From IMG/VR virus record IMGVR_UViG_3300005532_000244, positions 1 to 64,000 of that record: a DNA stretch of 64,000 bases. One strand, written 5' to 3'. Shown in pieces: positions 1 through 64,000 of this stretch. The notes beneath the pieces are model-generated. The model did no database searches and had not been told where the DNA came from. It saw nothing but the letters and a program-made list of their open reading frames with translations. The stretch is from a virus. A program made the position numbers and the translations under genes. Numbering within the stretch: position 1 is the first letter of the stretch; each line of letters starts with the position of its first letter.

Positions 1-360
1 ATGCGCATTCGAGTTCTCGCGTCGGCAGGGGTCGCCGCCGCGGCGCTCGCGGCTCCCGCAGCCGCCGCGCCGATGCTCACGCACCAGATCGACGTAACCG
101 TCACGAACACGGGCTGCACGCTGCAGCTCAACTCGGTCAGCCGCCGGAACACGACGATCGTGTTCCACGTCATCGACAACAGCGCGCGCCCGGCCGGGAT
201 CATCGTGTACGGCCTGAAGTCCAAGTTTGCGGCGGCGCACGTCGGCGCTGCCGACCTGACGATCAAGTTCCGCGGAGCGGGTCACTACCCCCTCCGGTGC
301 GTCGCCGGCCCGTACGGGCACCCGCTCACCGTCAAGAGGCTCTCCTTCACGATCCGCTAG
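1..360 (+). CDS. Host secreted cupredoxin-like protein
   Basis: Encodes 119 residues. The first 23 or so form a signal peptide (Arg near the start, Ala-rich core, AAPAAAA before the likely cleavage). The C-terminal motif YPLRCVAGPYGH places Cys and His as in small blue-copper or cupredoxin-like domains, but no complete copper ligand set was established. It lies outside attL, so it belongs to the host chromosome. The ATG is at window base 1, so its ribosome binding site and any longer start are out of view. Confidence 0.6.
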   Translation: MRIRVLASAGVAAAALAAPAAAAPMLTHQIDVTVTNTGCTLQLNSVSRRNTTIVFHVIDNSARPAGIIVYGLKSKFAAAHVGAADLTIKFRGAGHYPLRCVAGPYGHPLTVKRLSFTIR

Positions 361-502
361 CACTGACCTCGCACGGATTTGCCTCCGTCCGGGTCGGCGG
401 GACCGTCCCCTCACAGGCGGGGTCGGCCGAATCCCCGCGTAACGCATGCTCGGATTTACAGCCCTGTCGGGTCGAAGCCGCGGTAGGTACATTGGCGACC
501 TC

Positions 503-574
503 GGGCGCGTAGCTCAGCGGGAGAGCACTCGCTTCACACGCGAGGGGTCGCTGGTTCGATCCCAGCCGCGCCCA
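503..574 (+). tRNA. tRNA-Val (CAC)
   Basis: A complete cloverleaf without encoded CCA. The acceptor strands GGGCGCG (503-509) and CGCGCCC (567-573) pair perfectly, with A574 as discriminator. The anticodon stem CTCGC/GCGAG encloses loop TTCACAC, giving anticodon CAC (valine). The T loop TTCGATC is standard. Its last 25 bases are the phage attachment core, so phage DNA supplies the 3' end and the gene stays functional after integration. Confidence 0.95.
550..574 (+). repeat. attL: attL core (3' end of tRNA-Val)
   Basis: A 25-bp sequence from G550 to A574 covering the T arm and acceptor 3' strand, identical to 63963-63987. Flanking bases differ on both sides (C549 versus A63962; T575 versus C63988), which fixes the repeat length. 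The integrase gene lies about 1.5 kb away, as is usual for tRNA-integrating phages. Confidence 0.93.
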
Positions 575-625
575 TCGTCTCGCGCTAGCAAAACGGCGGG
601 GTCCCGCAGAGGTCGCAGTGGCTCG

Positions 626-652
626 GACCATCTGACGACCATCCCGACCATC
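626..652 (+). repeat. Three GACCATC repeats beside attL
   Basis: GACCATC occurs at 626-632, 637-643 and 646-652 in the gene-free stretch (575-704) between attL and the first phage gene. In integrative phages the arms of attP carry short repeats bound by the integrase N-terminal domain; position and spacing fit, but the role is inference. Confidence 0.3.
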
Positions 653-704
653 GCGGCTCGGGCATACAAGCGCGATTCGAGTCCCTTGCGGCGGTGTCAC
701 GAAG

Positions 705-1043
705 TCAGCCATGTGACACCTTGCGTTCGCGGTCGAAGTACGCCTGCGCGTCAGTTCCGGCCGTGCTGGCCGGCAGGGAATCCCCGCCGTCGAGCGTGTT
801 CTCGATCCAGACCATCGCGTGCTCAGCACCGTCGCCGTGCTTCCACTCGATCCACGCGGCCTGTAGCGCGAGGATGACGTGGGCGAACGTGTCGTTCGTC
901 TCGCGGGCATGGCGCCGAAGGTGCTCGGCTTCACGAGCAAGCTCGCCAACGAAGCACTTCGGGTCGTGCCACGCCCCGGGGCGGTCGCAGACGGGGCAAT
1001 GCCAGCCGTGGCTCGTGACGATCTCGATGATCTCGGCGCTCAT
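705..1043 (-). CDS. Small zinc-finger phage protein, unknown function
   Basis: Encodes 112 residues. A CPVC pair followed by a later Cys and His residues (HDPKC) near residues 16-30 suggests a small zinc site; the rest looks helical. The ATG at 1043 overlaps the stop of the upstream methyltransferase (ATGA), which fixes the start and indicates translational coupling. It is the last gene of the left block before attL. No functional name can be supported. Confidence 0.65.
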   Translation of the reverse strand: MSAEIIEIVTSHGWHCPVCDRPGAWHDPKCFVGELAREAEHLRRHARETNDTFAHVILALQAAWIEWKHGDGAEHAMVWIENTLDGGDSLPASTAGTDAQAYFDRERKVSHG

Positions 1044-1777
1044 GCGGCGACCTCCGCCTCCAAAAAACCGAGGTGGGCGTGTAGGTAGGAGCCGACGTAC
1101 TGCGTGTAGCGCGGAGGCACCATCTCCGAGAGTTCTTCGAGCGTGACCCAGTTCCAGCCGACCCCCATCGCTCGCTTCTGCACGTCGAGCGGAATGCGCC
1201 AGACGCCGATCTCGCACGTGTAGCGGCCGTCGCGGTTCGTCGCGCCCGGATACCGCTTGCCAAGATTGCGCTGCCACTCGTGAGAGCACTTCGGCTGCGG
1301 TAATGGCCAGTTCGTTTCGAACAGACGGTGCCGGCGCACGTCGAGCCCGAACATGGACCCGCAGAGCATCACTGGATCGCGTAGCTCGGCGGCAGCTTTC
1401 TCCACGTTCTCGATCACGTACGGCTTGCCCGTCGCGGCCAGCAGGTCGCGGACGGGCGGGATCAGGTTTGGGTAACCGTCCCCGACGCCGTGCCCTTTGC
1501 GCCGGTAGTCCGTGAATGCCTGGCATGGCGGCGACGCATGGAACGCGTCGATGTCATCGAGGACGAACCACTCGTCGCCACCATCGAGCAACGTCTCAAG
1601 GAAGCCGAGAGCGTCCCGCTGGAGGCACTTGAACGGATAGTTCGGCTGCGGCTTGTGATCGACTCCGATGACGGCGAACCCGCTGCGCTTGTAGCCCATC
1701 GCGGCCCCGCCAGCTCCGCAGAACACGTCCACGATCAGGGGCGTCTTGCCGTAAGTGAGGTACTTGGCGCGACTCAC
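1040..1777 (-). CDS. Small C5-cytosine DNA methyltransferase
   Basis: Encodes 245 residues. It transfers methyl from SAM to C5 of cytosine in DNA. Motifs in order: I VFCGAGGAAMG (18-28), IV SPPCQ with catalytic Cys85, VI ENVE (123-126), VIII RRHRLFE (about 148-154), and a C-terminal PPRYTQYVG resembling motif X. It is shorter than typical enzymes (over 300 residues), so the target recognition region is small. No restriction enzyme is adjacent, which points to an orphan methylase protecting phage DNA. The ATGA overlap downstream and 4-base overlap upstream place it in the leftward operon. Confidence 0.9.
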   Translation of the reverse strand: MSRAKYLTYGKTPLIVDVFCGAGGAAMGYKRSGFAVIGVDHKPQPNYPFKCLQRDALGFLETLLDGGDEWFVLDDIDAFHASPPCQAFTDYRRKGHGVGDGYPNLIPPVRDLLAATGKPYVIENVEKAAAELRDPVMLCGSMFGLDVRRHRLFETNWPLPQPKCSHEWQRNLGKRYPGATNRDGRYTCEIGVWRIPLDVQKRAMGVGWNWVTLEELSEMVPPRYTQYVGSYLHAHLGFLEAEVAA

Positions 1778-1974
1778 CAGTACCTCTGATCTCGCCGCTT
1801 ACCGGAGCCGCCGCAGGCGTGGCACGGGTGCAAGATGTCGTCGCAGTCCCAGAGCGGATCGGCGTTGTCGTCGCATGTCCCCTCGCCGCAGCAGATCGTG
1901 CATTCCAACTCGTGGCCGAAGTCGTCCGTGTAGACGTCGAAGTTCTCGCCTTCGGCCAGTTCAGGGCGTGTCAC
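1774..1974 (-). CDS. Small CxxC zinc-binding protein
   Basis: Encodes 66 residues. CTICCGEGTC and CHACGGSG motifs resemble half of a DnaJ-type zinc finger (CxxCxGxG). The GTG start at 1974 is preceded by AAGGAGGCGCTT, a strong ribosome binding site, so this is a likely translation entry point for the methyltransferase that it overlaps by 4 bases. Function unknown. Confidence 0.7.
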   Translation of the reverse strand: MTRPELAEGENFDVYTDDFGHELECTICCGEGTCDDNADPLWDCDDILHPCHACGGSGKRRDQRYW

Positions 1975-2028
1975 AAGCGCCTCCTTGTAACAGCGACGGG
2001 CGGAACTGGAACAGCAAGGAGTCGCCCG

Positions 2029-3066
2029 TCATGCCTCCCGCGCCTCCCGCTTCTCATGCCTGCTCGCAGCCAGAAACGCGTCCAGCGCCCCCACCGCCGC
2101 CGACACCTCGGCGGGATACAAGTGACGGTAAGTGCGGTAGATCAGCGCGCCGCCGTCCGAGTGGCCGACCCGGGCCGCGATCACCTCCGGCTTCATCCCC
2201 GACCGCGCCATCAGCGAGATCGCCGTGTGCCGCAGCCAGTGGAACTTGAAGCCCTCCAGGTCGCTGTGCTTCAGCGCGCGATGCCAGACCTTACGGAACC
2301 CCGACTCCGAGTAGCGGCCACCCTGCGCGGTCGGGAAGACAAGCCTCGTCCCGCGCGGCCGCACGAGCAGCTGCTCGCGCAGAAGCTTCACCTCGGACGC
2401 GGCGAGCGGCACCGGCTTGTCTCGCCGCGACTTGTTCAGCCGCGCCGGGATCTCCAACTGCGCACGGTCGAGGTCGAGCATCGAGTCCTCGAGCGAGACA
2501 GCCTCCGTCCAGCGGAAGCCGACGGTGCCGCAGACGAGCACGATCCGCTTCGCCCGCTCCGGCATCCAGGACGCGATCTCGTCGAGCTTGTCGGGCTCGA
2601 GCGCTCGGCCGCGGACGGGGAAGTGCTTGCCGAGCCGGATCTCGTAGATGCCGGGGTCGACGCGCTGGCCGCGCGACTCCGCCTCCCGGAGCGCCGCCTT
2701 CGCGAACTGCAGCTCGTTCCGTGCCGCGACGGGCGCTTTCCGGTGCCGCTTGCGGATGTGCGGCTCGGCGACCGAGCGGCGCAGCTGCGGGACAGGGATC
2801 TCGCGGAGCGGCTGCCAGGGCGCGTGGGACTGCTTGTGGAAGCGCACCGTCGCCGGCCGCACGTCCTTGCCTTGCGTCTTCGCGTCGAGGTGGGCATCGA
2901 GCTCGGCGCCGAAGAGCGTCGGCCGCTCCTGGTAGAGGTGGCCAAGTTTCTTCTTCAGCTTCAGGTCGAGCTCCGCGACCTCGGCGGCCTCCTTCGTCGG
3001 GAACGTCTGGTCGCGGAAGGGCGCGACCCTGACTTGCCAGCCGTTGCCTCGCTTGCGAATGCTCAC
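2029..3066 (-). CDS. int: Tyrosine integrase
   Basis: Encodes 345 residues. Catalyses attP x attB recombination through a 3'-phosphotyrosine intermediate. The N-terminal ~60 residues look like an arm-binding domain (GNGWQVRV, then the Lys-rich stretch KLKKKLG), followed by a core-binding domain. Catalytic set: Arg185 (GFRWTEAV), Lys212, the HxxR pair in FHWLRHTA (His276, Arg279), His302 (VGHSD) and Tyr313 (TYRHL). The GTG at 3066 has AAGGAGGACAGC upstream; reading further upstream runs into a low-complexity shadow of a neighbouring repeat and was not used. The start overlaps the stop of the excisionase-like gene. Confidence 0.93.
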   Translation of the reverse strand: MSIRKRGNGWQVRVAPFRDQTFPTKEAAEVAELDLKLKKKLGHLYQERPTLFGAELDAHLDAKTQGKDVRPATVRFHKQSHAPWQPLREIPVPQLRRSVAEPHIRKRHRKAPVAARNELQFAKAALREAESRGQRVDPGIYEIRLGKHFPVRGRALEPDKLDEIASWMPERAKRIVLVCGTVGFRWTEAVSLEDSMLDLDRAQLEIPARLNKSRRDKPVPLAASEVKLLREQLLVRPRGTRLVFPTAQGGRYSESGFRKVWHRALKHSDLEGFKFHWLRHTAISLMARSGMKPEVIAARVGHSDGGALIYRTYRHLYPAEVSAAVGALDAFLAASRHEKREAREA

Positions 3067-3308
3067 GCTGTCCTCCTTGTGGTGGGACGGCGAGCATTCC
3101 GCTTCTCGTGCAGGCTGGCAACCCGGGCCGGTCCTTCGGTGTGCGCGTCGAGGTATTCCTGGACGGCGGACTCGGGGTAGCGGCGGTCGTGGCCGAGCCG
3201 GACGCTGCGGATCTGGCCGCGCTGGGCGAGCCGCAGGATCGTTTCGGGGTGGCAGGCGAGCAGGTCCGCGACCTCTCTCGTCGTCAGGTGACGCTCGATC
3301 ACGCGCAC
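3063..3308 (-). CDS. xis: Excisionase-like helix-turn-helix protein
   Basis: Encodes 81 residues. The N-terminal half matches MerR/excisionase-type winged helices: LTTREVADLLACHPETILRLA, then RSVRLGHDRRYPESAVQEYL. Such proteins bend attachment-site DNA so integrase runs in reverse. The GTGA overlap with the integrase start supports the pairing. Named by fold and position; a generic DNA-binding role is the alternative. Confidence 0.75.
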   Translation of the reverse strand: MRVIERHLTTREVADLLACHPETILRLAQRGQIRSVRLGHDRRYPESAVQEYLDAHTEGPARVASLHEKRNARRPTTRRTA

Positions 3309-3350
3309 CGTTCCTGCCGGCGGATAGCGGCATCGCGAGTTTGCGTCGGC

Positions 3351-3992
3351 TCAGACGGCACGAACGAACTCCTCCGGCAACACCGCACACACAGGCGCGA
3401 AGTCCACGCGGCCGATCTTGCGTGGCATCAACTCGTCGTAACGGTCGAGCAGACCGACAAGCAGACCGAGATAGTCGGGCGCAACCCGCGCAGCCTCCGC
3501 AGCCTCCGCAGCCCACGCAGCCTCCGCAGCCCACGCAGCCTCCGCAGCCCACGCAGCCTCCGCAGCCCACGCAGCCTCCGCAGCCCACGCAGCCTCCGCA
3601 GCCCACGCAGCCCGCGCAGCTCTACCCGTCTCGGCCGCTTCGATGCAGGCGAGCACAGCGCCCTTGTCGTCGTACCCCGACTTCTCGGCCCACGCCGAGT
3701 ACAGCGGGTACGACCGGCGAGCGAGATAGGCGAGCAGCTTCCGGGCGAGCGCGTCGTCTCCGCCAGCCGTGCCCATCATCCGGGGCGCGAGCGCGAGCAA
3801 CTGCTGACGGCCCTCGTCGTCCAGCTTGTCGTTCACTGCGATCGCGAGCGCCCGGATCACCGGATGCACGCACTCCGGCGCGTCCGTCCAACCGTGTCGG
3901 TCGATCCAGTCGATCACCTGCATGATGCAGCCGCCCTCGCTCGGACTGCTTCCGACTCCTGAGCGAAGCCACGGCACGGTGTTGATGGTCAC
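3351..3992 (-). CDS. Alanine-rich hexapeptide-repeat protein
   Basis: Encodes 213 residues. The N-terminal ~110 residues form a helical domain containing [15 protein letters not shown] and two further helices. The middle (about 122-168) consists of AWAAEA hexapeptides encoded by six identical 18-bp DNA repeats, probably one long helix. The C-terminus ([14 protein letters not shown]) is a conserved-looking helix. The GTG at 3992 is supported by AAAGGA seven bases upstream; Met24 is an alternative. Similar Ala/Trp repeat proteins occur in other phages, some annotated as immunity-like, but no function is established. Confidence 0.65.
3502..3609. repeat. Six perfect 18-bp tandem repeats
   Basis: The unit GCCTCCGCAGCCCACGCA occurs six times without a mismatch at 3502, 3520, 3538, 3556, 3574 and 3592, with degenerate copies on either side. 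It lies inside the gene at 3351-3992 and encodes the AWAAEA hexapeptide. Units are a multiple of three, so copy changes keep the frame. Confidence 0.97.
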
Positions 3993-4081
3993 GGCGTGTC
4001 CTTTCGGGTAGACGTAAGTGGGGAAGCGGCAGATGCGTCTTGGCTAGCCATTGAGCACCTGCTTCTTCCAGAACGCGAGCC

Positions 4082-4228
4082 TCACGGCCGCCGCTCCGAC
4101 GACTCGGAGCCGACGACTGCGATCATCGCGGCGGCGACGAGCAGCGCGACCGCGATCACGACGCCGACGATGTTCGCCTCGGCGATCGCGAACGCGACCG
4201 CGGCGATCAGCAGCAGCCCGACGATCAC
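4082..4228 (-). CDS. Small two-helix membrane protein
   Basis: Encodes 48 residues starting MIVGLLLIAAVAF, with two hydrophobic segments (about 2-16 and 20-40) and a charged tail SESSERRP. The GTG at 4228 overlaps the stop of the upstream gene as GTGA. Third codon positions are almost all G or C, as in neighbouring genes. Unknown role. The following 90 bases to 3993 hold at most a 20-residue open frame. Confidence 0.6.
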   Translation of the reverse strand: MIVGLLLIAAVAFAIAEANIVGVVIAVALLVAAAMIAVVGSESSERRP

Positions 4229-4446
4229 CGGGGCTCCTCGTGCTCGGCGTCCTTCGCGAGCATGTCGAGCAGCCGGCGGATGTGCAGCTCGTCCATCTCG
4301 ATTTCGTAGAGGCGTTTAGCGCGCATGGCGTCGTTCCAGTCGGTCGCGTAGCGGAGGCGTGCGACCTTCGCTGAGGCTTGCGCGATCTCGGCGAGCGCCT
4401 CGTCGCGTTCCTCGCGGGTGAGCGCGTCGGTCCGCACGGTGGTCAC
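4225..4446 (-). CDS. Small helical protein, unknown function
   Basis: Encodes 73 residues, highly charged and predicted almost all helical (TREERDEALAEIAQ, then ELHIRRLLDMLAKDAE). The GTG at 4446 overlaps the stop of the upstream membrane protein, and its own end overlaps the next gene, so three small genes are coupled. Not recognised. Confidence 0.6.
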   Translation of the reverse strand: MTTVRTDALTREERDEALAEIAQASAKVARLRYATDWNDAMRAKRLYEIEMDELHIRRLLDMLAKDAEHEEPR

Positions 4447-4670
4447 AAGACTTCGCTCCTCTGCCGCCAGAGCGTGACGACGGCCGCGGTCTTCGCGAGA
4501 TGCTCGAGCTCGGCGCGCGCCACCGCGGCGGCCGCGCGTTCACGCCGGTTCGCACGGTGCAGCGTCTCGACCTTCTTGCGCAGCCTCGCGATCGACTTGT
4601 CCTGCACGACCACGACGGTGACGAGCACGACGAGCGCAAGACCGGCGAGAAGGGCGGGGACGGTGATCAT
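4443..4670 (-). CDS. Membrane-anchored coiled-coil protein
   Basis: Encodes 75 residues: one N-terminal transmembrane helix (VPALLAGLALVVLVTVVVV) followed by a basic helical region (ARLRKKVETLHRANRRER) likely to form a coiled coil. The start at 4670 is chosen because AGGAAGG lies seven bases upstream and the ATG overlaps the HNH stop; an in-frame start at 4718 is less likely. A holin or envelope role cannot be shown here. Confidence 0.6.
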   Translation of the reverse strand: MITVPALLAGLALVVLVTVVVVQDKSIARLRKKVETLHRANRRERAAAAVARAELEHLAKTAAVVTLWRQRSEVL

Positions 4671-5125
4671 CACGCGACCTTCCTGTGCTGCTCGCCGTGG
4701 TGCGTCGGGCAGAGCCAACGCACCTCGAGCGGCTTTGAGTAGTCGTCATGGTGAGCCTGGGCATTCGACGCGCCACAGACTTCGCACGGCTGGCGCTGCA
4801 CGTGGCCTGCCTTGACGTGGTAGTGGAGCAACTTCTGCGCCCGGTTCTTGACCCGGTGTGTCTTCTTCCATGAACGCTTGCTCGCGCGCTCTCGTTCTCT
4901 CTGCGTCCCGGTGAAGACCGCACGCCGGGCCCGCTTCGCAGCCTTCCGGTCTTCAGAGCGTCCACGCTCGCGGTCGTACGCCTGCACCTTCTCGAGGCGT
5001 CGCGCGCGCGACCGGATCGCAATCGCCTTCACCTTCTCCGCGTTCCGCGCGTAGTAGCCGCGCATGTACTCGCGCCGCTTGCATTTCGCGCATGTCCCGC
5101 ATTCGCACGTCGGCCGCGGCGCCAT
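4670..5125 (-). CDS. HNH-type nuclease with zinc finger
   Basis: Encodes 151 residues. The N-terminal half is Arg/Lys-rich with CECGTCAKC. The C-terminal domain carries CEVCG, AHHDDYSKPLEVRWLC and PTHHGEQH, the beta-beta-alpha-metal HNH arrangement with a structural zinc (two CxxC-type pairs). It probably nicks or cuts DNA. It sits between the Cas4-like nuclease and small genes, with TGATG overlap at the start (5125). Possible roles are recombination, packaging or homing. Confidence 0.8.
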   Translation of the reverse strand: MAPRPTCECGTCAKCKRREYMRGYYARNAEKVKAIAIRSRARRLEKVQAYDRERGRSEDRKAAKRARRAVFTGTQRERERASKRSWKKTHRVKNRAQKLLHYHVKAGHVQRQPCEVCGASNAQAHHDDYSKPLEVRWLCPTHHGEQHRKVA

Positions 5126-6153
5126 CAGAATGGGACTTCTCCGAAATCGTGCTCGTCGAGGAGCGGCTGGTCGCTGACCTTCTTCACGGTCAGCGTCTCG
5201 TAGCTGCAGGGGGCGACCGTGTAGCCGGCCCGGTTGACGGTGTTGCGCTTCAGCACGAGCGGGCCGACCTCGTATTCGCCGGGGTCGCGCAGGAAGTCCT
5301 CGGGCGCGTGGCCGAGCGTGTCGGTGAGCTCGGCCTTGATCTGCTTCTCGAGCAGCTCGACGCCTTTCAGGGTGCGCGTGTCGCGGAGCGTCGCGATCGC
5401 GCGGTCCATGCCCTCCTCGGCGAGCGCTTCCGCGACGAGGACGGTGTCGACCTTCGACCCGTTGAGGCTGTGCTTGATCAGCGAGACCTCGTACAGCTGG
5501 CGAGCGAGTCGGATCACGTCTTCGGTCTCGACGCGCGGAAGCTCGGGCTGCTCCCAGCCCTGGAAGCAGTGCTCGATGAACGGGCACAGGTGCGAGCGGC
5601 CGTCGGAGGGCTTGCCGCAGACGCGTTCGGGCGGCTCGTCGCTGAGGACGCCGTCGAGGAGCGCCTGCGCGCGCGCCTGAACCTCGCCGCGCAGCGCCTC
5701 GTCGAGGGTGACGGTGAGGATCCGCTCGTTCAGGTCGCGGTCGAGCACGACCAGGGCGCCGGTGTCGCCGGCGTCGTCGTCGAAGAAGATCTCGCCGGCG
5801 AGCTGGATCAAGTCGTGGTCGGTTGGCGCGCCGGCGAAGTGCGACTTGACCTCGACAGGCTGCGCGAGCGGGACGATGAACGCGTCGGTGTGGAGCTCGC
5901 CGAGCGGCAGGCCCTCGTTCGGCCACGGCACCGCCTTCTGTGTGCGGAGGTTCTTGCGTCCCCACCGCTTGCGGAGCCGCTCGACGTACCACTTTTCGTC
6001 CATGCGGCCGCGCTCGAAGCGACGCTGTGTCTCTTCGTCGGGCTCTTCGGGGTCGACGCCCTGGAACGCGTAGAACGCTTGCCGGGGGCAGCGCGCCGCC
6101 ATGCTCCACCGGGTAGCGCCCTTCAAGCGGTCGCGCGCCGACGTCGCGGTCAC
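5125..6153 (-). CDS. Cas4/RecB-like PD-(D/E)XK exonuclease
   Basis: Encodes 342 residues. An early Cys (RCPRQAFY), a nuclease core (LHTDAF with Asp, then PVEVKSH with Glu and Lys) and a late cluster ending CPFIEHCF match the Cas4/AddB-like plan in which four cysteines hold an iron-sulfur cluster. It probably resects DNA ends to give single strands for the adjacent RecT. The GTG at 6153 is chosen for its GTGA overlap with the upstream HNH gene; a GTG at 6189 is possible. No cas genes or repeats are present, so this is phage recombination, not CRISPR adaptation. Confidence 0.82.
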   Translation of the reverse strand: MTATSARDRLKGATRWSMAARCPRQAFYAFQGVDPEEPDEETQRRFERGRMDEKWYVERLRKRWGRKNLRTQKAVPWPNEGLPLGELHTDAFIVPLAQPVEVKSHFAGAPTDHDLIQLAGEIFFDDDAGDTGALVVLDRDLNERILTVTLDEALRGEVQARAQALLDGVLSDEPPERVCGKPSDGRSHLCPFIEHCFQGWEQPELPRVETEDVIRLARQLYEVSLIKHSLNGSKVDTVLVAEALAEEGMDRAIATLRDTRTLKGVELLEKQIKAELTDTLGHAPEDFLRDPGEYEVGPLVLKRNTVNRAGYTVAPCSYETLTVKKVSDQPLLDEHDFGEVPF

Positions 6154-6614
6154 GCCGCCGCCCTTCGCGCGCGGTGAGCGAGCACCCACTCGCGCTGGCA
6201 GATCCGGCAGCGGCGGACACGACCGTTCTCGAGGTACGTGTTCTCAGCCGTGTACTCGTGGCCTTTCGAGCAGTGCGTTCGCCGAGCGAACTGCGCAGCG
6301 ATCCCCTCGCCTCGCCGCGTGTTCTCCTGCGGGGTCACGGCCTCGAGATGCGCGGGATTGACGCACGAGCGGCGGCGGCAGAGGTGATCGAGGACGAGGC
6401 CCTCGGGGATCGGCCCGACGAAGAGCCGGTACGCGATGCGATGCCCCCGCTCCCATGTGCCTCGCGGTGGTACTGAAAGCTTGGAGTAGCCGCCGCTGTC
6501 GAGTGCGCCGAGCCACTCCCAGCAGCCGTTCTCCATCACGTAGACGTTGTCGATGAAGCGCTCCGTGATGGTGCCCTCCTCGACGACGCGCAGTATCGGA
6601 GTCGCGGCAGGCAT
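6150..6614 (-). CDS. HNH endonuclease (homing-type fold)
   Basis: Encodes 154 residues. The central region GHRIAYRLFVGPIPEGLVLD followed by HLCRRRSCVNPAHLEAV is the HNH_3-type signature of phage HNH proteins, followed by CSKGHEY and CRICQRE zinc ligands. It is unlike the other HNH gene at 4670-5125. It lies between recT and the Cas4-like gene with TGATG and GTGA overlaps, so it is integrated in the operon. Confidence 0.85.
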   Translation of the reverse strand: MPAATPILRVVEEGTITERFIDNVYVMENGCWEWLGALDSGGYSKLSVPPRGTWERGHRIAYRLFVGPIPEGLVLDHLCRRRSCVNPAHLEAVTPQENTRRGEGIAAQFARRTHCSKGHEYTAENTYLENGRVRRCRICQREWVLAHRARRAAA

Positions 6615-7699
6615 CAGAACCGGATCGGGTCTCCGTTGGCGTCGACGAGGATCTCGCCGTCGTCTTCGCCGACGATCTCGCCGGCCTGGACGTCTTCGGG
6701 GGCGAGGTAGGAGCGGAGCGTCTCTTCGTACCGGTCGGCGTCTTCGGGGGTGAGCTCGGTCGCGTCGGCGACGCCGAAGACGCCGCGCAGCATCGCGCGC
6801 CACTGCCGTTCCTCGATCTCGTCTTGGAGTTGCGCGATCCGGTTCAGCTGCGCGTCGGAGGGGCCGGCGGCGTTGGGCTCGTCGCGGAGCTGTTGCCGGG
6901 CACCGATCGGGATCCCGCTCGTCGACGCGGCCGCGTGCGCGTTCGCGTCGCGCTCGTTCATCGGCTTGCCGTTGGCGGGCCCGAAGTCGTAGTCCTCGTC
7001 GAGGGCGCGGAGTACGCGATCGACGCGTTCGCTCACCTGTCGGCCGCGAGGCAGGGTCTTGAAGAGGCGACGCGCGACCGTCTTGCGCGCCATCTCGGGC
7101 CAGTCGTTCTTCCACGCCGGCCCGTCCTTCGTGCGGGACTTCGATCGGACGTGTTCGATCTGCGCGACGTCCATCACCTCGGGGTCAGCGACGAGGCGGC
7201 CGAACTCGTCGGTTGCGGTCGCGTACGCCCCGATCGGCTTGCCGCGTGGCGTGCCGAGCTTCGCCGGCTTGTGCTTCACCCACGCCTTCGCGCCGAGCTC
7301 GTAGTCGAACTCGTCGTTCTCGTAAATGACGTGCGCGTTGAGCGTGAAGCCGTCGTCGGCTGCGACCTTGCGTAGCCCGCCGATCATCGGCATGTACTGC
7401 GCTTTCGGCTTCCCGTTCTCCTTGAAGATCGCGAGGGCGGCCTCGCGGCCGTCGGGCATGAGGCCGTCCTGTGCGCAACGGAGCACGGCGCTGAACAGCG
7501 ATTCGCGGTCGGCGGTGATGAGCTCGGGGCTGCGGCGGATCGCGGTTGCGGTGACGCTGACGAACCGTTGCGGAGTGATGTCCTCGGGGAGCGCGTTCTG
7601 GATGCGCGCGACGAAGTTGTCGCTCGCGACCTCGGCGAGCACCTCTTGCATTGGGGTGCGCTTCACGACGGCGGTGCTGGTCTTGCGCGCGGTCGCCAT
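6614..7699 (-). CDS. recT: RecT single-strand annealing protein
   Basis: Encodes 361 residues, typical for RecT plus an acidic tail. Diagnostic segments: RFVSVTATAIRRSPEL, LRCAQDGLMPDGREAAL, YMPMIGGLRKVA and WPEMARKTVARRLFKTLP. It anneals complementary single strands during phage recombination and replication. The C-terminal third is acidic and probably binds partners. The Cas4-like nuclease two genes downstream would supply single-stranded DNA, in the place of RecE or lambda Exo. Confidence 0.95.
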   Translation of the reverse strand: MATARKTSTAVVKRTPMQEVLAEVASDNFVARIQNALPEDITPQRFVSVTATAIRRSPELITADRESLFSAVLRCAQDGLMPDGREAALAIFKENGKPKAQYMPMIGGLRKVAADDGFTLNAHVIYENDEFDYELGAKAWVKHKPAKLGTPRGKPIGAYATATDEFGRLVADPEVMDVAQIEHVRSKSRTKDGPAWKNDWPEMARKTVARRLFKTLPRGRQVSERVDRVLRALDEDYDFGPANGKPMNERDANAHAAASTSGIPIGARQQLRDEPNAAGPSDAQLNRIAQLQDEIEERQWRAMLRGVFGVADATELTPEDADRYEETLRSYLAPEDVQAGEIVGEDDGEILVDANGDPIRF

Positions 7700-7959
7700 C
7701 AGCCTCGAGCTCCCGCGATCTCGTCGAGCAGAAGCGTCTCGGTATCGACGTTCCGCTCCGCCTGCTGGATCGCCTCGTGCGCGGCGAGAACAGCCATCAC
7801 AGTCATGTCGGTCTGCTGAACCTGCGTCAGCGCCCGACCCTCCTCGGCGCAGTTGTCGATGCCGGTGATCAGCGCGTCAGCGACGGCGCGCGCGACGGCG
7901 ACGCGGATGGCGCTCTTTGCTGCGTCGCCCGTGACGCTTCCCATCGGCCTGACCCTCAC
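7699..7959 (-). CDS. Small protein upstream of recT
   Basis: Encodes 86 residues, helical, Ala-rich, ending LLLDEIAGARG. The GTG at 7959 is preferred because it overlaps the upstream stop (GTGA); an ATG at 7944 is also in frame. Its stop touches the recT start. Not recognised; position suggests early recombination or replication functions. Confidence 0.6.
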   Translation of the reverse strand: MRVRPMGSVTGDAAKSAIRVAVARAVADALITGIDNCAEEGRALTQVQQTDMTVMAVLAAHEAIQQAERNVDTETLLLDEIAGARG

Positions 7960-8456
7960 GACGACTGCTCCTCCGGCACCGCGGAGAGGAGCGGTTCGCA
8001 GATCCACTCCACGTCCTCGACGGTCTCCGTGACGGTGACGCGCGGCGCGTCCGGGTCGGGGACCTCGCGGACGATTTCGCGCGTGCCCTTGACGATCCGC
8101 GTGCAGACCTCGCCGCGGCGGCCGTAGATGTCGATCTCGATCAGGCGGCCGAAGCGGCGCTTGATCCCGAAACAGTCGTCGTCGCCGTACTTCGTCACGC
8201 GGCCGAGTGACCGGGCGGCGTCGGCGAGCTCCTGCTTGGTGTCGACGGGGAAGAGGATCCGCTCCGGCGTCCAGTGCCCAGGGAACTCGGGATGCGCTTC
8301 GATCCAGTCCGCGAGCTCGCGAAGACCAGCGACGAAATCGACGCGGTCCTGCTCGCGCTGCTCGGCCCTGATCTGCGCGGGCGTCTTGCCGCACGCTTCG
8401 CAGATCTCGTCGTCGGCGAGGAAGAAGTGCGTGCAGGTGGGCGCGGTCGTGGTCAT
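7956..8456 (-). CDS. Conserved-looking phage protein with zinc site
   Basis: Encodes 166 residues. N-terminal CTHFFLADDEICEACGK contains three cysteines and a histidine, likely one zinc ion. The centre (LRELADWIEAHPEFPGHW, RVTKYGDDDCFGIKRRFG) resembles an actinophage protein class of unknown function often found beside recombination genes. No catalytic motif is evident. Confidence 0.65.
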   Translation of the reverse strand: MTTTAPTCTHFFLADDEICEACGKTPAQIRAEQREQDRVDFVAGLRELADWIEAHPEFPGHWTPERILFPVDTKQELADAARSLGRVTKYGDDDCFGIKRRFGRLIEIDIYGRRGEVCTRIVKGTREIVREVPDPDAPRVTVTETVEDVEWICEPLLSAVPEEQSS

Positions 8457-8669
8457 CTACTTCACGACCTTCACGCGCGGGTTCGTTACGATCTCGAGCT
8501 TGATCGGATCCCACGAACGCGCAGGCACAGCGACGTACTCGCCGGGGATCTCAACCGCGAGCGCCGCGGCCTTCGCCGCGCTCGCAGCCGACGACGCGCT
8601 GTACTCCTTCGACAGCGGCGTCCATGCGTCTTCGTCTTCGCCGCGGCGAAGAACGACGTAGCTGGTCAT
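8457..8669 (-). CDS. Small unknown protein
   Basis: Encodes 70 residues beginning MTSYVVLRRGEDEDAW, with an Ala/Ser-rich helix and a beta-like C-terminus. AAGGAG lies eleven bases before the ATG. Not recognised; part of the leftward early operon. Confidence 0.55.
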   Translation of the reverse strand: MTSYVVLRRGEDEDAWTPLSKEYSASSAASAAKAAALAVEIPGEYVAVPARSWDPIKLEIVTNPRVKVVK

Positions 8670-8671
8670 GG

Positions 8672-8920
8672 TTAGAGTGCTCCTTGCCTGGCCGCACCGG
8701 CGCTCTCTGCCAAGAAGGAGCCGACGCGGCCTGGTTCGATTTCGTTTCGGAGACGCCCGACGGTGTGGACCACCGCCGCGGCGTGACGGTCGAGCTCGCG
8801 ATCGTTCGCGAACCCGTGGAACGGGCAGCACGCAGCGCGCACCCGCCGGAACGACGCACCGTTCATCGAGACGATGCGGTCGAGCGCGTCGGGCTCTCTG
8901 CGGTAGCGGGCGGCCGTCAT
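8672..8920 (-). CDS. Small unknown protein with Cys pair
   Basis: Encodes 82 residues, basic, with CCPFHGF in the middle. The start overlaps the upstream gene stop (ATGA) and the stop lies just before the next start, which supports coding. Function unknown; confidence is limited because no familiar motif is present. Confidence 0.5.
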   Translation of the reverse strand: MTAARYRREPDALDRIVSMNGASFRRVRAACCPFHGFANDRELDRHAAAVVHTVGRLRNEIEPGRVGSFLAESAGAARQGAL

Positions 8921-9312
8921 GCGGCCACCCCGAGCGTGAGCTGCTCGCCCGCGTCGCCCGAGCCGTCGTCCCGGATGCCCAGGTGTGCGCTTCCTGCCCC
9001 TCTTCCGACGGGCTTGGTTGCGGGTTCCGGGTTAGGCGCCTCGGGCGGCGCCGGCGAGACGCTCGCGCGACCCGAGCCCAGAGGGGGAACCCGGGGAGAC
9101 TCCGGCCGCGCGAGCAGCTGGTAGACGTAATCGCCGCCGTCGCGCCAACACTCGATCGCGAAGCTGCGGCTGCGGAGCTCTGACACGCGCGAGTTCAGTC
9201 GCATGAACCCGGCCCGCGCGTGGACCTCACGCATCGTGTGCGGCTGACCGTCCGACAAGACCTCGAGGACGCGCGCGCACTGGGAGCCCGGCTTCAAACC
9301 GGCCGCGCTCAC
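8917..9312 (-). CDS. Winged-helix DNA-binding protein
   Basis: Encodes 131 residues. Residues about 11-70 form a winged helix (VLEVLSDGQPHTMREVHARA, then RLNSRVSELRSRSF and YVYQLL), a domain widespread in prophages. The C-terminal half is Pro/Gly-rich and disordered. It is the second gene of the leftward operon after the Cro-like gene, so an early regulatory or replication-licensing role is plausible. Confidence 0.7.
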   Translation of the reverse strand: MSAAGLKPGSQCARVLEVLSDGQPHTMREVHARAGFMRLNSRVSELRSRSFAIECWRDGGDYVYQLLARPESPRVPPLGSGRASVSPAPPEAPNPEPATKPVGRGAGSAHLGIRDDGSGDAGEQLTLGVAA

Positions 9313-9364
9313 GAGGCCCCACCGACCTTTTCAGCGCACGCAGGTCGTGGGCAGACGAGGATGC

Positions 9365-9619
9365 TCACCGTGCTTCCTCGTCGTCGAGCAGTCTGCCGAT
9401 CGGGAGCTTGAGGACGTCCGCGATCCGGTGCAAACGCTCCACCGAGATCTCGGAGATGCCGCGTTCGTAGCGGCTGACCGTGATCCACGACATGCCGAGC
9501 GCGTGCGCGAACGACTCGATCGAGTCGAACCCGGCCTCCCGCCGGAGCCGACGGATCCGAGCTCCGAGCTTCTTGCGGCGGCTGTCCGCCTTCGTTCTCT
9601 TGGCTGCAGGACTTGACAT
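9365..9619 (-). CDS. Cro-like XRE regulator
   Basis: Encodes 84 residues, nearly all one HTH_XRE domain: LGARIRRLRREAGF, then MSWITVSRYERGISEI and LHRIADVLKLPIGRLL. It is the first gene of the leftward early block, divergent from the longer XRE gene at 9659. Small size and position match Cro of lambda-type switches. Its start codon lies within the operator dyad, so binding there would block its own transcription. Confidence 0.85.
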   Translation of the reverse strand: MSSPAAKRTKADSRRKKLGARIRRLRREAGFDSIESFAHALGMSWITVSRYERGISEISVERLHRIADVLKLPIGRLLDDEEAR

Positions 9620-9666
9620 ATCCCTACCGGACTAGAAAGCTACTAGTCATGAAACGATATGTCAAG
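9612..9666. promoter_or_regulatory. Divergent switch: concentric operator and promoters
   Basis: Two inverted repeats share one centre (9639). The outer arms are 11 bp (9612-9622 and 9656-9666, CTTGACATATC and partner), the inner arms GACTAG (9630-9635) and CTAGTC (9643-9648). The outer arms contain TTGACA, a consensus -35, on both strands, and both genes' ATG codons. Leftward, TTGACA (9665-9660) is followed after 17 bases by TAGCTT as a possible -10. Rightward the -10 is unclear. Confidence 0.75.
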
Positions 9667-10120
9667 AGCTAATAGATCAGAGGCTAACGCTCAACTAGCC
9701 GTACCGCGCAGACTCCTTCTTGAATACGTTGAGGAGGCGAACAAGCAGTTGGCGCGCCGGCGCGCGGTCGTGGGGGCACGGATCCGAGAGGCTCGGGAGG
9801 CGAAAGGCTGGTTCCAAAAGGAACTGGCCGCCCGCGTCCATGTCGAGCCGCAGACCGTCTCCAACTGGGAGCGCGGCCAGAGCACCCCGGACTTCGACAA
9901 GCTCGAGCTGCTCGCCCAGGTGCTCGAGCGGCCACTCACGTTCTTCCTGCTCACGGGCGACGAGGACGGTGGCCAGGCCGGCCTCGACGTCCCGACCGCC
10001 GAGAAGCTCCTCGCCGAGATTCGAGCGCTACGACGTGACCTTCAGCCTCTCCTCGATGTTGTTCAAGAGCTTCGACAAGCTCGCGCTCCAGCGACGCAAG
10101 GAGAGCGTCGAGGCCAGTGA
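9659..10120 (+). CDS. XRE-family prophage repressor
   Basis: Encodes 153 residues. Residues ~38-96 are an HTH_XRE domain (VGARIREAREAKGWFQKELA, VEPQTVSNWERGQSTP). The N-terminal ~35 and C-terminal ~45 residues (LLAEIRALRRDLQPLLDVV) look like helices for oligomerisation. There is no LexA/CI-type Ser-Lys protease domain, so induction would not work by RecA-stimulated self-cleavage. Divergence from the Cro-like gene over a shared dyad makes it the likely lysogeny repressor. Confidence 0.82.
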   Translation: MSRANRSEANAQLAVPRRLLLEYVEEANKQLARRRAVVGARIREAREAKGWFQKELAARVHVEPQTVSNWERGQSTPDFDKLELLAQVLERPLTFFLLTGDEDGGQAGLDVPTAEKLLAEIRALRRDLQPLLDVVQELRQARAPATQGERRGQ

Positions 10121-10286
10121 GCCACGCGGCGAGAGCGTCGAGGTCCAGGCCCGGCCTACTCGCGTTCAGCTTCTAAACCCCTCCTGGCCGCAGGATCGAG
10201 GTCGTCACGTGCCTGCCGGGCGCGGGTTGCGGGTCTGCGACCGCATCGTATTACGGCCGTTACCACCTGTTCAATACCCGTTGCCG

Positions 10287-10700
10287 ATGATTCCGACGCG
10301 CGTAGGTCACCTCGGACGCTGGGCGACCGCGTTCGCCGCCGCCCTCCTCGCTGCCGGCTGCGGCGGCCGCGCCTCCATGAGCCCAAGCGAGATCGCATCC
10401 ACGATCCGCGCCCACACGAGTCCGGCGTTCGTCTTCCGCGATCGCAGCGTGCGCTGCAGCTCCTACGCGACCGGACACTGCCCGCGGTTCGCGCTCCGCG
10501 GCGTCCAGTGCGCAACCGGCCAGCCGCTCCGGTGCGACCTCCGCTACCTGCTCGTCAACGATCCCACCGCGAAGGACTCGCACCTGACGGTCGTAGTCGG
10601 CGTGACCGAGAAAGGCCACTCGGTGACCTGGAAGCAGGTCGGCGAGCGCTGCGATGAGGCGGGTGTGCCGCTTAACTGCAGCCTCGTGCTCTACACGTAG
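10287..10700 (+). CDS. Predicted lipoprotein, possible lysogenic-conversion gene
   Basis: Encodes 137 residues. The signal peptide ends in LLAAGC, a lipobox, so Cys25 would be lipidated and the protein anchored outside the cytoplasmic membrane. The mature part has several cysteines (CSSYATGHC, CATGQPLRC). It follows the repressor on the same strand, so it may be expressed in the lysogen; surface lipoproteins here often exclude superinfecting phage. That role is inferred. The 166 bases upstream hold no gene I could support. Confidence 0.65.
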   Translation: MIPTRVGHLGRWATAFAAALLAAGCGGRASMSPSEIASTIRAHTSPAFVFRDRSVRCSSYATGHCPRFALRGVQCATGQPLRCDLRYLLVNDPTAKDSHLTVVVGVTEKGHSVTWKQVGERCDEAGVPLNCSLVLYT

Positions 10701-10760
10701 AGCACGCTGCACGGTTCGCAAGCTGGCGTCATCCGATGCCAGCAGGCAGAATCCCTGCAA

Positions 10761-10970
10761 ATGACCGGGTCTTCGGAGGGGGAACGCGGCGACCTTCCCG
10801 ACGGGGCAGCACCTCTCGTCGACCTCGCCGCCCGCTGGATGCGCGACGCCGGCCTGCTCGGCCCGCTCCCGGGCGCGTCGATCGAGTTCACCTTCGACAA
10901 GGACGGCCGGGTATCAGGCTACTTCGCGAAGACCCGCGGCGGCCGCCACGACCTCGAGCCCGCACGGTGA
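10761..10970 (+). CDS. Small unknown protein
   Basis: Encodes 69 residues beginning MTGSSEGERGDLPDG; residues about 18-50 look globular (LAARWMRDAGLLGPL, then IEFTFDKDGRVSGYF). Its stop overlaps the GTG of the next gene (GTGA), supporting translation. No clear ribosome binding site was seen. Not recognised. Confidence 0.5.
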   Translation: MTGSSEGERGDLPDGAAPLVDLAARWMRDAGLLGPLPGASIEFTFDKDGRVSGYFAKTRGGRHDLEPAR

Positions 10971-11185
10971 TCCGGCTCGAGCTGCTCGGCGTCGGCTGGG
11001 GAGTCACCCACCTCGACACCCCCGCCGGCCCCGTGAAGATGCTGTCCCTCGTCGACCAGCAGTCCGGCATCGAGGTCAGGGCCCCATTCGACGAGCAGCC
11101 CGCGAAGGAACTCGCCGCGGCGCTCGGCGCGCAGAACATCGTGATCGCCCGCGATGTGCCGCCGCCGCTGAACGGCAAAGCCTAG
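10967..11185 (+). CDS. Small unknown protein
   Basis: Encodes 72 residues starting MIRLELLGVGWGV, a short beta-rich protein ending PPPLNGKA. The GTG at 10967 is coupled to the stop of the previous gene. Together the two may form a lysogen-expressed pair between the repressor and the second recombinase. No function can be assigned. Confidence 0.5.
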   Translation: MIRLELLGVGWGVTHLDTPAGPVKMLSLVDQQSGIEVRAPFDEQPAKELAAALGAQNIVIARDVPPPLNGKA

Positions 11186-11586
11186 TCCGTACCACTCGCA
11201 AAGATGGGCGGATCGGCCCATTGCGGTGCATGCACCGTGCAGGCACGCTTGCCGTCCCCTTGGCGCCGCGTGCGCACCGGGCTCGCCGAGCTCGTGCGAA
11301 CGACCCCCTGACCGCTGCCCGACCCTCACGGGTCCCCGAGAAGCGTCATCCCTTGGCGGCCACCCCGCCCTACCTCGGCGATCGGTGCTGGACGCCCATT
11401 CTGCCCAACCTCGTCGGCGAGCGAAACCCCGTGGATAGCCCACGTCTTGACCGACCGCGCGGGGCCCGTAAAGTGCGGCGTATACCTCGCGTTTAGGTCT
11501 TTCGCCGCCGAGGGCCTCGTCCGCCGAGCGCGATAGTGTCACGCAAAGACTAACGCTTTCGCTACTTATCCGACAGGAACGAGGCC
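11186..11586. promoter_or_regulatory. 401-bp gene-free region with palindrome and possible promoter
   Basis: No convincing gene. A perfect 14-bp palindrome CGGTGCATGCACCG occupies 11224-11237. A sigma70-like promoter, TTGACC (11447-11452), 16 bases, TAAAGT (11469-11474), points at the recombinase gene at 11587. This length of non-coding DNA is unusual for this phage and could also hold target sites for that recombinase. Confidence 0.4.
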
Positions 11587-12180
11587 GTGGCCCGCGAGGG
11601 TGTCTATCACCTCACGCAGTCGAAACCTATGCGCCTCCCGGACAGGCTCACCCGGGAAGAGGCGCGTGCGCTGCTCGCGGCGCCGAACCTGCGCTACAAG
11701 ACGCCGCGCCGCAATCGCGCGATGATGCGGCTCCTCTACCGCGGCGGCCTCCGGTGCGCGGAGCTGTGCGATCTTCGGATGCGCGACATCGACTTCAGCG
11801 ACGGCCGCGTCAAGATCGTCGAGGGCAAGGGCAAGCGCGATCGCGTCGTCTGGGTCGACAAGGAGACGCTCGAGATCCTCCGCGGGTGGAAGCTCGAGCG
11901 GTGGGCCGGCCCGACGTTCTTCACCACGCGCACCGGCACCCCAGTCCAGACGTCTGAGGTGCGCCGGATGGTGAAGCGGTACGGGCTGAGGGCCGGCATC
12001 GATCGTGACTGCCATCCCCATCTCCTGCGACACACGTTCGCCACCGAGCTGCTTGAGGACGGCTTCTCGATCATCGAGGTGCAGAAACTCCTCGGGCACG
12101 CGCACATCTCGACGACGGCGATCTACCTGCACGTGGCTGACGAGAAGCTCGCCTCCCGGCTGCGCGACCGCATCGACTGA
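11587..12180 (+). CDS. Minimal tyrosine recombinase (catalytic domain only)
   Basis: Encodes 197 residues. Complete catalytic set: Arg56 (GGLRCAEL), Lys81/83 (EGKGKRDR), His145/Arg148 (HLLRHTF), His171 (LGHAHISTT) and Tyr180 (IYLHV). The sequence is XerC/D-like but only ~20 residues precede the catalytic domain, so the usual core-binding domain is missing. GTG start with AGGAACGAGG upstream. It lies far from att, has its own upstream region and differs from the 345-residue integrase. Possible roles are dimer resolution, DNA inversion or regulation; none is proven. Confidence 0.85.
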   Translation: MAREGVYHLTQSKPMRLPDRLTREEARALLAAPNLRYKTPRRNRAMMRLLYRGGLRCAELCDLRMRDIDFSDGRVKIVEGKGKRDRVVWVDKETLEILRGWKLERWAGPTFFTTRTGTPVQTSEVRRMVKRYGLRAGIDRDCHPHLLRHTFATELLEDGFSIIEVQKLLGHAHISTTAIYLHVADEKLASRLRDRID

Positions 12181-12432
12181 GACCTTCACCCGAGGTTGAG
12201 GAAAGGTGATCTAGAGTCGGCGGATCCGGGTCGGCCGGATGAGGTAGTAGCTGCCGCGCCAGCAGACCATGCCGGACGGGTAGCGGCGAACGACCACGGC
12301 GTGACGATAGCGCTGTGGCGCGCTAGCATCCGGGCAGTCCTTGTCGGGGACCGGTGACGGTCGGCCGGGGCAACCAATCCGCGATCTCGGAGGTTGCCGC
12401 CGTTGTTCCGCCGTCTCCGCAGGACGATCTGA
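12181..12432. other. 252-bp region without a supported gene
   Basis: Separates the recombinase from the rightward operon. The minus strand holds a short frame ending RGSYYLIRPTRIRRL (about 28 residues from its only GTG) with no ribosome binding site. It may carry the promoter of the rightward operon, but none was recognised. Confidence 0.35.
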
Positions 12433-12705
12433 GTGGCCGCGTCGAAGGAACGCCGCCGCCGCCGGTACGACCGTCGCATGGAGTCGATCCGCGCGAGCGG
12501 GCTCGGATCGGACAAACGCGCTGTCGCTGAGGCTGACCGCACCGATCGGTTCCGCCGGCTGCAGCGCCTCCAGGAGCTGAACGAGCTCGAGGCCGAGCGG
12601 CAGAAGCGGATCGGGAACGTGGAGGCGTGGGCGGCTGAGCAGCGGCGGAAGATCCACGCGAAGTACGAGGGGCGGCTGACGGTCGACCACGCGGAGGAGG
12701 CGTGA
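12433..12705 (+). CDS. Basic coiled-coil protein
   Basis: Encodes 90 residues: an Arg-rich N-terminus (ERRRRRYDRR) followed by a long charged helix (RLQRLQELNELEAERQKRI). GTG start with AGGA eight bases upstream. It is the first gene of the rightward block and could bind nucleic acid. Unknown function. Confidence 0.6.
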   Translation: MAASKERRRRRYDRRMESIRASGLGSDKRAVAEADRTDRFRRLQRLQELNELEAERQKRIGNVEAWAAEQRRKIHAKYEGRLTVDHAEEA

Positions 12706-12706
12706 C

Positions 12707-12949
12707 GTGCCGGCTCTTGAGCGTCTCGGCGAGAGCAAAGCCGGGCCCGGCTACCTGCTGCTCGAGATGCTCGCGCTCTCGGACTGGTCGATCGTCGTGA
12801 ACGCGCACCCGGACGGCGTGCTCGTGTCCGCGTCGAAGCTCGGCCGGCGAACGGTGGCGATTCCGGGGCCGTCGGTGGCGGAGGTCGCGTCGACGGTCGT
12901 GACGCGCGCGGTTGATCAGGACAGGGAGGCGCGACGACATGGCGACTAA
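12707..12949 (+). CDS. Small unknown protein
   Basis: Encodes 80 residues including LLLEMLALSDWSIVV and VLVSASKLGRRTVAIPG, a compact alpha-beta pattern. GTG start two bases after the previous stop; its 3' end overlaps the next gene by 11 bases. Not recognised. Confidence 0.55.
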   Translation: MPALERLGESKAGPGYLLLEMLALSDWSIVVNAHPDGVLVSASKLGRRTVAIPGPSVAEVASTVVTRAVDQDREARRHGD

Positions 12950-13424
12950 GCGCCTGTTCGCCGAGGCCGCAGTGCAAGCCGCGAACGACGCCGGCTGCAT
13001 CTTCTACAGCGATCCCGCGACGCTGAACGAGAAGTACATCGACCCGCTGCTACGCGACGCGGTCAGCCGGATCAACCAGAGCGGATGGGTCTGGACCGCC
13101 GAGTCATGCCAGGGCCACCCCGACTTCGACGGCCGCACCATCAAGACGGCCTGGGAGCACAACACGAGACCGATGCTCAGGCTCGTCTGCCGCATCGCGC
13201 ATGCCGGGCAGATGCTCGCCTCGCTCGCGCTCGCGGCGACCTACCAGTTCGAAGACGACGCCGATACCGGGTTCTCGAGCGCACGCATGACGCAGGGCCT
13301 CGAGCTGTGGCCGCACACGCGTCGGGACGGCTGGTTCGAGGTCTTGGCCTACTTCGAAGCCGGGAACGTCGCGATGCGCGACATCGGCTGCAAACGCTTC
13401 GAGAAGTTCGCGGATCTGCTGTGA
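12939..13424 (+). CDS. Unknown phage protein, about 160 residues
   Basis: Encodes 161 residues. Contains WVWTAESCQGHPDFDGRT and LRLVCRIAHAGQMLASL. Charged and aromatic content indicates a folded cytoplasmic protein. The ATG at 12939 follows GGGAGG. The ESCQGHPD motif resembles proteins of unknown function in other actinophages; no catalytic assignment is justified. Confidence 0.65.
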   Translation: MATKRLFAEAAVQAANDAGCIFYSDPATLNEKYIDPLLRDAVSRINQSGWVWTAESCQGHPDFDGRTIKTAWEHNTRPMLRLVCRIAHAGQMLASLALAATYQFEDDADTGFSSARMTQGLELWPHTRRDGWFEVLAYFEAGNVAMRDIGCKRFEKFADLL

Positions 13425-13618
13425 GCATCGATCCGCACCGGCCGCCGCTCGTCGGCGCGATGCCCGAGATCTCACGCGCGATCCGCAGCTGCCGACTCCA
13501 CGACGCGCTCTGCCTCCTCCGCGAACACATGGACGACGGTCTCGCGCGGGTCGCGCTCGCCGCGCTCGTCGACACCGAACCGTCCCGAATCCGGATGGCG
13601 GCACGGGTGGTGCTGTGA
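13421..13618 (+). CDS. Small helical protein
   Basis: Encodes 65 residues (MSIDPHRPPLVGAM, then RLHDALCLLREHMDDGLARV). GTG start overlaps the previous stop and its own stop overlaps the next GTG, so it is embedded in a chain of coupled genes. Not recognised. Confidence 0.55.
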   Translation: MSIDPHRPPLVGAMPEISRAIRSCRLHDALCLLREHMDDGLARVALAALVDTEPSRIRMAARVVL

Positions 13619-14160
13619 AACCGCTGGCGCTCGAGCGGCTCCGCGCCGCCGCCGAGGGGCTCACCGTCGAAGAAGACGCGGCCGCCGCGCATCGCAGCAC
13701 CGTGACGGTCTCGTACTGGCGGAGGAAAGCCGTCGACGATCTCGGTGCTCGCAACCTCTACCACGCGATCGCGCTTGCCTACGAGCGCGGCATCCTCGGT
13801 GCTCCCGTCGAGCCAGTCGAGCCAGTCGAGCCATCGGAGCCACCCGTCGCGCTCGATGACGAGCCGGATGACGAGTGCGAGCTGACCACAACCATCGTGC
13901 TCGACGGCACGCCGATCGCGCACTACCGTGCGCGCGGGGCGTTCGCCCTCGTCCACGACCGGTCCCGCCCACGCCGGCCGCCGCGGCTCCGCCGCGTCGA
14001 GATCTCCGAGCTCGACACCGCCTTCTGCCAAGGCCGCGGCTGTGACCGCGAGCTCTCGAGCGAAGACCGCCGCGCCGGCGACGGCCTCTGCGGCGGCTGC
14101 CGCCGCGCCGAGACGCTACCCGCCCAGGTCCGCGCACAACTCGCGGGGTCGGACGAGTGA
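13615..14160 (+). CDS. LuxR-like HTH protein with zinc motif
   Basis: Encodes 181 residues. Residues ~5-60 follow the LuxR/GerE helix-turn-helix pattern (LRAAAEGLTVEEDAAAAHRS, ARNLYHAIALAYERGIL). A short EPVEPVEP linker follows, then a C-terminal domain with CQGRGCDRELS and GLCGGCRRAE, a four-cysteine zinc site. It is the first of three successive HTH genes ahead of terminase, hence a candidate regulator of late transcription. Confidence 0.65.
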   Translation: MKPLALERLRAAAEGLTVEEDAAAAHRSTVTVSYWRRKAVDDLGARNLYHAIALAYERGILGAPVEPVEPVEPSEPPVALDDEPDDECELTTTIVLDGTPIAHYRARGAFALVHDRSRPRRPPRLRRVEISELDTAFCQGRGCDRELSSEDRRAGDGLCGGCRRAETLPAQVRAQLAGSDE

Positions 14161-14375
14161 ACCCCACCGTGCTCCGCGGCCAGCCGCTCACCGGCCGCGA
14201 GTTCCAAGTCCTCGCCCAGATCGCGAACGGCTGGCGCAACCACGAGATCGCCGCCGCGCTCGAGCTCTCGGAGGAGACGATCAAAAGCCACCTCCGGCAT
14301 ATCCTCGTGAAGCTCGGCGCGAACAACCGCGCGCACGCGGTCGCGATCGGGTTCAGGCAAGGGCTGCTCGCCTGA
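14157..14375 (+). CDS. Stand-alone LuxR-type HTH protein
   Basis: Encodes 72 residues, almost entirely one GerE/LuxR domain: LTGREFQVLAQIANGWRNHE, IAAALELSEETIKSHLRHIL and NNRAHAVAIGFRQGLLA. No receiver or sensor domain is attached, so it would act constitutively or through dosage. GTG start coupled to the previous stop. Candidate activator of the late operon. Confidence 0.85.
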   Translation: MNPTVLRGQPLTGREFQVLAQIANGWRNHEIAAALELSEETIKSHLRHILVKLGANNRAHAVAIGFRQGLLA

Positions 14376-14378
14376 CCG

Positions 14379-14615
14379 GTGGCATCAGCGCACTGGCACT
14401 CGAGCGTCCCGCCGCAGCTCCGCGAGCTCTGCGAGGCCGCCTGCGGACACGCCCCACGACAGCTGATGGCGTTACAGCTGAAGTCGCACGGATACGGGCC
14501 GACCGCGATCGGCCGCACCCTGGGTGTGACGGAGAAGGCGGCGCGCGGCCTGTTGGACCGGGCGGAGCTGAACGTCCGGCAAGAGCAGGCGGCGCGGTCC
14601 GGCATCAGGTCGTGA
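14379..14615 (+). CDS. Small helix-turn-helix protein
   Basis: Encodes 78 residues with a sigma-4-like or HTH segment (LMALQLKSHGYGPTAIGRTL, GVTEKAARGLLDRAELNV). Third consecutive DNA-binding gene in this operon. GTG start three bases after the preceding gene. Confidence 0.65.
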   Translation: MASAHWHSSVPPQLRELCEAACGHAPRQLMALQLKSHGYGPTAIGRTLGVTEKAARGLLDRAELNVRQEQAARSGIRS

Positions 14616-14989
14616 CCTGCTCCTCGTCTTGCGATGGTCGCTGCTGCGCGGTCTTCTGCCTGCCGCACACGATCCGCCAGCTACGACAGAAGGCCGCCGC
14701 CGGCGCGCTCGAGGACGGCGCGTTCATCGCCGCGATGGTCATCCCGCTCACGCCGAACCAGGCGCGCGAGCGAGCCGCCGAGTTCGGCACCAAGCTCGAA
14801 GCTCGATGGGAGCACCGCGGCCACCACTTCGCCTGCCGGCACTGGGACGAGGAGACGCGGCTCTGCACGGTGTACGAGCAGCGACCGACGATGTGCCGCG
14901 ACTTCCCGTACGGGCGCGGCTGCCACAACGAGGGGTGCAGCTTCGAGGTACCGGAGACTGAGCTCTCGCGCGTCTATACGAAGGAGTGA
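14612..14989 (+). CDS. YkgJ-type cysteine-cluster protein
   Basis: Encodes 125 residues. CDGRCCAVFC, FACRHWDEETRLCTVYEQRP, TMCRDFP and CHNEGC fit the YkgJ family, which chelates zinc or iron through a conserved cysteine set; biochemical role is unsettled. GTG start coupled to the previous stop. An unusual gene just upstream of terminase. Confidence 0.8.
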   Translation: MTCSSSCDGRCCAVFCLPHTIRQLRQKAAAGALEDGAFIAAMVIPLTPNQARERAAEFGTKLEARWEHRGHHFACRHWDEETRLCTVYEQRPTMCRDFPYGRGCHNEGCSFEVPETELSRVYTKE

Positions 14990-15297
14990 TCATCGCGCGC
15001 CGCCGCTCGCCGCTCTGGGATCTCCCGCTCGGCCAGGATCCGCTCTCACGGTTCCTCAAGCAGCGGCGATCCGAAGAGCACTCACGCCAGATGCTGATCC
15101 AGATCGCCCGCGAAACCGGCGTCGACCTCCCGCCGGTGAAGCAGCACAAGATCGGCGACCCGAAAGCGTTGCGCGGCATCCCGGTGACCGGTGTGCCGGG
15201 CGGGATCGGCGGCACGATCGCCGACACGCAGCCCGAGCGCGCGACGATCGCTAAAGACGAACGCCGCCGCCGCCGATACGATCAGCCGGACGGGTAG
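14986..15297 (+). CDS. Basic unknown protein
   Basis: Encodes 103 residues, basic, ending DERRRRRYDQPDG, which echoes the RRRRRYD of the gene at 12433. The middle (VPGGIGGTIADTQPERA) looks flexible. GTG start overlaps the preceding stop and follows AAGGA. Last gene before a hairpin terminator. Confidence 0.6.
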   Translation: MIIARRRSPLWDLPLGQDPLSRFLKQRRSEEHSRQMLIQIARETGVDLPPVKQHKIGDPKALRGIPVTGVPGGIGGTIADTQPERATIAKDERRRRRYDQPDG

Positions 15298-15326
15298 TCC
15301 GCCCGTCCGTTCGCAGAGTCCGAGAT

Positions 15327-15349
15327 GCGCCCGCGTTCAGCGGGCGTTT
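15327..15349 (+). terminator. Hairpin terminator before terS
   Basis: CGCCCGC (15328-15334), loop GTTCA, GCGGGCG (15340-15346), then TTTC. It is a 7-bp perfect GC stem with a short T run and would separate the regulatory genes from the late operon, or serve as an antitermination point. Confidence 0.6.
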
Positions 15350-15391
15350 CGCGCTAACGGGCTCATCTCTGGATAGCCACTGGATATCCGC

Positions 15392-15874
15392 ATGGCGCTG
15401 ACCGCGAAGCAGCAGGCGTTCGTCGACGAGTACCTCGTCACCCTCAACGCCTCAGACGCCGCACGCAAAGCCGGCTACAGCGCGAAAACTGCCGCGCAGA
15501 TGGGCCACAAGCTGCTCGCCGACCCGGAGGTCGCCGCCGCGATCGAGACGGCGAAGCAGGCGCGCAGCGAACGCACCCAGATCAGCCAGGACAGGGTGCT
15601 CGAAGAGCTCGCCGCGGTCGCGTTCTCCGATGTCCGCGACTACGTCGCCTGGGACGGCACCACAGTGATGCTGAAAGCATCGCCCGACCTCGCTGACGCT
15701 CGCGCGGTCGCCTCCGTGGCCGGAGACGGCGAGAAGGCGACGCTGCGGATGCACGACAAGATCCGGGCGCTCGAGATCCTCGGCAAACACGTCGGCCTCT
15801 TCAAGGAACAAAGCCCGTTCGGCGACGGCCCGATCAGCGTCGAGGTGATCTGGCCCGAACAAGCCGGCGAGTGA
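15392..15874 (+). CDS. terS: Terminase small subunit
   Basis: Encodes 160 residues. The N-terminal helix-turn-helix LTAKQQAFVDEYL, NASDAARKAGYS and MGHKLLADPEV is the standard Terminase_2 motif that recognises the packaging site. The C-terminal half (IRALEILGKHVGLF) is for oligomerisation and contact with TerL. The large subunit follows about 1.5 kb downstream after four or five small genes. Confidence 0.93.
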   Translation: MALTAKQQAFVDEYLVTLNASDAARKAGYSAKTAAQMGHKLLADPEVAAAIETAKQARSERTQISQDRVLEELAAVAFSDVRDYVAWDGTTVMLKASPDLADARAVASVAGDGEKATLRMHDKIRALEILGKHVGLFKEQSPFGDGPISVEVIWPEQAGE

Positions 15875-15925
15875 GCTTCGAAGGCCCCGACCGGTGGCGC
15901 GACGAGGACTACTGGCCGCCGTTCC

Positions 15926-16099
15926 ATGACTCCTACACCGATGCTGACCCTCAGCCCAGCCGCGGCCGCGGTCTCGATCGCCGCGATCCTGCTGCTGCTC
16001 GCGTTCGCGAACATGATCCTCTACGGCCACTGCTGCCCCGGCTGCGGCGGACGCCGCGAGCACCACGCCGACTGCCCGCTCCACAAAGACGAATCGTGA
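15926..16099 (+). CDS. Small membrane protein with zinc ribbon
   Basis: Encodes 57 residues: one transmembrane helix (AAAAVSIAAILLLLAFANMI) then HCCPGCGGRREHHADCPLH, a compact Cys/His metal site on one face of the membrane. Its stop overlaps the GTG of the next gene as GTGA. A GTG at 15871 opens another frame here, but after ~28 residues it degenerates into Arg-rich sequence typical of an out-of-frame reading. Confidence 0.6.
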   Translation: MTPTPMLTLSPAAAAVSIAAILLLLAFANMILYGHCCPGCGGRREHHADCPLHKDES

Positions 16100-16824
16100 G
16101 AGCGCTCGCCATTGCGGCCGGCGTGTTCGCGCTGATCGCCTGCACCGGCGCCCACGCCGCGACCGGCACGCGAACGATCTACGTGACCAACGGGTCGACG
16201 ATGGTCACCGACGCCGAGCTCGCGGACGCGCTGCCCGCCTTCCAGCAGGCGCTCGATCAGGACTTCGCACCCGAGTGGGGCGCCGACGCGACGCTCGTGC
16301 AGCTGCCCGCAGGCGCCACCGTCCCGGCGGGCGGATGGTCGATCGCGATCAGCGACGAGCCAGACGTGTTCGGCGCGGCCGGCTACCACGACATCGGTGC
16401 CGGGCATGTGCCGTTCGCGAGGGTGTTCGCGGACACCGGGCTCGAGTGGCAGGTCACTTTCACGCACGAGCTCTGGGAGATGCTCGCCGACCCGTACTGC
16501 GACCGGACCGCGTCACCGGCGAAACTCGGCGAGCACACGAAAGCCGGGCAGGCGCTGTACGCGCTCGAGGTCGCAGACCCGGTCGAGGACCAGTCGTTCG
16601 CGTATTCGCGGCCGGGCGCGGACGGTGCGCCGGTGCCGATCTCCGATTTCGTGACCGAACGGTGGTTCGACGGTGAGGGCGGCGGCCGCTTCGATTTCGC
16701 CGGCCATGTGAAGCATGCGCTGCAGATCCTGACGAACGGCTACATCACCGAGTACACCGGCGGCGGCTGGACACGGCTGCCGATCTTCTACCGGTTGCCG
16801 TTCGACCGGTTGCCGGTCCGCTGA
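16096..16824 (+). CDS. Exported protein with HELWE motif, possible metallopeptidase
   Basis: Encodes 242 residues. The signal peptide is ~21 residues (MRALAIAAGVFALIACTGAH). A conserved-looking core has FTHELWEMLADPYCDR, ALEVADPVEDQSFAY and PISDFVTERWFDG. HELxE resembles half of a zinc peptidase site; the complete HExxH is absent, so catalysis is unproven. Lying between terS and terL, it may act on the virion surface, the cell wall, or be a lysogeny factor. Confidence 0.6.
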   Translation: MRALAIAAGVFALIACTGAHAATGTRTIYVTNGSTMVTDAELADALPAFQQALDQDFAPEWGADATLVQLPAGATVPAGGWSIAISDEPDVFGAAGYHDIGAGHVPFARVFADTGLEWQVTFTHELWEMLADPYCDRTASPAKLGEHTKAGQALYALEVADPVEDQSFAYSRPGADGAPVPISDFVTERWFDGEGGGRFDFAGHVKHALQILTNGYITEYTGGGWTRLPIFYRLPFDRLPVR

Positions 16825-17021
16825 TGTACGAGTGCGCACGCTACGCGGCCGCCGGTGTCGGCTACGCGGAGGCGTGGCGGATCATGGCCGAACGGTGCGA
16901 GGTGCCGCCGTCGCTCGAGGTGTTCGACCACGTGCTGACGATGCTGCGGGGGCAGACCAGGCTGCTCGTCGCGCCGGAGTGGCTCGCCCAGAAGATCGCC
17001 CAGTCGTACGTGCGGCAGTGA
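16824..17021 (+). CDS. Small unknown protein
   Basis: Encodes 65 residues (MYECARYAAAGVGYAEAW, then LTMLRGQTRLLVAPEW). The ATG overlaps the previous stop. Helical, no recognisable motif; conserved position between terminase subunits suggests a packaging-related accessory. Confidence 0.55.
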   Translation: MYECARYAAAGVGYAEAWRIMAERCEVPPSLEVFDHVLTMLRGQTRLLVAPEWLAQKIAQSYVRQ

Positions 17022-17025
17022 GCAC

Positions 17026-17223
17026 GTGGATCGCCGACGCCGCCACGAAGCCCGCGACTACGAGTACGGCGACAACCTGCCCGTCTATCGCGGCGACATC
17101 AGCGCGATCCAGCACCCGTTCGACCTGACCGACGACCAGATCGAGCAGGTCGAGAGCGAGCTCGCCGAGAAGCTCGCGAAGAAGCGACCGCCGGGGTTCG
17201 CGCCCTGGCCCGACGAGACGTGA
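17026..17223 (+). CDS. Small acidic protein
   Basis: Encodes 65 residues with YEYGDNLPVYRGDISAI and DDQIEQVESELAEKLAKKRP. GTG start five bases after the previous stop; another GTG at 17018 opens a Thr-rich frame that is less plausible. Its stop overlaps the next gene. Confidence 0.55.
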   Translation: MDRRRRHEARDYEYGDNLPVYRGDISAIQHPFDLTDDQIEQVESELAEKLAKKRPPGFAPWPDET

Positions 17224-17369
17224 AGAAGCCCGCTGGCAAGCACTACATCGCCGAGGATCTGGCCGAGCTGACCGACGAGCTCGGCGACGACGTCGAGCAC
17301 TGGATCCTCGCCGCCCTCGACTGGGACGAGCTTGCCCAAGCGATCGAGACCTGGTCGAAAACACTGTGA
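17220..17369 (+). CDS. Small acidic protein upstream of terL
   Basis: Encodes 49 residues, MKKPAGKHYIAEDLAELTDE then VEHWILAALDWDELA. GTG start overlaps the previous stop and its own stop overlaps the GTG of terL, so it is tightly coupled. Unknown function. Confidence 0.6.
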   Translation: MKKPAGKHYIAEDLAELTDELGDDVEHWILAALDWDELAQAIETWSKTL

Positions 17370-18775
17370 CCGCGCTCGCCCCCGCCCCCGACCGCACCGT
17401 CGACGAGCGCACGCTCACCGTCACGCTGCCGCCGCTGCACGACGGGCAACGGCTGATCGGCCGCTCCACCGCACGCTTCAAAGTGATCGCCGCCGGCCGC
17501 CGCTGGGGCAAAACCCGCCGCTCCGTCCGCCGCGTCGTCGGTGCCGCGCTCACCGACCCGGGCGGCTACTTCTGGGCCGCACCGACGTTCTCGCTGACGC
17601 TCGAGGGCTGGGAGCAGATGTGCTGGCTCGCCGACCAGATCCCCGGCGGCCAGATCCTCAAAGGGCAACGCAAGGTCACCTTCCCCGGCGGCGGCTGGGT
17701 GCAAGCGAAGTCGGCGAACAACCCCAACTCGCTGCGGTCGCGCGGCTTGAAAGGCGTCGTGCTCGAGGAGGCGGCGTTCATGCACGAAGACGCGTGGCGG
17801 CTCGCGATCCGGCCCGCGCTGGCGGACAAGCGCGGCTGGGCGGAGTTCATCTCCACCCCGAACGGCCACAACTGGTTCTACGAGCTCGCCGAGCGTGCCG
17901 GTCTCGCCGAGGTCGAGCGCGGCCGAGGCAACGTCGACGACTCAGGCGTCACCTGGGCGAACGGCAACGACAGCTGGGCGTACTTCCACGCGCCGACCGC
18001 ATCGAACCCGTTCATCGCCGAGGCCGAGCTCGAGGAGATGCTCGAAGAGCTCGGCCCGTTCGCCTACGCGCAGGAGATCGACGCCGACTTCGCAGCCGAA
18101 GGCACCCACTCGTTCAGCCCGCAGCACTTCCGCTACTTCACCGTCGCGAATGACGGGTTCGTCTTGCGGCTCGGCGACGGGTCTAAGCGGTTCGTGCCCG
18201 CGGACGAGCCGTGGATGGTGCAGACATACGATCTCGCGTTCAGCGAGAACATGTCGGCGGACTACTTCGTCGGGCTGACGATGCTCGTCTGCCGCGACGG
18301 CTCACGGCTGATCCTCGACGTCTACAGGGATCACGTCGCCTGGTCGAACCAGCCCGCCGTGATCGAAGAGCGCTACCTGAACGCGCCCGCGCTGCTCACC
18401 GAGCACGGCCACGAGCACGCGAAGCGGCCGGCGCTCGTCGGGGTGGAGAAGGAGTTCCACCAGATGTCGGTGATCCAGGAGCTCCGCCGCCGCTCCGGCA
18501 TCCCTGTCCGGCCGATGGGCACGCTCGGCCGCGACAAGCCGGTGCGTGCGTTGCGGCCGGCGCAGCTGTACCAGAACGAGAAGATCTTCCACCTCGAGGG
18601 GGCAAAGTGGCTGCCCGGCTTCGAGCGTGAACTGTGGGACTTCCCGCTCGGCCGCAACGACGACCAGGTCGACGCGCTCGCGTATGCGTGCGAGCTCTCA
18701 GATTCGCCGGCGGCGGGGCTGCTCGAGTGGTACCGCCGGAAGGCGGAGCAATCCGATTCGAAGGAGAACGCCTGA
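17366..18775 (+). CDS. terL: Terminase large subunit
   Basis: Encodes 469 residues. Packaging motor: Walker A AAGRRWGKT (43-51), Walker B VVLEEA (131-136), coupling motif FISTPNG (161-167). The C-terminal nuclease domain has acidic residues in YDLAFSE, VEKEFHQ and RNDDQVDAL of an RNase H-like fold. It translocates DNA into the procapsid through the portal and cuts concatemers. The packaging type (cos or headful) cannot be decided from sequence. Confidence 0.96.
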   Translation: MTALAPAPDRTVDERTLTVTLPPLHDGQRLIGRSTARFKVIAAGRRWGKTRRSVRRVVGAALTDPGGYFWAAPTFSLTLEGWEQMCWLADQIPGGQILKGQRKVTFPGGGWVQAKSANNPNSLRSRGLKGVVLEEAAFMHEDAWRLAIRPALADKRGWAEFISTPNGHNWFYELAERAGLAEVERGRGNVDDSGVTWANGNDSWAYFHAPTASNPFIAEAELEEMLEELGPFAYAQEIDADFAAEGTHSFSPQHFRYFTVANDGFVLRLGDGSKRFVPADEPWMVQTYDLAFSENMSADYFVGLTMLVCRDGSRLILDVYRDHVAWSNQPAVIEERYLNAPALLTEHGHEHAKRPALVGVEKEFHQMSVIQELRRRSGIPVRPMGTLGRDKPVRALRPAQLYQNEKIFHLEGAKWLPGFERELWDFPLGRNDDQVDALAYACELSDSPAAGLLEWYRRKAEQSDSKENA

Positions 18776-19269
18776 TGGCAAAGCCCACCACCGTCGGCAT
18801 CGCCGGCACCGGGATCAAGGCGGCCGTCCGCGACCTGTTCGCGATCTACGCGTCGGTCAAGGCGGTCAAGAACACCGACGGCAACGGCGTCCCGCTCCCC
18901 GACGACGGCAGCCTCGCGATCCTCGGCACAGACGCGAACGAGATCGCGCAGATCCTCGACGTCGAAGGCCAGCCCGTCGCGTCGGCGGCGCCGCTCGGCG
19001 CGACCGCCACGTACACGTCGGGGATCTTCCTGACGCAGGGGTTCGCGCGCATCATCGGCTCGGTCTTCGCGAACGTCGCCGGGACGCTGAACATCGACCA
19101 GTCCCCGGACGGGCAGAACTGGGACGCGACCAACACGATCGCGGTCACGGCGGCGACGGCGACACCGGTCTCGGTCGAGATCGTCTGCCCGTTCGCGAGG
19201 CTGCGCTACGTGAACGGCGCCGGCGCGCAGACGACGTTCCGGCTGAACGCGTTCCTGCGGCGGATCTGA
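18775..19269 (+). CDS. Predicted beta-rich virion protein
   Basis: Encodes 164 residues, low in charge, rich in Ala/Thr/Val. The segment GTLNIDQSPDGQNWDATNTI is typical of beta-sandwich modules in phage structural proteins. The ATG overlaps the terL stop (TGATG). Possible decoration or fibre protein; not assigned further. Confidence 0.6.
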   Translation: MAKPTTVGIAGTGIKAAVRDLFAIYASVKAVKNTDGNGVPLPDDGSLAILGTDANEIAQILDVEGQPVASAAPLGATATYTSGIFLTQGFARIIGSVFANVAGTLNIDQSPDGQNWDATNTIAVTAATATPVSVEIVCPFARLRYVNGAGAQTTFRLNAFLRRI

Positions 19270-19385
19270 TGAGGCTGCGCTACTTCGCCGCCGGGACGGC
19301 CGCCGCCTACGCGGTCGCGCTGGTCGCGCTCTACTGGGCCGGCCGCAGCATCGACAACGCTGTCGCGAGCGTGTTCGGCGGATGA
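19269..19385 (+). CDS. Single-pass membrane peptide
   Basis: Encodes 38 residues, MRLRYFAAGTAAAYAVALVA with one hydrophobic helix. Starts overlapping the previous stop and ends overlapping the next start. Basic N-terminus suggests N-in topology. Unknown function. Confidence 0.55.
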   Translation: MRLRYFAAGTAAAYAVALVALYWAGRSIDNAVASVFGG

Positions 19386-19462
19386 TGAGGGTCGCGCTCT
19401 GGCTCGTAGTCGCCGAGTTCGCGCTCGTGTTCGTGATGCTCGCCGCCGGCGGTGTCAGATGA
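19382..19462 (+). CDS. 26-residue membrane peptide
   Basis: MMRVALWLVVAEFALVFVML plus AAGGVR: one hydrophobic helix only. ATGATGA overlap at both ends gives it the same coupled arrangement as its neighbours. Could be a holin-like or regulatory micropeptide; evidence is context only. Confidence 0.4.
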   Translation: MMRVALWLVVAEFALVFVMLAAGGVR

Positions 19463-19560
19463 GCCGCTGGTGCCAGTGTCTCTGGGCCGTGGAGCGCTGC
19501 GACCGGTGTCCGCGGTCGAGGCTGAATCCGCGCTACTGGTGGAAGCGGCTCGCGCTATGA
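19459..19560 (+). CDS. 33-residue Cys/Trp-rich peptide
   Basis: MSRWCQCLWAVERCDRCPRS then an Arg/Trp-rich tail. The four cysteines (CxC and CxxC) could hold one zinc. ATG overlaps the previous stop. Third in a run of micro-genes between terL and the portal gene. Confidence 0.45.
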   Translation: MSRWCQCLWAVERCDRCPRSRLNPRYWWKRLAL

Positions 19561-19565
19561 CCGGG

Positions 19566-19775
19566 CTACGTCTCGACGTGACGCCGTTCGGCGGACAGGT
19601 CGTCGGCTGGGCGCTGCGCGATCAGCAGATGCGTGAGCCCCCACACGACGAGCAGCAGGCAGAAGAGCCCGGCGCCGGCGTACCAGCCGGTCTCGAGTCC
19701 GAGTAGCACGCAGCCGCCGATGCAGCCGACGACCACCGCGACCGCCGCGACGTCCTCGACCGCGACCTCAACCAT
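19566..19775 (-). CDS. Reverse-strand two-helix membrane protein
   Basis: Encodes 69 residues with hydrophobic segments AAVAVVVGCIGGCVLLGL and AGAGLFCLLLVVWGLTHLLI and a polar tail. Third codon positions are overwhelmingly G/C, more so than in the competing plus-strand frame (19557-19706), which supports the minus strand. Its start overlaps the end of another reverse gene by 8 bases. It runs against the late operon. Unknown function. Confidence 0.55.
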   Translation of the reverse strand: MVEVAVEDVAAVAVVVGCIGGCVLLGLETGWYAGAGLFCLLLVVWGLTHLLIAQRPADDLSAERRHVET

Positions 19776-19875
19776 GCGAGCGATGTCTACGCCTCCCGCG
19801 CCGGCGCCGGTTGCGCCGGCCCTTGCTCGTGCCGTGATTGCGCGGTGTTTTCGTCTTCTCGCTCCACTTGCTCAC
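19768..19875 (-). CDS. Reverse-strand Arg-rich peptide
   Basis: Encodes 35 residues: MSKWSEKTKTPRNHGTSKGR followed by RNRRRRGRRRHRSHG. GTG start; no good ribosome binding site seen. Third-position GC bias favours this strand over the plus-strand frame, which is T-rich at wobble positions. It would be translated just ahead of the membrane protein, so the two form a small antisense unit. Confidence 0.4.
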   Translation of the reverse strand: MSKWSEKTKTPRNHGTSKGRRNRRRRGRRRHRSHG

Positions 19876-19893
19876 CTCGGAGAAGCGTAAGCC

Positions 19894-22800
19894 GTGGGCA
19901 GGATCTCCCAAGCGCTCGTCCCCGTCACCCGCACGCCGCGCGCTGTCACCGTGGTCGAGCAGCAGCGGTCCGCGGGCCCGATGGGCGTCGGCCTGATCAA
20001 GTGGGCGGTCGGCAACGGCCTCGCACCGCTCGATCTCGCCAAGGCCGTCGAGCGCGAAGCGGCACGCACCACCGATATCCGCGACCTCGCCGTCCGGCTC
20101 GCCGGCCCCGACCCGACGATGGGCGCACCGTGGGCGAGCTTCGACGGCAACCGGCTGACCGGCGCGCAGATGGGGCCGGGCCAGCCGGCGACACCGTTCC
20201 CTCTGGGCGGCGACCCGCGCCAGTTCCAATACCGCGTCGGCTGGAACTACCCCTCCCCGCCCGACACCGACCGCGGCGTCGACGGCGAGCTGCTGCGCGT
20301 CCTCGCCGACAGCTTCGACCTGCTCCGGTTGTGCATCGAGATCCGCAAGAACGACATGTGCCACCTCGACTGGGACGTAATCCCGACCGAGAAGAACCGG
20401 TCGAAGCGCGAGCAGTGGTTGAAAGACAACGCCGGCGAGCTCGAGCAGATCAAGCAGTTCTTCGAGTGGCCCGAGGCCTACGTCACCCAGGACGCCGCCG
20501 GCCACTGGGTGCGCCGCGGCAAGGTCCGCTTCGATGTCTGGCTCGGCGCCCTGCTCGAGGACTTCTTCGTCGGCGACTGGCTGACGATCTGGCCCAGGCA
20601 GCTGCATAACGGCGCCACGGTCGCGCTTGACCGCGTCGACGGCATGAACATCAAGCCGCTGCTTGACCTCGACGGCCGCACACCGGAGCCGCCGATGCCC
20701 GCCTACCAGCACTACCTGTACGGTGTGCCGCGGGCGTCGTTCACGCTCGACGAGCTGCTCTACCGGCCGCGGACTGTCCGCAACCACACCCCGTTCGGGT
20801 TCAGCCATGTCGAGCAGATGCTCGTGCTCGTCAACCTCGCGTTGCGCTTCCAGATGTGGGAGACGCAGGCGTACACCGAGTCGGCGCTGCCGCTCGGCCT
20901 GCTCGAGTTCCCCGAGAACTTCTCGCCCGACCAGATCGAGGCGGTCGTGGAGACGCTCAACCAGGCGATCTCGGGGCTCGCCGGGGAGCGGCAGAAGTTC
21001 CACGGCGTGCCGTCCGGGACGAAGTGGAACGCGATCAAGCCGTTCGAGTGGGACCAGTCGTTCGCGCAGTACCTCGTCGAGTACACGGCCGCGATGTTCC
21101 GGCTGAACGCGATGAAGCTCGGGTTTATGCCCGGCCGCGGCAGCGGCGGCCAGGGCCTCGGCGGCAAGGGCTTCTCCGAGCAGCAGTCCGAGAACGACGA
21201 GAACAAGTCGACGATCCCGGACGCCCGCTGGATCGAGGGGTTGATGAACGAGGTGATCCAGCGGTACTTCAACCGCACCGACGTCGAGTTCGTCTTCACC
21301 GAGCTGCAGAGCGACGACGAGCAGTCGTCGATCGACGCGGACAAGGAGGCGATCTTCGCCGGGTTGAAGTCGTGGGATCAGGCGCTCGAGGAGCGCGGCG
21401 AGGAACCGGTGGGGATCTCGGAGCCGTTCCTGATGGCGCCGAACGGGATCATCTATTCGGTCTCCGACATTCAAGCGATTCAGGATCCGGCGTCGAACAA
21501 GGAGTACGAGCGGGCGCAGGCGCCGGGGCTGCCGATCTGGTCGGACCCTGACGCGGAGCCGGAGCCGGCACCGTTCACAGCTGGTGGCCTCCACGGCGGT
21601 CCGTCCGTGCCGCCGCTGGGCTCGGGCAGCGCCGACGGCGGAGACGTGCCGCAGCGTCAGCCGTCAGGCGCGCCCGGGCAGGCCACCGACAGGTCGGGCT
21701 CGCGGGGAGCGGCGCCTCGCGAGCCCGGCTCATCGGCTACTGGAAACGCAGATGCAAGCGACCGTTCAAGTAGCGCTGCGAGTAAGGCGGAGAAGTTCGA
21801 CACGACCTCCGGCTTCCAGCCGCGGCCGACGCTCGACCCGCGCGGCGTGCAGGACGAGCTCCGCCGCTGGAAGCGCAAGAGCGTCAAGGCGTGGCGGAAC
21901 GGCAAGCGCGACGTCGCCTTCGACACCGAGATCGTGCCGGAGACGCTGAAGGCGGAGCTGCTCGGCGAGCTCGCGAAGGCCGACGACGTGCTCGACGTCC
22001 GCGTCGCGTTCGACCATGCGATCGAGAAGGCCGCCGACATGAAGCATCCGATGGGGCAGGCCGGGCTCGAGTGGGCGAACTACCGGCACGCCGAGGAGCT
22101 CGAGCGCTCGTGCGGCACCTGCGCGTTCTTCCACCGTCAAGACGGCGGCCTCTCGACGTGCTCCATGTTCGACGTGCTCGTCGACGGCGACTTCACGTGC
22201 GAGGAGTGGCGCGGCCGCGTTTCGCAAAAAGATTCGCGTAACTCCGAGACGACGCACGCCGGCCTCGTCGTACGCGCCGCCGACACCGGCCGCGTGCTCA
22301 TGCTGCAGCGCTCGATCAAGGACGAAGCCGACCCCGCGCGCGGCACCTGGGAGTTCCCCGGCGGCGGCCTCGAGCCCGGCGAGACGCCGCTCGAGGGCGC
22401 GATCCGCGAGTGGCAGGAAGAGACCGGCGTGCAGCTGCCGCCGGGAACGTTGCACGGCTCCTGGAAGAACGGCATCTACGAGGGCCACGTCTACGTCGTC
22501 CCGTCCGAGCAGGACGTGCCGTTGAACGTCGACGCGGAGAACCGCACGGTCGCGAACCCCGACGATCCCGACGGCGACGACGCGGAGACGCTCGCCTGGT
22601 GGGCGCCCTCAGAGGCGCGCACGAACCCGGCGCTACGGCCCGAGTGCGAACTGTGCGACTGGGACATGATCGACGGCGCCGTGCCGGGCGCGCAGTTCAA
22701 GCTCGCCGGTGTCCTCGTCGACCTCGCGAAAGCCGCTGCGCCGTCCGACGGCGACACCGACCGGGAGAAGCGGATCAAGCAGCTCGCCGCGGTCGCCGGC

Positions 22801-23562
22801 GCAGCGCTCGCAAGCCATGCGGTCGGCGTCTACGGGCAGAAGGTCAAGCTCGGCCGGCAGACCAACGACCTCGTCGGCAAACTCGAAGACCACTACCGGT
22901 CAGCGCTCGAAGCTGGCTCAGGCGACGCCGCGAGCGCGCACCGGATCGACACGCTCGACCAGAACACGATCAACGCGATCGCCCGCCAGCGCGCGGAAGC
23001 GCAGCGGCCCGCCGCACGCACCCTCGTCGAGCAGGCAGCGAAAACCGGGAGCGTGAAGCCGCAGGCGATCAACGCGCTCGCCCGCGGCGCGAAGGCCGCC
23101 TACGAGGAAGGCTTCGGTCGCACCGTCACCCAGGCAGCACCCGACGCGCTCGCGGTGTGGCGGACGCTCGCGACCGACCCGTGCCAGCCGTGCGAGGAAC
23201 GCGACGGGCAGGTGTTCACGCTCAACGAGCTGCCGGGCTGGCCCGGCGACGGCGACTTCGGCGGCGATCTATGCGAAGGCGGCCCGAACGACCGCTGCGA
23301 GCTCGAGTGGCGGATGCCGGCGGAGGAGCCCGACGAGGAATACGTGGCGACCGCGGAGCTTGAGAAGACCGACGCCGCGGTACCGGTGGCGCCATCCGCG
23401 GGCGAGCATTTCGCTGAGCGTGTCGTCGGCGCGCTTGAGCGGCTCGCCGACAAACCAGCGGAAGAGCACCACCACCACGTGACCGTCGAGCAGCCGCCGC
23501 GCGGACCTGTCCGCGTCGAGAAGACCAGGGACGGGATGCGGCTGATCCCGGAGGAGGACTGA
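19894..23562 (+). CDS. Portal protein fused to NUDIX and MuF-like domains
   Basis: Encodes 1222 residues, over twice a usual portal. Residues 1 to ~600 are portal (DLLRLCIEIRKNDM; a long helix region near 310-430; HVEQMLVLVNLALRFQMWE). After a Gly/Pro-rich linker, a Cys-rich module near 740 (CGTCAFF, CSMFD, FTCEEW). Residues ~790-930 form a NUDIX domain with an intact box GX5EX7REXXEEXG at ~824-846. Residues ~1000-1140 resemble the MuF head-morphogenesis domain (AYEEGFGRTV, DPCQPCEERDGQVF). GTG at 19894 with GGAGAAG upstream. The portal is the DNA gate; MuF proteins enter the capsid; the NUDIX part would hydrolyse a nucleoside-diphosphate-linked substrate. Confidence 0.9.
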   Translation: MGRISQALVPVTRTPRAVTVVEQQRSAGPMGVGLIKWAVGNGLAPLDLAKAVEREAARTTDIRDLAVRLAGPDPTMGAPWASFDGNRLTGAQMGPGQPATPFPLGGDPRQFQYRVGWNYPSPPDTDRGVDGELLRVLADSFDLLRLCIEIRKNDMCHLDWDVIPTEKNRSKREQWLKDNAGELEQIKQFFEWPEAYVTQDAAGHWVRRGKVRFDVWLGALLEDFFVGDWLTIWPRQLHNGATVALDRVDGMNIKPLLDLDGRTPEPPMPAYQHYLYGVPRASFTLDELLYRPRTVRNHTPFGFSHVEQMLVLVNLALRFQMWETQAYTESALPLGLLEFPENFSPDQIEAVVETLNQAISGLAGERQKFHGVPSGTKWNAIKPFEWDQSFAQYLVEYTAAMFRLNAMKLGFMPGRGSGGQGLGGKGFSEQQSENDENKSTIPDARWIEGLMNEVIQRYFNRTDVEFVFTELQSDDEQSSIDADKEAIFAGLKSWDQALEERGEEPVGISEPFLMAPNGIIYSVSDIQAIQDPASNKEYERAQAPGLPIWSDPDAEPEPAPFTAGGLHGGPSVPPLGSGSADGGDVPQRQPSGAPGQATDRSGSRGAAPREPGSSATGNADASDRSSSAASKAEKFDTTSGFQPRPTLDPRGVQDELRRWKRKSVKAWRNGKRDVAFDTEIVPETLKAELLGELAKADDVLDVRVAFDHAIEKAADMKHPMGQAGLEWANYRHAEELERSCGTCAFFHRQDGGLSTCSMFDVLVDGDFTCEEWRGRVSQKDSRNSETTHAGLVVRAADTGRVLMLQRSIKDEADPARGTWEFPGGGLEPGETPLEGAIREWQEETGVQLPPGTLHGSWKNGIYEGHVYVVPSEQDVPLNVDAENRTVANPDDPDGDDAETLAWWAPSEARTNPALRPECELCDWDMIDGAVPGAQFKLAGVLVDLAKAAAPSDGDTDREKRIKQLAAVAGAALASHAVGVYGQKVKLGRQTNDLVGKLEDHYRSALEAGSGDAASAHRIDTLDQNTINAIARQRAEAQRPAARTLVEQAAKTGSVKPQAINALARGAKAAYEEGFGRTVTQAAPDALAVWRTLATDPCQPCEERDGQVFTLNELPGWPGDGDFGGDLCEGGPNDRCELEWRMPAEEPDEEYVATAELEKTDAAVPVAPSAGEHFAERVVGALERLADKPAEEHHHHVTVEQPPRGPVRVEKTRDGMRLIPEED

Positions 23563-23563
23563 G

Positions 23564-24016
23564 ATGGCGGCATCCGCACGCGCCTACGGCAACATGCTCG
23601 CGAAGGTGTTCGGGTCGACGTCCACCGACAAGGTCGACTGGGTCAACGACACGATCATGGTCGGCCTGCTCGGCGCCGGCTACACCCCGAACGTCGACAC
23701 CCACATCTACTGGTCCGACGTAAGCGCGAACGAGATCGCCGCCGGCGGCGGGTACGCCTCCGGCGGACTCGCGCTCGCAGGTAAGAGCATCGTCTACGAC
23801 TCCTCCGCGCACACGGTCCGGCTGAAGGCGGGCACGTCACAGTGGCTGACCTCGACGATCTCCTACCGGTACGCGGCGATCTACAAGAGCACCGGCACCG
23901 GGTCGACGTCGCTGCTGCTCGGCTACTTCGACCCGGGCGGCACCGAGCAAGACACCGGCGGCACCCTCTCAATCGTCTGGGACGCGACCAACGGAATCTT
24001 CGCATTCGCGGTCTGA
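23564..24016 (+). CDS. Beta-rich virion-type protein
   Basis: Encodes 150 residues, Gly/Ser/Thr-rich with little charge: DTIMVGLLGAGYTPNVDTHI, TISYRYAAIYKSTGTGS, GTLSIVWDATNGIFAF. The pattern is common in phage genes near the head module and is probably structural, but no homologue can be named. Confidence 0.6.
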   Translation: MAASARAYGNMLAKVFGSTSTDKVDWVNDTIMVGLLGAGYTPNVDTHIYWSDVSANEIAAGGGYASGGLALAGKSIVYDSSAHTVRLKAGTSQWLTSTISYRYAAIYKSTGTGSTSLLLGYFDPGGTEQDTGGTLSIVWDATNGIFAFAV

Positions 24017-24019
24017 GCT

Positions 24020-24571
24020 GTGAAACAGACTTTCGAAGCCCCAGAGGCGTACCCGCCGCTCGCGAACCTCGCCGCGGTCACCGGTGTCACCGCGGAGACG
24101 AACCTGTGGACGCCGGCGCAGTGGACGCCGATCCCAGCGAACTACGCGTCGGCGGGGCAGCAGTGGATCATCGACGCGTTCGGCGTGCTCACCTATCCGT
24201 CGTCGACGCCGGGAACGACCGCGTTCACCGCGAGGATCGGCACCTCGTCGACGCCGAGCTCGAACACGATCCTCGGCGCCGCGTCCACAGCGGCGGCCGG
24301 CACGACGCAGACCGGCGTGCAGTGGCAGCTGAAGGGTCTGCTCACCATCCGCACGGTCGGGCTGCCCGGCGCGAACTCGACCGTGATCTTCCAAGGACAC
24401 TTCGAGTGTCCGCTCGGCCTGCAGGCGGCCGGCTCCTCCGGCGGGGTGATCTTCGGTGGCACCGCGACCGTCGACCTGTCCGTCGCGCAGGGCCTCGCGA
24501 TCTCGGTGACGCCGTCGGTGACCGGCCAGTCGTTCACGCCGCAGATGATCGCGTGGAGGTCGCTCGGATGA
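24020..24571 (+). CDS. Beta-rich virion-type protein
   Basis: Encodes 183 residues, Thr/Ser/Ala-rich and poor in charge (TAFTARIGTSSTPSSNTI; VQWQLKGLLTIRTVGLPG). GTG start at 24020. Similar in character to its neighbour and likely a virion component. Function unknown. Confidence 0.6.
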   Translation: MKQTFEAPEAYPPLANLAAVTGVTAETNLWTPAQWTPIPANYASAGQQWIIDAFGVLTYPSSTPGTTAFTARIGTSSTPSSNTILGAASTAAAGTTQTGVQWQLKGLLTIRTVGLPGANSTVIFQGHFECPLGLQAAGSSGGVIFGGTATVDLSVAQGLAISVTPSVTGQSFTPQMIAWRSLG

Positions 24572-25356
24572 TCCGCGGCACCGGCTTCCACCGCCCTTAC
24601 GGGGCGCGCGCGCTCGCCGCGACCCGCGCGACCCTGCCGGTCGACAACCTGGTCGACTTCACTGGGATCACCGCGACGGTCGCCGCGGCCGCGGTCGTCC
24701 CCGCCGTCGAGACCGACGCCGCCGCCGCCGCTGCCGCGGCCGCCGTCTCGGGGCCGGTCGCGACCCCCGAAGTCGACGCGGCCGCGGCGGCCGCCGCCGT
24801 GACCGTCTCAGGGAAGGTTGCAACGCCGCAGAACGCCGTCTCCGCCCCGGCAGCCCCGGTGGCCGTGTCGTTCGCCGCACCGACGGCTGAGCAGGACGCG
24901 GCGGCTCCTGTCGCCACGATCCAAGTCAGCCTCCGTCTGCCAACGGCCGAGGTGGACTGGGCGGCGATCGCGGCGCAGACGGTGCTGAGCGTGCAGCTGC
25001 CGGTGCCGCTGATCGTGCTGCCCGCGCCGCCGTCACCGGTCGAGGCGCAGGCACCGACACCGGTGGCCGAAGCCGACACCGCCGCCCCGGTGGCGCCCGT
25101 CACGGCGACCGCCCCGGCGGCGACAGCCGCCGTCGATGCTGCCGCACCCGCAGCGGCGGTGCAGGCCTCGGCGGCACAGCCTGCGTTCTCGCCCGCGCCC
25201 GTCACCGACGCGGCACCCGCTGCCGAACCGGCACCGCCGGTCGGCGCGCCGTCGGGTGGCCGCTCGAGCACCCCGAACTCGGCGCACGCCTGGTCGGGTG
25301 AGGACGACGACGCCGTAGCAGCGCTGCTCGCCGCGCACGCGTTCGAGCTCGTCTAG
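24568..25356 (+). CDS. Ala/Pro/Val repeat protein
   Basis: Encodes 262 residues. After a short N-terminus (MIRGTGFHRPYGARALAATR) the centre is made of degenerate units of about 25 residues around PTAExDxAAPVAxVxVS, rich in Ala, Pro and Val. The C-terminus (SAHAWSGEDDDAVAALLAAH) looks ordered. ATG overlaps the previous stop. An elongated fibre or linker is plausible; no function can be given. Confidence 0.55.
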   Translation: MIRGTGFHRPYGARALAATRATLPVDNLVDFTGITATVAAAAVVPAVETDAAAAAAAAAVSGPVATPEVDAAAAAAAVTVSGKVATPQNAVSAPAAPVAVSFAAPTAEQDAAAPVATIQVSLRLPTAEVDWAAIAAQTVLSVQLPVPLIVLPAPPSPVEAQAPTPVAEADTAAPVAPVTATAPAATAAVDAAAPAAAVQASAAQPAFSPAPVTDAAPAAEPAPPVGAPSGGRSSTPNSAHAWSGEDDDAVAALLAAHAFELV

Positions 25357-25392
25357 CCGCCGCACCGTCTCTCTACTCACAAGGAGCACGAA

Positions 25393-26256
25393 ATGCTTGA
25401 CGCACCCCAGGGCGCGAAACTCGTCGCGTTCAACGCCGTCGTCACCCGCGCCGACGGCCGCCGCGAGAACCTCGGCCTGATCGACCACTCGCACGCGTGG
25501 CTGTTCACCGAGAACGAGCTGCGCTCCATGTGCCACGCCGCCGAGCACCTCGAGAACCTGCTCAACCTCCGCAAGCTGCACGAGCCGGGCGCGGTCGTCG
25601 TGCCGACGTTCGACAAGCAGGTCTTCTCCGCCCGCATGATCGGCTCCTCGCCGACGCTCGCGGAGCCGCTGAACATCGGCTTCGGCCAGGGCGACCCGGC
25701 CGGCACCCGCGTCACCGCGCTCACCTCGGACAAGGGCCTCGCCGGCGAGATCGTCGCGAACGGCTCCCAGTCCACCCGCGTCGTCGGCACGAGCTCGCAG
25801 CAGACGACGACGAACACGAACGACACCTACCAGGTGATCGGCACGATCACCTGCAACCTCGTCGGCGGCCTGCAGATCGTCGAGGCCGGCATGTTCTCGA
25901 GCTCGGCGTTCCCGGCGCAGACGACCGTCGCGACGCAGGGCGTGCTCTCGGGCACCAGCGGCGGCACGTTCACCGTCGCCTCAGCGACGGGCTTCCCCGG
26001 CTCGGGCAACTACGACATCCAGATCGACCAGGAGGTCCTGACCGTCACGAGCGGGCAGGGCACGACGACCTGGACGATCACCCGCGGCGTGAACGGCTCG
26101 ACGGCGGCCGCGCACTCGGTCGGCGCCTACGTGACGAACGCGAACGCGACCGGCACCGGCCTCTCCGGCTACATGGCCGCGAAGGGCGACTTCGCGCTGA
26201 TCACGCTCGCCCAGAACGACACCCTGCAGCTCACGGCTTCGATTCAGTTCACGTAG
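25393..26256 (+). CDS. Predicted virion protein
   Basis: Encodes 287 residues. Middle section LIDHSHAWLFTENELRSMCH and HEPGAVVVPTFDKQVFSARM looks globular; the C-terminal half is Thr/Gly-rich beta sequence with LTVTSGQGTTTWTITRGVNG, an Ig-like pattern frequent in phage structural proteins. AAGGAG precedes the ATG. A small hairpin (AACGCC/GGCGTT, 26268-26284) follows the gene. Confidence 0.6.
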   Translation: MLDAPQGAKLVAFNAVVTRADGRRENLGLIDHSHAWLFTENELRSMCHAAEHLENLLNLRKLHEPGAVVVPTFDKQVFSARMIGSSPTLAEPLNIGFGQGDPAGTRVTALTSDKGLAGEIVANGSQSTRVVGTSSQQTTTNTNDTYQVIGTITCNLVGGLQIVEAGMFSSSAFPAQTTVATQGVLSGTSGGTFTVASATGFPGSGNYDIQIDQEVLTVTSGQGTTTWTITRGVNGSTAAAHSVGAYVTNANATGTGLSGYMAAKGDFALITLAQNDTLQLTASIQFT

Positions 26257-26296
26257 CCGACGCTGGCAACGCCCGAACGGCGTTCGCTCCTCTCCG

Positions 26297-26701
26297 ATGA
26301 GACCTGTACCTCGCATCGTTGCCGTCTGCCAGGGCGGCGAGCTGGACGGGCTGCGGTTCTCCGTTGCTCTCGACGAGCACGGGGCGCCGCGCCCGTTCAC
26401 TGTGCACGGCCCGGCCGGCGAGGTCACGTATGTGCCGACCGGCGAGCTCGACCTCGCCGACGCGCACGCAGGGTCGGTCGAGGTGGAACGTCGTATGCAC
26501 GAGCAGCGTGGCCGGCGCGTACCGCGGACACGGATCGGCCGCACGATCTCCCACCTCCGGAAGCCGTGGGCGGTCGAGCGGCACAAGCACCCGGTCTTCC
26601 ACGGCTTCGAGCTGCACCTGCCGGAGCTGCGTGACGAGCACGGGATCGTTCGGGGCCACCACTTCCTCGGCGTCTGGATCTACCGCGAAGAGACGGACTG
26701 A
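26297..26701 (+). CDS. Unknown protein, about 134 residues
   Basis: Encodes 134 residues: VAVCQGGELDGLRFSVALDE in the first half, basic middle (RRMHEQRGRRVPRTRIGR), and HKHPVFHGFELHLPEL near the end. No purine-rich ribosome binding site. Its stop overlaps the next ATG. Not recognised. Confidence 0.5.
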   Translation: MRPVPRIVAVCQGGELDGLRFSVALDEHGAPRPFTVHGPAGEVTYVPTGELDLADAHAGSVEVERRMHEQRGRRVPRTRIGRTISHLRKPWAVERHKHPVFHGFELHLPELRDEHGIVRGHHFLGVWIYREETD

Positions 26702-27090
26702 TGTCTGACAATCTGAACCTCCGCGACGCGAACGGGCAGGCGTTCCAGCTCCGCACGAAAGACCTGTCCGGGTCGGGGCTGCACGCGTACTTCTCGATGG
26801 TCGTGACGGCGGTCCCGACCCCGGTCGGGACCGCGCAGACGGTTGCGTTGTCGACGACCGCTGACACGACGATCGTCGTTCCGGCGGGCGGCACGCACGC
26901 CCAGTTGACCGTCGACTCGGGCGGCGGCGACATGCGCTACTGGGAGAACGGCACCTCGCCGTCGGCGACGGCGGGCTGGGACGTTCCGGCCGGCAACGCG
27001 GCCGAGTTGACGAATCTCGCGAACGTGAAGATGCGGTCGACGTCGGGGACGCCGAACGTGCAGTACGCGTGTAGGCGGTACGACCAGTGA
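26701..27090 (+). CDS. Small beta-rich virion-type protein
   Basis: Encodes 129 residues: MSDNLNLRDANGQAFQLRTK, TTIVVPAGGTHAQLTVDSGG and NLANVKMRSTSGTPNVQYAC. Features match short head or fibre accessory proteins. Ends overlapping the next GTG. Confidence 0.55.
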   Translation: MSDNLNLRDANGQAFQLRTKDLSGSGLHAYFSMVVTAVPTPVGTAQTVALSTTADTTIVVPAGGTHAQLTVDSGGGDMRYWENGTSPSATAGWDVPAGNAAELTNLANVKMRSTSGTPNVQYACRRYDQ

Positions 27091-28874
27091 TCTTTCGGCG
27101 CCGGTTCGGGGCGACGTTGGTCGCGATCGCTGTGGGGCTTGGGGTTGCGGGCGGCGTCGGCGGCGGCGTCGTGCTGTTCAATCCGCAGCCGGCCGCCGCT
27201 GCTGTGACGGCAAATCTCTTCGCCGTCGCGCCCGGGGCAGGTGTCGGCACAGCCAACTGTGCAGGCGACGCGACCGCGCGCACGTATGCGTACGCGCTCG
27301 CGAACGAGCCGAACATGATCTGCGCGTATGGGACGCGCGCCGATCTCGGCTACTCAGCAACCTCGTGGGACAACGCGTGCAAGGCGGCGTCGCTGATCAA
27401 TACGACCGGGTTGACCGTCGGTGTTGAGCCGGGGAACTACACACGCGAGTCGAGCGACGGCGACTTCATGAAGTCGACCGATTGCTCCGGCGGCAAAGGC
27501 GCGGCCGTCAACCCGAACTGCGGCGAGCAGGTGCCTACCTGTGCGGGCACCGGCACGACCGCCGCCTGGATCAAATACGTCCCCGCAAGCTCAACCGCCT
27601 GCCCGAATGTGCATTGGGTGGAGGACAGCCCGACCGCGCAGTCGGCCGGTTTCTTCTTCTTCAACCAGCAGTTCCACATCGTCATCCAGGGGTCGTGCTT
27701 CGACCTCGACTCGACCCTCCTCTACTACAGCCTCTCCGGTGTAGCTGGCGAGATCCAAGTCGTCGGCGACTCGCCGACGAACCCGATGCACCTGTACGGC
27801 ATCGAGTTGAAAGGCCCGAAGGATGTTCTCTTCAAGAACATCAACTACGGGCCCAACATCCAGTGCGGCAAGAACGACCCGAACGTGCCGGCCGCACTAC
27901 GGTGCGACCCGAACGGGCCGCAGTTCGAGGCGAAGCTCGCGAGCATGGGCACCGCGACCTCGTCGTGCAGCGCGAACAACACCGCAGCCTGCGGCGGCTT
28001 CTTCGTCAACGAGCAGTTCGTTGAGCCGTTCTTCCACCAGGGCCAGTTCAGCTTCGACGGCAGCACGCTGTACGAGAACGTCCGCATCCAAAACTTCATG
28101 GTCCACGACGCGCAGAGCACGGGCGTCGGCTCCGGGTTCCATCCGGGCTGCTTCATGTTCGACGGCGTCAACGGCGACTCGTCGCGGGCAGCAACACTCG
28201 GCAACATCATCTTCGACCACGTCTCCTGCGAACGGCAGACCGGCGAGGGCTGGCAGCTCCAGGACGGCGGGGTGATCGTCGAGAACTCGTACTTCTCGTG
28301 TCCGACCTATTCGGTCGGCGACGCGAGCGCGAACCCGACGGGGAAGTGGGATCTGTGCAACCCGGCGAAGGCGGCGCTGGGACTCGGCTGCAAGACATCA
28401 ACGCAGAACGGCTGCACCCAGACGAACGTGCTGATCCGGTATGACACCTTCGATTGCGGCAACTCGGCGTGTGTGCGCGTGCCGACATGGTCCGACGGCG
28501 GCTTCGGCAACTACAGCAGCGTTCGCTTCGTCGCCGACATCTTCATGAACTCGCTCACCGGGAACGCTGGCGCGCCCTGCTCGATCACCGGGGTGACGTT
28601 CTCGACCAACGCGTACGCGCCCGGTGTGTCTCAGTGCGGGTCGGGGAACACGACTCTCAGCTCCGGAGACCCGTTCACGCAGTCGAGTATTGCTACGCCG
28701 GGCGATTCGTGGTCGGCGTCGGCGCTGCTGAATTTGCATCTCGCGAGCAACAGCGCCGGTGCATCGGTGCCGACGGTGAATCCGGCGGTGCTCGGCAGCG
28801 ATTACCAGGTCGACCATGACGCGGATGGCAACCCTCGCGGGTCAACCTCTACGCACGTCGGGGCATACAACTAG
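27087..28874 (+). CDS. Secreted Cys-rich beta-helix-like protein
   Basis: Encodes 595 residues. Basic n-region and long hydrophobic core (MIFRRRFGATLVAIAVGLGV) indicate a signal peptide or anchor. The mature protein has many cysteines and repeated short strands ending in Asn or Gly (VLFKNINYGPNIQC, NIIFDHVSCERQTGEGWQLQ, VLIRYDTFDC), the look of a right-handed parallel beta-helix as in pectate lyases. A signal peptide is unexpected in a tail spike, so export by the lysogen is an alternative. Wobble positions are visibly less GC-biased than in neighbours, hinting at separate acquisition. Confidence 0.65.
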   Translation: MIFRRRFGATLVAIAVGLGVAGGVGGGVVLFNPQPAAAAVTANLFAVAPGAGVGTANCAGDATARTYAYALANEPNMICAYGTRADLGYSATSWDNACKAASLINTTGLTVGVEPGNYTRESSDGDFMKSTDCSGGKGAAVNPNCGEQVPTCAGTGTTAAWIKYVPASSTACPNVHWVEDSPTAQSAGFFFFNQQFHIVIQGSCFDLDSTLLYYSLSGVAGEIQVVGDSPTNPMHLYGIELKGPKDVLFKNINYGPNIQCGKNDPNVPAALRCDPNGPQFEAKLASMGTATSSCSANNTAACGGFFVNEQFVEPFFHQGQFSFDGSTLYENVRIQNFMVHDAQSTGVGSGFHPGCFMFDGVNGDSSRAATLGNIIFDHVSCERQTGEGWQLQDGGVIVENSYFSCPTYSVGDASANPTGKWDLCNPAKAALGLGCKTSTQNGCTQTNVLIRYDTFDCGNSACVRVPTWSDGGFGNYSSVRFVADIFMNSLTGNAGAPCSITGVTFSTNAYAPGVSQCGSGNTTLSSGDPFTQSSIATPGDSWSASALLNLHLASNSAGASVPTVNPAVLGSDYQVDHDADGNPRGSTSTHVGAYN

Positions 28875-28881
28875 TAGCTAG

Positions 28882-29649
28882 CTAGTGCTTCGTCGCGATG
28901 TACAAGAACCGTCCCTCACTGCCGAGCCCATACCGCCCGACCTCCTCGTGGCTGAACGCCGCGAGATAGTCACGCCTGCGGACCTCGAATCCGGCAGCGC
29001 GCACCCGGTCAGAGAAGTCAGCGCCGTAGACGCGAACATGGTCTGTCGCACCGAACGCTTGCAGTCGCTTTCGCGGGTCGGTGATCGTCGGATCCTCAAA
29101 CGTTGCTGGCTGGTCTTCGTGGACGGGATGCGGCAGGATCGCCTGTCCGCCTGGTCGCAGTACGCGGTGCATCTCGGCGAGAGCGGCCGCGTCGTCTTCG
29201 ACGTGCTCAAGGACGTGGCTACAGATGACAAGGTCGAACGAGCCGGAGTCGAACGGCATCGCCGTGACGTCGCCGACGATTGCGCCCTCATAGGCGGGGC
29301 TCGCATCCATCGAGACGTAGCGATCGCCGACGAGCCTGGAGAGCCGTTCCCGCAGGCCGTCTTCCGGAGCAATGTGCAGCACGTCCAAGGTTCCGGTAGT
29401 GACTGCGGTGTCGTTTCGGAGGTAGAGCGCAAGCAGCCGGTGGCGCTGCAGGCCGAGGCAGTTCGGGCAGAGCGAGTCGACGCCGTGCCGCGGGATGAAG
29501 CCTCGGAATGTGTGGTCGCAGCAGGGGCATTCGACCGTGACGCCCCGGTAGAGCACGGGCAGTGTTGCTTTGGCGACTCGGCGCACGCTGGGGCTGTAGG
29601 TGAAGAGCAGCGCTGGCAGACGCGAGTCTGTCTTCGCGAAGACCGGCAC
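28882..29649 (-). CDS. SAM-dependent methyltransferase with zinc ribbon
   Basis: Encodes 255 residues. The N-terminal zinc ribbon (ECPCCDHTF and LCPNCL) precedes a class I methyltransferase: DVLHIAPEDGLRERL, VSMDASPAYEG, MPFDSGSFDLVICSHVLEHV and LRPGGQAILPHP. It resembles small-molecule or sugar methylases more than DNA methylases. GTG start with AAAGGA upstream. It is on the minus strand inside the late operon and converges with the beta-helix gene, 7 bases apart with stop codons in several frames (TAGCTAGCTA), so it has its own promoter, typical of a moron. Confidence 0.85.
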   Translation of the reverse strand: MPVFAKTDSRLPALLFTYSPSVRRVAKATLPVLYRGVTVECPCCDHTFRGFIPRHGVDSLCPNCLGLQRHRLLALYLRNDTAVTTGTLDVLHIAPEDGLRERLSRLVGDRYVSMDASPAYEGAIVGDVTAMPFDSGSFDLVICSHVLEHVEDDAAALAEMHRVLRPGGQAILPHPVHEDQPATFEDPTITDPRKRLQAFGATDHVRVYGADFSDRVRAAGFEVRRRDYLAAFSHEEVGRYGLGSEGRFLYIATKH

Positions 29650-29711
29650 GGCGTTGATCCTTTCGGTCTTCGTGGGCCGCTGTCAACCCGCCATGAGGAT
29701 AGGAGACGGGC

Positions 29712-32108
29712 ATGGCTGTAGCGGTCGAAGGCGGCGCCCGGAAGGACATCGCCACGGCAGGATCGGTCTCGTCGCTCTCTGGCGCATCGAAGACGTACAC
29801 GAACGGCGTCGTCTATCTGGTCTGGGTGACGAGTTGGATCAGCAGCGGCGCGCCGGCTGCCCCGTCGAGCGTGACGGTCGGGACGATGACGTTCGCGAAG
29901 GTCACTAGCTCCGATCATGTCTTCGAGATCGCTAATGCAGCCTCCGACTGTCGGCAGACGCTCTGGGCCGCCGTCGGTGACGGCAGCACAGGCGCGCTCA
30001 CGGTCAGCTGGGGCGGCGTCACACAGAGCGCGGCGTTCTTCGAGGTCGCCGGGTTCACGGGCGCGAAGACAACGAACGGCGGCCTCGATGCCGTACGCCA
30101 GGTCGTGTCCGGGCAAAACAGCACGGCGAACGCCTCCGTGACGCTCGCCGCGCTCCAGGACGCCAACTCAATGGTGTGCGGCCACGTCGCTTTGCAGACA
30201 ACGAGCGCATTGTCCGCAGGCTCAGGCTTCACAGCGTTTTCGCAGTTCGGTATTTCCGGGCTGACGAACGGCAAGGAGCATTCCGAGTACGAATCCAACG
30301 TCACAGCCGTGGCGTGGTCGAACTCCGCGCCCGCAGTGAACTGGGGCGCGATTGCATGGGAGGTCGCAGCCCCCACGGGCGCGAAGACGCAGACGCTCGC
30401 CGGGCAGGAGTCCGAAACCGCGGCGGAGCGTCGCGCGGTTGGGCACAAGGCGGCGGGTTCGGAGTCGCAGGCGGCGAAGGAAGGCCGCGCGGTCACGCAC
30501 AAGTGGATGGTCGCGCAAGGACAGCAGGCGCGCGCAATACGAGGCCGGTTCTTGAGGGAACTGCTCGCGTTCATCGTCCGCGTCGCGAAGCCAGGCGCGA
30601 TCCAGCATCTCGTCCAGGCGATCACCGCGACCGAAGGCCAGGCCGCGCAGCTTGTGCGCGCGACACGGATCCGTCGCCTCTGGACGGTCGCGGTCGCCCG
30701 GCCGGGCAGCCACCTGCTCACCTCGCTGCTCGCAACCGTCGGCGAGACCGGCAGCCTCCGACGCAACGCCCGCGCGTTCAAACGCTGGACGGTGACACTC
30801 GCCGCGAACATCGCGAAAAGCCGCAAAGCACAGATCCTCGCGTTCGCGGAAACCGCCGCCGCGACGCTCCGCCGCCGCACCGCAACAACGAAACGCGTCA
30901 CCGTCGGCGACACCGCACGGCTCGTCCGGCACCCGGGCAAAACGTTCCTGCTGATCCTGAACGGGATCCCGCCGCTGATGGCCGGCGGCGTCCAGGTCGG
31001 CGCCCGCTTCAGCCGCCGTGTGACGCACCGGGCGGCGACGGTGCAGCAGGCGCTGCTCGCCGGCTACGCGACGGTCAAGACGTCGTTCGCGCAGCACTTC
31101 ACGCAGGCGGTGCAGGCGACCGAGGTGACCGTGAAGCGGTTCGCGCGCAGCGCCCGCGTGTCGCGGAGGTTCACGATCGCCGAGAGCCCGCGGGCAAGAC
31201 GCGCCGCGCAGCTCGCGCGCTCGGTGGTGCAGGGCAGCCGTGCCGTCGCGGCGCGCGCGGCGCGCGTCCCGGTCACGGTTGCAGTCTCGACAGCCTCGAC
31301 GGTCGCCCGGCGCGTGCAGGCGATCCGGGCGGTCGCGCTCGGCGTCGGCCCCATGATCACGAAGACGATCCGCGTCCCGTTGCGGGCCTCGGTGAGCCGC
31401 GCGGTGACGTTCACGAAGTTCATCCCGCACCGGATCGCCACCACGGTCGGCGACACCACCACCCTCCGCCGGTTCTCGCCGCGGACACTTGCCGCCACGG
31501 TGTTTGCGCCGGCGACGCTGCGGCGGCGGACGGCGAAGGCGGTGCGGTGGGTTGAGACAGTCCGGCCGCAGGCGACCCTGCAGAACACGAAGCTGATCGT
31601 GCTCGCCGCGGTCGAAGGGCTCGGCACAGTGTTCGCGCGCGCGTCCCGGCACAGAAGCCCCGCCACCGAGGTCGCCCAGCCGACGCTCAGCCGTGGCGTA
31701 CGGATCTCGCGGCGCGTCGCGCAGGCGACGGCGGGCGGCTACCGGCGCGCAGGCGGGGCGGTCATCTCAGTCGCCGTCTCCGCGCAGGCACTGCTGCGGC
31801 GCGCGAGCGCCCATGCGGAAGCCGCCCAGCTCGCCGAGACCGCCACCGCCGGCAAGCAGGTCGGCGGGGTCACACTCGCTGGCCGCATCGCGCAGACTGC
31901 TGTGTATCGGCGCGGGTTCAGGGTCGCGATCCGGGCGCTCGAGCGGCCGGTCTCGGCGCTTCTGACGCTGCTGCAGCGCGTGTTCCGGCAGATCACCGTC
32001 ATCCCTGGCACCCCGTACCTCGACTGGCAAGCCGGCGCCGCGTCCACTGACTGGGCGGTCTCCGCCGCAACCGGCAACTGGCAGACCGGAACTCCGTACC
32101 TGAGCTGA
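29712..32108 (+). CDS. Arg-rich degenerate-repeat giant protein
   Basis: Encodes 798 residues. Residues 1 to ~225 are a beta-rich virion-type domain (VTVGTMTFAKVTSSDHVFEI, ALTVSWGGVTQSAAFFEV). Residues ~230-760 contain many degenerate repeats of 25-45 residues built on patterns such as TVGDTxxLRR and RRxTVAES, extremely rich in Arg and Ala with almost no acidic residues. The last 25 residues (YLDWQAGAASTDWAVSAATG) look like a separate cap. ATG with GGAGA upstream. It may bind DNA or polyanionic surface polymer; function unknown. Confidence 0.6.
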   Translation: MAVAVEGGARKDIATAGSVSSLSGASKTYTNGVVYLVWVTSWISSGAPAAPSSVTVGTMTFAKVTSSDHVFEIANAASDCRQTLWAAVGDGSTGALTVSWGGVTQSAAFFEVAGFTGAKTTNGGLDAVRQVVSGQNSTANASVTLAALQDANSMVCGHVALQTTSALSAGSGFTAFSQFGISGLTNGKEHSEYESNVTAVAWSNSAPAVNWGAIAWEVAAPTGAKTQTLAGQESETAAERRAVGHKAAGSESQAAKEGRAVTHKWMVAQGQQARAIRGRFLRELLAFIVRVAKPGAIQHLVQAITATEGQAAQLVRATRIRRLWTVAVARPGSHLLTSLLATVGETGSLRRNARAFKRWTVTLAANIAKSRKAQILAFAETAAATLRRRTATTKRVTVGDTARLVRHPGKTFLLILNGIPPLMAGGVQVGARFSRRVTHRAATVQQALLAGYATVKTSFAQHFTQAVQATEVTVKRFARSARVSRRFTIAESPRARRAAQLARSVVQGSRAVAARAARVPVTVAVSTASTVARRVQAIRAVALGVGPMITKTIRVPLRASVSRAVTFTKFIPHRIATTVGDTTTLRRFSPRTLAATVFAPATLRRRTAKAVRWVETVRPQATLQNTKLIVLAAVEGLGTVFARASRHRSPATEVAQPTLSRGVRISRRVAQATAGGYRRAGGAVISVAVSAQALLRRASAHAEAAQLAETATAGKQVGGVTLAGRIAQTAVYRRGFRVAIRALERPVSALLTLLQRVFRQITVIPGTPYLDWQAGAASTDWAVSAATGNWQTGTPYLS

Positions 32109-32118
32109 GGCGACCGCC

Positions 32119-32412
32119 GTGCAGATGTCCATGCTCGACACCCGGTACCTCAACGTGCCGGTCACGGTGTCGAAGAATCCGACCAACGACGTCGTCCAAT
32201 TCGCGTTCAAGATCGGCCCGTCGCGGCCGTCGAACTCTGACTGGCAGACAGGTGCGTGGCAGACGCCCGAATCGCCGTATGTCGCGCAGCTGCTGATCGG
32301 CCCGGAGAACGGCGGCTACGTGCTCGCGCCCGGCATCTACGCGATCTGGCTGAAGATAATCGACAATCCCGAGATCCCCGTGCTGACGGTCGGGTCGCTG
32401 ACGATCTTCTGA
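32119..32412 (+). CDS. Small beta-sandwich protein
   Basis: Encodes 97 residues: NVPVTVSKNPTNDVVQFAFK and VLAPGIYAIWLKIIDNPEIP, a clear alternating beta pattern. GTG at 32119 has GAGG upstream; ATG at 32125 is possible. Probably virion-associated. Confidence 0.6.
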   Translation: MQMSMLDTRYLNVPVTVSKNPTNDVVQFAFKIGPSRPSNSDWQTGAWQTPESPYVAQLLIGPENGGYVLAPGIYAIWLKIIDNPEIPVLTVGSLTIF

Positions 32413-32999
32413 TGAGCGTCACGCTCACAGTCGCGGTACCGACGCTCGGCCGCTCAAGCCTGGCACGGACGCTTGCGCCGATCGCGCGCGCGGTCGGCCC
32501 CGACGACGCAGTGCTCGTGATGGCCGACGGCGGCGGCGACGTCGCCGCGGCCCGGTTCATCTACCGGGAGGTCGCGACGCGGAACTGGCGGTTTGAGGTG
32601 CTCCCGTCGAGTCCGTGGGGGCAGGCGCACCGCAACTGGGCGCTCCAGCAGGCGGAGACGACGCACGTGTGGTCGCTCAACGATGACGACACACCGACGT
32701 CGGCCGCGGTCGCCGCGATCCGCGCGCACGCCCACCCACGGCGGGCGACGATCTTCAAGGCGCGGTTCCCCGACGGCACGAGCTTCTGGGGGCAGCCCGC
32801 CGAGTATCGCGAGCCGGTGATTTGGCGTGACCCGTCTGTCCGGCTCGGCAACGTCGACGCCGCGATGATCGTCGCGCCGGCGGGTTGCGCGTCGCGGTGG
32901 GGTGAGCGGTACGAGGGCGACTTCGACTTCGCGGCCGCGCTCGTCGACGAGTTCGGCGCGCCGGTGTGGCGCGACGAAACGGTCGTTCTCAAAGGCTGA
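32412..32999 (+). CDS. Family-2-like glycosyltransferase
   Basis: Encodes 195 residues. TVAVPTLGRSSLARTL is the nucleotide-sugar binding start of a GT-A fold; the LNDDDTPTSAAVAAI segment supplies the metal-binding Asp cluster. C-terminal RYEGDFDFAAALVDEFGAPV completes a compact domain. No membrane anchor. Probably glycosylates a virion protein or host surface polymer. Overlaps both neighbours by a single base (TGATG). Confidence 0.7.
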   Translation: MSVTLTVAVPTLGRSSLARTLAPIARAVGPDDAVLVMADGGGDVAAARFIYREVATRNWRFEVLPSSPWGQAHRNWALQQAETTHVWSLNDDDTPTSAAVAAIRAHAHPRRATIFKARFPDGTSFWGQPAEYREPVIWRDPSVRLGNVDAAMIVAPAGCASRWGERYEGDFDFAAALVDEFGAPVWRDETVVLKG

Positions 33000-33517
33000 T
33001 GCACGTCGTCGTCGGCTACACGAACCTCCGCCCGGAGGTTCAAGAGGCGCTGGACCGCCACGCCGCCGCCGTCGAGGTCGTCTACCAGGACTGCGCCCAC
33101 TCGAACGAGACCTACCACGATCTCCTCGACGAGCACTGGCAGGCCGGCACCGACTTCGCCGTTGTCGAGCACGACATCGTCATCGACGAGCGCGTCGTCC
33201 CCACGTTTGAGCGCTGCCCGGAGCCGTGGTGCGGCTTCGGCTACGAGCTTGCCGTCGGCTACCGCGTCGCGCTCGGGTGCACCCGCTTCCGCGCCGCGCT
33301 CATGGACGCGGTGCCCGATCTGTTCGAGCTCACACAGACCGAGACGCAATCCGGTGTGCCGCGGAAGGCGTGGTACCGGCTCGACGCCCGCGTCGACCAG
33401 ATCTTGCGCGAGCACGGCTACACGCCGCACCTGCACATGCCGCCCGTGAAGCACTTGAACGCGGTGCAGCGGCTCGCCGAACCCGTTCCCGTGTATGCCG
33501 CCGGAGAGGACCGCTGA
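32999..33517 (+). CDS. Glycosyltransferase-like GT-A protein
   Basis: Encodes 172 residues. N-terminal VVVGYTNLRPEVQEAL and FAVVEHDIVIDERVVPTFER (EHD in place of DxD), then PWCGFGYELAVGYRVALGCT resemble GT-A-fold sugar transferases. It follows another glycosyltransferase-like gene, so the two probably act on one product. Weaker match than its neighbour. Confidence 0.55.
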   Translation: MHVVVGYTNLRPEVQEALDRHAAAVEVVYQDCAHSNETYHDLLDEHWQAGTDFAVVEHDIVIDERVVPTFERCPEPWCGFGYELAVGYRVALGCTRFRAALMDAVPDLFELTQTETQSGVPRKAWYRLDARVDQILREHGYTPHLHMPPVKHLNAVQRLAEPVPVYAAGEDR

Positions 33518-35682
33518 TGCACGACGTCGACCTGACTCCCGACCTCTACTTCGCCGCGGAGATCGTCAAGGCCGAGACGCAGCCCGACGGGTCGGTGCTC
33601 GTCTACGGCTGCCCCGCGAACCCCGAGACGCTCGACAACGACGACCAGATCGCCGACGCCGGCTGGCTGAAGGAGGCGCTGCCCGCGTGGTTCCACTCGT
33701 ACGGGAACCTGCGCGAGATGCACCAGCCGTCCGCGGTCGGGACGGCGAAGAAACTCACCTGGGCCGACGACAAGCCGGAGATCGTCGCGAAGGTCGTCGA
33801 CCCGATCGCCGCGAAGAAGGTGCGCGAGGGCGTCTACAAGGCCTTCTCGATCGGCGTCCAAAAGCCCGAACTCGCCTACGACCGCAACGCCGCGGGCGGC
33901 CGGATCGTCGGCGGGAAGATCGTCGAGACCTCGCTGGTCGACCGGCCGTCGATCCCGGGTTCCGACATCGCGTCGTTCAAGGCCGCGGTGCAGTCGGGCT
34001 TCATGCTCTGCAAGGCCGTCGGTGTGAACGAGTGGCTCGACACGCAGATGGGCGTCGTGCTCGAAGACACCGCGAAGGCCTCGGAGGCGGACGTCGAGAA
34101 GCGCGACTTCGATCGCAACGTCGGCGGTGGCGTCGACCGCGATCAACTCCCGGCCGAGGACTTCGCCGGTCGGAACCGCAGTTTCCCGATCGACAAGCCG
34201 GGCGACGTCTCAGACGCCGCGTCGAGCATCGGTCGGGCGGGCGAGGACAACTACTCGCCCGAGCAGTTGAAGGAAAACATCATCCGGATCGCCCGACGCA
34301 AGGGACCGGCCTACGTCGCCGAGTTGCCCGAGTCGTGGAAGGGCGACGGCGACAAGGCCGCCAGCGTCGACGACGGGAAGTCCGTCGAGGCGCCGATCGA
34401 CAGCGCGAAGGAGGCATCACCCACGATGAACGACGAGAAGACCGTCGACGCCGAGAAGGGCGTGGACAGCGACTTCGCCGGCGGCGAGAAGGCGGCTGAG
34501 GCGGAGACGTCGAAGGGCGACGATCGCGAAGACACCGACCTCGGCGAGACCGCGAAGACCGACGAGGCCGACGAGGCCGACAAGAGCGACGAGGCGGAGA
34601 AGCTCGCCGAGCTCGCGAAGGACGCGTCGGCGTACTGCCCGAAGTGCGCGTCGCTGCAGAAGGTCGCGGACGGCCGGCTCGAAAAGATCGGTGCCGTCGA
34701 CGTGCTGCTCGGAAAGTGCGACGCCGGCCACGAGCTGCGCAAGGTGCTGCAGACGCCGTTGACCAAGAGCGACGACGCGGAGAAGAGCGGCGACGCCGAG
34801 AAGGCCGACGACGCGGAGAAGAGCGACGAGATCGCCAAGGACAGCACGATGAACGACTCCGATCTCGGCGCCGACGCCGACGGTGACGATGACGGCGACA
34901 AGTCCGCCGGCAGCGACGCGGAGAAGGCGCTCGCCGCGGCGGTCGAGAAGGTCGACGACGAAGCGGTCAAGGCCGCGGTCGCCGAACTGCTCAAGGACGC
35001 CGGCATCGACCTTGGCAAGGTAGGCCGCAAGATGAAGCAGCAGCGGCTCGATCGGCTCACCGCCGCGATCGGCGAGCTGTCGGAGCTCGCGAAGGAGCTC
35101 ACCGCCGACCCGGCCGGCGAGAAGGCCGCGAACGTTGGCGGCCCGACGCAGACCGACGGCGGCTCGAACCTCGCCGCGACGCGGTTCGTGTCGTGCCTGC
35201 GCACGGTGAACGAGCTCGCGCGGCTGCTCGCACCCGGCGACGGCGACTTCGGTCTCTCGACCGACGGCGCCGACACCCAGCTCGACGACACCGTCGCCGC
35301 GCCGATCCGGATCAAGGACCGGATCAACACGAACAGTGACGGCAAGGCCGTCACCCCTGATCTGACGAAGGCGGAGATCATCGACGAGGCAACCAAGCTC
35401 GTCGCGCCCGAGCTCGCGAAGTCGGTCGCTCAGGAGATCGGCAGGGCGTTCAGCCCGCTGGTGGAGCGGCTCGAGAAGGTCGAGCACACGCTAGTGCCGG
35501 CGCGGCCGCCCGTCCTGATCGAGGCTGACCGCCGACACGTCTTGAACGCCGACGCGACGAAGGCGGCCGAGCAGGAGGAGGCGCTGAAGGCCGACCTCGA
35601 GAAGTCGCTCGGCGGGCTCAGCGACCAGCAGCGCGAGCAGGTGCTCGCGTTCGCGCTGTCGCAGTCGCGCCGCGGCCGCTAG
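33517..35682 (+). CDS. XkdF-like prohead protease fused to acidic scaffold
   Basis: Encodes 721 residues. Residues ~1-170 match XkdF-type phage serine proteases: YGCPANPETLDNDDQIADAG, FHSYGNLREMHQPSAVG, VYKAFSIGVQKPEL and VETSLVDRPSIPG. Residues ~240-650 are a Lys/Asp/Glu/Ala-rich scaffold with DEAD/AEKSD-type repeats, interrupted near 373-410 by a zinc ribbon (YCPKCASLQK, KCDAGHELRK). The C-terminus (LGGLSDQQREQVLAFAL) probably contacts capsid. The protease would clear the scaffold during head maturation. It directly precedes the capsid gene. Confidence 0.82.
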   Translation: MHDVDLTPDLYFAAEIVKAETQPDGSVLVYGCPANPETLDNDDQIADAGWLKEALPAWFHSYGNLREMHQPSAVGTAKKLTWADDKPEIVAKVVDPIAAKKVREGVYKAFSIGVQKPELAYDRNAAGGRIVGGKIVETSLVDRPSIPGSDIASFKAAVQSGFMLCKAVGVNEWLDTQMGVVLEDTAKASEADVEKRDFDRNVGGGVDRDQLPAEDFAGRNRSFPIDKPGDVSDAASSIGRAGEDNYSPEQLKENIIRIARRKGPAYVAELPESWKGDGDKAASVDDGKSVEAPIDSAKEASPTMNDEKTVDAEKGVDSDFAGGEKAAEAETSKGDDREDTDLGETAKTDEADEADKSDEAEKLAELAKDASAYCPKCASLQKVADGRLEKIGAVDVLLGKCDAGHELRKVLQTPLTKSDDAEKSGDAEKADDAEKSDEIAKDSTMNDSDLGADADGDDDGDKSAGSDAEKALAAAVEKVDDEAVKAAVAELLKDAGIDLGKVGRKMKQQRLDRLTAAIGELSELAKELTADPAGEKAANVGGPTQTDGGSNLAATRFVSCLRTVNELARLLAPGDGDFGLSTDGADTQLDDTVAAPIRIKDRINTNSDGKAVTPDLTKAEIIDEATKLVAPELAKSVAQEIGRAFSPLVERLEKVEHTLVPARPPVLIEADRRHVLNADATKAAEQEEALKADLEKSLGGLSDQQREQVLAFALSQSRRGR

Positions 35683-35714
35683 CACCGCGCTTCGTCTCTC
35701 ACACCACCCAAACC

Positions 35715-35739
35715 AAAGGCCGCCCGCCGGGCGGTCTTT
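35715..35739 (+). terminator. Strong hairpin between protease and capsid genes
   Basis: AAAGG-CCGCCCG, one loop base, CGGGCGG-TCTTT: a stem of up to 12 bp including one G-U, ending in T residues. It may terminate part of the transcripts from upstream or protect the capsid mRNA 5' end, allowing capsid expression to be set separately. Confidence 0.65.
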
Positions 35740-35761
35740 CCATGAACGGAGTGATGACACA

Positions 35762-37222
35762 GTGAATGCAGTTCCGCAGGAGCTGCGCGAGACCGTCGAG
35801 ATGCTCAAGGGCGTCTACGCGGACCCGTCGTCCAAGCAGAGCATGGACGTCGCGGACATCGCGAAGACGTTCGGGCTCTCGTCGGGCTTCCAGCCCTACA
35901 ACCTCGCACCGTACGCGGTCATCTTGCAGCCCGTCTTCAGCCCGATCCGGAACCGGCTCGCGCGGCTGAAGGGGCAGGGCAAGATGGCCGAGTTCAAGGC
36001 TGTCACCTCGGTCGACACCTCCGGTGCGACCGGTGTCGCGGCCGAGGGCAGCGTCGCGTCCACGATCGCGACGCAGTTCGCCGACGTGCAGATCAGCTTC
36101 GCGTCGTACGGGCTCGCGTCTGACCCGGTCACCTATGAGCAGTTGTGGGCGGGCCAGGGCAAGGCCGGCGACTTCGACATCGACAGCCGCGCGCTGTCGG
36201 TCGCGAACCTGCTCAAGGCGCTGATGAACGCCGAGGAGAAGCTGATCATGTTCGGCCTCGGCCCGGCGTCGCAGATCACCACGAGCGGCGGGGACAGCTG
36301 GACGTTCGGCGGTCTCGTCGGCACCCCGAGCTCGCCGACGCTCACCGCAGGCACCTCGGGCACGATGACCGGCACCGTCTACGTCAAGCAGACGGTCGTC
36401 ACCGGCATGGGCGAGAGCCTGCCGTCGACGGCGGCGTCGAACGCGTTCGGCACCGCATCGAACGGGTCGCTGGCGATCACGCCGGTCGCGCCGTCGAACA
36501 AGCCGGTGCTGGGGTACAACATCTACCTCTCCACCGACAACGTCACGTACCACAAGTACACGCCGGCAACCGCACAGGCGAACGGGTACTCGACCAACGG
36601 CGCGCCGATCACCGTCACCGCGGTGCCCGGCTCGGGTGCGGCGCCTCCGACGGTCGACACGTCCGGCTCGTCGAACGCGTTCAACGGCATCTGGTCGTAC
36701 ATGTTCGCGGGTGGCTCCGGCGCGACGCTGTCGGCGCAGAACGCGCAGCTCACCTCGCTGACGCCGCTCGACAGCCTCTTCGAGAGCATCTGGAACGCGG
36801 CGTTCGGCGACCCGGACGACATCTGGTGCAACAGCCACGAGATCCGGACGCTCACGAACCTCACCGTCGGCTCCGGCAACCCGTACTACCTGCAGTACGC
36901 GCCGGCGCAGCAGAGCGACGTGATCGGCCGGTACCGCATCTCGCGGTACACGAACCAGGTCACGGGCAAGGTGCTGCCGATCTCGGTGCATGCGTGGCTG
37001 CCGCAGGGCTCGATCCTCACCACCTCGACGCAGCTGCCGGCGTGGTATGTCGGCAACAACGTGCCGTCGGTGTGGGCGATGGAGCTCACGCAGGACTACG
37101 TCGAGATCGACTACGAGCCCACCCGGACGGCGCCGACGTGGCAGTCCGAGATCCGCTGCTTCGGCGGTCTCAAGTGCCACGTCCCGTCGGTGAACGGGCT
37201 GCTCTACGCGATCACGCCGTAG
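35762..37222 (+). CDS. Major capsid protein with inserted Ig-like domain
   Basis: Encodes 486 residues. N-terminal LQPVFSPIRNRLARLKGQGK, the central ATGVAAEGSVASTIATQFAD and C-terminal VWAMELTQDYVEIDYEPTRT fit an HK97-type shell protein. Residues ~185-305 (AGTSGTMTGTVYVKQTVVTG, KPVLGYNIYLSTDNVTYHKY) form an FN3/Ig-like insertion that would protrude from the shell. Position after protease/scaffold and before connectors is canonical. GTG at 35762 with GGAG upstream at a rather long spacing. Confidence 0.87.
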   Translation: MNAVPQELRETVEMLKGVYADPSSKQSMDVADIAKTFGLSSGFQPYNLAPYAVILQPVFSPIRNRLARLKGQGKMAEFKAVTSVDTSGATGVAAEGSVASTIATQFADVQISFASYGLASDPVTYEQLWAGQGKAGDFDIDSRALSVANLLKALMNAEEKLIMFGLGPASQITTSGGDSWTFGGLVGTPSSPTLTAGTSGTMTGTVYVKQTVVTGMGESLPSTAASNAFGTASNGSLAITPVAPSNKPVLGYNIYLSTDNVTYHKYTPATAQANGYSTNGAPITVTAVPGSGAAPPTVDTSGSSNAFNGIWSYMFAGGSGATLSAQNAQLTSLTPLDSLFESIWNAAFGDPDDIWCNSHEIRTLTNLTVGSGNPYYLQYAPAQQSDVIGRYRISRYTNQVTGKVLPISVHAWLPQGSILTTSTQLPAWYVGNNVPSVWAMELTQDYVEIDYEPTRTAPTWQSEIRCFGGLKCHVPSVNGLLYAITP

Positions 37223-37275
37223 CCGCAGGCCTGAAGGATCCTCGGCGAACACGAAAACTCGTTTCGCTGGGGTAT

Positions 37276-37314
37276 GTGGGGTCCGGCTCGCTTGGCGGCA
37301 GGGCCGGACCCCAC
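37276..37314 (+). terminator. 12-bp perfect hairpin after capsid gene
   Basis: GTGGGGTCCGGC (37276-37287), 15-base loop, GCCGGACCCCAC (37303-37314). No T run follows, so it may act as an mRNA stabiliser or attenuator rather than an intrinsic terminator. Located 53 bases after the capsid stop. Confidence 0.6.
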
Positions 37315-37358
37315 TCGAACTCGCGCCGCCATCCACACATTCGAGAGAGAGGCGACAG

Positions 37359-37592
37359 GTGGCTCGCACCCAGTTGATCGGCGTCGATGACGGCTGCAAG
37401 GGGCTCGAGACGCCTGACGGCCGCGTGTTCCCGGTCAACGGGAACGTGGCCGAGCTGCCGGCCGGCGAGGCCAGGAACTTCCTCGACTCCGGGGCGCCGA
37501 ACCTGCATAGGCATAGGCGGGTCCGGCACGGCTGGTCGCCGTCGATCGAGCGCGGCTACGAGTTCGCGTTCGGGAAGGGAGCAAACGACTGA
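37359..37592 (+). CDS. Small head-module protein
   Basis: Encodes 77 residues: DDGCKGLETPDGRVFPVNGN then a basic C-terminus (HRHRRVRHGW). GTG start follows GAGAGAGGCGACAG. First gene after the capsid; the short beta-hairpin pattern resembles that of the next gene. Unknown. Confidence 0.55.
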   Translation: MARTQLIGVDDGCKGLETPDGRVFPVNGNVAELPAGEARNFLDSGAPNLHRHRRVRHGWSPSIERGYEFAFGKGAND

Positions 37593-38023
37593 TGTTTCTC
37601 AAGAGTCCAGATCCCACCGCATACGCGGTGACGATGGGTGGCCGCGTCTACCCGGTCCGCGACGGCGTGTTCCTCGTCGATCGAGAGGTCGCGCCGGAGC
37701 TGACGGCGTCGTTCGAGCCGGCGGACAACGTGCGCGAGGATCTCGCGCAGGAGCTCGTCGAGCTCGGGTCGAGCGAGGCGGAGCGGGTCCGCGAGACGTC
37801 GGCGCGAGCGGAGGTCGACGGCGCGCCGGGCGCGACCGTCGATCTGTCGCCGCTGCACGAGAGGATCGAGGCGGCGCACGACCGAATCGGCGAGCTCGAG
37901 CACCGGCTCGCAGAGCATCTCGCCACGCACACCGACGAGCCGAAGGACGCCGTCGCCGACACGGCGGCCAGCGACGAGCCCGGCGAGCAGCCTGCCGGCA
38001 AGAGCAAGGCCGCGAAGAAGTAG
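37592..38023 (+). CDS. Head-module protein with coiled coil
   Basis: Encodes 143 residues. N-terminal domain (PTAYAVTMGGRVYPVRDGVF) resembles the preceding protein; then an acidic helix (LHERIEAAHDRIGELEHRLA) likely to form a coiled coil and a Lys-rich tail (GKSKAAKK). Possibly a connector or decoration accessory. Confidence 0.55.
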   Translation: MFLKSPDPTAYAVTMGGRVYPVRDGVFLVDREVAPELTASFEPADNVREDLAQELVELGSSEAERVRETSARAEVDGAPGATVDLSPLHERIEAAHDRIGELEHRLAEHLATHTDEPKDAVADTAASDEPGEQPAGKSKAAKK

Positions 38024-38062
38024 CCGCGGCTGCAGGTTCCGTCCGCAGAGGGACGGATGGCA

Positions 38063-38095
38063 GGGAGCGCCCGGCCGACCCCTACGGGCGCTCCC
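38063..38095 (+). terminator. 11-bp perfect hairpin
   Basis: GGGAGCGCCCG (38063-38073), 11-base loop, CGGGCGCTCCC (38085-38095), then CAAAAACC. Third strong hairpin around the capsid region. Could limit transcription into the following membrane gene. Confidence 0.6.
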
Positions 38096-38106
38096 CAAAA
38101 ACCGAG

Positions 38107-38415
38107 ATGACGCACTGGTTCATGTCGCTGTCGATCGCGCGGCGCACCGCGCTCGTGTACGGGCTCGTGCTCGCCGGCTGGCTGTTCGGGCTCGAGCTGC
38201 CGGCCCGGTTCGGGCTGCTGCCGATCCTGACGTTGACCGGGGACGTGCGCGCCGCGATCCAGTGGTGGCACGTGCTCGGGTTCGAGCTCGCGGTCTTCTT
38301 CGTCGTGCTGTACGGCCACTTCGACGCGGGCTGGCGGGTGCGCTGGCTGATCTTGAGCGCGGCAGTGGTTGTGGCGTCGGCCGGCATCCACGCGTTCACG
38401 GTCACGCGGCCGTGA
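38107..38415 (+). CDS. Three-helix membrane protein
   Basis: Encodes 102 residues with hydrophobic segments near TALVYGLVLAGWLFGL, VLGFELAVFFVVLYG and WLILSAAVVVASAGI. Short loops, basic ends. No ribosome binding site is obvious after the hairpin. Lies among head genes; function unknown. Confidence 0.6.
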   Translation: MTHWFMSLSIARRTALVYGLVLAGWLFGLELPARFGLLPILTLTGDVRAAIQWWHVLGFELAVFFVVLYGHFDAGWRVRWLILSAAVVVASAGIHAFTVTRP

Positions 38416-38684
38416 AGGGGAAGCGTCTGCCGGACGGTGAGGAGCCGAAGAACGCGGGCGAGTACGCGTGGATTCCGTACTCGACGTGGCGGTTCAGGCC
38501 GTCGTTTCTGCGCGGTGAGGGCGAGTGGCATCTCGTCGCGCCGGATGGCCGGATCGGTGCGATCCGCAACGGGTCGCATACGTGGGTTGAGGATCCCGAC
38601 GGGGCGGTGACGTTCTCGCCGTCGCTGGTGATGCCGTCGGGCTGGCACGGCTTCCTCGAGCACGGCGTCTGGCGGGAGTGCTGA
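38412..38684 (+). CDS. Small unknown protein
   Basis: Encodes 90 residues rich in Trp and Gly: YAWIPYSTWRFRPSFLRGEG, WHLVAPDGRIGAIRNGSHTW and GWHGFLEHGVW. Beta-rich globular appearance. GTG start coupled to the previous stop. Not recognised. Confidence 0.55.
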   Translation: MKGKRLPDGEEPKNAGEYAWIPYSTWRFRPSFLRGEGEWHLVAPDGRIGAIRNGSHTWVEDPDGAVTFSPSLVMPSGWHGFLEHGVWREC

Positions 38685-38688
38685 GCGA

Positions 38689-39456
38689 ATGCGTATCTCG
38701 ACGATCAGCGAGCGCCCACTCGCGCGTGTAGCTGTGCTTGAGCCCGGCGATCTGCAGTTTGGCTACGACGCGAAGCCGCCGCAGTGGAAGTCGCAGCCGG
38801 TGCTCAAGTCGAGCTACCCGACCGGCGACGAGGTCGACCCGTGGGGGCCGGCGTACACACACGACGAAAGGCTCGTCTCCGAGCTGCTGCGCGAGTGCGT
38901 CAACGCCGCGCCGCTCGGCAGCGCGCCGGTCACCGTCTACGTCGGGCTCTGGGAGGGTCTCGCCCGCACGAACGGTTGGAGCACCTACGACCACCCCTAC
39001 TACCGCGACGGCGACGACATCTCCTGGTGGCACGGGCCCGGGCTGAAGCCGTGGGAGGGTGTGATCGCGCTCTCCGGCAAACGGATTGAGATCCACCCGG
39101 CGGTCACGCGGTACGTCGTCGCGCACGAGTACGGGCACGTCGTCGATGTCGCGCTCGCCCAGCTCCGCTACCCCGGCGACGGCAACGCGTTCCACAAGCT
39201 GCACGAGGACTACCGCCGGCTGCGGCGCCTGCCCGACGGGCCGGGCCACTACGGCAACGGCACCCACCATCTCGCGGTCGGTGAGGTACTCACGAACGAC
39301 TTCCGCACCGTGGTGCTCGGCCGCGAGTGCGACTTCTGGGCGCACCCGGTCACGCCCGGCTGGAAGCTGAAGGGCGTCCGGCGCTGGTGGGAGCGGGCGT
39401 GCGCCGATCTGCACGCGCTGTCCGAAATCGGAAGCGTCGAGCGAAGTAAGAGATGA
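38689..39456 (+). CDS. Putative zinc metallopeptidase
   Basis: Encodes 255 residues. YVVAHEYGHVVD contains HExGH (His146, Glu147, His150), the zincin metal-binding helix; a later His/Asp-rich stretch (GHYGNGTHHLAVGEVLTNDF) may supply the third ligand. No signal peptide, so it would act inside the cell or in the virion. Placed between capsid and connector genes and overlapping a nucleotidyltransferase-like gene; such a peptidase is not part of standard head assembly. Confidence 0.7.
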   Translation: MRISTISERPLARVAVLEPGDLQFGYDAKPPQWKSQPVLKSSYPTGDEVDPWGPAYTHDERLVSELLRECVNAAPLGSAPVTVYVGLWEGLARTNGWSTYDHPYYRDGDDISWWHGPGLKPWEGVIALSGKRIEIHPAVTRYVVAHEYGHVVDVALAQLRYPGDGNAFHKLHEDYRRLRRLPDGPGHYGNGTHHLAVGEVLTNDFRTVVLGRECDFWAHPVTPGWKLKGVRRWWERACADLHALSEIGSVERSKR

Positions 39457-39917
39457 CGAAGCTCGCCGAGGGGCAGCGGCCGGTCACCGGCGTCGGCCAG
39501 CCCGCCTACAAGAAGCTGCACCTGTTCGCCGAACTCGTCGAGCAGGCCTTCCCGGGCTGCGAGGTCTACCTCACCGGCACCGCCGCCGTCTCGAAGGAGT
39601 GGCGCGACGTCGACGTCCGCTGCGTGCTCCCGGGCCCGCTGTACCGCCGCTACGCCGGCGACCAGATCACCACGGAACGGATCGCGCGCGCCGCCGACGC
39701 GCCGCAGCACCGCCGCTCCGCAGCGCTGCACGACGAGAACCTCTCGAACGTCGCGCCGCTCGGCCGCCGCCGCGGCGCGCTCGAGCTCGCCTTCTCCGCG
39801 CTCGCGCACGAGATGACCGGACTCCCCGTCGATTTCCAGTTGATGTCGCGCGGCTACGAGCGCTGGTGCGGCTACCACGACCACTACGCCGAGCGGATCG
39901 GCCGGAGGGTCGTCTGA
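39453..39917 (+). CDS. Nucleotidyltransferase-fold protein
   Basis: Encodes 154 residues. LTGTAAVSKEWRDVDVRCVL gives a GT...S followed by Asp52 and Asp54, with a third acid in PVDFQL (Asp127), as in minimal nucleotidyltransferases that add nucleotides to proteins, RNA or antibiotics. Basic and compact. Start overlaps the metallopeptidase stop (ATGA), suggesting a functional pair. It could modify a host or virion target, or be antitoxin/toxin-related. Confidence 0.65.
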   Translation: MTKLAEGQRPVTGVGQPAYKKLHLFAELVEQAFPGCEVYLTGTAAVSKEWRDVDVRCVLPGPLYRRYAGDQITTERIARAADAPQHRRSAALHDENLSNVAPLGRRRGALELAFSALAHEMTGLPVDFQLMSRGYERWCGYHDHYAERIGRRVV

Positions 39918-40774
39918 TGCTCCCCTACGTCGACGCAGCCACCTTCGTCCAGGCCCCGACCGGGATCGACACGGCGCAGCTCGTCCCCGGCGGCCAGGAC
40001 CCGCAGCAGTCGGCTGAGCTGCAGAACCTGCTCGAGCGCGCAACCTCCTGGGTCGACACGTTCGGCTGCTACCAGCGTCTCGCCGCGACCACCGACAGCG
40101 AGGTCAAGCGGCTCCGGCCGAACAAGCAGGGCCAGATCGAGATCTTCACCAAGAACTTCCCCGTGATCGCGGTCGTCTCGGCGCAGTGGAACGACTTCTC
40201 CGGCTTCGCGACGTCGGCATGGACGGCGATCGACGTCACGAAGGTGCAGCCGCTCGAGCGGTCGCTGCTGATCTACGACCGCGACTACAGCTGGTGGCGA
40301 GGCCTGCGCGCGTTCCCGCTCGTCGTCGAGTACCAGTACCAGAACGGGTTCGCGCACACGACGCTCACCAGCGAGGCCACCGCGGAGTCGTCGACGCTCA
40401 CGGTCGCGTCGACGATCGGGATCGGCCCCACCACCGGCGGCCCCGGCAACTGGAACCTTGCGAGCGAACTGTTGATCCTCGACGGCGCCAACCGCGAGAT
40501 CGTGGAGGTCGCCTCGATCAGCGGGCAGACGCTGACGCTCGCGTCGCCGCTCAGCTTCGACCATCAGCCCGGCGCGCTCGTGACCGCGGTCCCGCCGACC
40601 GTGCAGGAAGCGACGATCCTCGCGGCGACGTGGATGGTGAAGAACCCGCGCGGCGACGCGTCGTTCGTGATGTCGGGCGGCGAGATCGAGAAGCAGAAGA
40701 CCGGCCCGACCGTCGAGGACGACCTGCTCGACAAGGCGTACAAGATGCTGACCCCGTATCGGCGGACACTGTGA
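39917..40774 (+). CDS. Head-tail connector (gp6-like)
   Basis: Encodes 285 residues. N-terminal helices (SAELQNLLERATSWVDTFGC) and C-terminal LAATWMVKNP resemble head-completion adaptor proteins. The middle (TLTVASTIGIGPTTGGPGNW; EIVEVASISGQTLTLASPLS) is a small beta module inserted as in many such proteins. Position before the gp10-like gene supports the call. Confidence 0.72.
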   Translation: MLPYVDAATFVQAPTGIDTAQLVPGGQDPQQSAELQNLLERATSWVDTFGCYQRLAATTDSEVKRLRPNKQGQIEIFTKNFPVIAVVSAQWNDFSGFATSAWTAIDVTKVQPLERSLLIYDRDYSWWRGLRAFPLVVEYQYQNGFAHTTLTSEATAESSTLTVASTIGIGPTTGGPGNWNLASELLILDGANREIVEVASISGQTLTLASPLSFDHQPGALVTAVPPTVQEATILAATWMVKNPRGDASFVMSGGEIEKQKTGPTVEDDLLDKAYKMLTPYRRTL

Positions 40775-41241
40775 TCCGGCTGCGGCTCGTCGTCCGGGAC
40801 GTCTCCGGTGCGCAGAAGCTGCGCGCCGTCGCTGCCCGTCTGCCCGGCCAGGTCGAAGACCTCGCCAGCGACGCGGCCAAGGTGACCGAGGCCGCGCTGC
40901 AGGAAGCCGCCCCGATCGGCAAACCCGGCACGAACTATCAGCCCGGCGCGCTGCGCCAATCGATCCAGTTCGACCTCGCCGGCACCACCGCGGAATTCTC
41001 CGCCTCACAGGTCGCCCAGTACGTGATCGGCGGCACCCCAGCCCACGAGATCGACCCCCGCGACAAGAAGGCGCTCGCCTTCTACTGGGAGGCGTTCGGC
41101 GACGACTTCGTGTTCGCACGCGTCCACCATCCGGGCACCAAACCGAACGACTTCCGTTCGCCCGCGCTCGAGCGTGCCGCCAACGAATCCGAGGCGCTGC
41201 TCGACGACCTCGCCGACACGATCGCCGACGGTTTCCGGTGA
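40771..41241 (+). CDS. HK97 gp10-like tail-completion protein
   Basis: Encodes 156 residues. VTEAALQEAAPIGKPGTNYQ, GALRQSIQFDLAG, IGGTPAHEIDPRDKKALAFY and HPGTKPNDFRSPALERA match the HK97 gp10 family of head-tail joining proteins. GTG start coupled to the connector gene. Confidence 0.85.
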   Translation: MIRLRLVVRDVSGAQKLRAVAARLPGQVEDLASDAAKVTEAALQEAAPIGKPGTNYQPGALRQSIQFDLAGTTAEFSASQVAQYVIGGTPAHEIDPRDKKALAFYWEAFGDDFVFARVHHPGTKPNDFRSPALERAANESEALLDDLADTIADGFR

Positions 41242-41753
41242 GCCGGATCAGCGTCCGCAACGGCGTCGCCGAACTGCTCGCGAGCCTCGTCGACGACAGC
41301 GGCGGCCCAATGTTCCGGGCCGTGTACTCGGTGATGCCGACCCGGATCGATAAGACGCTCACACCGGCCGCGTTCGTGATGCTGCCCAAACACAACCGGC
41401 GCCGCTACGGGCCCAACCAGAAGCACGCCGACTACATCGGGCAGGCCAGGGTGATGTACGCAGCACCGTCGGTCGGCTGGGAGTCTCCGGCCGCCGGCCA
41501 GACGCTCTGGGAGACCCCGGCCGGTGAGCCGCAGGCCGCCTTCGACGAGTGGCTGGACACGTTCGCCCGGGCGCTCGAGCAGAACAAGCACTTCCCGCAG
41601 AACCAACCCGAGGCCGGGGTGCAGACGATCCAGATCGGCGAGGGCGGCGACGGGATCGACATCGTCACCAGCGAGCCCGAGCTCGAAGCGAACCTGCTCG
41701 TGCTGTCGGCGCTCGTGAGCTTCCCGATCGCCGAGCAGATCCTCGGCGTCTGA
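41238..41753 (+). CDS. Tail terminator-like protein
   Basis: Encodes 171 residues. Gene order (connector, gp10-like, this, tail tube) and size fit the tail terminator that caps the tube. Segments VRNGVAELLASLVDDSGG and LEANLLVLSALVSFPIAEQI support a compact alpha-beta fold. No diagnostic motif, so order is the main evidence. Confidence 0.6.
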   Translation: MSRISVRNGVAELLASLVDDSGGPMFRAVYSVMPTRIDKTLTPAAFVMLPKHNRRRYGPNQKHADYIGQARVMYAAPSVGWESPAAGQTLWETPAGEPQAAFDEWLDTFARALEQNKHFPQNQPEAGVQTIQIGEGGDGIDIVTSEPELEANLLVLSALVSFPIAEQILGV

Positions 41754-41773
41754 CCCGCGAAGGAGCGACTCCT

Positions 41774-41968
41774 GTGAAGCAGATCCGTAACACCAATCCG
41801 GTGCGGCATCTCGTCCCTGAGATCGGCATCGAGGCCGACCCGGGCGAGACTTGCCGCGTTCCCGCCGGCGCGCCGATCCCCGAAGGGTGGGAGCTCGTCG
41901 AGGCGGAGAAGAAGACGACCCGCAAGCCGCCGGCCGCCACGGCTGACGCGAAGGAGGAGACCGACTGA
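41774..41968 (+). CDS. Small tail-module protein
   Basis: Encodes 64 residues: MKQIRNTNPVRHLVPEIGIE then ETCRVPAGAPIPEGWELVEA and a Lys/Ala-rich tail. GTG start with AAGGAG eight bases upstream. Short proteins of this type often precede the tail tube gene. Unknown role. Confidence 0.6.
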   Translation: MKQIRNTNPVRHLVPEIGIEADPGETCRVPAGAPIPEGWELVEAEKKTTRKPPAATADAKEETD

Positions 41969-42903
41969 TGGCCGGCTTGAAGCTCAGTTCCACCAGGTTC
42001 CTCGGCATCGCCAAGGAGTCGACGTACGGCACGCCCGTCACGACCGGCATCCGCTGGCTGCCGATGAAGAACCCCGACACCGAAGGGGAGATCAAGTACC
42101 AGCTCGACCAGGGGATGCGCGGCGTCGCCGCGAAGACGTTCGGCGCCTACGCCGGCGTGCAGGACGGCAAGTTCTCCTACGACCTCGACTGGTACGTCAC
42201 CGACACGCCGCAGCTGCTCGCCTGCATCCTCGGGCCCGACGCGGTCACCGGCACCTCGGCGCCGTACACGCACACGTTCAAGCTCGCCACCGGGGAGCCG
42301 GCGTCGCTGACGCTTCAGGACTTCGACGGCCTCGAGCAGTGGCAGTACCCGGGCTCGTACCTTTCGCAGGCGTCGTTCAAGCTCGACAGCGAGGGTGGCC
42401 TGTCCTGCTCGGTGCAGGGCAACGGGTTCTTCCCGACCAGCGTTGCGACCTCGACGCCGACGTTCGCGGCCGAGCCGTACTTCCTCGGCTGGGAGACCGC
42501 GCTCACGATCGGCGGCAGCCCGAACGCCAGACTCGTGTCGATGCAGCTCGACCTGAAACGTGCGCTGACGATCCGCTGGTCGGCGAACAGCACCCAGCAG
42601 CCGCGCTTCGTGTTCGTCGGGCCGCTCGACGTCTCCGGAAAGGTCACCTTCGACATCGAAGACGACACCGAGCTCAACTACTTCGTCAACAACACGCAGC
42701 CGACGTTCCAGGCGCTACTCACCCAGCCGACGACGACGAACACCGTCAAGTTCCTGATGTCGAAGTGCGCGTTCACGCAGGCGAAGCGCACAACCTCGAA
42801 GGACTGGGTGCAGGTCGACGCGTCGATCGAGGGCATCTACAACGCCACCGACGCCGGCCCGATCCAGATCGCCGTCGGAAACGCACAGAGCACGGCCTAC
42901 TAG
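41968..42903 (+). CDS. Major tail tube protein
   Basis: Encodes 311 residues. N-terminal GIAKESTYGTPVTTGIRWLP, the central CSVQGNGFFPTSVATSTPTF and beta-rich body fit siphovirus tail tube proteins. It lies directly before the gpG/gpGT pair and the tape measure gene. The tube stacks as hexameric rings around the tape measure. Confidence 0.83.
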   Translation: MAGLKLSSTRFLGIAKESTYGTPVTTGIRWLPMKNPDTEGEIKYQLDQGMRGVAAKTFGAYAGVQDGKFSYDLDWYVTDTPQLLACILGPDAVTGTSAPYTHTFKLATGEPASLTLQDFDGLEQWQYPGSYLSQASFKLDSEGGLSCSVQGNGFFPTSVATSTPTFAAEPYFLGWETALTIGGSPNARLVSMQLDLKRALTIRWSANSTQQPRFVFVGPLDVSGKVTFDIEDDTELNYFVNNTQPTFQALLTQPTTTNTVKFLMSKCAFTQAKRTTSKDWVQVDASIEGIYNATDAGPIQIAVGNAQSTAY

Positions 42904-42924
42904 CCGTAGAAGGAGCCGCCAGAC

Positions 42925-43359
42925 ATGGCCCACGAAAAGCTGGTCAGAATCGACCTCTCCGAGACGGAGATCCCGCAGCCGTGCGCGTTGCACGCGAAGC
43001 GGGGCTTCCAGTCCGATTGCGACGACTGCGAAGCGACCGACCCGGTGCCCGGGGTGATCCCGGAGCTCGTCGGCTTGTTCGTCGAGATCCAGAACCCGAA
43101 CGTGCTCCCGTACGGCAAGACGAAGGAGCTGTTCGCGACGAAGGAAGGCCAGACGGTCGGCGACTACAAGGAGCAGGTCGTCGCGCCGCTGATCACCGCC
43201 TGGAACGTCACCGACGCGGAGACCGGCGACGAGCTGCCGCTCCCTTCACAGGATCCGCGGTCGCTCGACCGGGCGATCGACGTGGTCACACCGGTGTTCG
43301 ACCGGATTGTGAAGCTGCGCCGCGAGCGGGCCGTCCCAAAAGAGAACGCGACCTCGTAA
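42925..43359 (+). CDS. Tail assembly chaperone gpG
   Basis: Encodes 144 residues from the unshifted frame. Acidic helical protein (VTPVFDRIVKLRRERAVPKE at the end) with an N-terminal CALHAKRGFQSDCDDC zinc-like motif. Small size, position and a slippery CCCAAAA near the 3' end identify it as the G chaperone that coats the tape measure during tail assembly. Confidence 0.82.
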   Translation: MAHEKLVRIDLSETEIPQPCALHAKRGFQSDCDDCEATDPVPGVIPELVGLFVEIQNPNVLPYGKTKELFATKEGQTVGDYKEQVVAPLITAWNVTDAETGDELPLPSQDPRSLDRAIDVVTPVFDRIVKLRRERAVPKENATS

Positions 43360-43544
43360 AGACCAAGCTCCAAGGCCGCGAGTCGGAGTTCCGTCCGCAC
43401 CCGTGGCCGCAGAGCTGGCTCGACTTCTACATCTGCCGTGAGATGCACTGGACATACGAGGAGCTCGAGCGGCAGCCGGCCCACCGGATCGCGGAGCTGC
43501 TCGAGTACCTCGAGCTCGAAGGCGAGATAGATGGCAGCGGGTGA
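42925..43544 (+). CDS. Frameshifted tail chaperone gpGT
   Basis: A -1 shift on C CCA AAA (43335-43341) after codon 139 joins gpG to a second frame of 67 codons (RERDLVKTKLQGRESEFRPH, then WLDFYICREMHWTYEELERQ), making a product of about 206 residues. The T part normally binds the tail tube subunits. Its end overlaps the tape measure start by 14 bases. The ratio of G to GT sets tail assembly. Confidence 0.85.
43335..43341 (+). promoter_or_regulatory. -1 ribosomal frameshift site CCCAAAA
   Basis: In the gpG frame it reads C CCA AAA G; slippage re-pairs as CCC AAA and continues AGA GAA CGC. The heptamer fits the X XXY YYZ consensus and lies six codons before the gpG stop, exactly where lambda-like phages place it. 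No stimulatory structure was analysed. Confidence 0.88.
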
Positions 43545-46500
43545 CATCGTTCAGCGCGGGCTGAGCCTCGAGGTTCAGGCCGATGATCTCGCCTCCGGGA
43601 CGCTCAACGCGGTCGCGGACGAGCTCGAGCAGTTACAGGCGCGCGCCGAGACGGCGTTCGGCGCGATCGCGATGTCCGGCGAGAACGCGGCGTCTTCGCT
43701 CGCCGACTCGGCGAACCTGTTCGCGCCGGAATGGGAGACCCAGCTTGAGGCGTTGCAGGAGTTCGCCGACGGCGTGTTCTCCGGGATGCAAGACCTGGCG
43801 GCGACCGTGGCCTCGGCGATGTCGGCGTCGGCGGGCACGATCAGCGAGTCGTGGCTATCCGCACTCGACGACCTGAAAGGCGGAGCGTCGACCGCCGAAG
43901 GCGCGCTTGAGGGGCTGCAAGGCGACATGGAGACGACCGCCTCGATCGCGGACTCGACGGCCGGTGACATCGCGGAGGCGTACTCCGGCGACGCGCTCGC
44001 TCTCGACGCTGGGGCGGGGTCGCTCGACGACCTGCAAACACAGATGGAGGCGACGGCCGGGACGGCCGCTTCGACCGCCGGCGAGATCTCGGGCGCCTAC
44101 GACGGGGACGCGCTCGGCCTCGACGCTGGCGCCGGCAGCCTGAAGTCGCTGCAGTCGGAGATGAAGTCGACCTCGAAGACCGCGAGCTCGACGGCGGCCG
44201 ACATCGGCAAGTCGTACTCGACGAACACGCTTGGCCTCGACGCGGGCGCGGTCGATCTGAAGGCGCTGCGCGGCGAAATGGACACCACAGTGGAGACCGC
44301 GAGGACCGACGCGAAAGCGATCTCGGACGCGTTCGCCGGTGCTGGCGTCGGTGCTGGGGCGACCGGTGCGGAGGAGGTTGCGGCGGGCGCCGCTGCCGGC
44401 GGGACACCAGGGATCGCGTTCGGCAAAGACGCGAAGGGCGGAGGCAAGGGGTTCAAGATCCCGGCGCCGTCGATCGGGTCGCTGATGACGGGCGGGATCA
44501 CCGCGGCGATCGGGCTCGGCGCCGTCGACCTCGGGATCAACCAGCTCGAAGGGCTCGAGGCGTTGAAGGCGCAGACGGGCATGTCGTGGACGCAGACGCT
44601 GACGACCGCGGCGGCGGCGCGCGGGGTCGGGCTCGGCAGCGACCAGATCCAGCGGCTGATCCAGCGGCTCGACACGAACATCGGCAAGCTCACCCAGAAG
44701 GACGTGACCGGTGCGCACACCGTCGAGGGGCAGGCGGTGTCGATGGGACTCGGCCGACAGGCGATCAACCCGGCCACCCTGAGAGCCGTCGTCGGCTCGA
44801 TCGGTAGCGGCGGCAATAGCGGGGCAGCGCTCGCGTTGAAGACGCTCGGCATCGGCCCCGACCAGCTGACGAACTTGTCGGCGCAGCAGCAACTCGCGGT
44901 GATCGCGTCGAAGCTCGACGGGATCAAGAACAACACGCTGCGCACCGCTGTCACGAACGAGCTGTTCGGCAAGGGCACCGACACCGCGAACCTGCTGGAG
45001 AAGTTCACGCTCGCGACGACCGAGGCGGAGAAGAACCTGCCGGCGGGGCTCGCGAAGGATCTGCAGATGACGCTCGGCTCCGGCGGCAAGAGCATGGTCG
45101 ACCTGCAGGAGCAGATGTTCTACCTCGAAGTCGAAATGTCGGCGTCGCTGATGAAGATGGTGCCGCTGCTGTCGAAGCTGCTCGGCGAGGCGGCGAAGCA
45201 CACGACGCTGCTGATGGACTTGGCGTTGGGCGGGGCGGCGGCGGGTGGCCTGAACAAGATCCTCGAGCACGGTCACGGCGGCAGTTCGATCAGCTCAATC
45301 ATCGATGGGATCATCAAGTCCACCGCAGGCAAGGTCGTCGGCACGGTGGGAGGCGGCCTGGGCGCCGCGCGCGTCGCCGGGTACGGCGGCGACCTTGCCG
45401 GCTACGGCGCCGAACTGCTCTCGAAAGCGCTTGGCCCGATCGGGATCGGCGCGGCGATGCTCGCGAACCCGGACTCGATGGCGAACGACACGAGCAAGTT
45501 CGCGCTCATGTGGCAGCGCGTCGTCGCGCCGCACGTCGGCACAGGCAAGAAGTTCACGCAGAAGGACTCGGTGCAAGCGATCGAGACCGCCGCCAGAATC
45601 TTCGGGCTCAACCCGCAGGCGATGCTCTCCGACAGCTACGCGGAAGCGACGCTCAACCCGAACGCGCACAACAAGGGCTCGGGCGCAACCGGCAACTTCC
45701 AGTTCATCCCGTCGACGTGGGCGTCCGACACGAAGCGGATCCTCGGCCAGTCGCTGCCGATGAGCGCCGCGTCCAATCCGTGGATCTCGTCGTTCATCGC
45801 GGCGGCGGCGATGAAGCACAGCGGCATCGGGGGACAGAAGAACTCGCAGACGGCGCTCGCCGACATGCTGAAGAACTTCGAGAATCCCGGCGGCAGCTTC
45901 TCGAACCCGAAGACCGGTCTCGGCGGCGACTGGTCGCGAGGCGTGCCGTTCCTGCAGACCCTCGAAGGCGACCTCACCAAAGCCTCGACGGCGGCGAAGA
46001 CGAAAGCGCCGCAGGTCAAGCAGCCGGTCGACCAGATGCTGCAGCAGCTGATCACCGACGCGAAGAAGCACACAGCCGAGTTCCCGCCCGCGATCGAGCT
46101 CGGCCTCACCCAGGCTGAGACCTATCTGAAAAAGCACAAGGGGCCGTTCACGACCGCTGGCCGGGAACTAATGAAAGGGCTCGAGCAGGGCCTCGAGAAC
46201 GAGATCCCTGTGCTCGAGGGGGAGGCGAAGAAGATCGCCGACCAGCTCGAGGCGACTCTGAAGGCGGCGTTGAAGGTGAAGTCGCCGTCGGAGATGACCG
46301 CGGAGATCGGCGACAACCTGATGGCCGGGCTGGGCGTCGGGATGCAGAGGTCGACCAGCGCCGCCGCCGAGGTGGCCGCGCGGAGCGCGCTCAGCGTCGC
46401 CGGCGCGCTCGGGACCGCCACGCCCGGTGGACCTGCAGGCGGCGGCGAGCAGACGATCATCATCCAGCTCGATAGCGCCGAGGTCGGTCGCGTCCTCAAC

Positions 46501-46545
46501 CGGCAGCTGCACGGCACCGTGAAGTTGCTCGCGAAGATCAACTAA
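43531..46545 (+). CDS. Tape measure protein with transglycosylase-like segment
   Basis: Encodes 1004 residues; sets tail length. Residues ~129-255 hold three to four repeats of about 41 residues around STAGDI..AYxGDALxLDAGAGSL. A hydrophobic region near 305-330 and 560-590 may insert in membrane. Residues ~697-730 (SYAEATLNPNAHNKGSGATG, NFQFIPSTW) resemble lytic transglycosylase SLT domains that open peptidoglycan for DNA entry. C-terminal helices (LKVKSPSEMTAEIGDNLMAG) are typical of this family. Confidence 0.93.
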   Translation: MAAGDIVQRGLSLEVQADDLASGTLNAVADELEQLQARAETAFGAIAMSGENAASSLADSANLFAPEWETQLEALQEFADGVFSGMQDLAATVASAMSASAGTISESWLSALDDLKGGASTAEGALEGLQGDMETTASIADSTAGDIAEAYSGDALALDAGAGSLDDLQTQMEATAGTAASTAGEISGAYDGDALGLDAGAGSLKSLQSEMKSTSKTASSTAADIGKSYSTNTLGLDAGAVDLKALRGEMDTTVETARTDAKAISDAFAGAGVGAGATGAEEVAAGAAAGGTPGIAFGKDAKGGGKGFKIPAPSIGSLMTGGITAAIGLGAVDLGINQLEGLEALKAQTGMSWTQTLTTAAAARGVGLGSDQIQRLIQRLDTNIGKLTQKDVTGAHTVEGQAVSMGLGRQAINPATLRAVVGSIGSGGNSGAALALKTLGIGPDQLTNLSAQQQLAVIASKLDGIKNNTLRTAVTNELFGKGTDTANLLEKFTLATTEAEKNLPAGLAKDLQMTLGSGGKSMVDLQEQMFYLEVEMSASLMKMVPLLSKLLGEAAKHTTLLMDLALGGAAAGGLNKILEHGHGGSSISSIIDGIIKSTAGKVVGTVGGGLGAARVAGYGGDLAGYGAELLSKALGPIGIGAAMLANPDSMANDTSKFALMWQRVVAPHVGTGKKFTQKDSVQAIETAARIFGLNPQAMLSDSYAEATLNPNAHNKGSGATGNFQFIPSTWASDTKRILGQSLPMSAASNPWISSFIAAAAMKHSGIGGQKNSQTALADMLKNFENPGGSFSNPKTGLGGDWSRGVPFLQTLEGDLTKASTAAKTKAPQVKQPVDQMLQQLITDAKKHTAEFPPAIELGLTQAETYLKKHKGPFTTAGRELMKGLEQGLENEIPVLEGEAKKIADQLEATLKAALKVKSPSEMTAEIGDNLMAGLGVGMQRSTSAAAEVAARSALSVAGALGTATPGGPAGGGEQTIIIQLDSAEVGRVLNRQLHGTVKLLAKIN

Positions 46546-46579
46546 CGCCCTATCCCGCTAGGAGCGGGAGACCAGGCGC

Positions 46580-47941
46580 ATGAGCGTCCCCGGCGGCTTT
46601 CAGATCACGATCGGCGGCGGCGACTACACCTCGTACGTCGACGTCACCACGATCGAGCTCGAGCAGAACCTCGCGATCATGCTCGACAAGTGCACCTTCA
46701 TCGTCGCGATCCCTGACCAGCAGATCTACCGGCCCAAGGCAGGCCAAGAGGTGATCGTTACCTCGCAGCTCGGCCGCGAGTTCGGCGGCATCATCGTCAC
46801 CCCCGAAGAAGACCAGGCCGGGTCGCCGACCCAGTTCGACTACAAGGTCACAACCCGCGACTACAGCTTCCTGCTCGACCGGCACGTCGCGTTCAAGGAA
46901 TACGCCGCCGACACGTACAGGTACGACCAGATCGTCGTCGATCTCGTCTCCACCTACGGCAAGCAAGACGGCTTCACGACCAACAACGTGCAGACGTCGT
47001 TCCAAGCGCCGTTCACGAGGTTCGACTATCAGCCGGTCGCGCAGTCGATCAACCTGATCGCCCAGCAGATCGCCTGGGGCTTCTACATCGACTACTACCG
47101 CGACGTTCACTTCTTCGACCGGGAGTCGTTCGCGTCGCCGCTGCCCGGCAACACGCTGCACGCCGACACTGACACCAGCATCATCGACGGCACATATGGG
47201 CCGCTCGGCGTTTACGGCGACCTGACGATCACCGAGGACATCTCGCAGCTGCGCGACCGTGTGTTCCTGCGCGGCCACAAGGTCACGGCCACGTACAACC
47301 GGACCGAAACGTTCACCGGCGACGGGACGACGACGTCGTTCGGGCTCACCTATGAGCCGTCGCACAACCTCGCCCAGAACTCGACGCTGACCGTCGGCGG
47401 CAGCCCGTACGCAATCGGGGCCGATCTCCGCGACGGCACGCCAGCGTCGACGACGCAGGACTTCACCGGCTACGTGAACTTCACCGGGCAGACGCTGCGC
47501 TTCAACGTCGCGCCCGCAAACGGTGCGACGATCGTGTTCACGTACAAACCGATGCTGCCGCTGGTCGTGATGGTCGAGGATCCGGCTAAGCAGAAGGCGA
47601 TGGCTGCAAGGATCGGGAACGGCAACGACGGTGTCTTCGAGTACGCGATCAGCGACCCGACTCTCTCAGCTGACGACTCGCAGCCGGCGGTCGCGCGCGG
47701 CCAGGAGCAGATCGTCAAGTACGGGAGCCCGCACTTTTCCGGCCAATTCACGAGCTATCTGCACGGCTGGAAGGCGGGCCAGTCGTTCACGTTGCGGTCG
47801 GCTCGGAGGATGAACGGCGAACTCGACGGGATGACGTTCTTCGTCACCAAGGTGACCAAGAAAGTGATCTCGCACCCGGTGAACACACAGCCGCTGTTTC
47901 AATCGACCGTCTACTTCAGCGACAGTGTGTACGTTTTCTAG
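46580..47941 (+). CDS. Tail tip/baseplate protein (Tal-like)
   Basis: Encodes 453 residues. N-terminal beta domain (GGDYTSYVDVTTIELEQNLA) and middle YQPVAQSINLIAQQIAWGFY match the phage tail hub fold. An insertion near 235-345 (TFTGDGTTTSFGLTYEPSHN) forms an extra beta domain. A small hairpin CCCGCT/AGCGGG (46554-46568) overlaps the GGGAG ribosome binding site and might modulate translation. First gene after the tape measure, as expected. Confidence 0.75.
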   Translation: MSVPGGFQITIGGGDYTSYVDVTTIELEQNLAIMLDKCTFIVAIPDQQIYRPKAGQEVIVTSQLGREFGGIIVTPEEDQAGSPTQFDYKVTTRDYSFLLDRHVAFKEYAADTYRYDQIVVDLVSTYGKQDGFTTNNVQTSFQAPFTRFDYQPVAQSINLIAQQIAWGFYIDYYRDVHFFDRESFASPLPGNTLHADTDTSIIDGTYGPLGVYGDLTITEDISQLRDRVFLRGHKVTATYNRTETFTGDGTTTSFGLTYEPSHNLAQNSTLTVGGSPYAIGADLRDGTPASTTQDFTGYVNFTGQTLRFNVAPANGATIVFTYKPMLPLVVMVEDPAKQKAMAARIGNGNDGVFEYAISDPTLSADDSQPAVARGQEQIVKYGSPHFSGQFTSYLHGWKAGQSFTLRSARRMNGELDGMTFFVTKVTKKVISHPVNTQPLFQSTVYFSDSVYVF

Positions 47942-47953
47942 GAGGGGCTCGCT

Positions 47954-48160
47954 GTGGCGCAGGAGGACATCGTCCCGCAGCTGCTCGCCGAGATCTTCAA
48001 TCGTGCGATCCCGGACCCGCTCGACGACAACAGCCCCTTGAACTCGTTCTCGGCGCCGGTCGACGGCGTGTCGCTCAGCGACACGGTGACCACAACGACC
48101 GCGACCGGGCCGTTCAAGTACGGCGTCGCGAAGTACGCCCGCTCCACCTACAAGCAGTGA
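47954..48160 (+). CDS. Small tail protein
   Basis: Encodes 68 residues: IVPQLLAEIFNRAIPDPLDD and SLSDTVTTTTATGPFKYGVA. GTG start with AGGAGG upstream. Short connector-like proteins are common between tail hub and fibre genes. Unknown role. Confidence 0.6.
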   Translation: MAQEDIVPQLLAEIFNRAIPDPLDDNSPLNSFSAPVDGVSLSDTVTTTTATGPFKYGVAKYARSTYKQ

Positions 48161-49347
48161 CCTCGCTCGAATCCGCTCTTGGCCTGCACGGACGGGCCCG
48201 CGTCAGCGTGCGCGAAGAAGACTCGGGGCTGCTCGTCTGCGAGCAGGTCTTCGACAACCTCGAGACCCAGTACGCGCTGAACAGCGTTGCGAGTTGGCTG
48301 GCTGGCGGAGCCGGCGTCGTCGCCCCGGCGGCTCCCGCCTACCTGGCGTTCGGGATCGGCCCGATTAACCTGCTTACCGCCAACCAGGCCGACCTTGAGT
48401 CGTCCGTTGCGGGCTGGCAGGCCGCGTCGAACTGCACCGTCGCGCAATCGTCGACGGTCTCCTGGGACGGCGTCTATAGCCTCGCGATCACCGCGAGCTC
48501 GGCGGCGTCGATGACGGCGACCACCTCGCCCGGTCTCGCCGGCGTGCCGGTCACGGCCGGCACCCAGTATTCGGCAAGCGCCCACGTGCGCGCCGGCGCG
48601 ACCGCGCGCAGCGCCGGCGTGAACATCGCCTGGTACGACGCCTCCGGGAACCTGCTCTCGACTTCGCCCGGCACGACCACCACGGACTCGTCGTCGGCTT
48701 GGACCCGTGTTGGTGTCATCGCGACAGCGCCGACGAACGCGGCGTTCGCCGCCGTCCAAGTCGCCGTGACCTCGCCCGCCAACGGCGAAATCCACTACGC
48801 CGACGGGATCCAGTTCGCCTACGCCCCCGACGGGCCGATGCCCTGGCAGGCAGGCGGACAGACGCTTACCCCCTCGGTGAACGACAGCGCGCTCTCGCAG
48901 GAGCGCTATCTCACCCGAGCGCAGGCCGACACCGGGTACACCCAGACGAGCCTCGCCGTGCTGCTGCACACCTATCAGACGACCGATCCGTCAGGGTCGT
49001 TCAGCGAGGCCGGGTTGTGGGACAGCGCGACGAAGACGGCGACGCTCGCCGCGCAGGCAAACCCGGGCGCTACGACGCTGACGCTCGCGGCGAGCGCGCC
49101 AGCAGTGTCCGCGGGGACGCAGCTCTTCTTCCCCGCCGTCGGCGAGTACGCGACCGTGGCGACCGCCGCGGCCGCTGGCGCGACAACTTGGACGCTCACA
49201 GACCAGCTGCTGCTCACTCACGCGAACGGGGCGACAGTCAGCGTGATGTCGGGGAACCTGTGGGCGCACGTCGCGCTCACCGGCGTCTCGAAAACCGGCA
49301 CCCAGCTCCTTAGTTTGCAGTGGGAGATCGCGGTCGTCGGTTCCTGA
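48157..49347 (+). CDS. Minor tail protein with carbohydrate-binding-like domain
   Basis: Encodes 396 residues. Residues ~80-225 look like a CBM4/9-type jelly roll (LESSVAGWQAASNCTVAQSS, AGTQYSASAHVRAGATA, IHYADGIQFAYAPDG). The C-terminal part (LHTYQTTDPSGSFSEAGLWD, GNLWAHVALTGVSKTGTQLL) resembles tail fibre N-domains. Likely contributes to host surface recognition. GTG start coupled to the previous gene. Confidence 0.68.
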   Translation: MTSLESALGLHGRARVSVREEDSGLLVCEQVFDNLETQYALNSVASWLAGGAGVVAPAAPAYLAFGIGPINLLTANQADLESSVAGWQAASNCTVAQSSTVSWDGVYSLAITASSAASMTATTSPGLAGVPVTAGTQYSASAHVRAGATARSAGVNIAWYDASGNLLSTSPGTTTTDSSSAWTRVGVIATAPTNAAFAAVQVAVTSPANGEIHYADGIQFAYAPDGPMPWQAGGQTLTPSVNDSALSQERYLTRAQADTGYTQTSLAVLLHTYQTTDPSGSFSEAGLWDSATKTATLAAQANPGATTLTLAASAPAVSAGTQLFFPAVGEYATVATAAAAGATTWTLTDQLLLTHANGATVSVMSGNLWAHVALTGVSKTGTQLLSLQWEIAVVGS

Positions 49348-49350
49348 GCG

Positions 49351-50430
49351 ATGGGCCTCTACAAGTCGACAGACCAGAGCGGGCAGCCGCTCAACACGAT
49401 CTACGCCGAGGACGTCGGCCAGTTCGTCGACCTGCTCGGCGGCCAGCGCGACGGTGGCGCGCTCTCGCTGCTCGGTCCGCTCGGCGCGCCGGCGGCGCCG
49501 ACGATCACCAAGCAGTCCGGATCGATCACCGGGACCGGCTACCAGTGGGGGATCTACTGGATCACCGGTGTGATGGACGGCACCGGCGGTGCGCATGTCA
49601 CCGGCCGCACGCTCGCCGGCACGCTGTCGGCGGCGACGTCGCTGAGCGCGCAGGAGGCGACGGTCGCGCTCGGCGGGATCACACCGCCGACCGGGGCGAT
49701 CGGCTGGGGCGTCGTCCGCAACAAGAGCGGCGGCTCCTCGTGGTTCGAGGTGCCGGGGTCGGAGCAGTTCCTGTCGATCGCGGGGACGATGCCGTCGAGT
49801 TTCGTCGACAACGTCGCGGACGCGTCGCTTGTCACCGCGACCCCCGCGGCGAACACGACCGGGACCACGCTCTCCGGCGCGATCGGCTGCGCCTACTCGA
49901 CAACGCTCCCGGGCCTCAACGCGAAGTTCCCGTCGGGCACGCCGCCGGAAGGCGCGCTCGGCATGATCGCCACCCCGACCGGCAACCCGATCCCGCTCAT
50001 CTACGACGCGAACGCCGGCCACTGGTACTCGCCGCCGCTGATGACGACCGGGTTCTCGTTCAGCAACGGCAACACCGGCGCCGCCGTGGGCGTGGACAGC
50101 GAGGGCGCCGGAATGCTCGACTACCGGCCCTGCCGTGACGGCGGCCTCGGCCTTCAGGTCAAAGGGCTCGCCTACCAGGTCGGCAACTCGACCGGGAACA
50201 CGACGACCATTCAGCTCGCCGGCTACTTCTTCAACGGCACCACCGTCGGGACCGCCACCTATCTCGTCCACACGACCGCCGCGACGGCCGTCAACTTCAA
50301 CGACGACTGGACGACGATCGTCAACCCCGGCAGCGCGAACACCTACGACGCAGTCATCTTCGCCGCCCAGATCACCGGCACGAACGCAACCGCCGGCCTG
50401 ACCGCGTACGAGGCGAGATATATCGGATGA
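49351..50430 (+). CDS. Tail fibre-like protein
   Basis: Encodes 359 residues, Gly/Thr/Ala-rich. Middle strands (GIYWITGVMDGTGGAHVTGR; IGWGVVRNKSGGSSWFEVPG) and a C-terminal beta domain (FSFSNGNTGAAVGVDSEGAG, VHTTAATAVNFNDDWTTIVN) suggest a trimeric fibre or receptor-binding tip. It is followed by a fibre-assembly-like gene. Confidence 0.62.
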   Translation: MGLYKSTDQSGQPLNTIYAEDVGQFVDLLGGQRDGGALSLLGPLGAPAAPTITKQSGSITGTGYQWGIYWITGVMDGTGGAHVTGRTLAGTLSAATSLSAQEATVALGGITPPTGAIGWGVVRNKSGGSSWFEVPGSEQFLSIAGTMPSSFVDNVADASLVTATPAANTTGTTLSGAIGCAYSTTLPGLNAKFPSGTPPEGALGMIATPTGNPIPLIYDANAGHWYSPPLMTTGFSFSNGNTGAAVGVDSEGAGMLDYRPCRDGGLGLQVKGLAYQVGNSTGNTTTIQLAGYFFNGTTVGTATYLVHTTAATAVNFNDDWTTIVNPGSANTYDAVIFAAQITGTNATAGLTAYEARYIG

Positions 50431-50930
50431 GTTGGCTGTTCGTTGCGATGACCCGCAACCAGGGCGACACGGTGGCGGGCGACCCGCCGACGCTCGTCGT
50501 CCAAGTCGACGCCGCGGACCAGGCGAGCGCGTTCGCCGCCGCCGAGCAGGCGCAGCCGAACTACACCGCGACAGCGATCGTCGACAGCGGCGAGCCGCCG
50601 GCGCCCGGCGATGACAGCGCCTACGAGACGGCGGCCCAGACGGCGGCGACGGCGAAGCTCGAGGCGACGAATCAGGCGAACCTGCTGCACGAACGGAACC
50701 GGTGGCTCGCGCAGACCGACCCGTACATGCTCGCCCCGGCGAACTTCCCGTCCGACATGCCCGCCGACGTGCAAGCGGCGATCACCGCGAACCTCGCCGC
50801 GATCCAGACGTGGCGGCAGCAGCTCCGCGACTGGCCATCAACCGTCACCGACTGGACGCAGCCGCCGCCGCTCCCGACGCCGCCGTCGATCACGTTGCCG
50901 AGCGGCCGGCAGCTGATCATCGTCACCTGA
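50427..50930 (+). CDS. Tail fibre assembly-like protein
   Basis: Encodes 167 residues. ERNRWLAQTDPYMLAPANFP, IQTWRQQLRDWPSTVTDWTQ and a Pro-rich end resemble the C-terminal region of tail fibre assembly chaperones (YRQxLRDxP pattern). ATGA overlap with the fibre gene. Could remain in the tail tip as a structural part. Confidence 0.6.
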   Translation: MSWLFVAMTRNQGDTVAGDPPTLVVQVDAADQASAFAAAEQAQPNYTATAIVDSGEPPAPGDDSAYETAAQTAATAKLEATNQANLLHERNRWLAQTDPYMLAPANFPSDMPADVQAAITANLAAIQTWRQQLRDWPSTVTDWTQPPPLPTPPSITLPSGRQLIIVT

Positions 50931-50942
50931 AAGGAACCCCAG

Positions 50943-51761
50943 ATGCAGATCACACGCGGCCGCGACATTTCCAACCGCAACGGTGCAGCCGCCGGGCTCG
51001 CCGCGATCCACGACCCGAAGACCGGTTGGATCTACGCGAAAGGCACCGAGGGCCTCGGCTTCGTCGACCCGCTCTACCCGACCTTCTACGACGCCGGCCA
51101 CTACGTGCGCAAACCCGTCGGCCCGTACGGGTTCCTGCATCCCGACCTCGACGGGGCCGCACAGGCCAGGTTCCTGCTCGAGCACACCAAGCCGAAGCCG
51201 GGCGACCTGAAACCGGTGATCGACAGCGAGACGCTCCACAACGGCGACTGGGAGCAGTGCGCGGCCACGACGCTCGCTGCGCTGCGCGAACTCGACGCGC
51301 ACGGCACCGGCGGGATCGGCTATGCGAGCTCAAGCTTCATCCGGCAACTCGCCGCGCACGAGCCGGCGCTGAAGTCGTTTGGCTGGTGGTATGCCGACTA
51401 CGCGACGGTGCTGTGGCGGATCCCGGGCGTGCGGGCGCTGCTCTGGCAGAACACCGACCGGCTCGGCGTCGGCAGGTTCGCGACCGACGGTGACGTGCTG
51501 CTCGCGCGCAGCCTCGCCGCGATCGAGATCCCCGCGCACGCGATCGTCCGCCACCCAGCACCAAAGCCCGCCCCCGCCCCCCAGCCGAAGCCGAAGCCGA
51601 AGCCGAAGCCGAAGGCGAAGCCGAAGGCGAAGAAGCCGGCCGTCGCGAAGCGACGCTACTACACGCTCAAGCGCAACGTGCCGCTCAAGAAGGGCCAACG
51701 GATCGCCTACCAGCCCGGCAAGGGCTACTACGCCCGCACGGCGGCCGCCAAGAAGGCGTAG
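50943..51761 (+). CDS. Endolysin, GH25 muramidase
   Basis: Encodes 272 residues. Residues ~5-195 are glycoside hydrolase family 25: RGRDISNRNG, YAKGTEGLGFVDPLY, GPYGFLHPDLDG, VIDSETLHNGDW (Asp/Glu pair typical of catalysis) and GIGYASSSFIRQL. It would cleave the glycan backbone of peptidoglycan. A PKPKPKPK linker leads to a basic ~50-residue C-terminal region (YYTLKRNVPLKKGQRIAYQP), probably wall-binding. No signal peptide, so release needs a holin. AAAGGA precedes the ATG. Confidence 0.9.
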   Translation: MQITRGRDISNRNGAAAGLAAIHDPKTGWIYAKGTEGLGFVDPLYPTFYDAGHYVRKPVGPYGFLHPDLDGAAQARFLLEHTKPKPGDLKPVIDSETLHNGDWEQCAATTLAALRELDAHGTGGIGYASSSFIRQLAAHEPALKSFGWWYADYATVLWRIPGVRALLWQNTDRLGVGRFATDGDVLLARSLAAIEIPAHAIVRHPAPKPAPAPQPKPKPKPKPKAKPKAKKPAVAKRRYYTLKRNVPLKKGQRIAYQPGKGYYARTAAAKKA

Positions 51762-51764
51762 ACC

Positions 51765-51866
51765 GTGGCGCGCCCGACGCGCCGCCGCCCCCACCGCCCG
51801 CTCCACCCCTACACGTTCCACCACCTGATCGCGCGACTGCTGCGCGTACGCCGCCGACCCCGCTAA
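51765..51866 (+). CDS. Arg/His-rich small protein
   Basis: Encodes 33 residues, MARPTRRRPHRPLHPYTFHH followed by LIARLLRVRRRPR. GTG four bases after the endolysin stop. Strongly basic; may interact with membrane or nucleic acid. Only position and bias support it. Confidence 0.4.
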   Translation: MARPTRRRPHRPLHPYTFHHLIARLLRVRRRPR

Positions 51867-51890
51867 CCCCCGAACCTCCGAGGACGACCG

Positions 51891-52229
51891 ATGGACCCCG
51901 AAACGACACTCGAGCAGCGCGTCGCCACACTCGAGAAGAGCACCGCGAAACTCCAGCGCGACCACACCGCCACCCGTCGACTCGTCCGCGACCTGACCAA
52001 GCGTGTCGACGCGATCCTCCCCGACGTCAAGGTCGCGCTCAAGGCGCAAACAGGCGAGCTGAAGGTCGCGATCGCGGAGTCCGAGACCCGCAACGCCGAC
52101 CGGATCACCGACGTCGCCCGCCAGTGGCCCGCGACCGCGGTCGTGATCGCCACGATCGCCGGCGGCGCCGTCGCGGCCGCGCTCGTCGACCTGCTGCTCG
52201 CGGCCGCGCGTCTCCCGCACCTCTCCTGA
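51891..52229 (+). CDS. Coiled coil with C-terminal membrane helix
   Basis: Encodes 112 residues: a long charged helix (LEQRVATLEKSTAKLQRDHT) then one transmembrane segment (PATAVVIATIAGGAVAAALV). Immediately after the endolysin and before other membrane proteins, so part of the lysis cassette, perhaps a holin partner or envelope-disrupting protein. Confidence 0.65.
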   Translation: MDPETTLEQRVATLEKSTAKLQRDHTATRRLVRDLTKRVDAILPDVKVALKAQTGELKVAIAESETRNADRITDVARQWPATAVVIATIAGGAVAAALVDLLLAAARLPHLS

Positions 52230-52621
52230 TGCGCCGCGTCGTCAACGCGGCGATCGAGCGGTTCAACGACTGGCTCGCCTCTGAACGCGGCTTCGTCCAG
52301 GCCGTCGTCGTCTCGGTCGCCTGGAACGTCGCCGTCTTCGTCGGCGTCGACCCGCACGGGTTCGTCTATCTGTTCGTCGCGACCGAGCTCGGGATCATCA
52401 CCCAGTTCACGCTCGCGATCATCGGCCGCCGCTCCGGCGCGAAAGTCGACCAGGCGCTCGCAACGATCGACCAGGTCGTCGACGACCTCTACACCACCGC
52501 GCAGGCCACGCTCCGGCTCGCCCAGAACGAGGCCGGGATCCAGGCCGCGCTCGCCGCGCAGTCGGAGACGATCGCCGCCGCCGTGACCGAGCTCCAAAAC
52601 CACCTCACCAAGGAGACCTGA
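52229..52621 (+). CDS. Holin-like membrane protein
   Basis: Encodes 130 residues. Two hydrophobic segments (FVQAVVVSVAWNVAVFVGV and FVYLFVATELGIITQFTLAI) followed by a helical tail (LRLAQNEAGIQAALAAQSET). ATG overlaps the previous stop. Candidate class II holin that opens the membrane for endolysin exit. Confidence 0.65.
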   Translation: MRRVVNAAIERFNDWLASERGFVQAVVVSVAWNVAVFVGVDPHGFVYLFVATELGIITQFTLAIIGRRSGAKVDQALATIDQVVDDLYTTAQATLRLAQNEAGIQAALAAQSETIAAAVTELQNHLTKET

Positions 52622-52971
52622 TGATCAGTCGCATCCGCCGCTTCCTCGCGGCCACTCCGTACATCAAGATCGGGGAGCACCTCGCGGTCGCGTTCGTCTC
52701 GGCGTTCGGTCTCGCCGCGGTCGCGACGCTCGAGCACGCCGCCGGCAGCCACGGCTTCCAGCTCTCCTGGTCGTTCGCCGCCGGTGTCGCCTCCGCCGCA
52801 GCGGCAGCCGGCTACCAGAAGGTCCGGCCGCAGCTGCTGCGGCTGCTCGGCAAGGAAGCGACACGGCTGCTCAGCGTCCCGCCGGGAGCTACGGTCACCG
52901 TCCTCCACGGAACGGCCGCGAACGCGACCGTCACAATCACGACGGCTGGCAGCCAGGCCTCGAAGCCCTGA
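52621..52971 (+). CDS. Holin-like membrane protein
   Basis: Encodes 116 residues with hydrophobic helices (LAVAFVSAFGLAAVATLEHA, WSFAAGVASAAAAAGY), then a basic stretch and a short beta-like tail (GATVTVLHGTAANATVTITT). Overlaps the preceding holin-like gene; the two may be holin and antiholin. Confidence 0.6.
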   Translation: MISRIRRFLAATPYIKIGEHLAVAFVSAFGLAAVATLEHAAGSHGFQLSWSFAAGVASAAAAAGYQKVRPQLLRLLGKEATRLLSVPPGATVTVLHGTAANATVTITTAGSQASKP

Positions 52972-52982
52972 ACCAATAGGCC

Positions 52983-53186
52983 ATGGAGCGTCTCGGCGAG
53001 GACATCGCGCCCGAGTGGGACGAGCAGGACCGCGTCGAGGGCTGGCGGCTGCACGTGCTGATCGAAGCCGGCTACCCAATCGATCTCGCCGAACGGATCG
53101 CCGCAAGCAGCGCCGACCTCCACCGCGCGGTCGAGCTCCTCGAGAACGGCTGCCCGCCCGCACTCGCCGCCGAGATCCTTCTCTGA
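52983..53186 (+). CDS. Small acidic protein
   Basis: Encodes 67 residues: WRLHVLIEAGYPIDLAERIA and LHRAVELLENGCPPALAAEI, a UBA-like three-helix pattern seen in small phage and actinobacterial proteins. Function unknown. Confidence 0.6.
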   Translation: MERLGEDIAPEWDEQDRVEGWRLHVLIEAGYPIDLAERIAASSADLHRAVELLENGCPPALAAEILL

Positions 53187-53194
53187 TCGGAGCA

Positions 53195-53758
53195 ATGGTG
53201 AGCATCAACCTCGACGCGCTCGACCAGTTCCGCAAGCACCCCGCCCCGTCGGGCACCGACTACCCCGCCGGGGTCGTGCGTCTCTTCTCCCCCGACGACA
53301 ACATCCACGCCGCGATGGTCTACGTCGTCGAGCACACACAGGTCTCGCTCGGATCAGCGATGTACGGCTGGGACGACGACGAGATCCAGCAGCTCTTCCA
53401 GAAGGTCTGGCTCGACGAACGGCTGCCGGTTGTGCTCGCGCTCGACTCCTCGCAGGCCGGCGGCGTCCATGAGCGGACTCTGCTCGCGCAACTCGAGGCG
53501 AAACTGCCGGCGGGGACGCTCGGCAACGAGCTCGTGATCGGACGGTCGCGGAAGCACGCGATCTCGCATCTGAAGTTGATCCGTTCCGACGACATCACGA
53601 TCGGCGGGTCGACGAACCTCTCCGCGTCCGGTGAGGGCGCGCAGAACAACGAGGCGATCTTCATCCGTTCGGCGTCGTACGCGCTCGAGACGCAGGCGAA
53701 GATCGACTTGACGGTCGCCGAGATGCGGGCTCAGATGAGCGCCGCGTCGGCGGCGTAG
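53195..53758 (+). CDS. Phospholipase D-fold protein (Nuc-like)
   Basis: Encodes 187 residues. HLKLIRSDD gives HxKx4D (His125, Lys127, Asp132) followed by GGSTN (137-141), the HKD motif of the PLD superfamily. A single motif and small size match dimeric Nuc-type nucleases better than lipases. The ATG is only two bases from GGAG, so GTG at 53198 may be the true start. Last gene of the late operon; could degrade host DNA or membrane at lysis. Confidence 0.8.
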   Translation: MVSINLDALDQFRKHPAPSGTDYPAGVVRLFSPDDNIHAAMVYVVEHTQVSLGSAMYGWDDDEIQQLFQKVWLDERLPVVLALDSSQAGGVHERTLLAQLEAKLPAGTLGNELVIGRSRKHAISHLKLIRSDDITIGGSTNLSASGEGAQNNEAIFIRSASYALETQAKIDLTVAEMRAQMSAASAA

Positions 53759-53761
53759 GGC

Positions 53762-53792
53762 GCCCTCGCCGCTCTGTGGTCGCGGCGGGGGC
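53762..53792. terminator. Bidirectional terminator between convergent operons
   Basis: GCCCTCGCCGC (53762-53772), 9-base loop, GCGGCGGGGGC (53782-53792): an 11-bp stem with one G-U pair, placed exactly between the stops of the rightward late operon and the leftward replication operon. Confidence 0.6.
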
Positions 53793-53798
53793 GTCCGG

Positions 53799-54089
53799 TC
53801 ACGCGCGGTCCCGTGTAGCGTCGCCGAACGCCGCCTGCAACGCCTCCAGAACCCGCTCCGCCTGCTCGTCACCGTTCAGCATCCGCACCACCAGCTTGTG
53901 CAGGTTCAGCAGCGACTCCCGATAGTGCGCCGGCTGCAACCCCGGCGGCAGAACCGGCAGCCCCATCAGCCGGGCGACGTTCTCGAGCTGCTCGAGCGTC
54001 GGCTCCTCGACCGCGACGATGGGCTCGCGGAGCTCGCCCGGCCGGCGGTGCGGCACCTGCACAAACCCCTTCCGCGGCTGCGTCGTCAC
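53799..54089 (-). CDS. Small protein after replication gene
   Basis: Encodes 96 residues (QLENVARLMGLPVLPPGLQP, LLNLHKLVVRMLNGDEQAER), helical. GTG start overlaps the stop of the initiator-like gene. It could be a helicase-loader-type accessory, but no motif proves this. Confidence 0.55.
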   Translation of the reverse strand: MTTQPRKGFVQVPHRRPGELREPIVAVEEPTLEQLENVARLMGLPVLPPGLQPAHYRESLLNLHKLVVRMLNGDEQAERVLEALQAAFGDATRDRA

Positions 54090-54880
54090 GCCGCCGCGCT
54101 CCCCCGCTCCGCGATCACTTCGCGCACCGTCGCCACCAGGTACTTCGCCTCGTTCGCGATCGGCCCCAGATGCGTCTTGCGGCGGCGCGCCTCGACCCGC
54201 TCGAGCGCGGCAGCGAGCACCGCTTCGGGCTGGCCGCGCAACACCGACCCCAGCACGATCGGCGTCTTAGGGTCGGCGCCGCGAAGGTCAGCCGCAATCT
54301 GTCGCAGCCGTTCAAGATCCGGGCCGTAGTCAGCGGTCCTGAGAAGATTTTTCGACTCGTCAGCGCCGACCGAGTGATCAGAACCGCTGATGGTGGACAA
54401 AGGCTTAAACCCAGGGTCTGACGCGCGCGCGGAAGAGGGGTGTGTGTCTGTCACACCCGTGTCACGCGTGACGTGCGTGTGACATTCCGGCGAGCGTCGC
54501 TTCCGCTGCCTCTGCGCGTTGCGGACGCGACGCATCTGGCGGCTGAGCGTCGTCTCCTGGTAGTCGCCGTAGTCGTGGATCTGGAAACCGCCGGGGACCT
54601 CGTGGAAGAGGCCTGAGCGCACGAGGCGCCGGGCGAGCGCGTCGTGTGATGCCGGCACGTACAGGCCGGTGAGGGCGCCGTCGTCGAGGCCGAGACCGTC
54701 GACGCCGCCGAGTTCGCCGAGAAGGTGGCCGGCGAGGAAGCCGTCGTTTTCTTCTCGGTGGCTGTGCGCGACGCCGCAGACGAGCATGCCGATCTCCGCG
54801 AACGTAAGTCCGGCGAACTTCCGGGTTCGGAAGAAGTCGTGCTTGAAGACGATCTCGTCTGCTTTGAGGTGTCGTGACAT
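54086..54880 (-). CDS. Replication initiator/replisome organiser-like protein
   Basis: Encodes 264 residues. N-terminal ~130 residues form a winged-helix-like domain (FRTRKFAGLTFAEIGMLVCG, LARRLVRSGLFHEVPGGFQI, HDYGDYQETTLSR) as in phage replication proteins; then a basic stretch, a low-complexity linker (CHTHVTRDTGVTDTHPSSAR) and a helical C-terminus (EAKYLVATVREVI). The linker DNA contains an inverted repeat array that may be the origin, as in lambda O. No helicase gene was recognised, so host helicase would be recruited. Confidence 0.7.
   Translation of the reverse strand: MSRHLKADEIVFKHDFFRTRKFAGLTFAEIGMLVCGVAHSHREENDGFLAGHLLGELGGVDGLGLDDGALTGLYVPASHDALARRLVRSGLFHEVPGGFQIHDYGDYQETTLSRQMRRVRNAQRQRKRRSPECHTHVTRDTGVTDTHPSSARASDPGFKPLSTISGSDHSVGADESKNLLRTADYGPDLERLRQIAADLRGADPKTPIVLGSVLRGQPEAVLAAALERVEARRRKTHLGPIANEAKYLVATVREVIAERGSAAA
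54449..54484. repeat. Concentric inverted repeats, possible replication origin
   Basis: A perfect 12-bp palindrome GTCACGCGTGAC (54461-54472) sits inside outer arms TGTCACAC (54449-54456) and GTGTGACA (54477-54484); both share the centre 54466.5. The GTCAC/GTGAC core thus occurs four times in 36 bases within the initiator-like gene. A comparatively AT-rich tract (AGAAGATTTTTCGA) is ~100 bases away. Initiator-binding sites inside the initiator gene are known in lambda-type phages. Confidence 0.45.
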
Positions 54881-54960
54881 GTGGTGTTCCGGTCGGAGGA
54901 ATGTGGGCCGGGGCGGCTAGGCCGCGGCCGCGGGCGGGGGCCGCGCATGCGTCTCGCGCA

Positions 54961-55395
54961 TCAGAACGCCATCCCCTCACGCTCGTGCTCGAGCTCGACG
55001 TCCGCCTCGTCGAATCCCGTGCATGCGCAGCCCTCGATCAGACAGCCCTCGGCCATGTCGTCGCGGTCCGCGTGCGCGGCGGAGACGTGACCGCAGACGC
55101 ACTCTCTGAGCCCGTACGGCGTCTCTTGCCGTGGTGCCGGGAGCGCGAGCTGCCGCGCCGGTGTGTCCCACGTTCGCTCGGCGACCTTGCGCGCGACCTC
55201 TTCGGTGCAGGGCGTGAGCGCGTACACCGACGCCGGCGAATAGAACTGTGTCGCTTCCTGGCCGTGTTCGCTGGCGATGAGGTCGATGCGCAGGAACGCG
55301 CCGCCAGCGAGCGTCGCTTCTCTGACGTATCCGGCCAGGCGGCGATGCCCCATCAGCTCAAGCACCGCGAAGCCCTCGAACGTCGCGTCGCTCAC
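54961..55395 (-). CDS. Conserved-type phage protein with C-terminal Cys cluster
   Basis: Encodes 144 residues. FEGFAVLELMGHRRLAGYVR, LRIDLIASEHGQEATQFYSP and YALTPCTEEVARKVAE resemble a class of phage proteins of unknown function found beside replication genes. The C-terminus (ECVCGHVSAAH, CLIEGCACTGF) adds a zinc-like site. Start overlaps the stop of the downstream-named neighbour at 55392. Confidence 0.65.
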   Translation of the reverse strand: MSDATFEGFAVLELMGHRRLAGYVREATLAGGAFLRIDLIASEHGQEATQFYSPASVYALTPCTEEVARKVAERTWDTPARQLALPAPRQETPYGLRECVCGHVSAAHADRDDMAEGCLIEGCACTGFDEADVELEHEREGMAF

Positions 55396-55802
55396 TCGTC
55401 GGCCCCGTCCGGGTCGTCGTCGAGGGGCCGCTGCTTGCGCTCCGGCTCGGTCAGCGGCGGCACCGCGACGCTGACGTCGGTGACCTTCAACGCCTTCGTC
55501 TGCACGATCGCGTCGACGTCGCCCTCCGAGTCGCGCCGGTGGACGTTCTGCGGGCCCGCGCAGAACACCGTGACCTTCAGGTCGCGGTACGAGCCGGCCT
55601 TGAGGGCGTTGTAGAACGCGACGTCGCGGGCGTCGCCGCGGTCGAGCTCGACGCCACCCGAGAACGAGATCTTGATCACGTTCGGGTCGGACTCGTCGAG
55701 GATCACCTTCGCGCGGGGGACTTCGAAGAGCTTGCCCTTCTCGGCGTCCTCGCCTTTGCTCGTCCCGTCGACGAGCGGTGTTTCAACTGCTGCAGCGCTC
55801 AT
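55392..55802 (-). CDS. Conserved-type phage protein, unknown
   Basis: Encodes 136 residues. Central beta pattern (VIKISFSGGVELDRGDARDV, LKVTVFCAGPQNVHRRDSEG) with acidic ends. Coupled by short overlaps with the RusA gene and its other neighbour, so it belongs to the replication and recombination unit. May bind single-stranded DNA; not shown. Confidence 0.6.
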   Translation of the reverse strand: MSAAAVETPLVDGTSKGEDAEKGKLFEVPRAKVILDESDPNVIKISFSGGVELDRGDARDVAFYNALKAGSYRDLKVTVFCAGPQNVHRRDSEGDVDAIVQTKALKVTDVSVAVPPLTEPERKQRPLDDDPDGADE

Positions 55803-56368
55803 GCTGCTCCTCTCTCGAGCGCCTCGAGTGGGAGCTGCGCGGTCGTGGCGCTCTCGACGCCGCGCAGCTCGCGATGCTTGCCCTCCACCGTGTCCTGAGC
55901 GATCGGGACGACGCGCACTTCGCAGCGCGCCGGCTCCCCGTACACCTTCTGCGCGATCTGCGTCGCGACCTGACTGTCATCCCGCCAGACGACACCGGTC
56001 AGAGAATCTTCGATCAGCCGCAGGAGTTTCGTCGTGTCCGGCTTGACTGTGTGGAAGCGCGGCGCGGCTGGCTTGAGGATCCCCGCTCGCTTGCCAGTAC
56101 CAAAATGTGACTTGGGGCGCGGCATCCAGAAGGTCACCTCGAGCAGGAGCGGCCCCTCGAGCGGCGGCAGGTAGCCGTGTGTGCCGATCGGGGTCTCGTC
56201 GTGGCAGGTCATGGCCTGAACGGCTGCGTCGCGGACGAGCGCCTTCCAAGGGCGAGCCTTGTCGCTTGCGTCGGTGATGATGACGCGGCCGGTGTTGCGG
56301 TTCACGAAGCCGCGCTTGCTGCCGCCGGCGACCGGTGTGCCATGCACGGTGAAGCTGACCGGGTTCAC
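55799..56368 (-). CDS. rusA: RusA-family Holliday junction resolvase
   Basis: Encodes 189 residues. FTVHGTPVAGGSKRGFV, FWMPRPKSHFGTGK, HTVKPDTTKLLRLIEDSLTG and VVWRDDSQVATQIAQKVYG carry the conserved Asp residues (KPD, ED, DD) of RusA, which cuts Holliday junctions with Mg2+. Resolves intermediates made by the RecT system before packaging. GTG start overlaps the preceding small gene. Confidence 0.92.
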   Translation of the reverse strand: MNPVSFTVHGTPVAGGSKRGFVNRNTGRVIITDASDKARPWKALVRDAAVQAMTCHDETPIGTHGYLPPLEGPLLLEVTFWMPRPKSHFGTGKRAGILKPAAPRFHTVKPDTTKLLRLIEDSLTGVVWRDDSQVATQIAQKVYGEPARCEVRVVPIAQDTVEGKHRELRGVESATTAQLPLEALERGAA

Positions 56369-56520
56369 GCGGCCTCGCCTTCGGTGGCGCGGAACCTGCG
56401 CTCGAACTCGTGGAAGCAGACGTCGCGCTCGCTGCCGCCGCCGTACCGCTGACGTTGCAGCCCGCCTTTCGGCTGCGACGTGTGCTTACGCCGCCGACGC
56501 GGCCTGTTTCGTCTAGGCAA
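56365..56520 (-). CDS. Small Arg-rich protein with TTG start
   Basis: Encodes 51 residues, Arg-rich N-terminus (MPRRNRPRRRRKHTSQPKGG) then ERDVCFHEFERRFRATEGEA. The TTG at 56520 is supported by GAGGAG four bases upstream and by the GTGA overlap with rusA. Unknown; basic character suggests nucleic acid binding. Confidence 0.5.
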   Translation of the reverse strand: MPRRNRPRRRRKHTSQPKGGLQRQRYGGGSERDVCFHEFERRFRATEGEAA

Positions 56521-56532
56521 GGGGCTCCTCTC

Positions 56533-56826
56533 TCATGTGGCGATGCTCCAGCAGTGGCCTGCGGGGACGGGGATCAGCGAGCCGAGGTAGCGGCCGTCAT
56601 ATGCGTCCATCCACGTCTCGGCGTCGCGGCGCGGGATCCCGGGCTCGCCCCGCTCGGCCGGCCGGAACCAGCGCACCACGAAGCCCACGTCGTCGTAGAC
56701 GTCGACCCGTTCGACGGTCACCTCTCGGCCGCCGGGGAGCAGGAGCCGCATCCCCGGCTCGAGCTCGTCGACCGGGACCGGCTGCGACCGGACGACGTAC
56801 AAATCCTCGCCGGAGGGACGGGTCAC
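56533..56826 (-). CDS. Small unknown protein
   Basis: Encodes 97 residues from the GTG at 56826: EDLYVVRSQPVPVDELEPGM, REVTVERVDVYDDVGFVVRW, DAYDGRYLGSLIPVPAGHCW. Mixed beta, folded cytoplasmic. A longer in-frame extension upstream (to 56958) runs through Arg/Gly-rich sequence antisense to the next gene and was not accepted. Confidence 0.6.
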   Translation of the reverse strand: MTRPSGEDLYVVRSQPVPVDELEPGMRLLLPGGREVTVERVDVYDDVGFVVRWFRPAERGEPGIPRRDAETWMDAYDGRYLGSLIPVPAGHCWSIAT

Positions 56827-56859
56827 CGGCCGGCCCCCGGGTTGTATGGTTCCGGCACG

Positions 56860-57120
56860 GTGAAGGCCGCGGTCGCATCGCTTGCGGCGGCAGGGCTGCT
56901 CACGATCCCCTCGGCGAGCAGCCCCGACACGGCACGCCTGCAACGCGAGATCGACCACCTGCAGAAGCAGGTAACGACGCTCACGCGCGCCGTCCGCTCC
57001 CTGCAGTGCGACAACCTGCAGCTGAGCCTACGGATCGTCGCGCTGACGTCGACGACACCAGCGCCCCCCGGCGCAGGGCCGCCATCGCTGACGCCAGGCG
57101 TGCCGCCGAACTGTCCCTAG
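56860..57120 (+). CDS. Small exported coiled-coil protein
   Basis: Encodes 86 residues: signal-like N-terminus (MKAAVASLAAAGLLTIPSAS), coiled coil (LQREIDHLQKQVTTLTRAVR) and Pro-rich tail. It is rightward, against the surrounding early operon, with TATGGT (56845-56850) ending nine bases before the GTG, so the message could be leaderless. It converges with the secreted gene at 57121. Candidate lysogen-expressed gene. Confidence 0.6.
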   Translation: MKAAVASLAAAGLLTIPSASSPDTARLQREIDHLQKQVTTLTRAVRSLQCDNLQLSLRIVALTSTTPAPPGAGPPSLTPGVPPNCP

Positions 57121-58134
57121 TCACTGTGCCGGCACCGCCAACGTGACGAGGTGCCCGTCAACGTAGTAGCCCGGGAAGATCAGCGGTGCTCGCGCCGTGA
57201 CCGGCACGTTCGGGTTACGCGTGAACCAGCCCTGGTTGCCGTTGTTGATCGAGCCCGGAAGCCACGACCGGGCGCTCGCACACGGGAACTGCGTCTGGTA
57301 CCAGACGCAGTCGATCTCGAAGGGGTTGGAGGGATACGGCTGCCAGCCCTTGCCGTCCGAGCAGTTCGTGATCTGGTTGGGATAGCAAGGATTCGCGACG
57401 TTGTACGGCCAGTTGACCGGCGTCTGGTTTTTGGCGAAGCCAACGAGCGTATCGTCGTGCGAGTCGGCGATGTTGTCGTAGTCGGCGTCCTCGCCCATCA
57501 CCTGCGCGTACGTCATCTGGCCGGGGAACGTGACGTCGAACTCAAGAGTGGTGTTGACGTAGATCTGCCATTCGTTCGTCGGCTTCCCATTGCTCAGCAC
57601 GTTCACGAACTTCATGTCGTAGCCCGTGTTGAGCGAGATGTTCGACGCGACAACCTTGAAGCCGTAGTTGCTCGACGGGGTGCAGCTTCCGTTACCCGAT
57701 CCGGTGTAGTACTCGACGTACACGTAGGGCTGCGCCGAGTTCAAGCATGGGCTGGCCCCGGTCTCGATTCCTGCTTGCATCCATTGGCCTACCCCGTTGC
57801 CGCCGCCGATCGTGAAGTAGGTGAGCGAGTGTTCCAGCGACCCGGCGCCCTCCGACGTGTAGCCGGTCGCGTTGGCGTACATCGTCCCTTCGAGCGTCCC
57901 GGTTTCGGGGGTGCAGCCGGTTCCCCAGCAGTCTTGGAGCCCCTTGTAAACGAAGCCGTAGTCGTAGGGCGTCCCAGAGCCGATGGTTGAGCATTCGTTG
58001 TCGAGCGTGCCGGGGTTCCCGGTACCGGTCCGGTGGCACCAGTGGTGGTCGGGTAGCGACGGCAGCGTTGCGGTTGCGGTTGCGGCCGTTACTGCTGCGA
58101 CGAAGAGCGCCGCGAGGAAGAGGAGTTTCCTCAT
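57121..58134 (-). CDS. Large secreted protein of unknown function
   Basis: Encodes 337 residues from the ATG at 58134, chosen for GGGAGG seven bases upstream. Signal peptide MRKLLFLAALFVAAVTAATA. The mature part is Asn/Gly/Thr/Tyr-rich with several cysteines (HHWCHRTGTGNPG, DCWGTGCTPETG, CVWYQTQFPC) and an Asp-rich loop (DADYDNIADSHDD) that could bind calcium. Codon third positions are less GC-biased than in neighbouring genes. Not recognised; likely acts outside the lysogen. Confidence 0.65.
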   Translation of the reverse strand: MRKLLFLAALFVAAVTAATATATLPSLPDHHWCHRTGTGNPGTLDNECSTIGSGTPYDYGFVYKGLQDCWGTGCTPETGTLEGTMYANATGYTSEGAGSLEHSLTYFTIGGGNGVGQWMQAGIETGASPCLNSAQPYVYVEYYTGSGNGSCTPSSNYGFKVVASNISLNTGYDMKFVNVLSNGKPTNEWQIYVNTTLEFDVTFPGQMTYAQVMGEDADYDNIADSHDDTLVGFAKNQTPVNWPYNVANPCYPNQITNCSDGKGWQPYPSNPFEIDCVWYQTQFPCASARSWLPGSINNGNQGWFTRNPNVPVTARAPLIFPGYYVDGHLVTLAVPAQ

Positions 58135-58177
58135 CGTGTGCCTCCCTTTGTTGTGGTGACCCCTGCTCATGCGGCGT

Positions 58178-58666
58178 TCACCGACGCACCGCCTGAAGGT
58201 CGGCCGCGATGTCTGCTGGCACGTCCCAGAGCCCGAGTTGACCGCGGCAAGAGATTGGCTCGTCGAGCGGTACGAGCCGCGTTAGCTGGAACGCGAATCG
58301 GCCCGGCTCGTAGTTGCCGAACGCGAGCTCGTGCTCGCCGGCCTGGGCGCGGTAGCTGTAGCTCTCCCGCAGCAACCATGCTGCGTCGTCGCTCGTGAAC
58401 GTGTCGTAGAGCGAGCCGACGGCGACGATCGTTCCGCGCGTCTTGCGCAGCAGGAACTCGTAGTCGTACGGGGCGAGCACCGATGCGAACGGCTCTGACC
58501 AGCAGAGCTCGCGGAGTCCGCCTTCGCCGCCGACGGGGTCGAGGCTCTTCGCCGCGTGGATTGCGAGCGGGCCGCGGTAGGCCGTATTCCATGAACGTGT
58601 CTCGAATCGCTTCGCACCGATCGCGACGAGCAGCGCCCACGGCTGTGTCAGGGTCAGCGCCTTCAT
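58178..58666 (-). CDS. ASCH-domain protein
   Basis: Encodes 162 residues. ALTLTQPWALLVAIGAKRFE, TRSWNTAYRGPLAIHAAKSL and LGLWDVP match phage ASCH-domain proteins, a PUA-like fold proposed to bind RNA or modified nucleic acid. With three methyltransferases nearby, sensing or processing modified bases is an attractive but unproven role. Confidence 0.85.
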   Translation of the reverse strand: MKALTLTQPWALLVAIGAKRFETRSWNTAYRGPLAIHAAKSLDPVGGEGGLRELCWSEPFASVLAPYDYEFLLRKTRGTIVAVGSLYDTFTSDDAAWLLRESYSYRAQAGEHELAFGNYEPGRFAFQLTRLVPLDEPISCRGQLGLWDVPADIAADLQAVRR

Positions 58667-58776
58667 GCCGGTACTGGCTCCTCGTCCGGCGTCGGCTTCG
58701 GCTCTTCGACCGGCGTCTCGAAGGGATCCTCGAGCGGCTCAGCGACGAACGGCTCGCCCTCCTTACCGATGTCCAT
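58663..58776 (-). CDS. 37-residue acidic Pro-rich peptide
   Basis: MDIGKEGEPFVAEPLEDPFE followed by a Glu/Pro-rich end. ATG overlaps within the upstream gene's end and its stop overlaps the ASCH start (ATGA), so it links the two genes translationally. Disordered; unknown role. Confidence 0.45.
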   Translation of the reverse strand: MDIGKEGEPFVAEPLEDPFETPVEEPKPTPDEEPVPA

Positions 58777-58909
58777 GAGCGACCGCCTCCTCTCCGAGGT
58801 CGATGGGCTTGAGCGTGTTCGCGGGGATGCGGTCGCGCCAGAGCATCGGCAGCTGGGTTGGTTCGACGTCGCTGGCGCGGGTGACGTGAAGCGGCGTGAA
58901 CCGACTCAT
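58763..58909 (-). CDS. 48-residue small protein
   Basis: Starts MSRFTPLHVTRASDVEPTQL, ends EEAVAHGHR. ATG overlaps the stop of the DUF5131-type gene; its own end overlaps the next small gene by 14 bases. Not recognised. Confidence 0.5.
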   Translation of the reverse strand: MSRFTPLHVTRASDVEPTQLPMLWRDRIPANTLKPIDLGEEAVAHGHR

Positions 58910-59904
58910 GTCGGCACCGCCGTGCGCGGGAACTCGCGGATTCGCAGGTCGGCAGGCCACTCGTCGATGTCGCCGCCTTTGCGATCGTGCAGCTCGAGGC
59001 CGCTGTACGCGTCGGCGACGCCTGCGATGTAGGGATGGCGGATGATCGGCTTCGCGCCGAGCTGCTTCACGAAGATCGCGGGCCGGTCGCGGCCGTCGTA
59101 CGGGTCGCACGCGCCGCAGTGGTCGAGGAGCTCGCGCGCGTGCTCGAGGTGGAACGGCCGCGCGCTGGGCCCTGACTCGCCGCCGATGATGACCCAGTCG
59201 ATCCCCGTCAGGTCGAGCGGACGAGAGCGCGACTCCTTCGCGTGCCACCTCACGGTGGAAGGCGCAATGCCGAAGAGCTGCGCCGTCTCGCGCGCGGTCA
59301 GACCGTCGGCGAGGGCGCGCATGATCTTGGCTCGCTGCGGATGCAGGCGTATGTCTGGGAAGAGCGACCCGAGCAGCGGCTCGGCGCTGATGAACCTGAC
59401 CGCGGCCGGAATCTCGCGGAGGACGTCGGCGCGCCACGTGTACCGGGCGTTCTCGATCGAGACGCCCAGCCACACGTTCGGCAGCGGCTGCCCGTCGTGC
59501 GCGTAGTCGTTGATTTCGAAGCGGCCGGCGTAGTCGTAGAGCTCCGGCAGCAGTTCGGCGGCGCGCTGTGGCCGCTTCGTGAGGACTTGGAACTGACGAT
59601 CAGGGTGCAACCGCATCGAATCGAAGACGGCGGCGACGAACTCGTCGGGGACGTCTTCGTGGAAGAGGTCGCCGAGCGACGGCGTGAACACCTTTGGGCC
59701 GCGCGGCGGCTTGTCGAGCCGCTCCCAGTGCAGGGTGACCCCAGTCGTCGATGCGGCATCGACGGTGGCGAAGCGGCGGTGCTGCATGCGGAACGGCGGG
59801 GTTCGTTCGATGTAGCACCGTGCGCAGCCTGGGCTGACGCGTGTGCAGCCGGTGACGACGTTCCAGGTGCTGTCGGTCCACTGGATGCCGGTCGCGTCGC
59901 TCAC
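58906..59904 (-). CDS. DUF5131 (Gp37/Gp68)-type three-Cys protein with inserted HTH
   Basis: Encodes 332 residues. N-terminal IQWTDSTWNVVTGCTRVSPG with Cys20, Cys27 and Cys30 (CX6CX2C), then FTPSLGDLFHEDVPDEFVAA, VLTKRPQRAAELL, NVWLGVSIEN, FISAEPLLGSL and WVIIGGESGPSARPF define the phage Gp37/Gp68 family, suspected radical-SAM-like. Between EPLLGSL and WVIIGGE lies an extra ~40 residues (MRALADGLTARETAQLFGIA, PSTVRWHAK) that read as a LuxR-type helix-turn-helix. GTG start at 59904 with GGAGG eight bases upstream. Confidence 0.85.
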   Translation of the reverse strand: MSDATGIQWTDSTWNVVTGCTRVSPGCARCYIERTPPFRMQHRRFATVDAASTTGVTLHWERLDKPPRGPKVFTPSLGDLFHEDVPDEFVAAVFDSMRLHPDRQFQVLTKRPQRAAELLPELYDYAGRFEINDYAHDGQPLPNVWLGVSIENARYTWRADVLREIPAAVRFISAEPLLGSLFPDIRLHPQRAKIMRALADGLTARETAQLFGIAPSTVRWHAKESRSRPLDLTGIDWVIIGGESGPSARPFHLEHARELLDHCGACDPYDGRDRPAIFVKQLGAKPIIRHPYIAGVADAYSGLELHDRKGGDIDEWPADLRIREFPRTAVPT

Positions 59905-60071
59905 CGTTGTTTCCTCCATGCGCCGCAGCACCACCAGCGCGCCGGATTCGACAGCGGCGGCGCCTCGAGCGTCGAGTGGCCGCAGGTGAGCGTGACCGTT
60001 CGAAGCTCGGGTAGCGCGTCAGACCGGAGCTTCCGGCGCGCGTCCATCGTGCGGGGCACGTACACGGGCAT
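59901..60071 (-). CDS. 56-residue small protein with Cys/His motif
   Basis: MPVYVPRTMDARRKLRSDAL, then VTLTCGHSTLEAPP and ARWWCCGAWRKQR: a likely zinc knuckle (CGH plus CC). It overlaps both neighbours by a few bases. Too short for family assignment. Confidence 0.55.
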   Translation of the reverse strand: MPVYVPRTMDARRKLRSDALPELRTVTLTCGHSTLEAPPLSNPARWWCCGAWRKQR

Positions 60072-60286
60072 CACGCAGCCGCCTTGTAGAACCGGCCGTG
60101 CTTGGCGATCAGGTCGTGGCAGCGCGCGATGTCGTCGTCGTTCAAGGCGTCGGCGAACTCGCGGGCGCCGAGCTCGCTGGCGAAGACGCAGATCGTGTCG
60201 GGAAGCGTCTTCGGGTAGGGGCGGCCGGCGAGGGTGACGAGGAAGCCGAGCTCGTGCCGCTCGATCTGGGCGCGCGAGCTCGTCAT
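60071..60286 (-). CDS. 71-residue small protein
   Basis: MTSSRAQIERHELGFLVTLA then TLPDTICVFASELGAREFAD and a helical end. ATG at 60286 overlaps the stop of the large methyltransferase. Unknown function; possibly an accessory of the methylase. Confidence 0.55.
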   Translation of the reverse strand: MTSSRAQIERHELGFLVTLAGRPYPKTLPDTICVFASELGAREFADALNDDDIARCHDLIAKHGRFYKAAA

Positions 60287-62142
60287 GCCGCCTCGGCGAG
60301 CGGAGGGATCAGGGCGAGCGCGATCTGCGTAGCGACCGGCGAGGAGACCGCGTTTCCGATGAACTTCACGCGGGCCTCGTTCGAGAGATCGCGTACCCGG
60401 CCACGCTTGTCCTTCACCCGCGCGGTCATCAGGAACGGCCGCCCGTCGGCGTGAACGTGCATCTGCTGTGCGCGCAGCAGCTCGGGCCACTGCAGCATCC
60501 GGAAGTAGCAGTCGTCGACGTCGGCGTCGGTGAAGACGAGCGCTTCGCGGTCCTTCGAGGTGACCGTGCCCATCGGCTCAGCGGTGGGCCGCGCGACCCC
60601 GGTCGAGTAGTAGGGGACGAGCAGAGACTGCTTGTCGCGGCCGGTGATCGTGCCGGCGGCGTCGGCGAGGTCGCGGACGAAGCCGGGGACTCCGTTGTAG
60701 ACGAGCAGGCCGTGGTGGTAGCCCTCGCCGTAGACGGTGCGCGCGGGTTCGTCGACGGGACTGACGCTGCCGTTGTTCTGTAGCTCGACGAGGGCGAGCT
60801 CGCCGTGGCCGGCGATCGTTCGGAGCGGCTCGTCGAGGGTGTGCGCGTTTCGGCCGGGCCCGGGCTTCCCTTTCGTGCCGCGGTTGACCTGGACGAGCAT
60901 GTGTTGCGCGGGAGCTGTCGTGACTGTGGCTGCGGGTTCGTCGAGGCTTGCGCCGACCGCATGCATCCGGTTCGGGATCACGAGGCCCACCTCGCGGTCG
61001 GAGCCGATCACGGTCTGCATCGGCTCGTCGATCGAGCGGCCGTTGCCTTGCTGGCCGCCGTAGCGGAGCACGAGCGCGCGATGGTTCTCGGTAGTGACGG
61101 CGCCGAGCGGCTCGTCGGTGCCGAGCGGGTTGCGCGTCTGCCCGGTCTGGCCGCCGACGGGGACGACGAGGCTCATCTGCTGCGTGCAGTTCACGGTGCG
61201 CAGCGGGTCGTCGACACTCCACACGCGCACGCCGGGCCGCCGCTCGTAGAGGTGGCCGCCGACCTGGACAGCCATCGGCAGCGTGAAGTCGATCGCCGTC
61301 CGCGCGCCGGTGACCGCCGGCGCGACCGGCTGGAAACACGTCGGACAGGTGTAGAGGTACTGCGACCCGTAGCGGCCCCACTCGAACTTGCCGGGCAACG
61401 CGCGAACCGACGACTTCGACGCGGGCTTCCACGTCTGCACGCCGCGCACGACGGTCTCGCAGCGCGAGCACCAGGAGATCGGCCGGAAGTCGAGGTCGGG
61501 CTCGCGCAGGCCTTCGCGCCAGAAGACGACGTACATGCGGTCACGCGACTGCGGCGTCGGCAGCGCGAATTGCGAATTGAAGTGGACGATCCGGCTGCGG
61601 TAGCCGAGCCGCTCCATCGCTCGCCGCCATCTATCGAAGTGGGAGCCGCAGTTGCACTTGTCGCCGTGGCCGCGCCGGTCGCACCAGAGCATCGCCTCGA
61701 TGACGTTCTCGACGATGACAGCGTCGTAGCGGTGGTAGGCGGTGAACCGGACGACGTCGTTGAAGGTCGCGCGCGACCTGCGTGCGTCCTCGTCGTTGCC
61801 GCGCTTGCCGCGGCAGTAGGCGTGGTGTCCGCAGTCCGGCGAGGCCCAGAGAAGATCGGTGCGGCGGAACCGTGTCGGTGGGACGTCCTGAATGTCGTGG
61901 ACGTCGTGGTCGGCGTGCGGGAAGTTCCCGTTGTGGACTTCGACGGCGAGCGGGTTGTGGTTGAGCGCCTGCGTTACGACGATCAGGTGGCGGCCGCAGC
62001 CGGGGCAGCGGACGTTCTCGAGCCCGGTCGATGAGCCGCCGGCGCCGCAGAAGAAGTCGGTGGCGGTGAGGGTGCCGCCGCAGCAGACGGGGCAGGCTCC
62101 GTTCGCGCAAGGCGTCGTCGCAGCGTCGAGGGCGGCGCTCAT
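60283..62142 (-). CDS. Large C5-cytosine DNA methyltransferase, atypical
   Basis: Encodes 619 residues. Motif I DFFCGAGGSSTG (29-40) with an adjacent zinc-like CPGCG, motif IV WASPDCGHHA (Cys104, with SPDC instead of PPCQ), motif VI VIVENV (142-147), motif VIII TPQSRDRMYVVFWR (196-209) and motif X KFIGNAVSSPVATQIAL at the end. Between VIII and X about 250 residues contain seven units built on DEPxxTV, an unusual target-recognition region. Further CxxC pairs (CSRCE, CPTC) add zinc. Probably modifies phage DNA against restriction. Confidence 0.88.
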   Translation of the reverse strand: MSAALDAATTPCANGACPVCCGGTLTATDFFCGAGGSSTGLENVRCPGCGRHLIVVTQALNHNPLAVEVHNGNFPHADHDVHDIQDVPPTRFRRTDLLWASPDCGHHAYCRGKRGNDEDARRSRATFNDVVRFTAYHRYDAVIVENVIEAMLWCDRRGHGDKCNCGSHFDRWRRAMERLGYRSRIVHFNSQFALPTPQSRDRMYVVFWREGLREPDLDFRPISWCSRCETVVRGVQTWKPASKSSVRALPGKFEWGRYGSQYLYTCPTCFQPVAPAVTGARTAIDFTLPMAVQVGGHLYERRPGVRVWSVDDPLRTVNCTQQMSLVVPVGGQTGQTRNPLGTDEPLGAVTTENHRALVLRYGGQQGNGRSIDEPMQTVIGSDREVGLVIPNRMHAVGASLDEPAATVTTAPAQHMLVQVNRGTKGKPGPGRNAHTLDEPLRTIAGHGELALVELQNNGSVSPVDEPARTVYGEGYHHGLLVYNGVPGFVRDLADAAGTITGRDKQSLLVPYYSTGVARPTAEPMGTVTSKDREALVFTDADVDDCYFRMLQWPELLRAQQMHVHADGRPFLMTARVKDKRGRVRDLSNEARVKFIGNAVSSPVATQIALALIPPLAEAA

Positions 62143-62146
62143 GCGG

Positions 62147-62635
62147 TCACCGCAATCCGCACGCAGCCGACGTCTCCGGCCACTCGCGCCACGAGCCGCC
62201 GTCCTGCCGCACGATCAGATACGCGGCGAGGATCTGCACCACCGCCGGCTCCCCCGCGATCCCCGCGTTCGACGAGGCGTACGGCACCCGCTCCTGCGAC
62301 AGCGCGGCCGCCCGGTTCCAGGTGCCCAGCGTGAACTGCATTCCCCCGCCGTACGACGCGTTCACGTCCGTCCAGCCGCCCTCGCCGCTGCCACCAGCGA
62401 CCGAGTCTGGAACGTTCCAGGTACGTACGTACGCGCGGCCGTCGATCCAGTAGTCGGCGTGGCGGCGCTGCCGGCGTGTCGTCGCCGTCGCGTAGTGCCA
62501 CCCGGAGTGGACGCACAGCGCCTGCTCGACGAACGAGACGGGCAGCGTATGGCGTGGTTGCGCGAGCGCTGCCGGGGCTTGCAGATGTATGGCAAAAGCG
62601 GCCGCGAGGCTGCCGATGATCGGTCGCCTTGTCAT
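62147..62635 (-). CDS. Secreted transglycosylase/Rpf-like protein
   Basis: Encodes 162 residues. Signal peptide (IIGSLAAAFAIHLQAPAALA). The mature part has FVEQALCVHSGWHYATATT, WTDVNASYGGGMQFTLGTWN and a late Cys, the pattern of actinobacterial lysozyme-like or resuscitation-promoting domains, though the catalytic Glu is not obvious. ATG follows GGAGGGAA. An exported wall-active protein in the early region would suit wall remodelling or superinfection exclusion. Confidence 0.68.
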   Translation of the reverse strand: MTRRPIIGSLAAAFAIHLQAPAALAQPRHTLPVSFVEQALCVHSGWHYATATTRRQRRHADYWIDGRAYVRTWNVPDSVAGGSGEGGWTDVNASYGGGMQFTLGTWNRAAALSQERVPYASSNAGIAGEPAVVQILAAYLIVRQDGGSWREWPETSAACGLR

Positions 62636-62707
62636 TTCCCTCCAAGTCGCGGGACGGGGCCGCCGGCGGGAACACGGCGGGGGCGAGAGCCCACTGGGTG
62701 AAGAGGG

Positions 62708-63676
62708 TCATGCGGTCGCGACCTCCGACAGCAGCGAGAGCTGCGCGAGCCGCTTAGCGGCGATCGCACACGATTTCGCGCTGAGCTCGATCCCGATCGA
62801 GCGGCGGCCGAGGCGGCGCGCGGCGAGCGCGGTGGTACCCGCGCCGGCGAACGGGTCGAGGACGAGGCCCTCGGGCGGGCAGCCGGCGAGGATGCACCGC
62901 TCAGCGAGTTTGTCGGGCATCACGGCGGCGTGGTCGTCCTCGAACTGCGCGCAGTTCATCCGCCAGACGCTTCGAGCATTCCGCGTGTCGCGGACGGGAA
63001 CGTCGGCCTTCTCGTTGCGCTTCGCGAGGGTCGCTTTACCGACGACGTCCTTGCGCATCGTCTGCGCGCCCCACCGCTCCCAGGTGGCGGGCTCGGCGAT
63101 CGCGTCGGCGTCGTACCAGTAGCGCCGCGACTTCGCGAGCAGGAACACGTACTCGTGCGAGGTCGTCGGCCGGTCTTTCGCCGACTCCGGGAGCGTGTTC
63201 GTCTTGTCCCAGATGACGGTCTGGCGAAGCCACCAGCCGTCCGCACGCAAGGCGAGAGCGACCTCGAACGGGACCGCAAACAGATCCTTCGGCTTCACGC
63301 CCGGCTGGCGGCCGATCTTGTTCACGATCGGCGAGACGCGCTCCTGCCGCTCCGGTGTCGAGAGCGTCGAGCTCTTGCCGTGCCGAGGCCCTCGTTGCGC
63401 GGCGCAGTGGGTGTCGCCGATGTTCAGCCAGACGACGCCGTCGTCGCGGAGCACACGTCGCGCTTCCCTGAAGACCGCGACGAGCGCCGCGACGTACTCC
63501 TCGAGTGTGTCTTCGAGCCCGATCTGCCCTTCGACCTCGTAGTCGCGGAGGAGGTAGTAGGGCGGGCTCGTGACGATGCAGTTCGCGACCTGGTCGGGGA
63601 GCTCAGGCAGCACGTCTGAAGCCCCCCCCAGATAGAGGGTGAAGTCCGGGTCGGCGACGTACGGCTTCACGCCCAC
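62708..63676 (-). CDS. N4-cytosine/N6-adenine DNA methyltransferase
   Basis: Encodes 322 residues, beta-class order: motif IV TSPPYY (36-41) near the N-terminus, then EEYVAALVAVFREARRVLRD and GVVWLNIGD, and motif I DPFAGAGTTALAARRLG near the C-terminus, followed by SIGIELSAKSCAIAAKRL. Methylates an exocyclic amino group in DNA. No cognate nuclease adjoins it, so it is an orphan, the third DNA methyltransferase here. Its start overlaps the small gene at 63667. Confidence 0.92.
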   Translation of the reverse strand: MGVKPYVADPDFTLYLGGASDVLPELPDQVANCIVTSPPYYLLRDYEVEGQIGLEDTLEEYVAALVAVFREARRVLRDDGVVWLNIGDTHCAAQRGPRHGKSSTLSTPERQERVSPIVNKIGRQPGVKPKDLFAVPFEVALALRADGWWLRQTVIWDKTNTLPESAKDRPTTSHEYVFLLAKSRRYWYDADAIAEPATWERWGAQTMRKDVVGKATLAKRNEKADVPVRDTRNARSVWRMNCAQFEDDHAAVMPDKLAERCILAGCPPEGLVLDPFAGAGTTALAARRLGRRSIGIELSAKSCAIAAKRLAQLSLLSEVATA

Positions 63677-63846
63677 GCCAGCTCCCGGAGCTCGTCGTAC
63701 GCCGCCGTCACGCGATCCCAGACGTCGAGCATCTCGAGCCGGTCCGCCGCGTCGAGCAGGACGCTCGTGTGCAGCCCCCAGGGCGGCGGCACGAACGGCG
63801 AGCCGTCAGGGGTGACGATCACGCCGCTCGGCCATCTCTCGACCAT
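63667..63846 (-). CDS. 59-residue protein, first gene inside attR
   Basis: Encodes MVERWPSGVIVTPDGSPFVP then HTSVLLDAADRLEMLDVWDR. The ATG at 63846 is chosen because upstream in-frame codons run through attR and the tRNA-derived sequence, giving the ARLGSNQ artefact. Coupled to the methyltransferase. Unknown. Confidence 0.5.
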   Translation of the reverse strand: MVERWPSGVIVTPDGSPFVPPPWGLHTSVLLDAADRLEMLDVWDRVTAAYDELRELAWA

Positions 63847-63962
63847 CCGGTCGGCCTCGTGAGCGCCTGGCGTCAGGTCATCGCGGCTTTCCACGGGGAA
63901 ACGAACCCGCTGGAAATCGCCGGAAAGTGGACGAGAGTGGCGAGTAGCCGAGAGGGTGCGAA

Positions 63963-63987
63963 GCTGGTTCGATCCCAGCCGCGCCCA
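63963..63987 (+). repeat. attR: attR core
   Basis: Exact 25-bp copy of the tRNA-Val 3' end (T arm GGTTCGATCCC to the acceptor strand). No tRNA 5' half precedes it, so it is only the remnant left by integration. Host sequence resumes at 63988, of which 13 bases are visible. Confidence 0.93.
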
Positions 63988-64000
63988 CTCCAAAGCTCCT

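Follow-up and report, generated by a model that had tools for sequence, protein, structure and literature searches.

The DNA between two divergent XRE-family genes of a virus poses the question of whether a phage can run its lysogeny switch from a single symmetrical site. A preliminary description had proposed as much, envisaging two concentric pairs of mirrored arms that would cover the start codons of both genes, block transcription as well as translation start in either direction, and take the place of the three operators of lambda. We examined this locus in a window of 64,000 nt, which is part of the record IMGVR_UViG_3300005532_000244 (65,364 bases for the full virus record). Its integrase, RecT and portal genes mark the record as that of a temperate phage (Table 1). 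A tRNA-Val (CAC) gene lies ~1.5 kb from the integrase gene and might be an attachment site or a carried tRNA. The portal gene is a single frame of 1222 aa that joins the portal to a NUDIX domain, and a related combination is found in the Arthrobacter phages Mufasa8 and Sonali.

The products of the two divergent genes both contain an HTH_3 domain and are 37% identical across 65 residues, with the similar segments TVSNWERG and TVSRYERG, which makes operators common to both proteins plausible. The gene for the 84-aa protein precedes recT and int, which lie on its strand, and would encode a Cro-like regulator at the head of the early lytic operon, whereas the 123-aa protein encoded on the plus strand, whose top match among solved structures is the ICEBs1 Xre regulator, would be a CI-like repressor. 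A divergent HTH_3/XRE gene pair in a temperate phage genome, with the smaller regulator at the head of the predicted early lytic operon, is the arrangement of a CI/Cro-type switch. Behind the repressor gene an open reading frame (10287-10700) begins MIPTRVGHLGRWATAFAAALLAAGC, a lipoprotein-like signal, and may be expressed in the lysogen.

To establish which parts of the two genes lie within the mirrored element we considered their start codons. The minus-strand gene has a sole ATG/GTG/TTG start preceding its HTH, the ATG at 9617-9619, and this does lie in the left outer arm, as had been proposed. The corresponding claim for the plus-strand gene points to ATG 9659 in the right arm, which opens a longer frame of 153 aa; this start is devoid of a Shine-Dalgarno sequence (+0.3 kcal/mol), and codons 1-24 of its frame, with a GC3 of 0.33 as against 1.0 in the next 13 codons and 0.80 in the training genes, and with negative codon log-odds across their length, look non-coding. 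The TTG at 9749, in contrast, has a Shine-Dalgarno sequence 11 nt upstream that is the strongest among all the starts checked (-12.2 kcal/mol). Because GC3, codon log-odds and Shine-Dalgarno sequence all contrast with those of ATG 9659, we place the start of the CI-like gene at TTG 9749, ~90 bp further in and outside the dyad; the placement is probable on strong, if not conclusive, grounds, and some PHROG profiles align slightly N-terminal of it. The mirrored ATG 9659 is taken as a by-product of the symmetry. Thus, the element most likely covers one start codon and not two. Moreover, a repressor bound to the DNA would block transcription and not the start of translation.

Table 1. Features of the regulatory locus and its genomic setting (window coordinates)
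Feature	Position	Strand	Remarks
tRNA-Val (CAC)	503-574		
Integrase gene	2029-3606	minus	
RecT protein gene	6614-7699	minus	
Cro-like XRE (HTH_3) gene	9365-9619	minus	84 aa; first in the leftward operon
Left outer arm, CTTGACATATC	9612-9622	plus	contains TTGACA 9613-9618 and, on the reverse strand, the start codon of the minus-strand gene (9617-9619)
TTGACA, candidate -35 of the CI-like gene promoter	9613-9618	plus	
Inner arms, GACTAG / CTAGTC	9630-9635 / 9643-9648		centre 9639, common to the outer arms
O1, inner dyad GACTAG-N7-CTAGTC (GACTAGAAAGCTACTAGTC)	9630-9648		operator-like; centred on the predicted lytic -10
TAGCTT, -10 of the predicted lytic promoter	9642-9637	minus	17 bp from TTGACA; prediction only
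Right outer arm, GATATGTCAAG	9656-9666		reads CTTGACATATC on the minus strand; contains TTGACA 9665-9660
TTGACA, -35 of the predicted lytic promoter	9665-9660	minus	
O2, GGCTA-N9-TAGCC (GGCTAACGCTCAACTAGCC)	9682-9700		operator-like dyad; centre 52 bp from the O1 centre
GAGGAGG, Shine-Dalgarno sequence for TTG 9749	9731-9737	plus	11 nt upstream; -12.2 kcal/mol
CI-like XRE (HTH_3) repressor gene	9749-10120	plus	123 aa from TTG 9749
Portal protein gene fused to NUDIX domain	19894-23562	plus	

The mirrored arms themselves are present as described, with outer arms of 11 bp and inner arms of 6 bp around the common centre 9639 and one TTGACA per strand in the outer arms. In all, 19 of 24 positions pair between 9612-9635 and 9643-9666, making this the top 55-bp dyad among all centres in the window (runner-up: 17). 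This score is borderline window-wide, being attained in 5 of 60 first-order Markov sequences of window length; none of 20,000 local shuffles matched the 55-bp dyad, and just one of 200,000 local simulations produced a mirrored run of 11 bp outside the inner dyad. The dyad is genuine: for a structure placed between two divergent regulator genes it lies far beyond local chance. The 7-bp gaps separating the outer from the inner arms match at merely 2 of 7 positions, and such poor pairing argues for two constrained elements as opposed to a recent simple inverted duplication. TTGACA is scarce in the window (3 occurrences on both strands vs ~9 expected), and two of the three are those in the dyad.

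On the minus strand, TTGACA and TAGCTT make up the window's one exact match to TTGACA-N16-18-TAnnnT. Transcription from this predicted lytic promoter would start at ~9630 and leave a leader of 11 nt before the ATG at 9619, so that near-leaderless transcription is plausible for this gene only. A sigma-70 scan yielded no promoter call at its stricter threshold. The mirrored TTGACA of the plus strand has AAAGCT at a spacing of 17 bp, which is a poor -10 (2/6 of the consensus). The locus might be read as a pair of overlapping divergent promoters with good boxes on the minus strand and a poor -10 on the plus strand, in which case a divergent promoter sharing the core of the lytic one is possible. 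The outer arms appear best explained as promoter -35 boxes, with the -35 pair accounting for 6 of the 11 mirrored bases and 5 left over; given the weak plus-strand consensus, the TTGACA on the left may not serve as a -35. As far as its sequence goes, the mirrored TTGACA pair is the one odd feature of this phage's switch. One could go further in discounting the plus strand and suppose that function is confined to the inner operator and the lytic promoter, the left TTGACA arm having arisen by accident or being left over from a small inverted duplication. While the poor plus-strand -10 and the random window-wide runs of equal score are in keeping with this idea, we give it very little credence, because the 11-bp mirrored run around the inner dyad is so rare in the local simulations and the mismatched gaps are unlike those of a recent duplication.

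The inner dyad, O1, is operator-like, and its centre falls within 0.5 bp of that of the predicted lytic -10. Palindromic operator-like sites between the two genes, with one over the predicted lytic -10, again follow the pattern of a CI/Cro-type switch. A search of the record for further sites gave two outcomes: CTTGACATAT occurs at this single locale with no further occurrence in the 65,364 bases, but the O1 type does have a second member, O2, which the preliminary description had missed and which counts against its notion of one site replacing lambda's three operators. O2 is in the same register as O1, and the pattern G[AG]CTA-N9-TAG[CT]C has only these 2 occurrences in the whole ~65-kb record. 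It is the weaker dyad (9/12 arm positions; local chance of ~0.05 for the match alone), and we regard it as a likely, though not certain, second putative operator. The tetranucleotide CTAG is strongly avoided in the window (22 observed vs ~186 expected from base composition), and 3 of the 22 fall within O1 and O2 (simulated P 5e-5). Elsewhere, at 28869-28887, the window has its third CTA-N9-TAG site (AACTAGTAGCTAGCTAGTG), which packs three CTAG into 15 bases; this GACTAG-like dyad overlies stop codons at the end of a gene and was set aside as an operator.

The same symmetry could in principle act at the level of RNA, in that transcripts entering from outside would fold over the 55 nt and hide the minus-strand start, whereas those starting inside would lack an arm and get translated. 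Both strands can indeed form a stem of 11 bp and 6 bp (-20.8 and -23.3 kcal/mol; z -6.8 and -6.0), but such a fold arises from any DNA dyad of this kind. Since the flanking genes are divergent, little transcription is expected from outside, and the inner dyad with its second copy 52 bp off fits a DNA-binding site better; we therefore think an RNA switch highly improbable.

We then sought related loci. No relatives of either XRE protein were confirmed in viral contigs, and the repressor gave one weak match only, within the HTH, against a phage collection. The portal protein recovered no match from genomes or viral contigs, and RecT recovered only distant relatives, in genomes. No other viral contig contained both outer arms with a variable gap. 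The left half of the dyad used as a pattern hit one viral contig, in an AT-rich phage coding region with no similarity to the window, which we attribute to chance. Comparison loci were those chosen by RecT similarity, a choice independent of the operators. In the one whose RecT has the highest identity (52%), L003 (IMGVR_UViG_3300045241_000093), the Cro-like gene likewise precedes recT and has a consensus TTGACA-17-TATACT promoter. The centre of a dyad GGTTGC-N8-GCAACC falls exactly on its -10, outer arms of 7 bp are concentric with that dyad (P ~0.001), and the start is nearly leaderless, the ATG lying 8 bp past the -10. It differs from the window in that its operator sequence is unrelated, and its outer arms carry further copies of the GTTGC motif of the inner half-site and no second TTGACA. 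This concentric operator-like dyad (L003:3736-3786) contains GCAACGTTGC, which by itself forms a perfect palindrome. In L022 and L026, too, dyads unlike O1 in sequence lie no more than 1 bp from the lytic -10. L004 has TTGACA-17-CATGTT with a GTG 6 bp further, and its dyads (of the TGTCACGTGACA type) are placed elsewhere; it and several other recT-bearing loci have no dyad on the -10. Among the loci compared, TTGACA on both strands is confined to the window. An operator-like dyad on the lytic -10 is, by these alignments of dyads and predicted boxes, a recurring plan realized in different sequences (L003, L022 and L026).

The outer arms of L003 raise the possibility that those of the window are also protein-binding elements and not, or not only, -35 boxes, serving as accessory half-sites for a tetramer or as sites for flanking dimers, so that the 55 bp would form one large operator. 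This comes close to what had originally been proposed. The 11 mirrored bases exceed a hexamer, each arm is centred 22 bp (2.1 turns) away from the centre of O1, on the same helix face, and the repressor gp33 of mycobacteriophage BPs is probably a tetramer, with a full operator of two half-sites separated by a variable spacer (PMC4557955). Yet the outer arm resembles the inner half-site in GAC only and has no second copy in the record, while the O1 type has one, and with 33 bp between them the arms are too far apart for one small XRE dimer. On balance such a large operator seems unlikely.

Taking the dyads, gene families, boxes, spacing, uniqueness of the sites and plan of the relatives together, we infer a scheme of binding, transcription starts and protein roles in which the locus is probably a temperate phage immunity switch, with a CI-like/Cro-like pair, O1 on the lytic -10 and O2 as a second operator. 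The proposal that divergent XRE genes flank the symmetrical operator of a lysogeny switch has to this extent good support in the anatomy, i.e. the integrase, RecT and portal genes, two HTH_3 proteins and a dyad on a -10-like box. A dimer of the CI-like protein on O1 would exclude RNA polymerase from the lytic promoter of the Cro-like gene. O2 lies ~five helical turns from O1, upstream of the lytic -35 and within the predicted leader of the repressor transcript, and might bind cooperatively with O1 or allow the Cro-like protein to block repressor transcription. The TTGACA of the left arm sits where the -35 of a divergent repressor promoter would be; if it is one, the two promoters would share one core, their occupancy by polymerase would be mutually exclusive, and O1 would also autorepress the repressor gene. 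The fullest version, in which the 55-bp mirror element combines both -35s of fully overlapping divergent promoters with a shared operator and the Cro-like start codon, and polymerase exclusion plus one dimer site supply most of the switch logic, is one that we entertain tentatively and with considerable doubt. Were such a symmetric promoter real, it would be a compact natural divergent switch on one shared promoter core and a useful test of the extent to which two states can be held by polymerase exclusion alone. If not, the phage would be one more orphan high-GC phage in the known range of CI/Cro-type switches. The operator-like dyads on the lytic -10 in contigs of unrelated operator sequence suggest a common plan among such phages.

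Several known systems share this layout. In lambda OR, N15, phiKO2 and PY54 the repressor and Cro genes likewise diverge from a region whose short palindromic operators overlap the promoters, and in PY54 a single operator is recognisable between cI and cro (PMC4488713); the window differs from all four in having two operator-like dyads 52 bp apart, one of them on the lytic -10, and the mirrored TTGACA pair. It is not a strict lambda-type switch of three operators and an S24 repressor, as it has two operator-like sites, and no match to an S24 peptidase was found in the record, and therefore no lambda-type self-cleaving repressor. Nor does it point to control of the ICEBs1 ImmR/ImmA type, despite the best structure match of its repressor, as the record has no match to the M78 (ImmA-like) peptidase family PF06114. 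The 33-34 region of BPs has divergent promoters PR and Prep, with one operator, OR, lying between the two boxes (-10 and -35) of PR and another, ORep, close to the repressor gene, a placement similar to that of O1 and O2, though its operator half-sites, CGACATATGTCG, are unlike theirs in sequence; BPs further displays integration-dependent immunity with a C-terminally tagged repressor (PMC4557955). Overlapping divergent promoters, such as may be present here, are also described for Pc/Pr of pLS20, where the site of the XRE-family RcoLS20 overlaps and flanks the core, but this plasmid system controls conjugation genes through DNA looping and two operators made up of numerous direct motifs, and a 55-bp concentric dyad goes without mention in the passages of that report considered here (PMC4207663). 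Judged from its letters, the locus belongs to the known divergent CI/Cro-type switches and is largely ordinary apart from its mirrored TTGACA.

Follow-up and report, generated by a model that had tools for sequence, protein, structure and literature searches.

A divergent arginine-rich repeat protein encoded in a viral genome probably belongs to an uncharacterised phage module

A 798-residue protein with a strongly basic tandem repeat (P0001; positions 29,712-32,108, plus strand) was analysed within a window of 64,000 nucleotides, which makes up most of the 65,364-base virus record IMGVR_UViG_3300005532_000244 and has a GC content of 64-73% per 2-kb block. P0001 appears to belong to an uncharacterised phage module, from whose other members it diverges; the module consists of a variable N-terminal part, a degenerate repeat of 18-20 residues, a C-terminal tail rich in tryptophan and proline (W/P-rich tail) and a small partner. 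The open frame, the repeat period, the charge, the similarity of the tail, the partner and the recurrence of the arrangement are computed properties. With a probability of about 0.55, P0001 is an arm on the virion surface of a tailed phage, serving in decoration or adhesion. The parts of the gene and its neighbours are:

19,894-23,562: portal (phrog_2662, E 1e-60); the same ORF carries a NUDIX match
23,564-24,016, plus strand: first gene after the portal (phrog_644, function unknown, E 6e-25)
24,571-25,356, plus strand: second repeat protein, net acidic (net charge -14), with a 20-residue period (z 6.9 at lag 20, z 5.5 at lag 40)
28,882-29,649, minus strand: SAM-dependent methyltransferase-like gene (matched by several methyltransferase families of PHROGs, best E 2.2e-05)
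about 29,701-29,705, plus strand: AGGAG ribosome-binding site, read directly, 6 bases 5' of the P0001 ATG
29,712-30,386, plus strand: P0001 head, residues 1-225, acidic (pI 5.2) and non-repetitive
30,387-31,991, plus strand: P0001 repeat region, residues 226-760, an Arg/Ala-rich degenerate repeat of about 18 residues by lag and Fourier tests
31,992-32,105, plus strand: W-rich C-terminal tail of P0001, residues 761-798, the best match to the tail profile among 606 window ORFs
32,125-32,412, plus strand: small partner gene, 95 amino acids (possible GTG start at 32,119), with relatives 41-55% identical
32,412-32,999, plus strand: glycosyltransferase-like gene (Pfam Glycos_transf_2, E 0.0043, below the curated cut-off), its ATG overlapping the partner stop by one base
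within 33,226-35,682: protease-like ORF (phrog_21715)

By every computed criterion P0001 is a real ORF. Its 798 codons run without interruption behind the AGGAG site, and GC at the three codon positions was 0.66/0.59/0.87, resembling the 0.68/0.47/0.92 of the terminase of the same genome and indicating that the frame bears the coding signature of this genome. Third-position GC was 0.84-0.96 across the repeat region and 0.91-0.96 in the terminase, portal, capsid and tape-measure genes of the window, while for the long overlapping ORFs at 30,176-31,555 (plus strand) and 30,222-31,652 (minus strand) the third positions would fall in low-GC phases. The computed evidence thus confirms the 798-residue frame of the original prediction. 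A promoter scan found none, and one terminator-like site was found, fewer than in shuffled sequence.

The description of a degenerate Arg/Ala repeat following a 225-residue head was borne out. Self-similarity of residues 226-760 peaked at lag 18 (z 5.3) and, doubled, at lag 36 (z 4.0), with the top value reached in 0/2000 shuffles; no period was detected in the head, and its characterisation as beta-rich was not confirmed. The extreme charge also stood, the repeat region having a net charge of +71 and a pI of 12.0. It contains 13.8% Arg and 19.1% Ala (74 Arg, 16 Lys, 2 Asp, 17 Glu), so that acidic residues, said to be almost absent, are indeed few (19 of 535) but not missing. Fourier analysis gave a period of 18.3 for the basic residues (power 12.9 against a 95% shuffle limit of 9.6) and of 2.0 for strong hydrophobic residues (power 13.3, limit again 9.6), suggesting that the repeat may form extended strands with one basic patch per unit. 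Segmentation into units by expectation maximisation scored 239.8 against 236.1 for the best of 20 shuffles, and unit boundaries are therefore fuzzy and the register loose; alignment of overlapping windows was uninformative. Structure prediction, which had been proposed as a check, did give models, but these were too poor to show a fold: AlphaFold placed helices rather than strands in P0001 alone at low confidence (pLDDT 36.5), and for the repeat protein of locus L016, with 12 sequences, strands of roughly 13 residues at 20-residue intervals, also at low confidence (pLDDT 44.5).

Searches with P0001 itself detected no family. No Pfam match was found up to E 1 and no match to PDB sequences up to E 10, so that no known enzyme or solved fold was matched, and NCBIfam gave only a hit at E 0.47, far below its cut-off. 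A match to phrog_36259 (E 0.0036, 12.4 bits) was dropped, since two of 14 control genomes also gave a hit in the same search. Within the collections searched, nothing homologous to the entire protein turned up: tblastn against phages with P0001, its head or the second repeat protein returned nothing, and neither did searches of viral contigs with P0001, the major capsid protein alone or the portal. An alignment of the capsid protein (A1) recovered six viral loci and one Sphaerobacter MAG locus, and none of the eight records searched (drawn from these loci and the cultured relatives) contained a P0001 match. Of two repeat consensus motifs used as queries, SVGK found nothing and ETDTA found the Streptomyces phage Keanu.

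The recurrent arrangement was revealed by the small partner gene, which lies directly downstream of P0001 and is overlooked in an ORF list limited to at least 100 amino acids. Its product identified five loci in viral contigs, and its relatives in L015, L016, L017 and L019 are 41-55% identical to that of the window. An alignment of the five sequences extended the set to 26 loci in all, and a final scan with A6 added no contig. Partner genes were found neither in the phage collection nor in 301 genomes of the phylum of G001, a search run without a positive control. In all 25 loci with upstream sequence the ORF directly before the partner encodes a repeat-type or low-complexity protein, a count in which not every locus is independent (L026 and L027, and L030, L031 and L032, agree in all features listed) and which includes the partial L020 and L021. 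In 15 of these 25 proteins a period of 20 reached the 95% shuffle limit; of the remaining ten, four have other periods (39 in L015, 37 in L020, 9 in L021, 42 in L038), and six short proteins of only about three units each (L019, L023, L030-L032 and L034) fall below the period-20 limit.

Many repeat proteins of the module share a C-terminal tail of the form VGAPYSPWxAGxP...W, and such a tail forms a third part of P0001 that was absent from the original prediction. A profile was built from 14 distinct tails, 17 of the 25 repeat proteins having yielded one by pattern; L015, L020 and L021 had been excluded beforehand and five other proteins did not fit the pattern. With the null2 correction off, P0001 ranked first among the 606 window ORFs (11.2 bits, end to end over residues 761-795), while with null2 on its score in the window search fell to 4.5 bits and was not significant. 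The tail score was matched by 0 of 1000 shuffles, 993 of which were scored, whether null2 was on or off. In pairwise comparisons with the tails of L016, L017 and L019, respectively 2, 31 and 9 of 5000 shuffles scored as well.

P0001 thus has the partner downstream, a W/P-rich tail (with null2 off) and a tandem repeat of 18 residues, and its probable membership of the module rests on these three features, homology of the repeats not being among the grounds. The loci L016, L017, L019, L022 and L024-L040 resemble it in the partner directly downstream, the tandem degenerate repeat and, in most, the W/P tail. They differ from it in the LamG-like head that many of them appear by eye to have, in a 20-residue repeat that is A/T-rich or of the ETAQ type, and in being acidic, except for L035. 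The P0001 head is not such a LamG-like domain (in a global alignment with that of L016, 1302 of 2000 shuffles scored as well), and L015 and L035 also appear by eye to be without one. An ETxAQ-type 20-residue profile gave the P0001 repeat a z of 0.13 against its own shuffles, in a weak test that scored even the repeats of L016 at only z 1.8. The P0001 head resembles that of L015 weakly, 92 of 2000 shuffles scoring equally well, and BLASTP found no similarity between L015 and either the head or the repeat of P0001.

An Arg-rich repeat is shared with P0001 by L015, L035 and L042, the first two of which precede a partner; the L015 repeat is Pro-rich with period 39 and that of L035 has period 20, and neither has the period of 18 found in P0001. 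Whole-protein net charge is positive only in L015 (+41) and L035 (+36) among the 25 proteins, and the repeats of Keanu gp13 carry +37 over 476 residues, indicating that strong basic charge recurs but does not define the module. Relatives of L035 were found at three loci in the viral contigs, L035 included, and at none in phages. L035:8913-9893 and L042:6001-7272 consist almost wholly of Arg/Pro-rich repeats, and the LamG-like head of L042 is encoded by a gene of its own (4945-5514).

A Pfam search with eight proteins of the module gave no family name for it, and no description was found in the open-access literature searched; as searched, the module is without a name in Pfam or NCBIfam. The statement that no family of this architecture was known held for the curated libraries, in which P0001 has no Pfam or accepted NCBIfam match, but the combination of repeat, W/P tail and partner recurs in many phage contigs.

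The surroundings of the module are those of phage structural genes in many loci. Downstream of the partner, 20 of the 26 records have a terminase-like gene at a distance of 1.8-8.9 kb, and 17 of the 26 have a portal gene. A gene like phrog_240 was detected by tblastn near the repeat protein in 11 of 26, upstream or, in L039, downstream, and a relative of L019:8646-9086, which by eye resembles Keanu gp12, in 10 of 26; one or other of these neighbours is present in 20 of 26. L015 (IMGVR_UViG_3300032562_000218) has a portal 28% identical to that of the window (E 4e-45), also over the NUDIX region, and the gene order methyltransferase-like (by eye), glycosyltransferase (2.3e-30), Arg-rich repeat protein, partner, portal. 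Its protease counterpart matches phrog_21715 and a head maturation protease family, and its terminase-like ORF (L015:1966-3831) seems by eye to carry an intein-like insertion.

In the window, P0001 lies between the portal and the protease-like ORF, which are separated by about 9.9 kb of other genes. In four cultured relatives identified through the capsid protein (THSA-485A, MMB025, Polewnik and Sonali) the first protease or capsid gene follows the portal after about 0.5-2.2 kb, going by their own annotations, two of which name no protease. The same inserted block encodes a 595-residue protein (27,087-28,874) whose N-terminus looks by eye like a signal and which matched no family, and the second repeat protein, rich in Ala, Val and Pro, so that one phage encodes both an acidic and a basic repeat protein. 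The glycosyltransferase-like gene had no PHROG match, and its product had no BLASTP match to that of L015. Elsewhere in the window, 60,283-62,142 (minus strand) encodes a C-5 cytosine DNA methylase (Pfam E 3e-14).

Among known systems, gp13 of the Streptomyces phages Keanu and Hiyaa shares the layout of P0001, with a non-repetitive head and, after it, a degenerate repeat of net positive charge whose period is 20 (z 9.6), within a structural gene block. These proteins differ from P0001 in a period of 20 rather than 18, without tblastn similarity between them, with no W-rich tail seen and with no partner in the phage collection. P0001 had no match to phrog_14065 (function unknown), the family of Keanu gp13 and Hiyaa gp13, and by sequence is not placed among these minor tail proteins. 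Viral fibre shafts of the triple beta-spiral type, whose unit is 15 residues, likewise combine alternating hydrophobic residues with a short tandem unit, the P0001 unit being 18 rather than 15.

Several other readings of P0001 were weighed. Condensation of DNA in the capsid had been proposed, and an internal DNA-condensing or DNA-ejection protein whose basic repeat neutralises packaged DNA would accord with a net charge of +71 over 535 residues, a pI of 12 and a gene lying between the portal and the protease-like ORF. However, of the 25 proteins in the corresponding position, 23 carry a negative net charge (-5 to -16), and condensation is therefore doubtful as the common role of the module, favouring an arm with variable repeat chemistry. 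The basic residues are moreover spaced at 18 among alternating hydrophobic residues rather than gathered in one run, and P0001 has an acidic head and a W/P tail that the acidic members share. Such an internal role for P0001 is accordingly quite improbable, and fibre formation and the binding of anionic polymers, both also proposed at the outset, are the best remaining readings. The notion that the gene is a degenerating or non-functional repeat tract, to which the very degenerate units and the lack of a close homologue might point, is very hard to reconcile with 798 open codons of high third-position GC, a preserved period and the presence of tail and partner, and is highly improbable.

It is unlikely that P0001 is secreted or cell-surface cargo, such as a lysogeny or host-surface factor, rather than a structural protein. 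In 8 of the 26 loci, secreted proteins that we take to be GH16-like are encoded upstream, 2.9-4.3 kb from the partner, and the 27,087-28,874 product starts like a secreted protein by eye, but P0001 itself shows no obvious signal peptide by eye, and the phrog_240 neighbour adjoining the module is named 'head protein' by PHROGs in 4 of 4 tested cases, on annotation only. Placement in a tail fibre or tail tip instead of on the capsid is suggested by Hiyaa gp13 and Galactica gp11, both annotated as minor tail proteins. Yet the window has candidate tail-tip genes of its own, the ORFs at 48,157 and 50,427, which follow the tape measure, matching tail-fibre families, and the Keanu gp13 gene lies between the major capsid gene and the head-to-tail adaptor; this placement, too, is unlikely.

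The preferred reading, a virion-surface arm, draws on the partner, the tail and the repeat period, and on a particle context: the portal and protease-like ORF on either side of P0001, the terminase genes near the module, the 'head protein' name of its phrog_240 neighbour, the matching gene content of L015 and the minor tail annotation of Hiyaa gp13. We infer the location on the particle, the fold and the binding as follows. The conserved tail and the partner would fix P0001 to the particle, and the repeat, in which hydrophobic residues alternate and a basic patch recurs every 18 residues, could form a long stalk. The basic patches might then give weak, multivalent contact with anionic host polymers, whether teichoic-type, capsular or extracellular polysaccharide. 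The neighbouring glycosyltransferase-like and methyltransferase-like genes may act to modify virion proteins; according to one report, mycobacteriophages use glycosyltransferases of their own to glycosylate the capsid and the tail tube (PMC12363180), with which the adjacent glycosyltransferase-like gene is compatible.

More tentatively, the module may be widespread, pairing a fixed anchor (W/P tail and partner) with a freely swapped head and repeat chemistry that ranges from acidic Thr/Ala to Arg-rich, with P0001 as an electrostatic arm on anionic polymers that is possibly tuned by phage glycosylation and methylation. If this is true, P0001 would be an extreme case, in which one basic patch every 18 residues holds the particle on polymers of the host surface or matrix. 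In every testable locus (25 of 25) the partner gene points to a repeat protein that is unnamed in the family libraries, and it offers a way to detect rapidly evolving surface arms of phages that escape sequence searches. As the same architecture comes in an acidic and an Arg-rich form, the role of charge in these proteins can now be tested.
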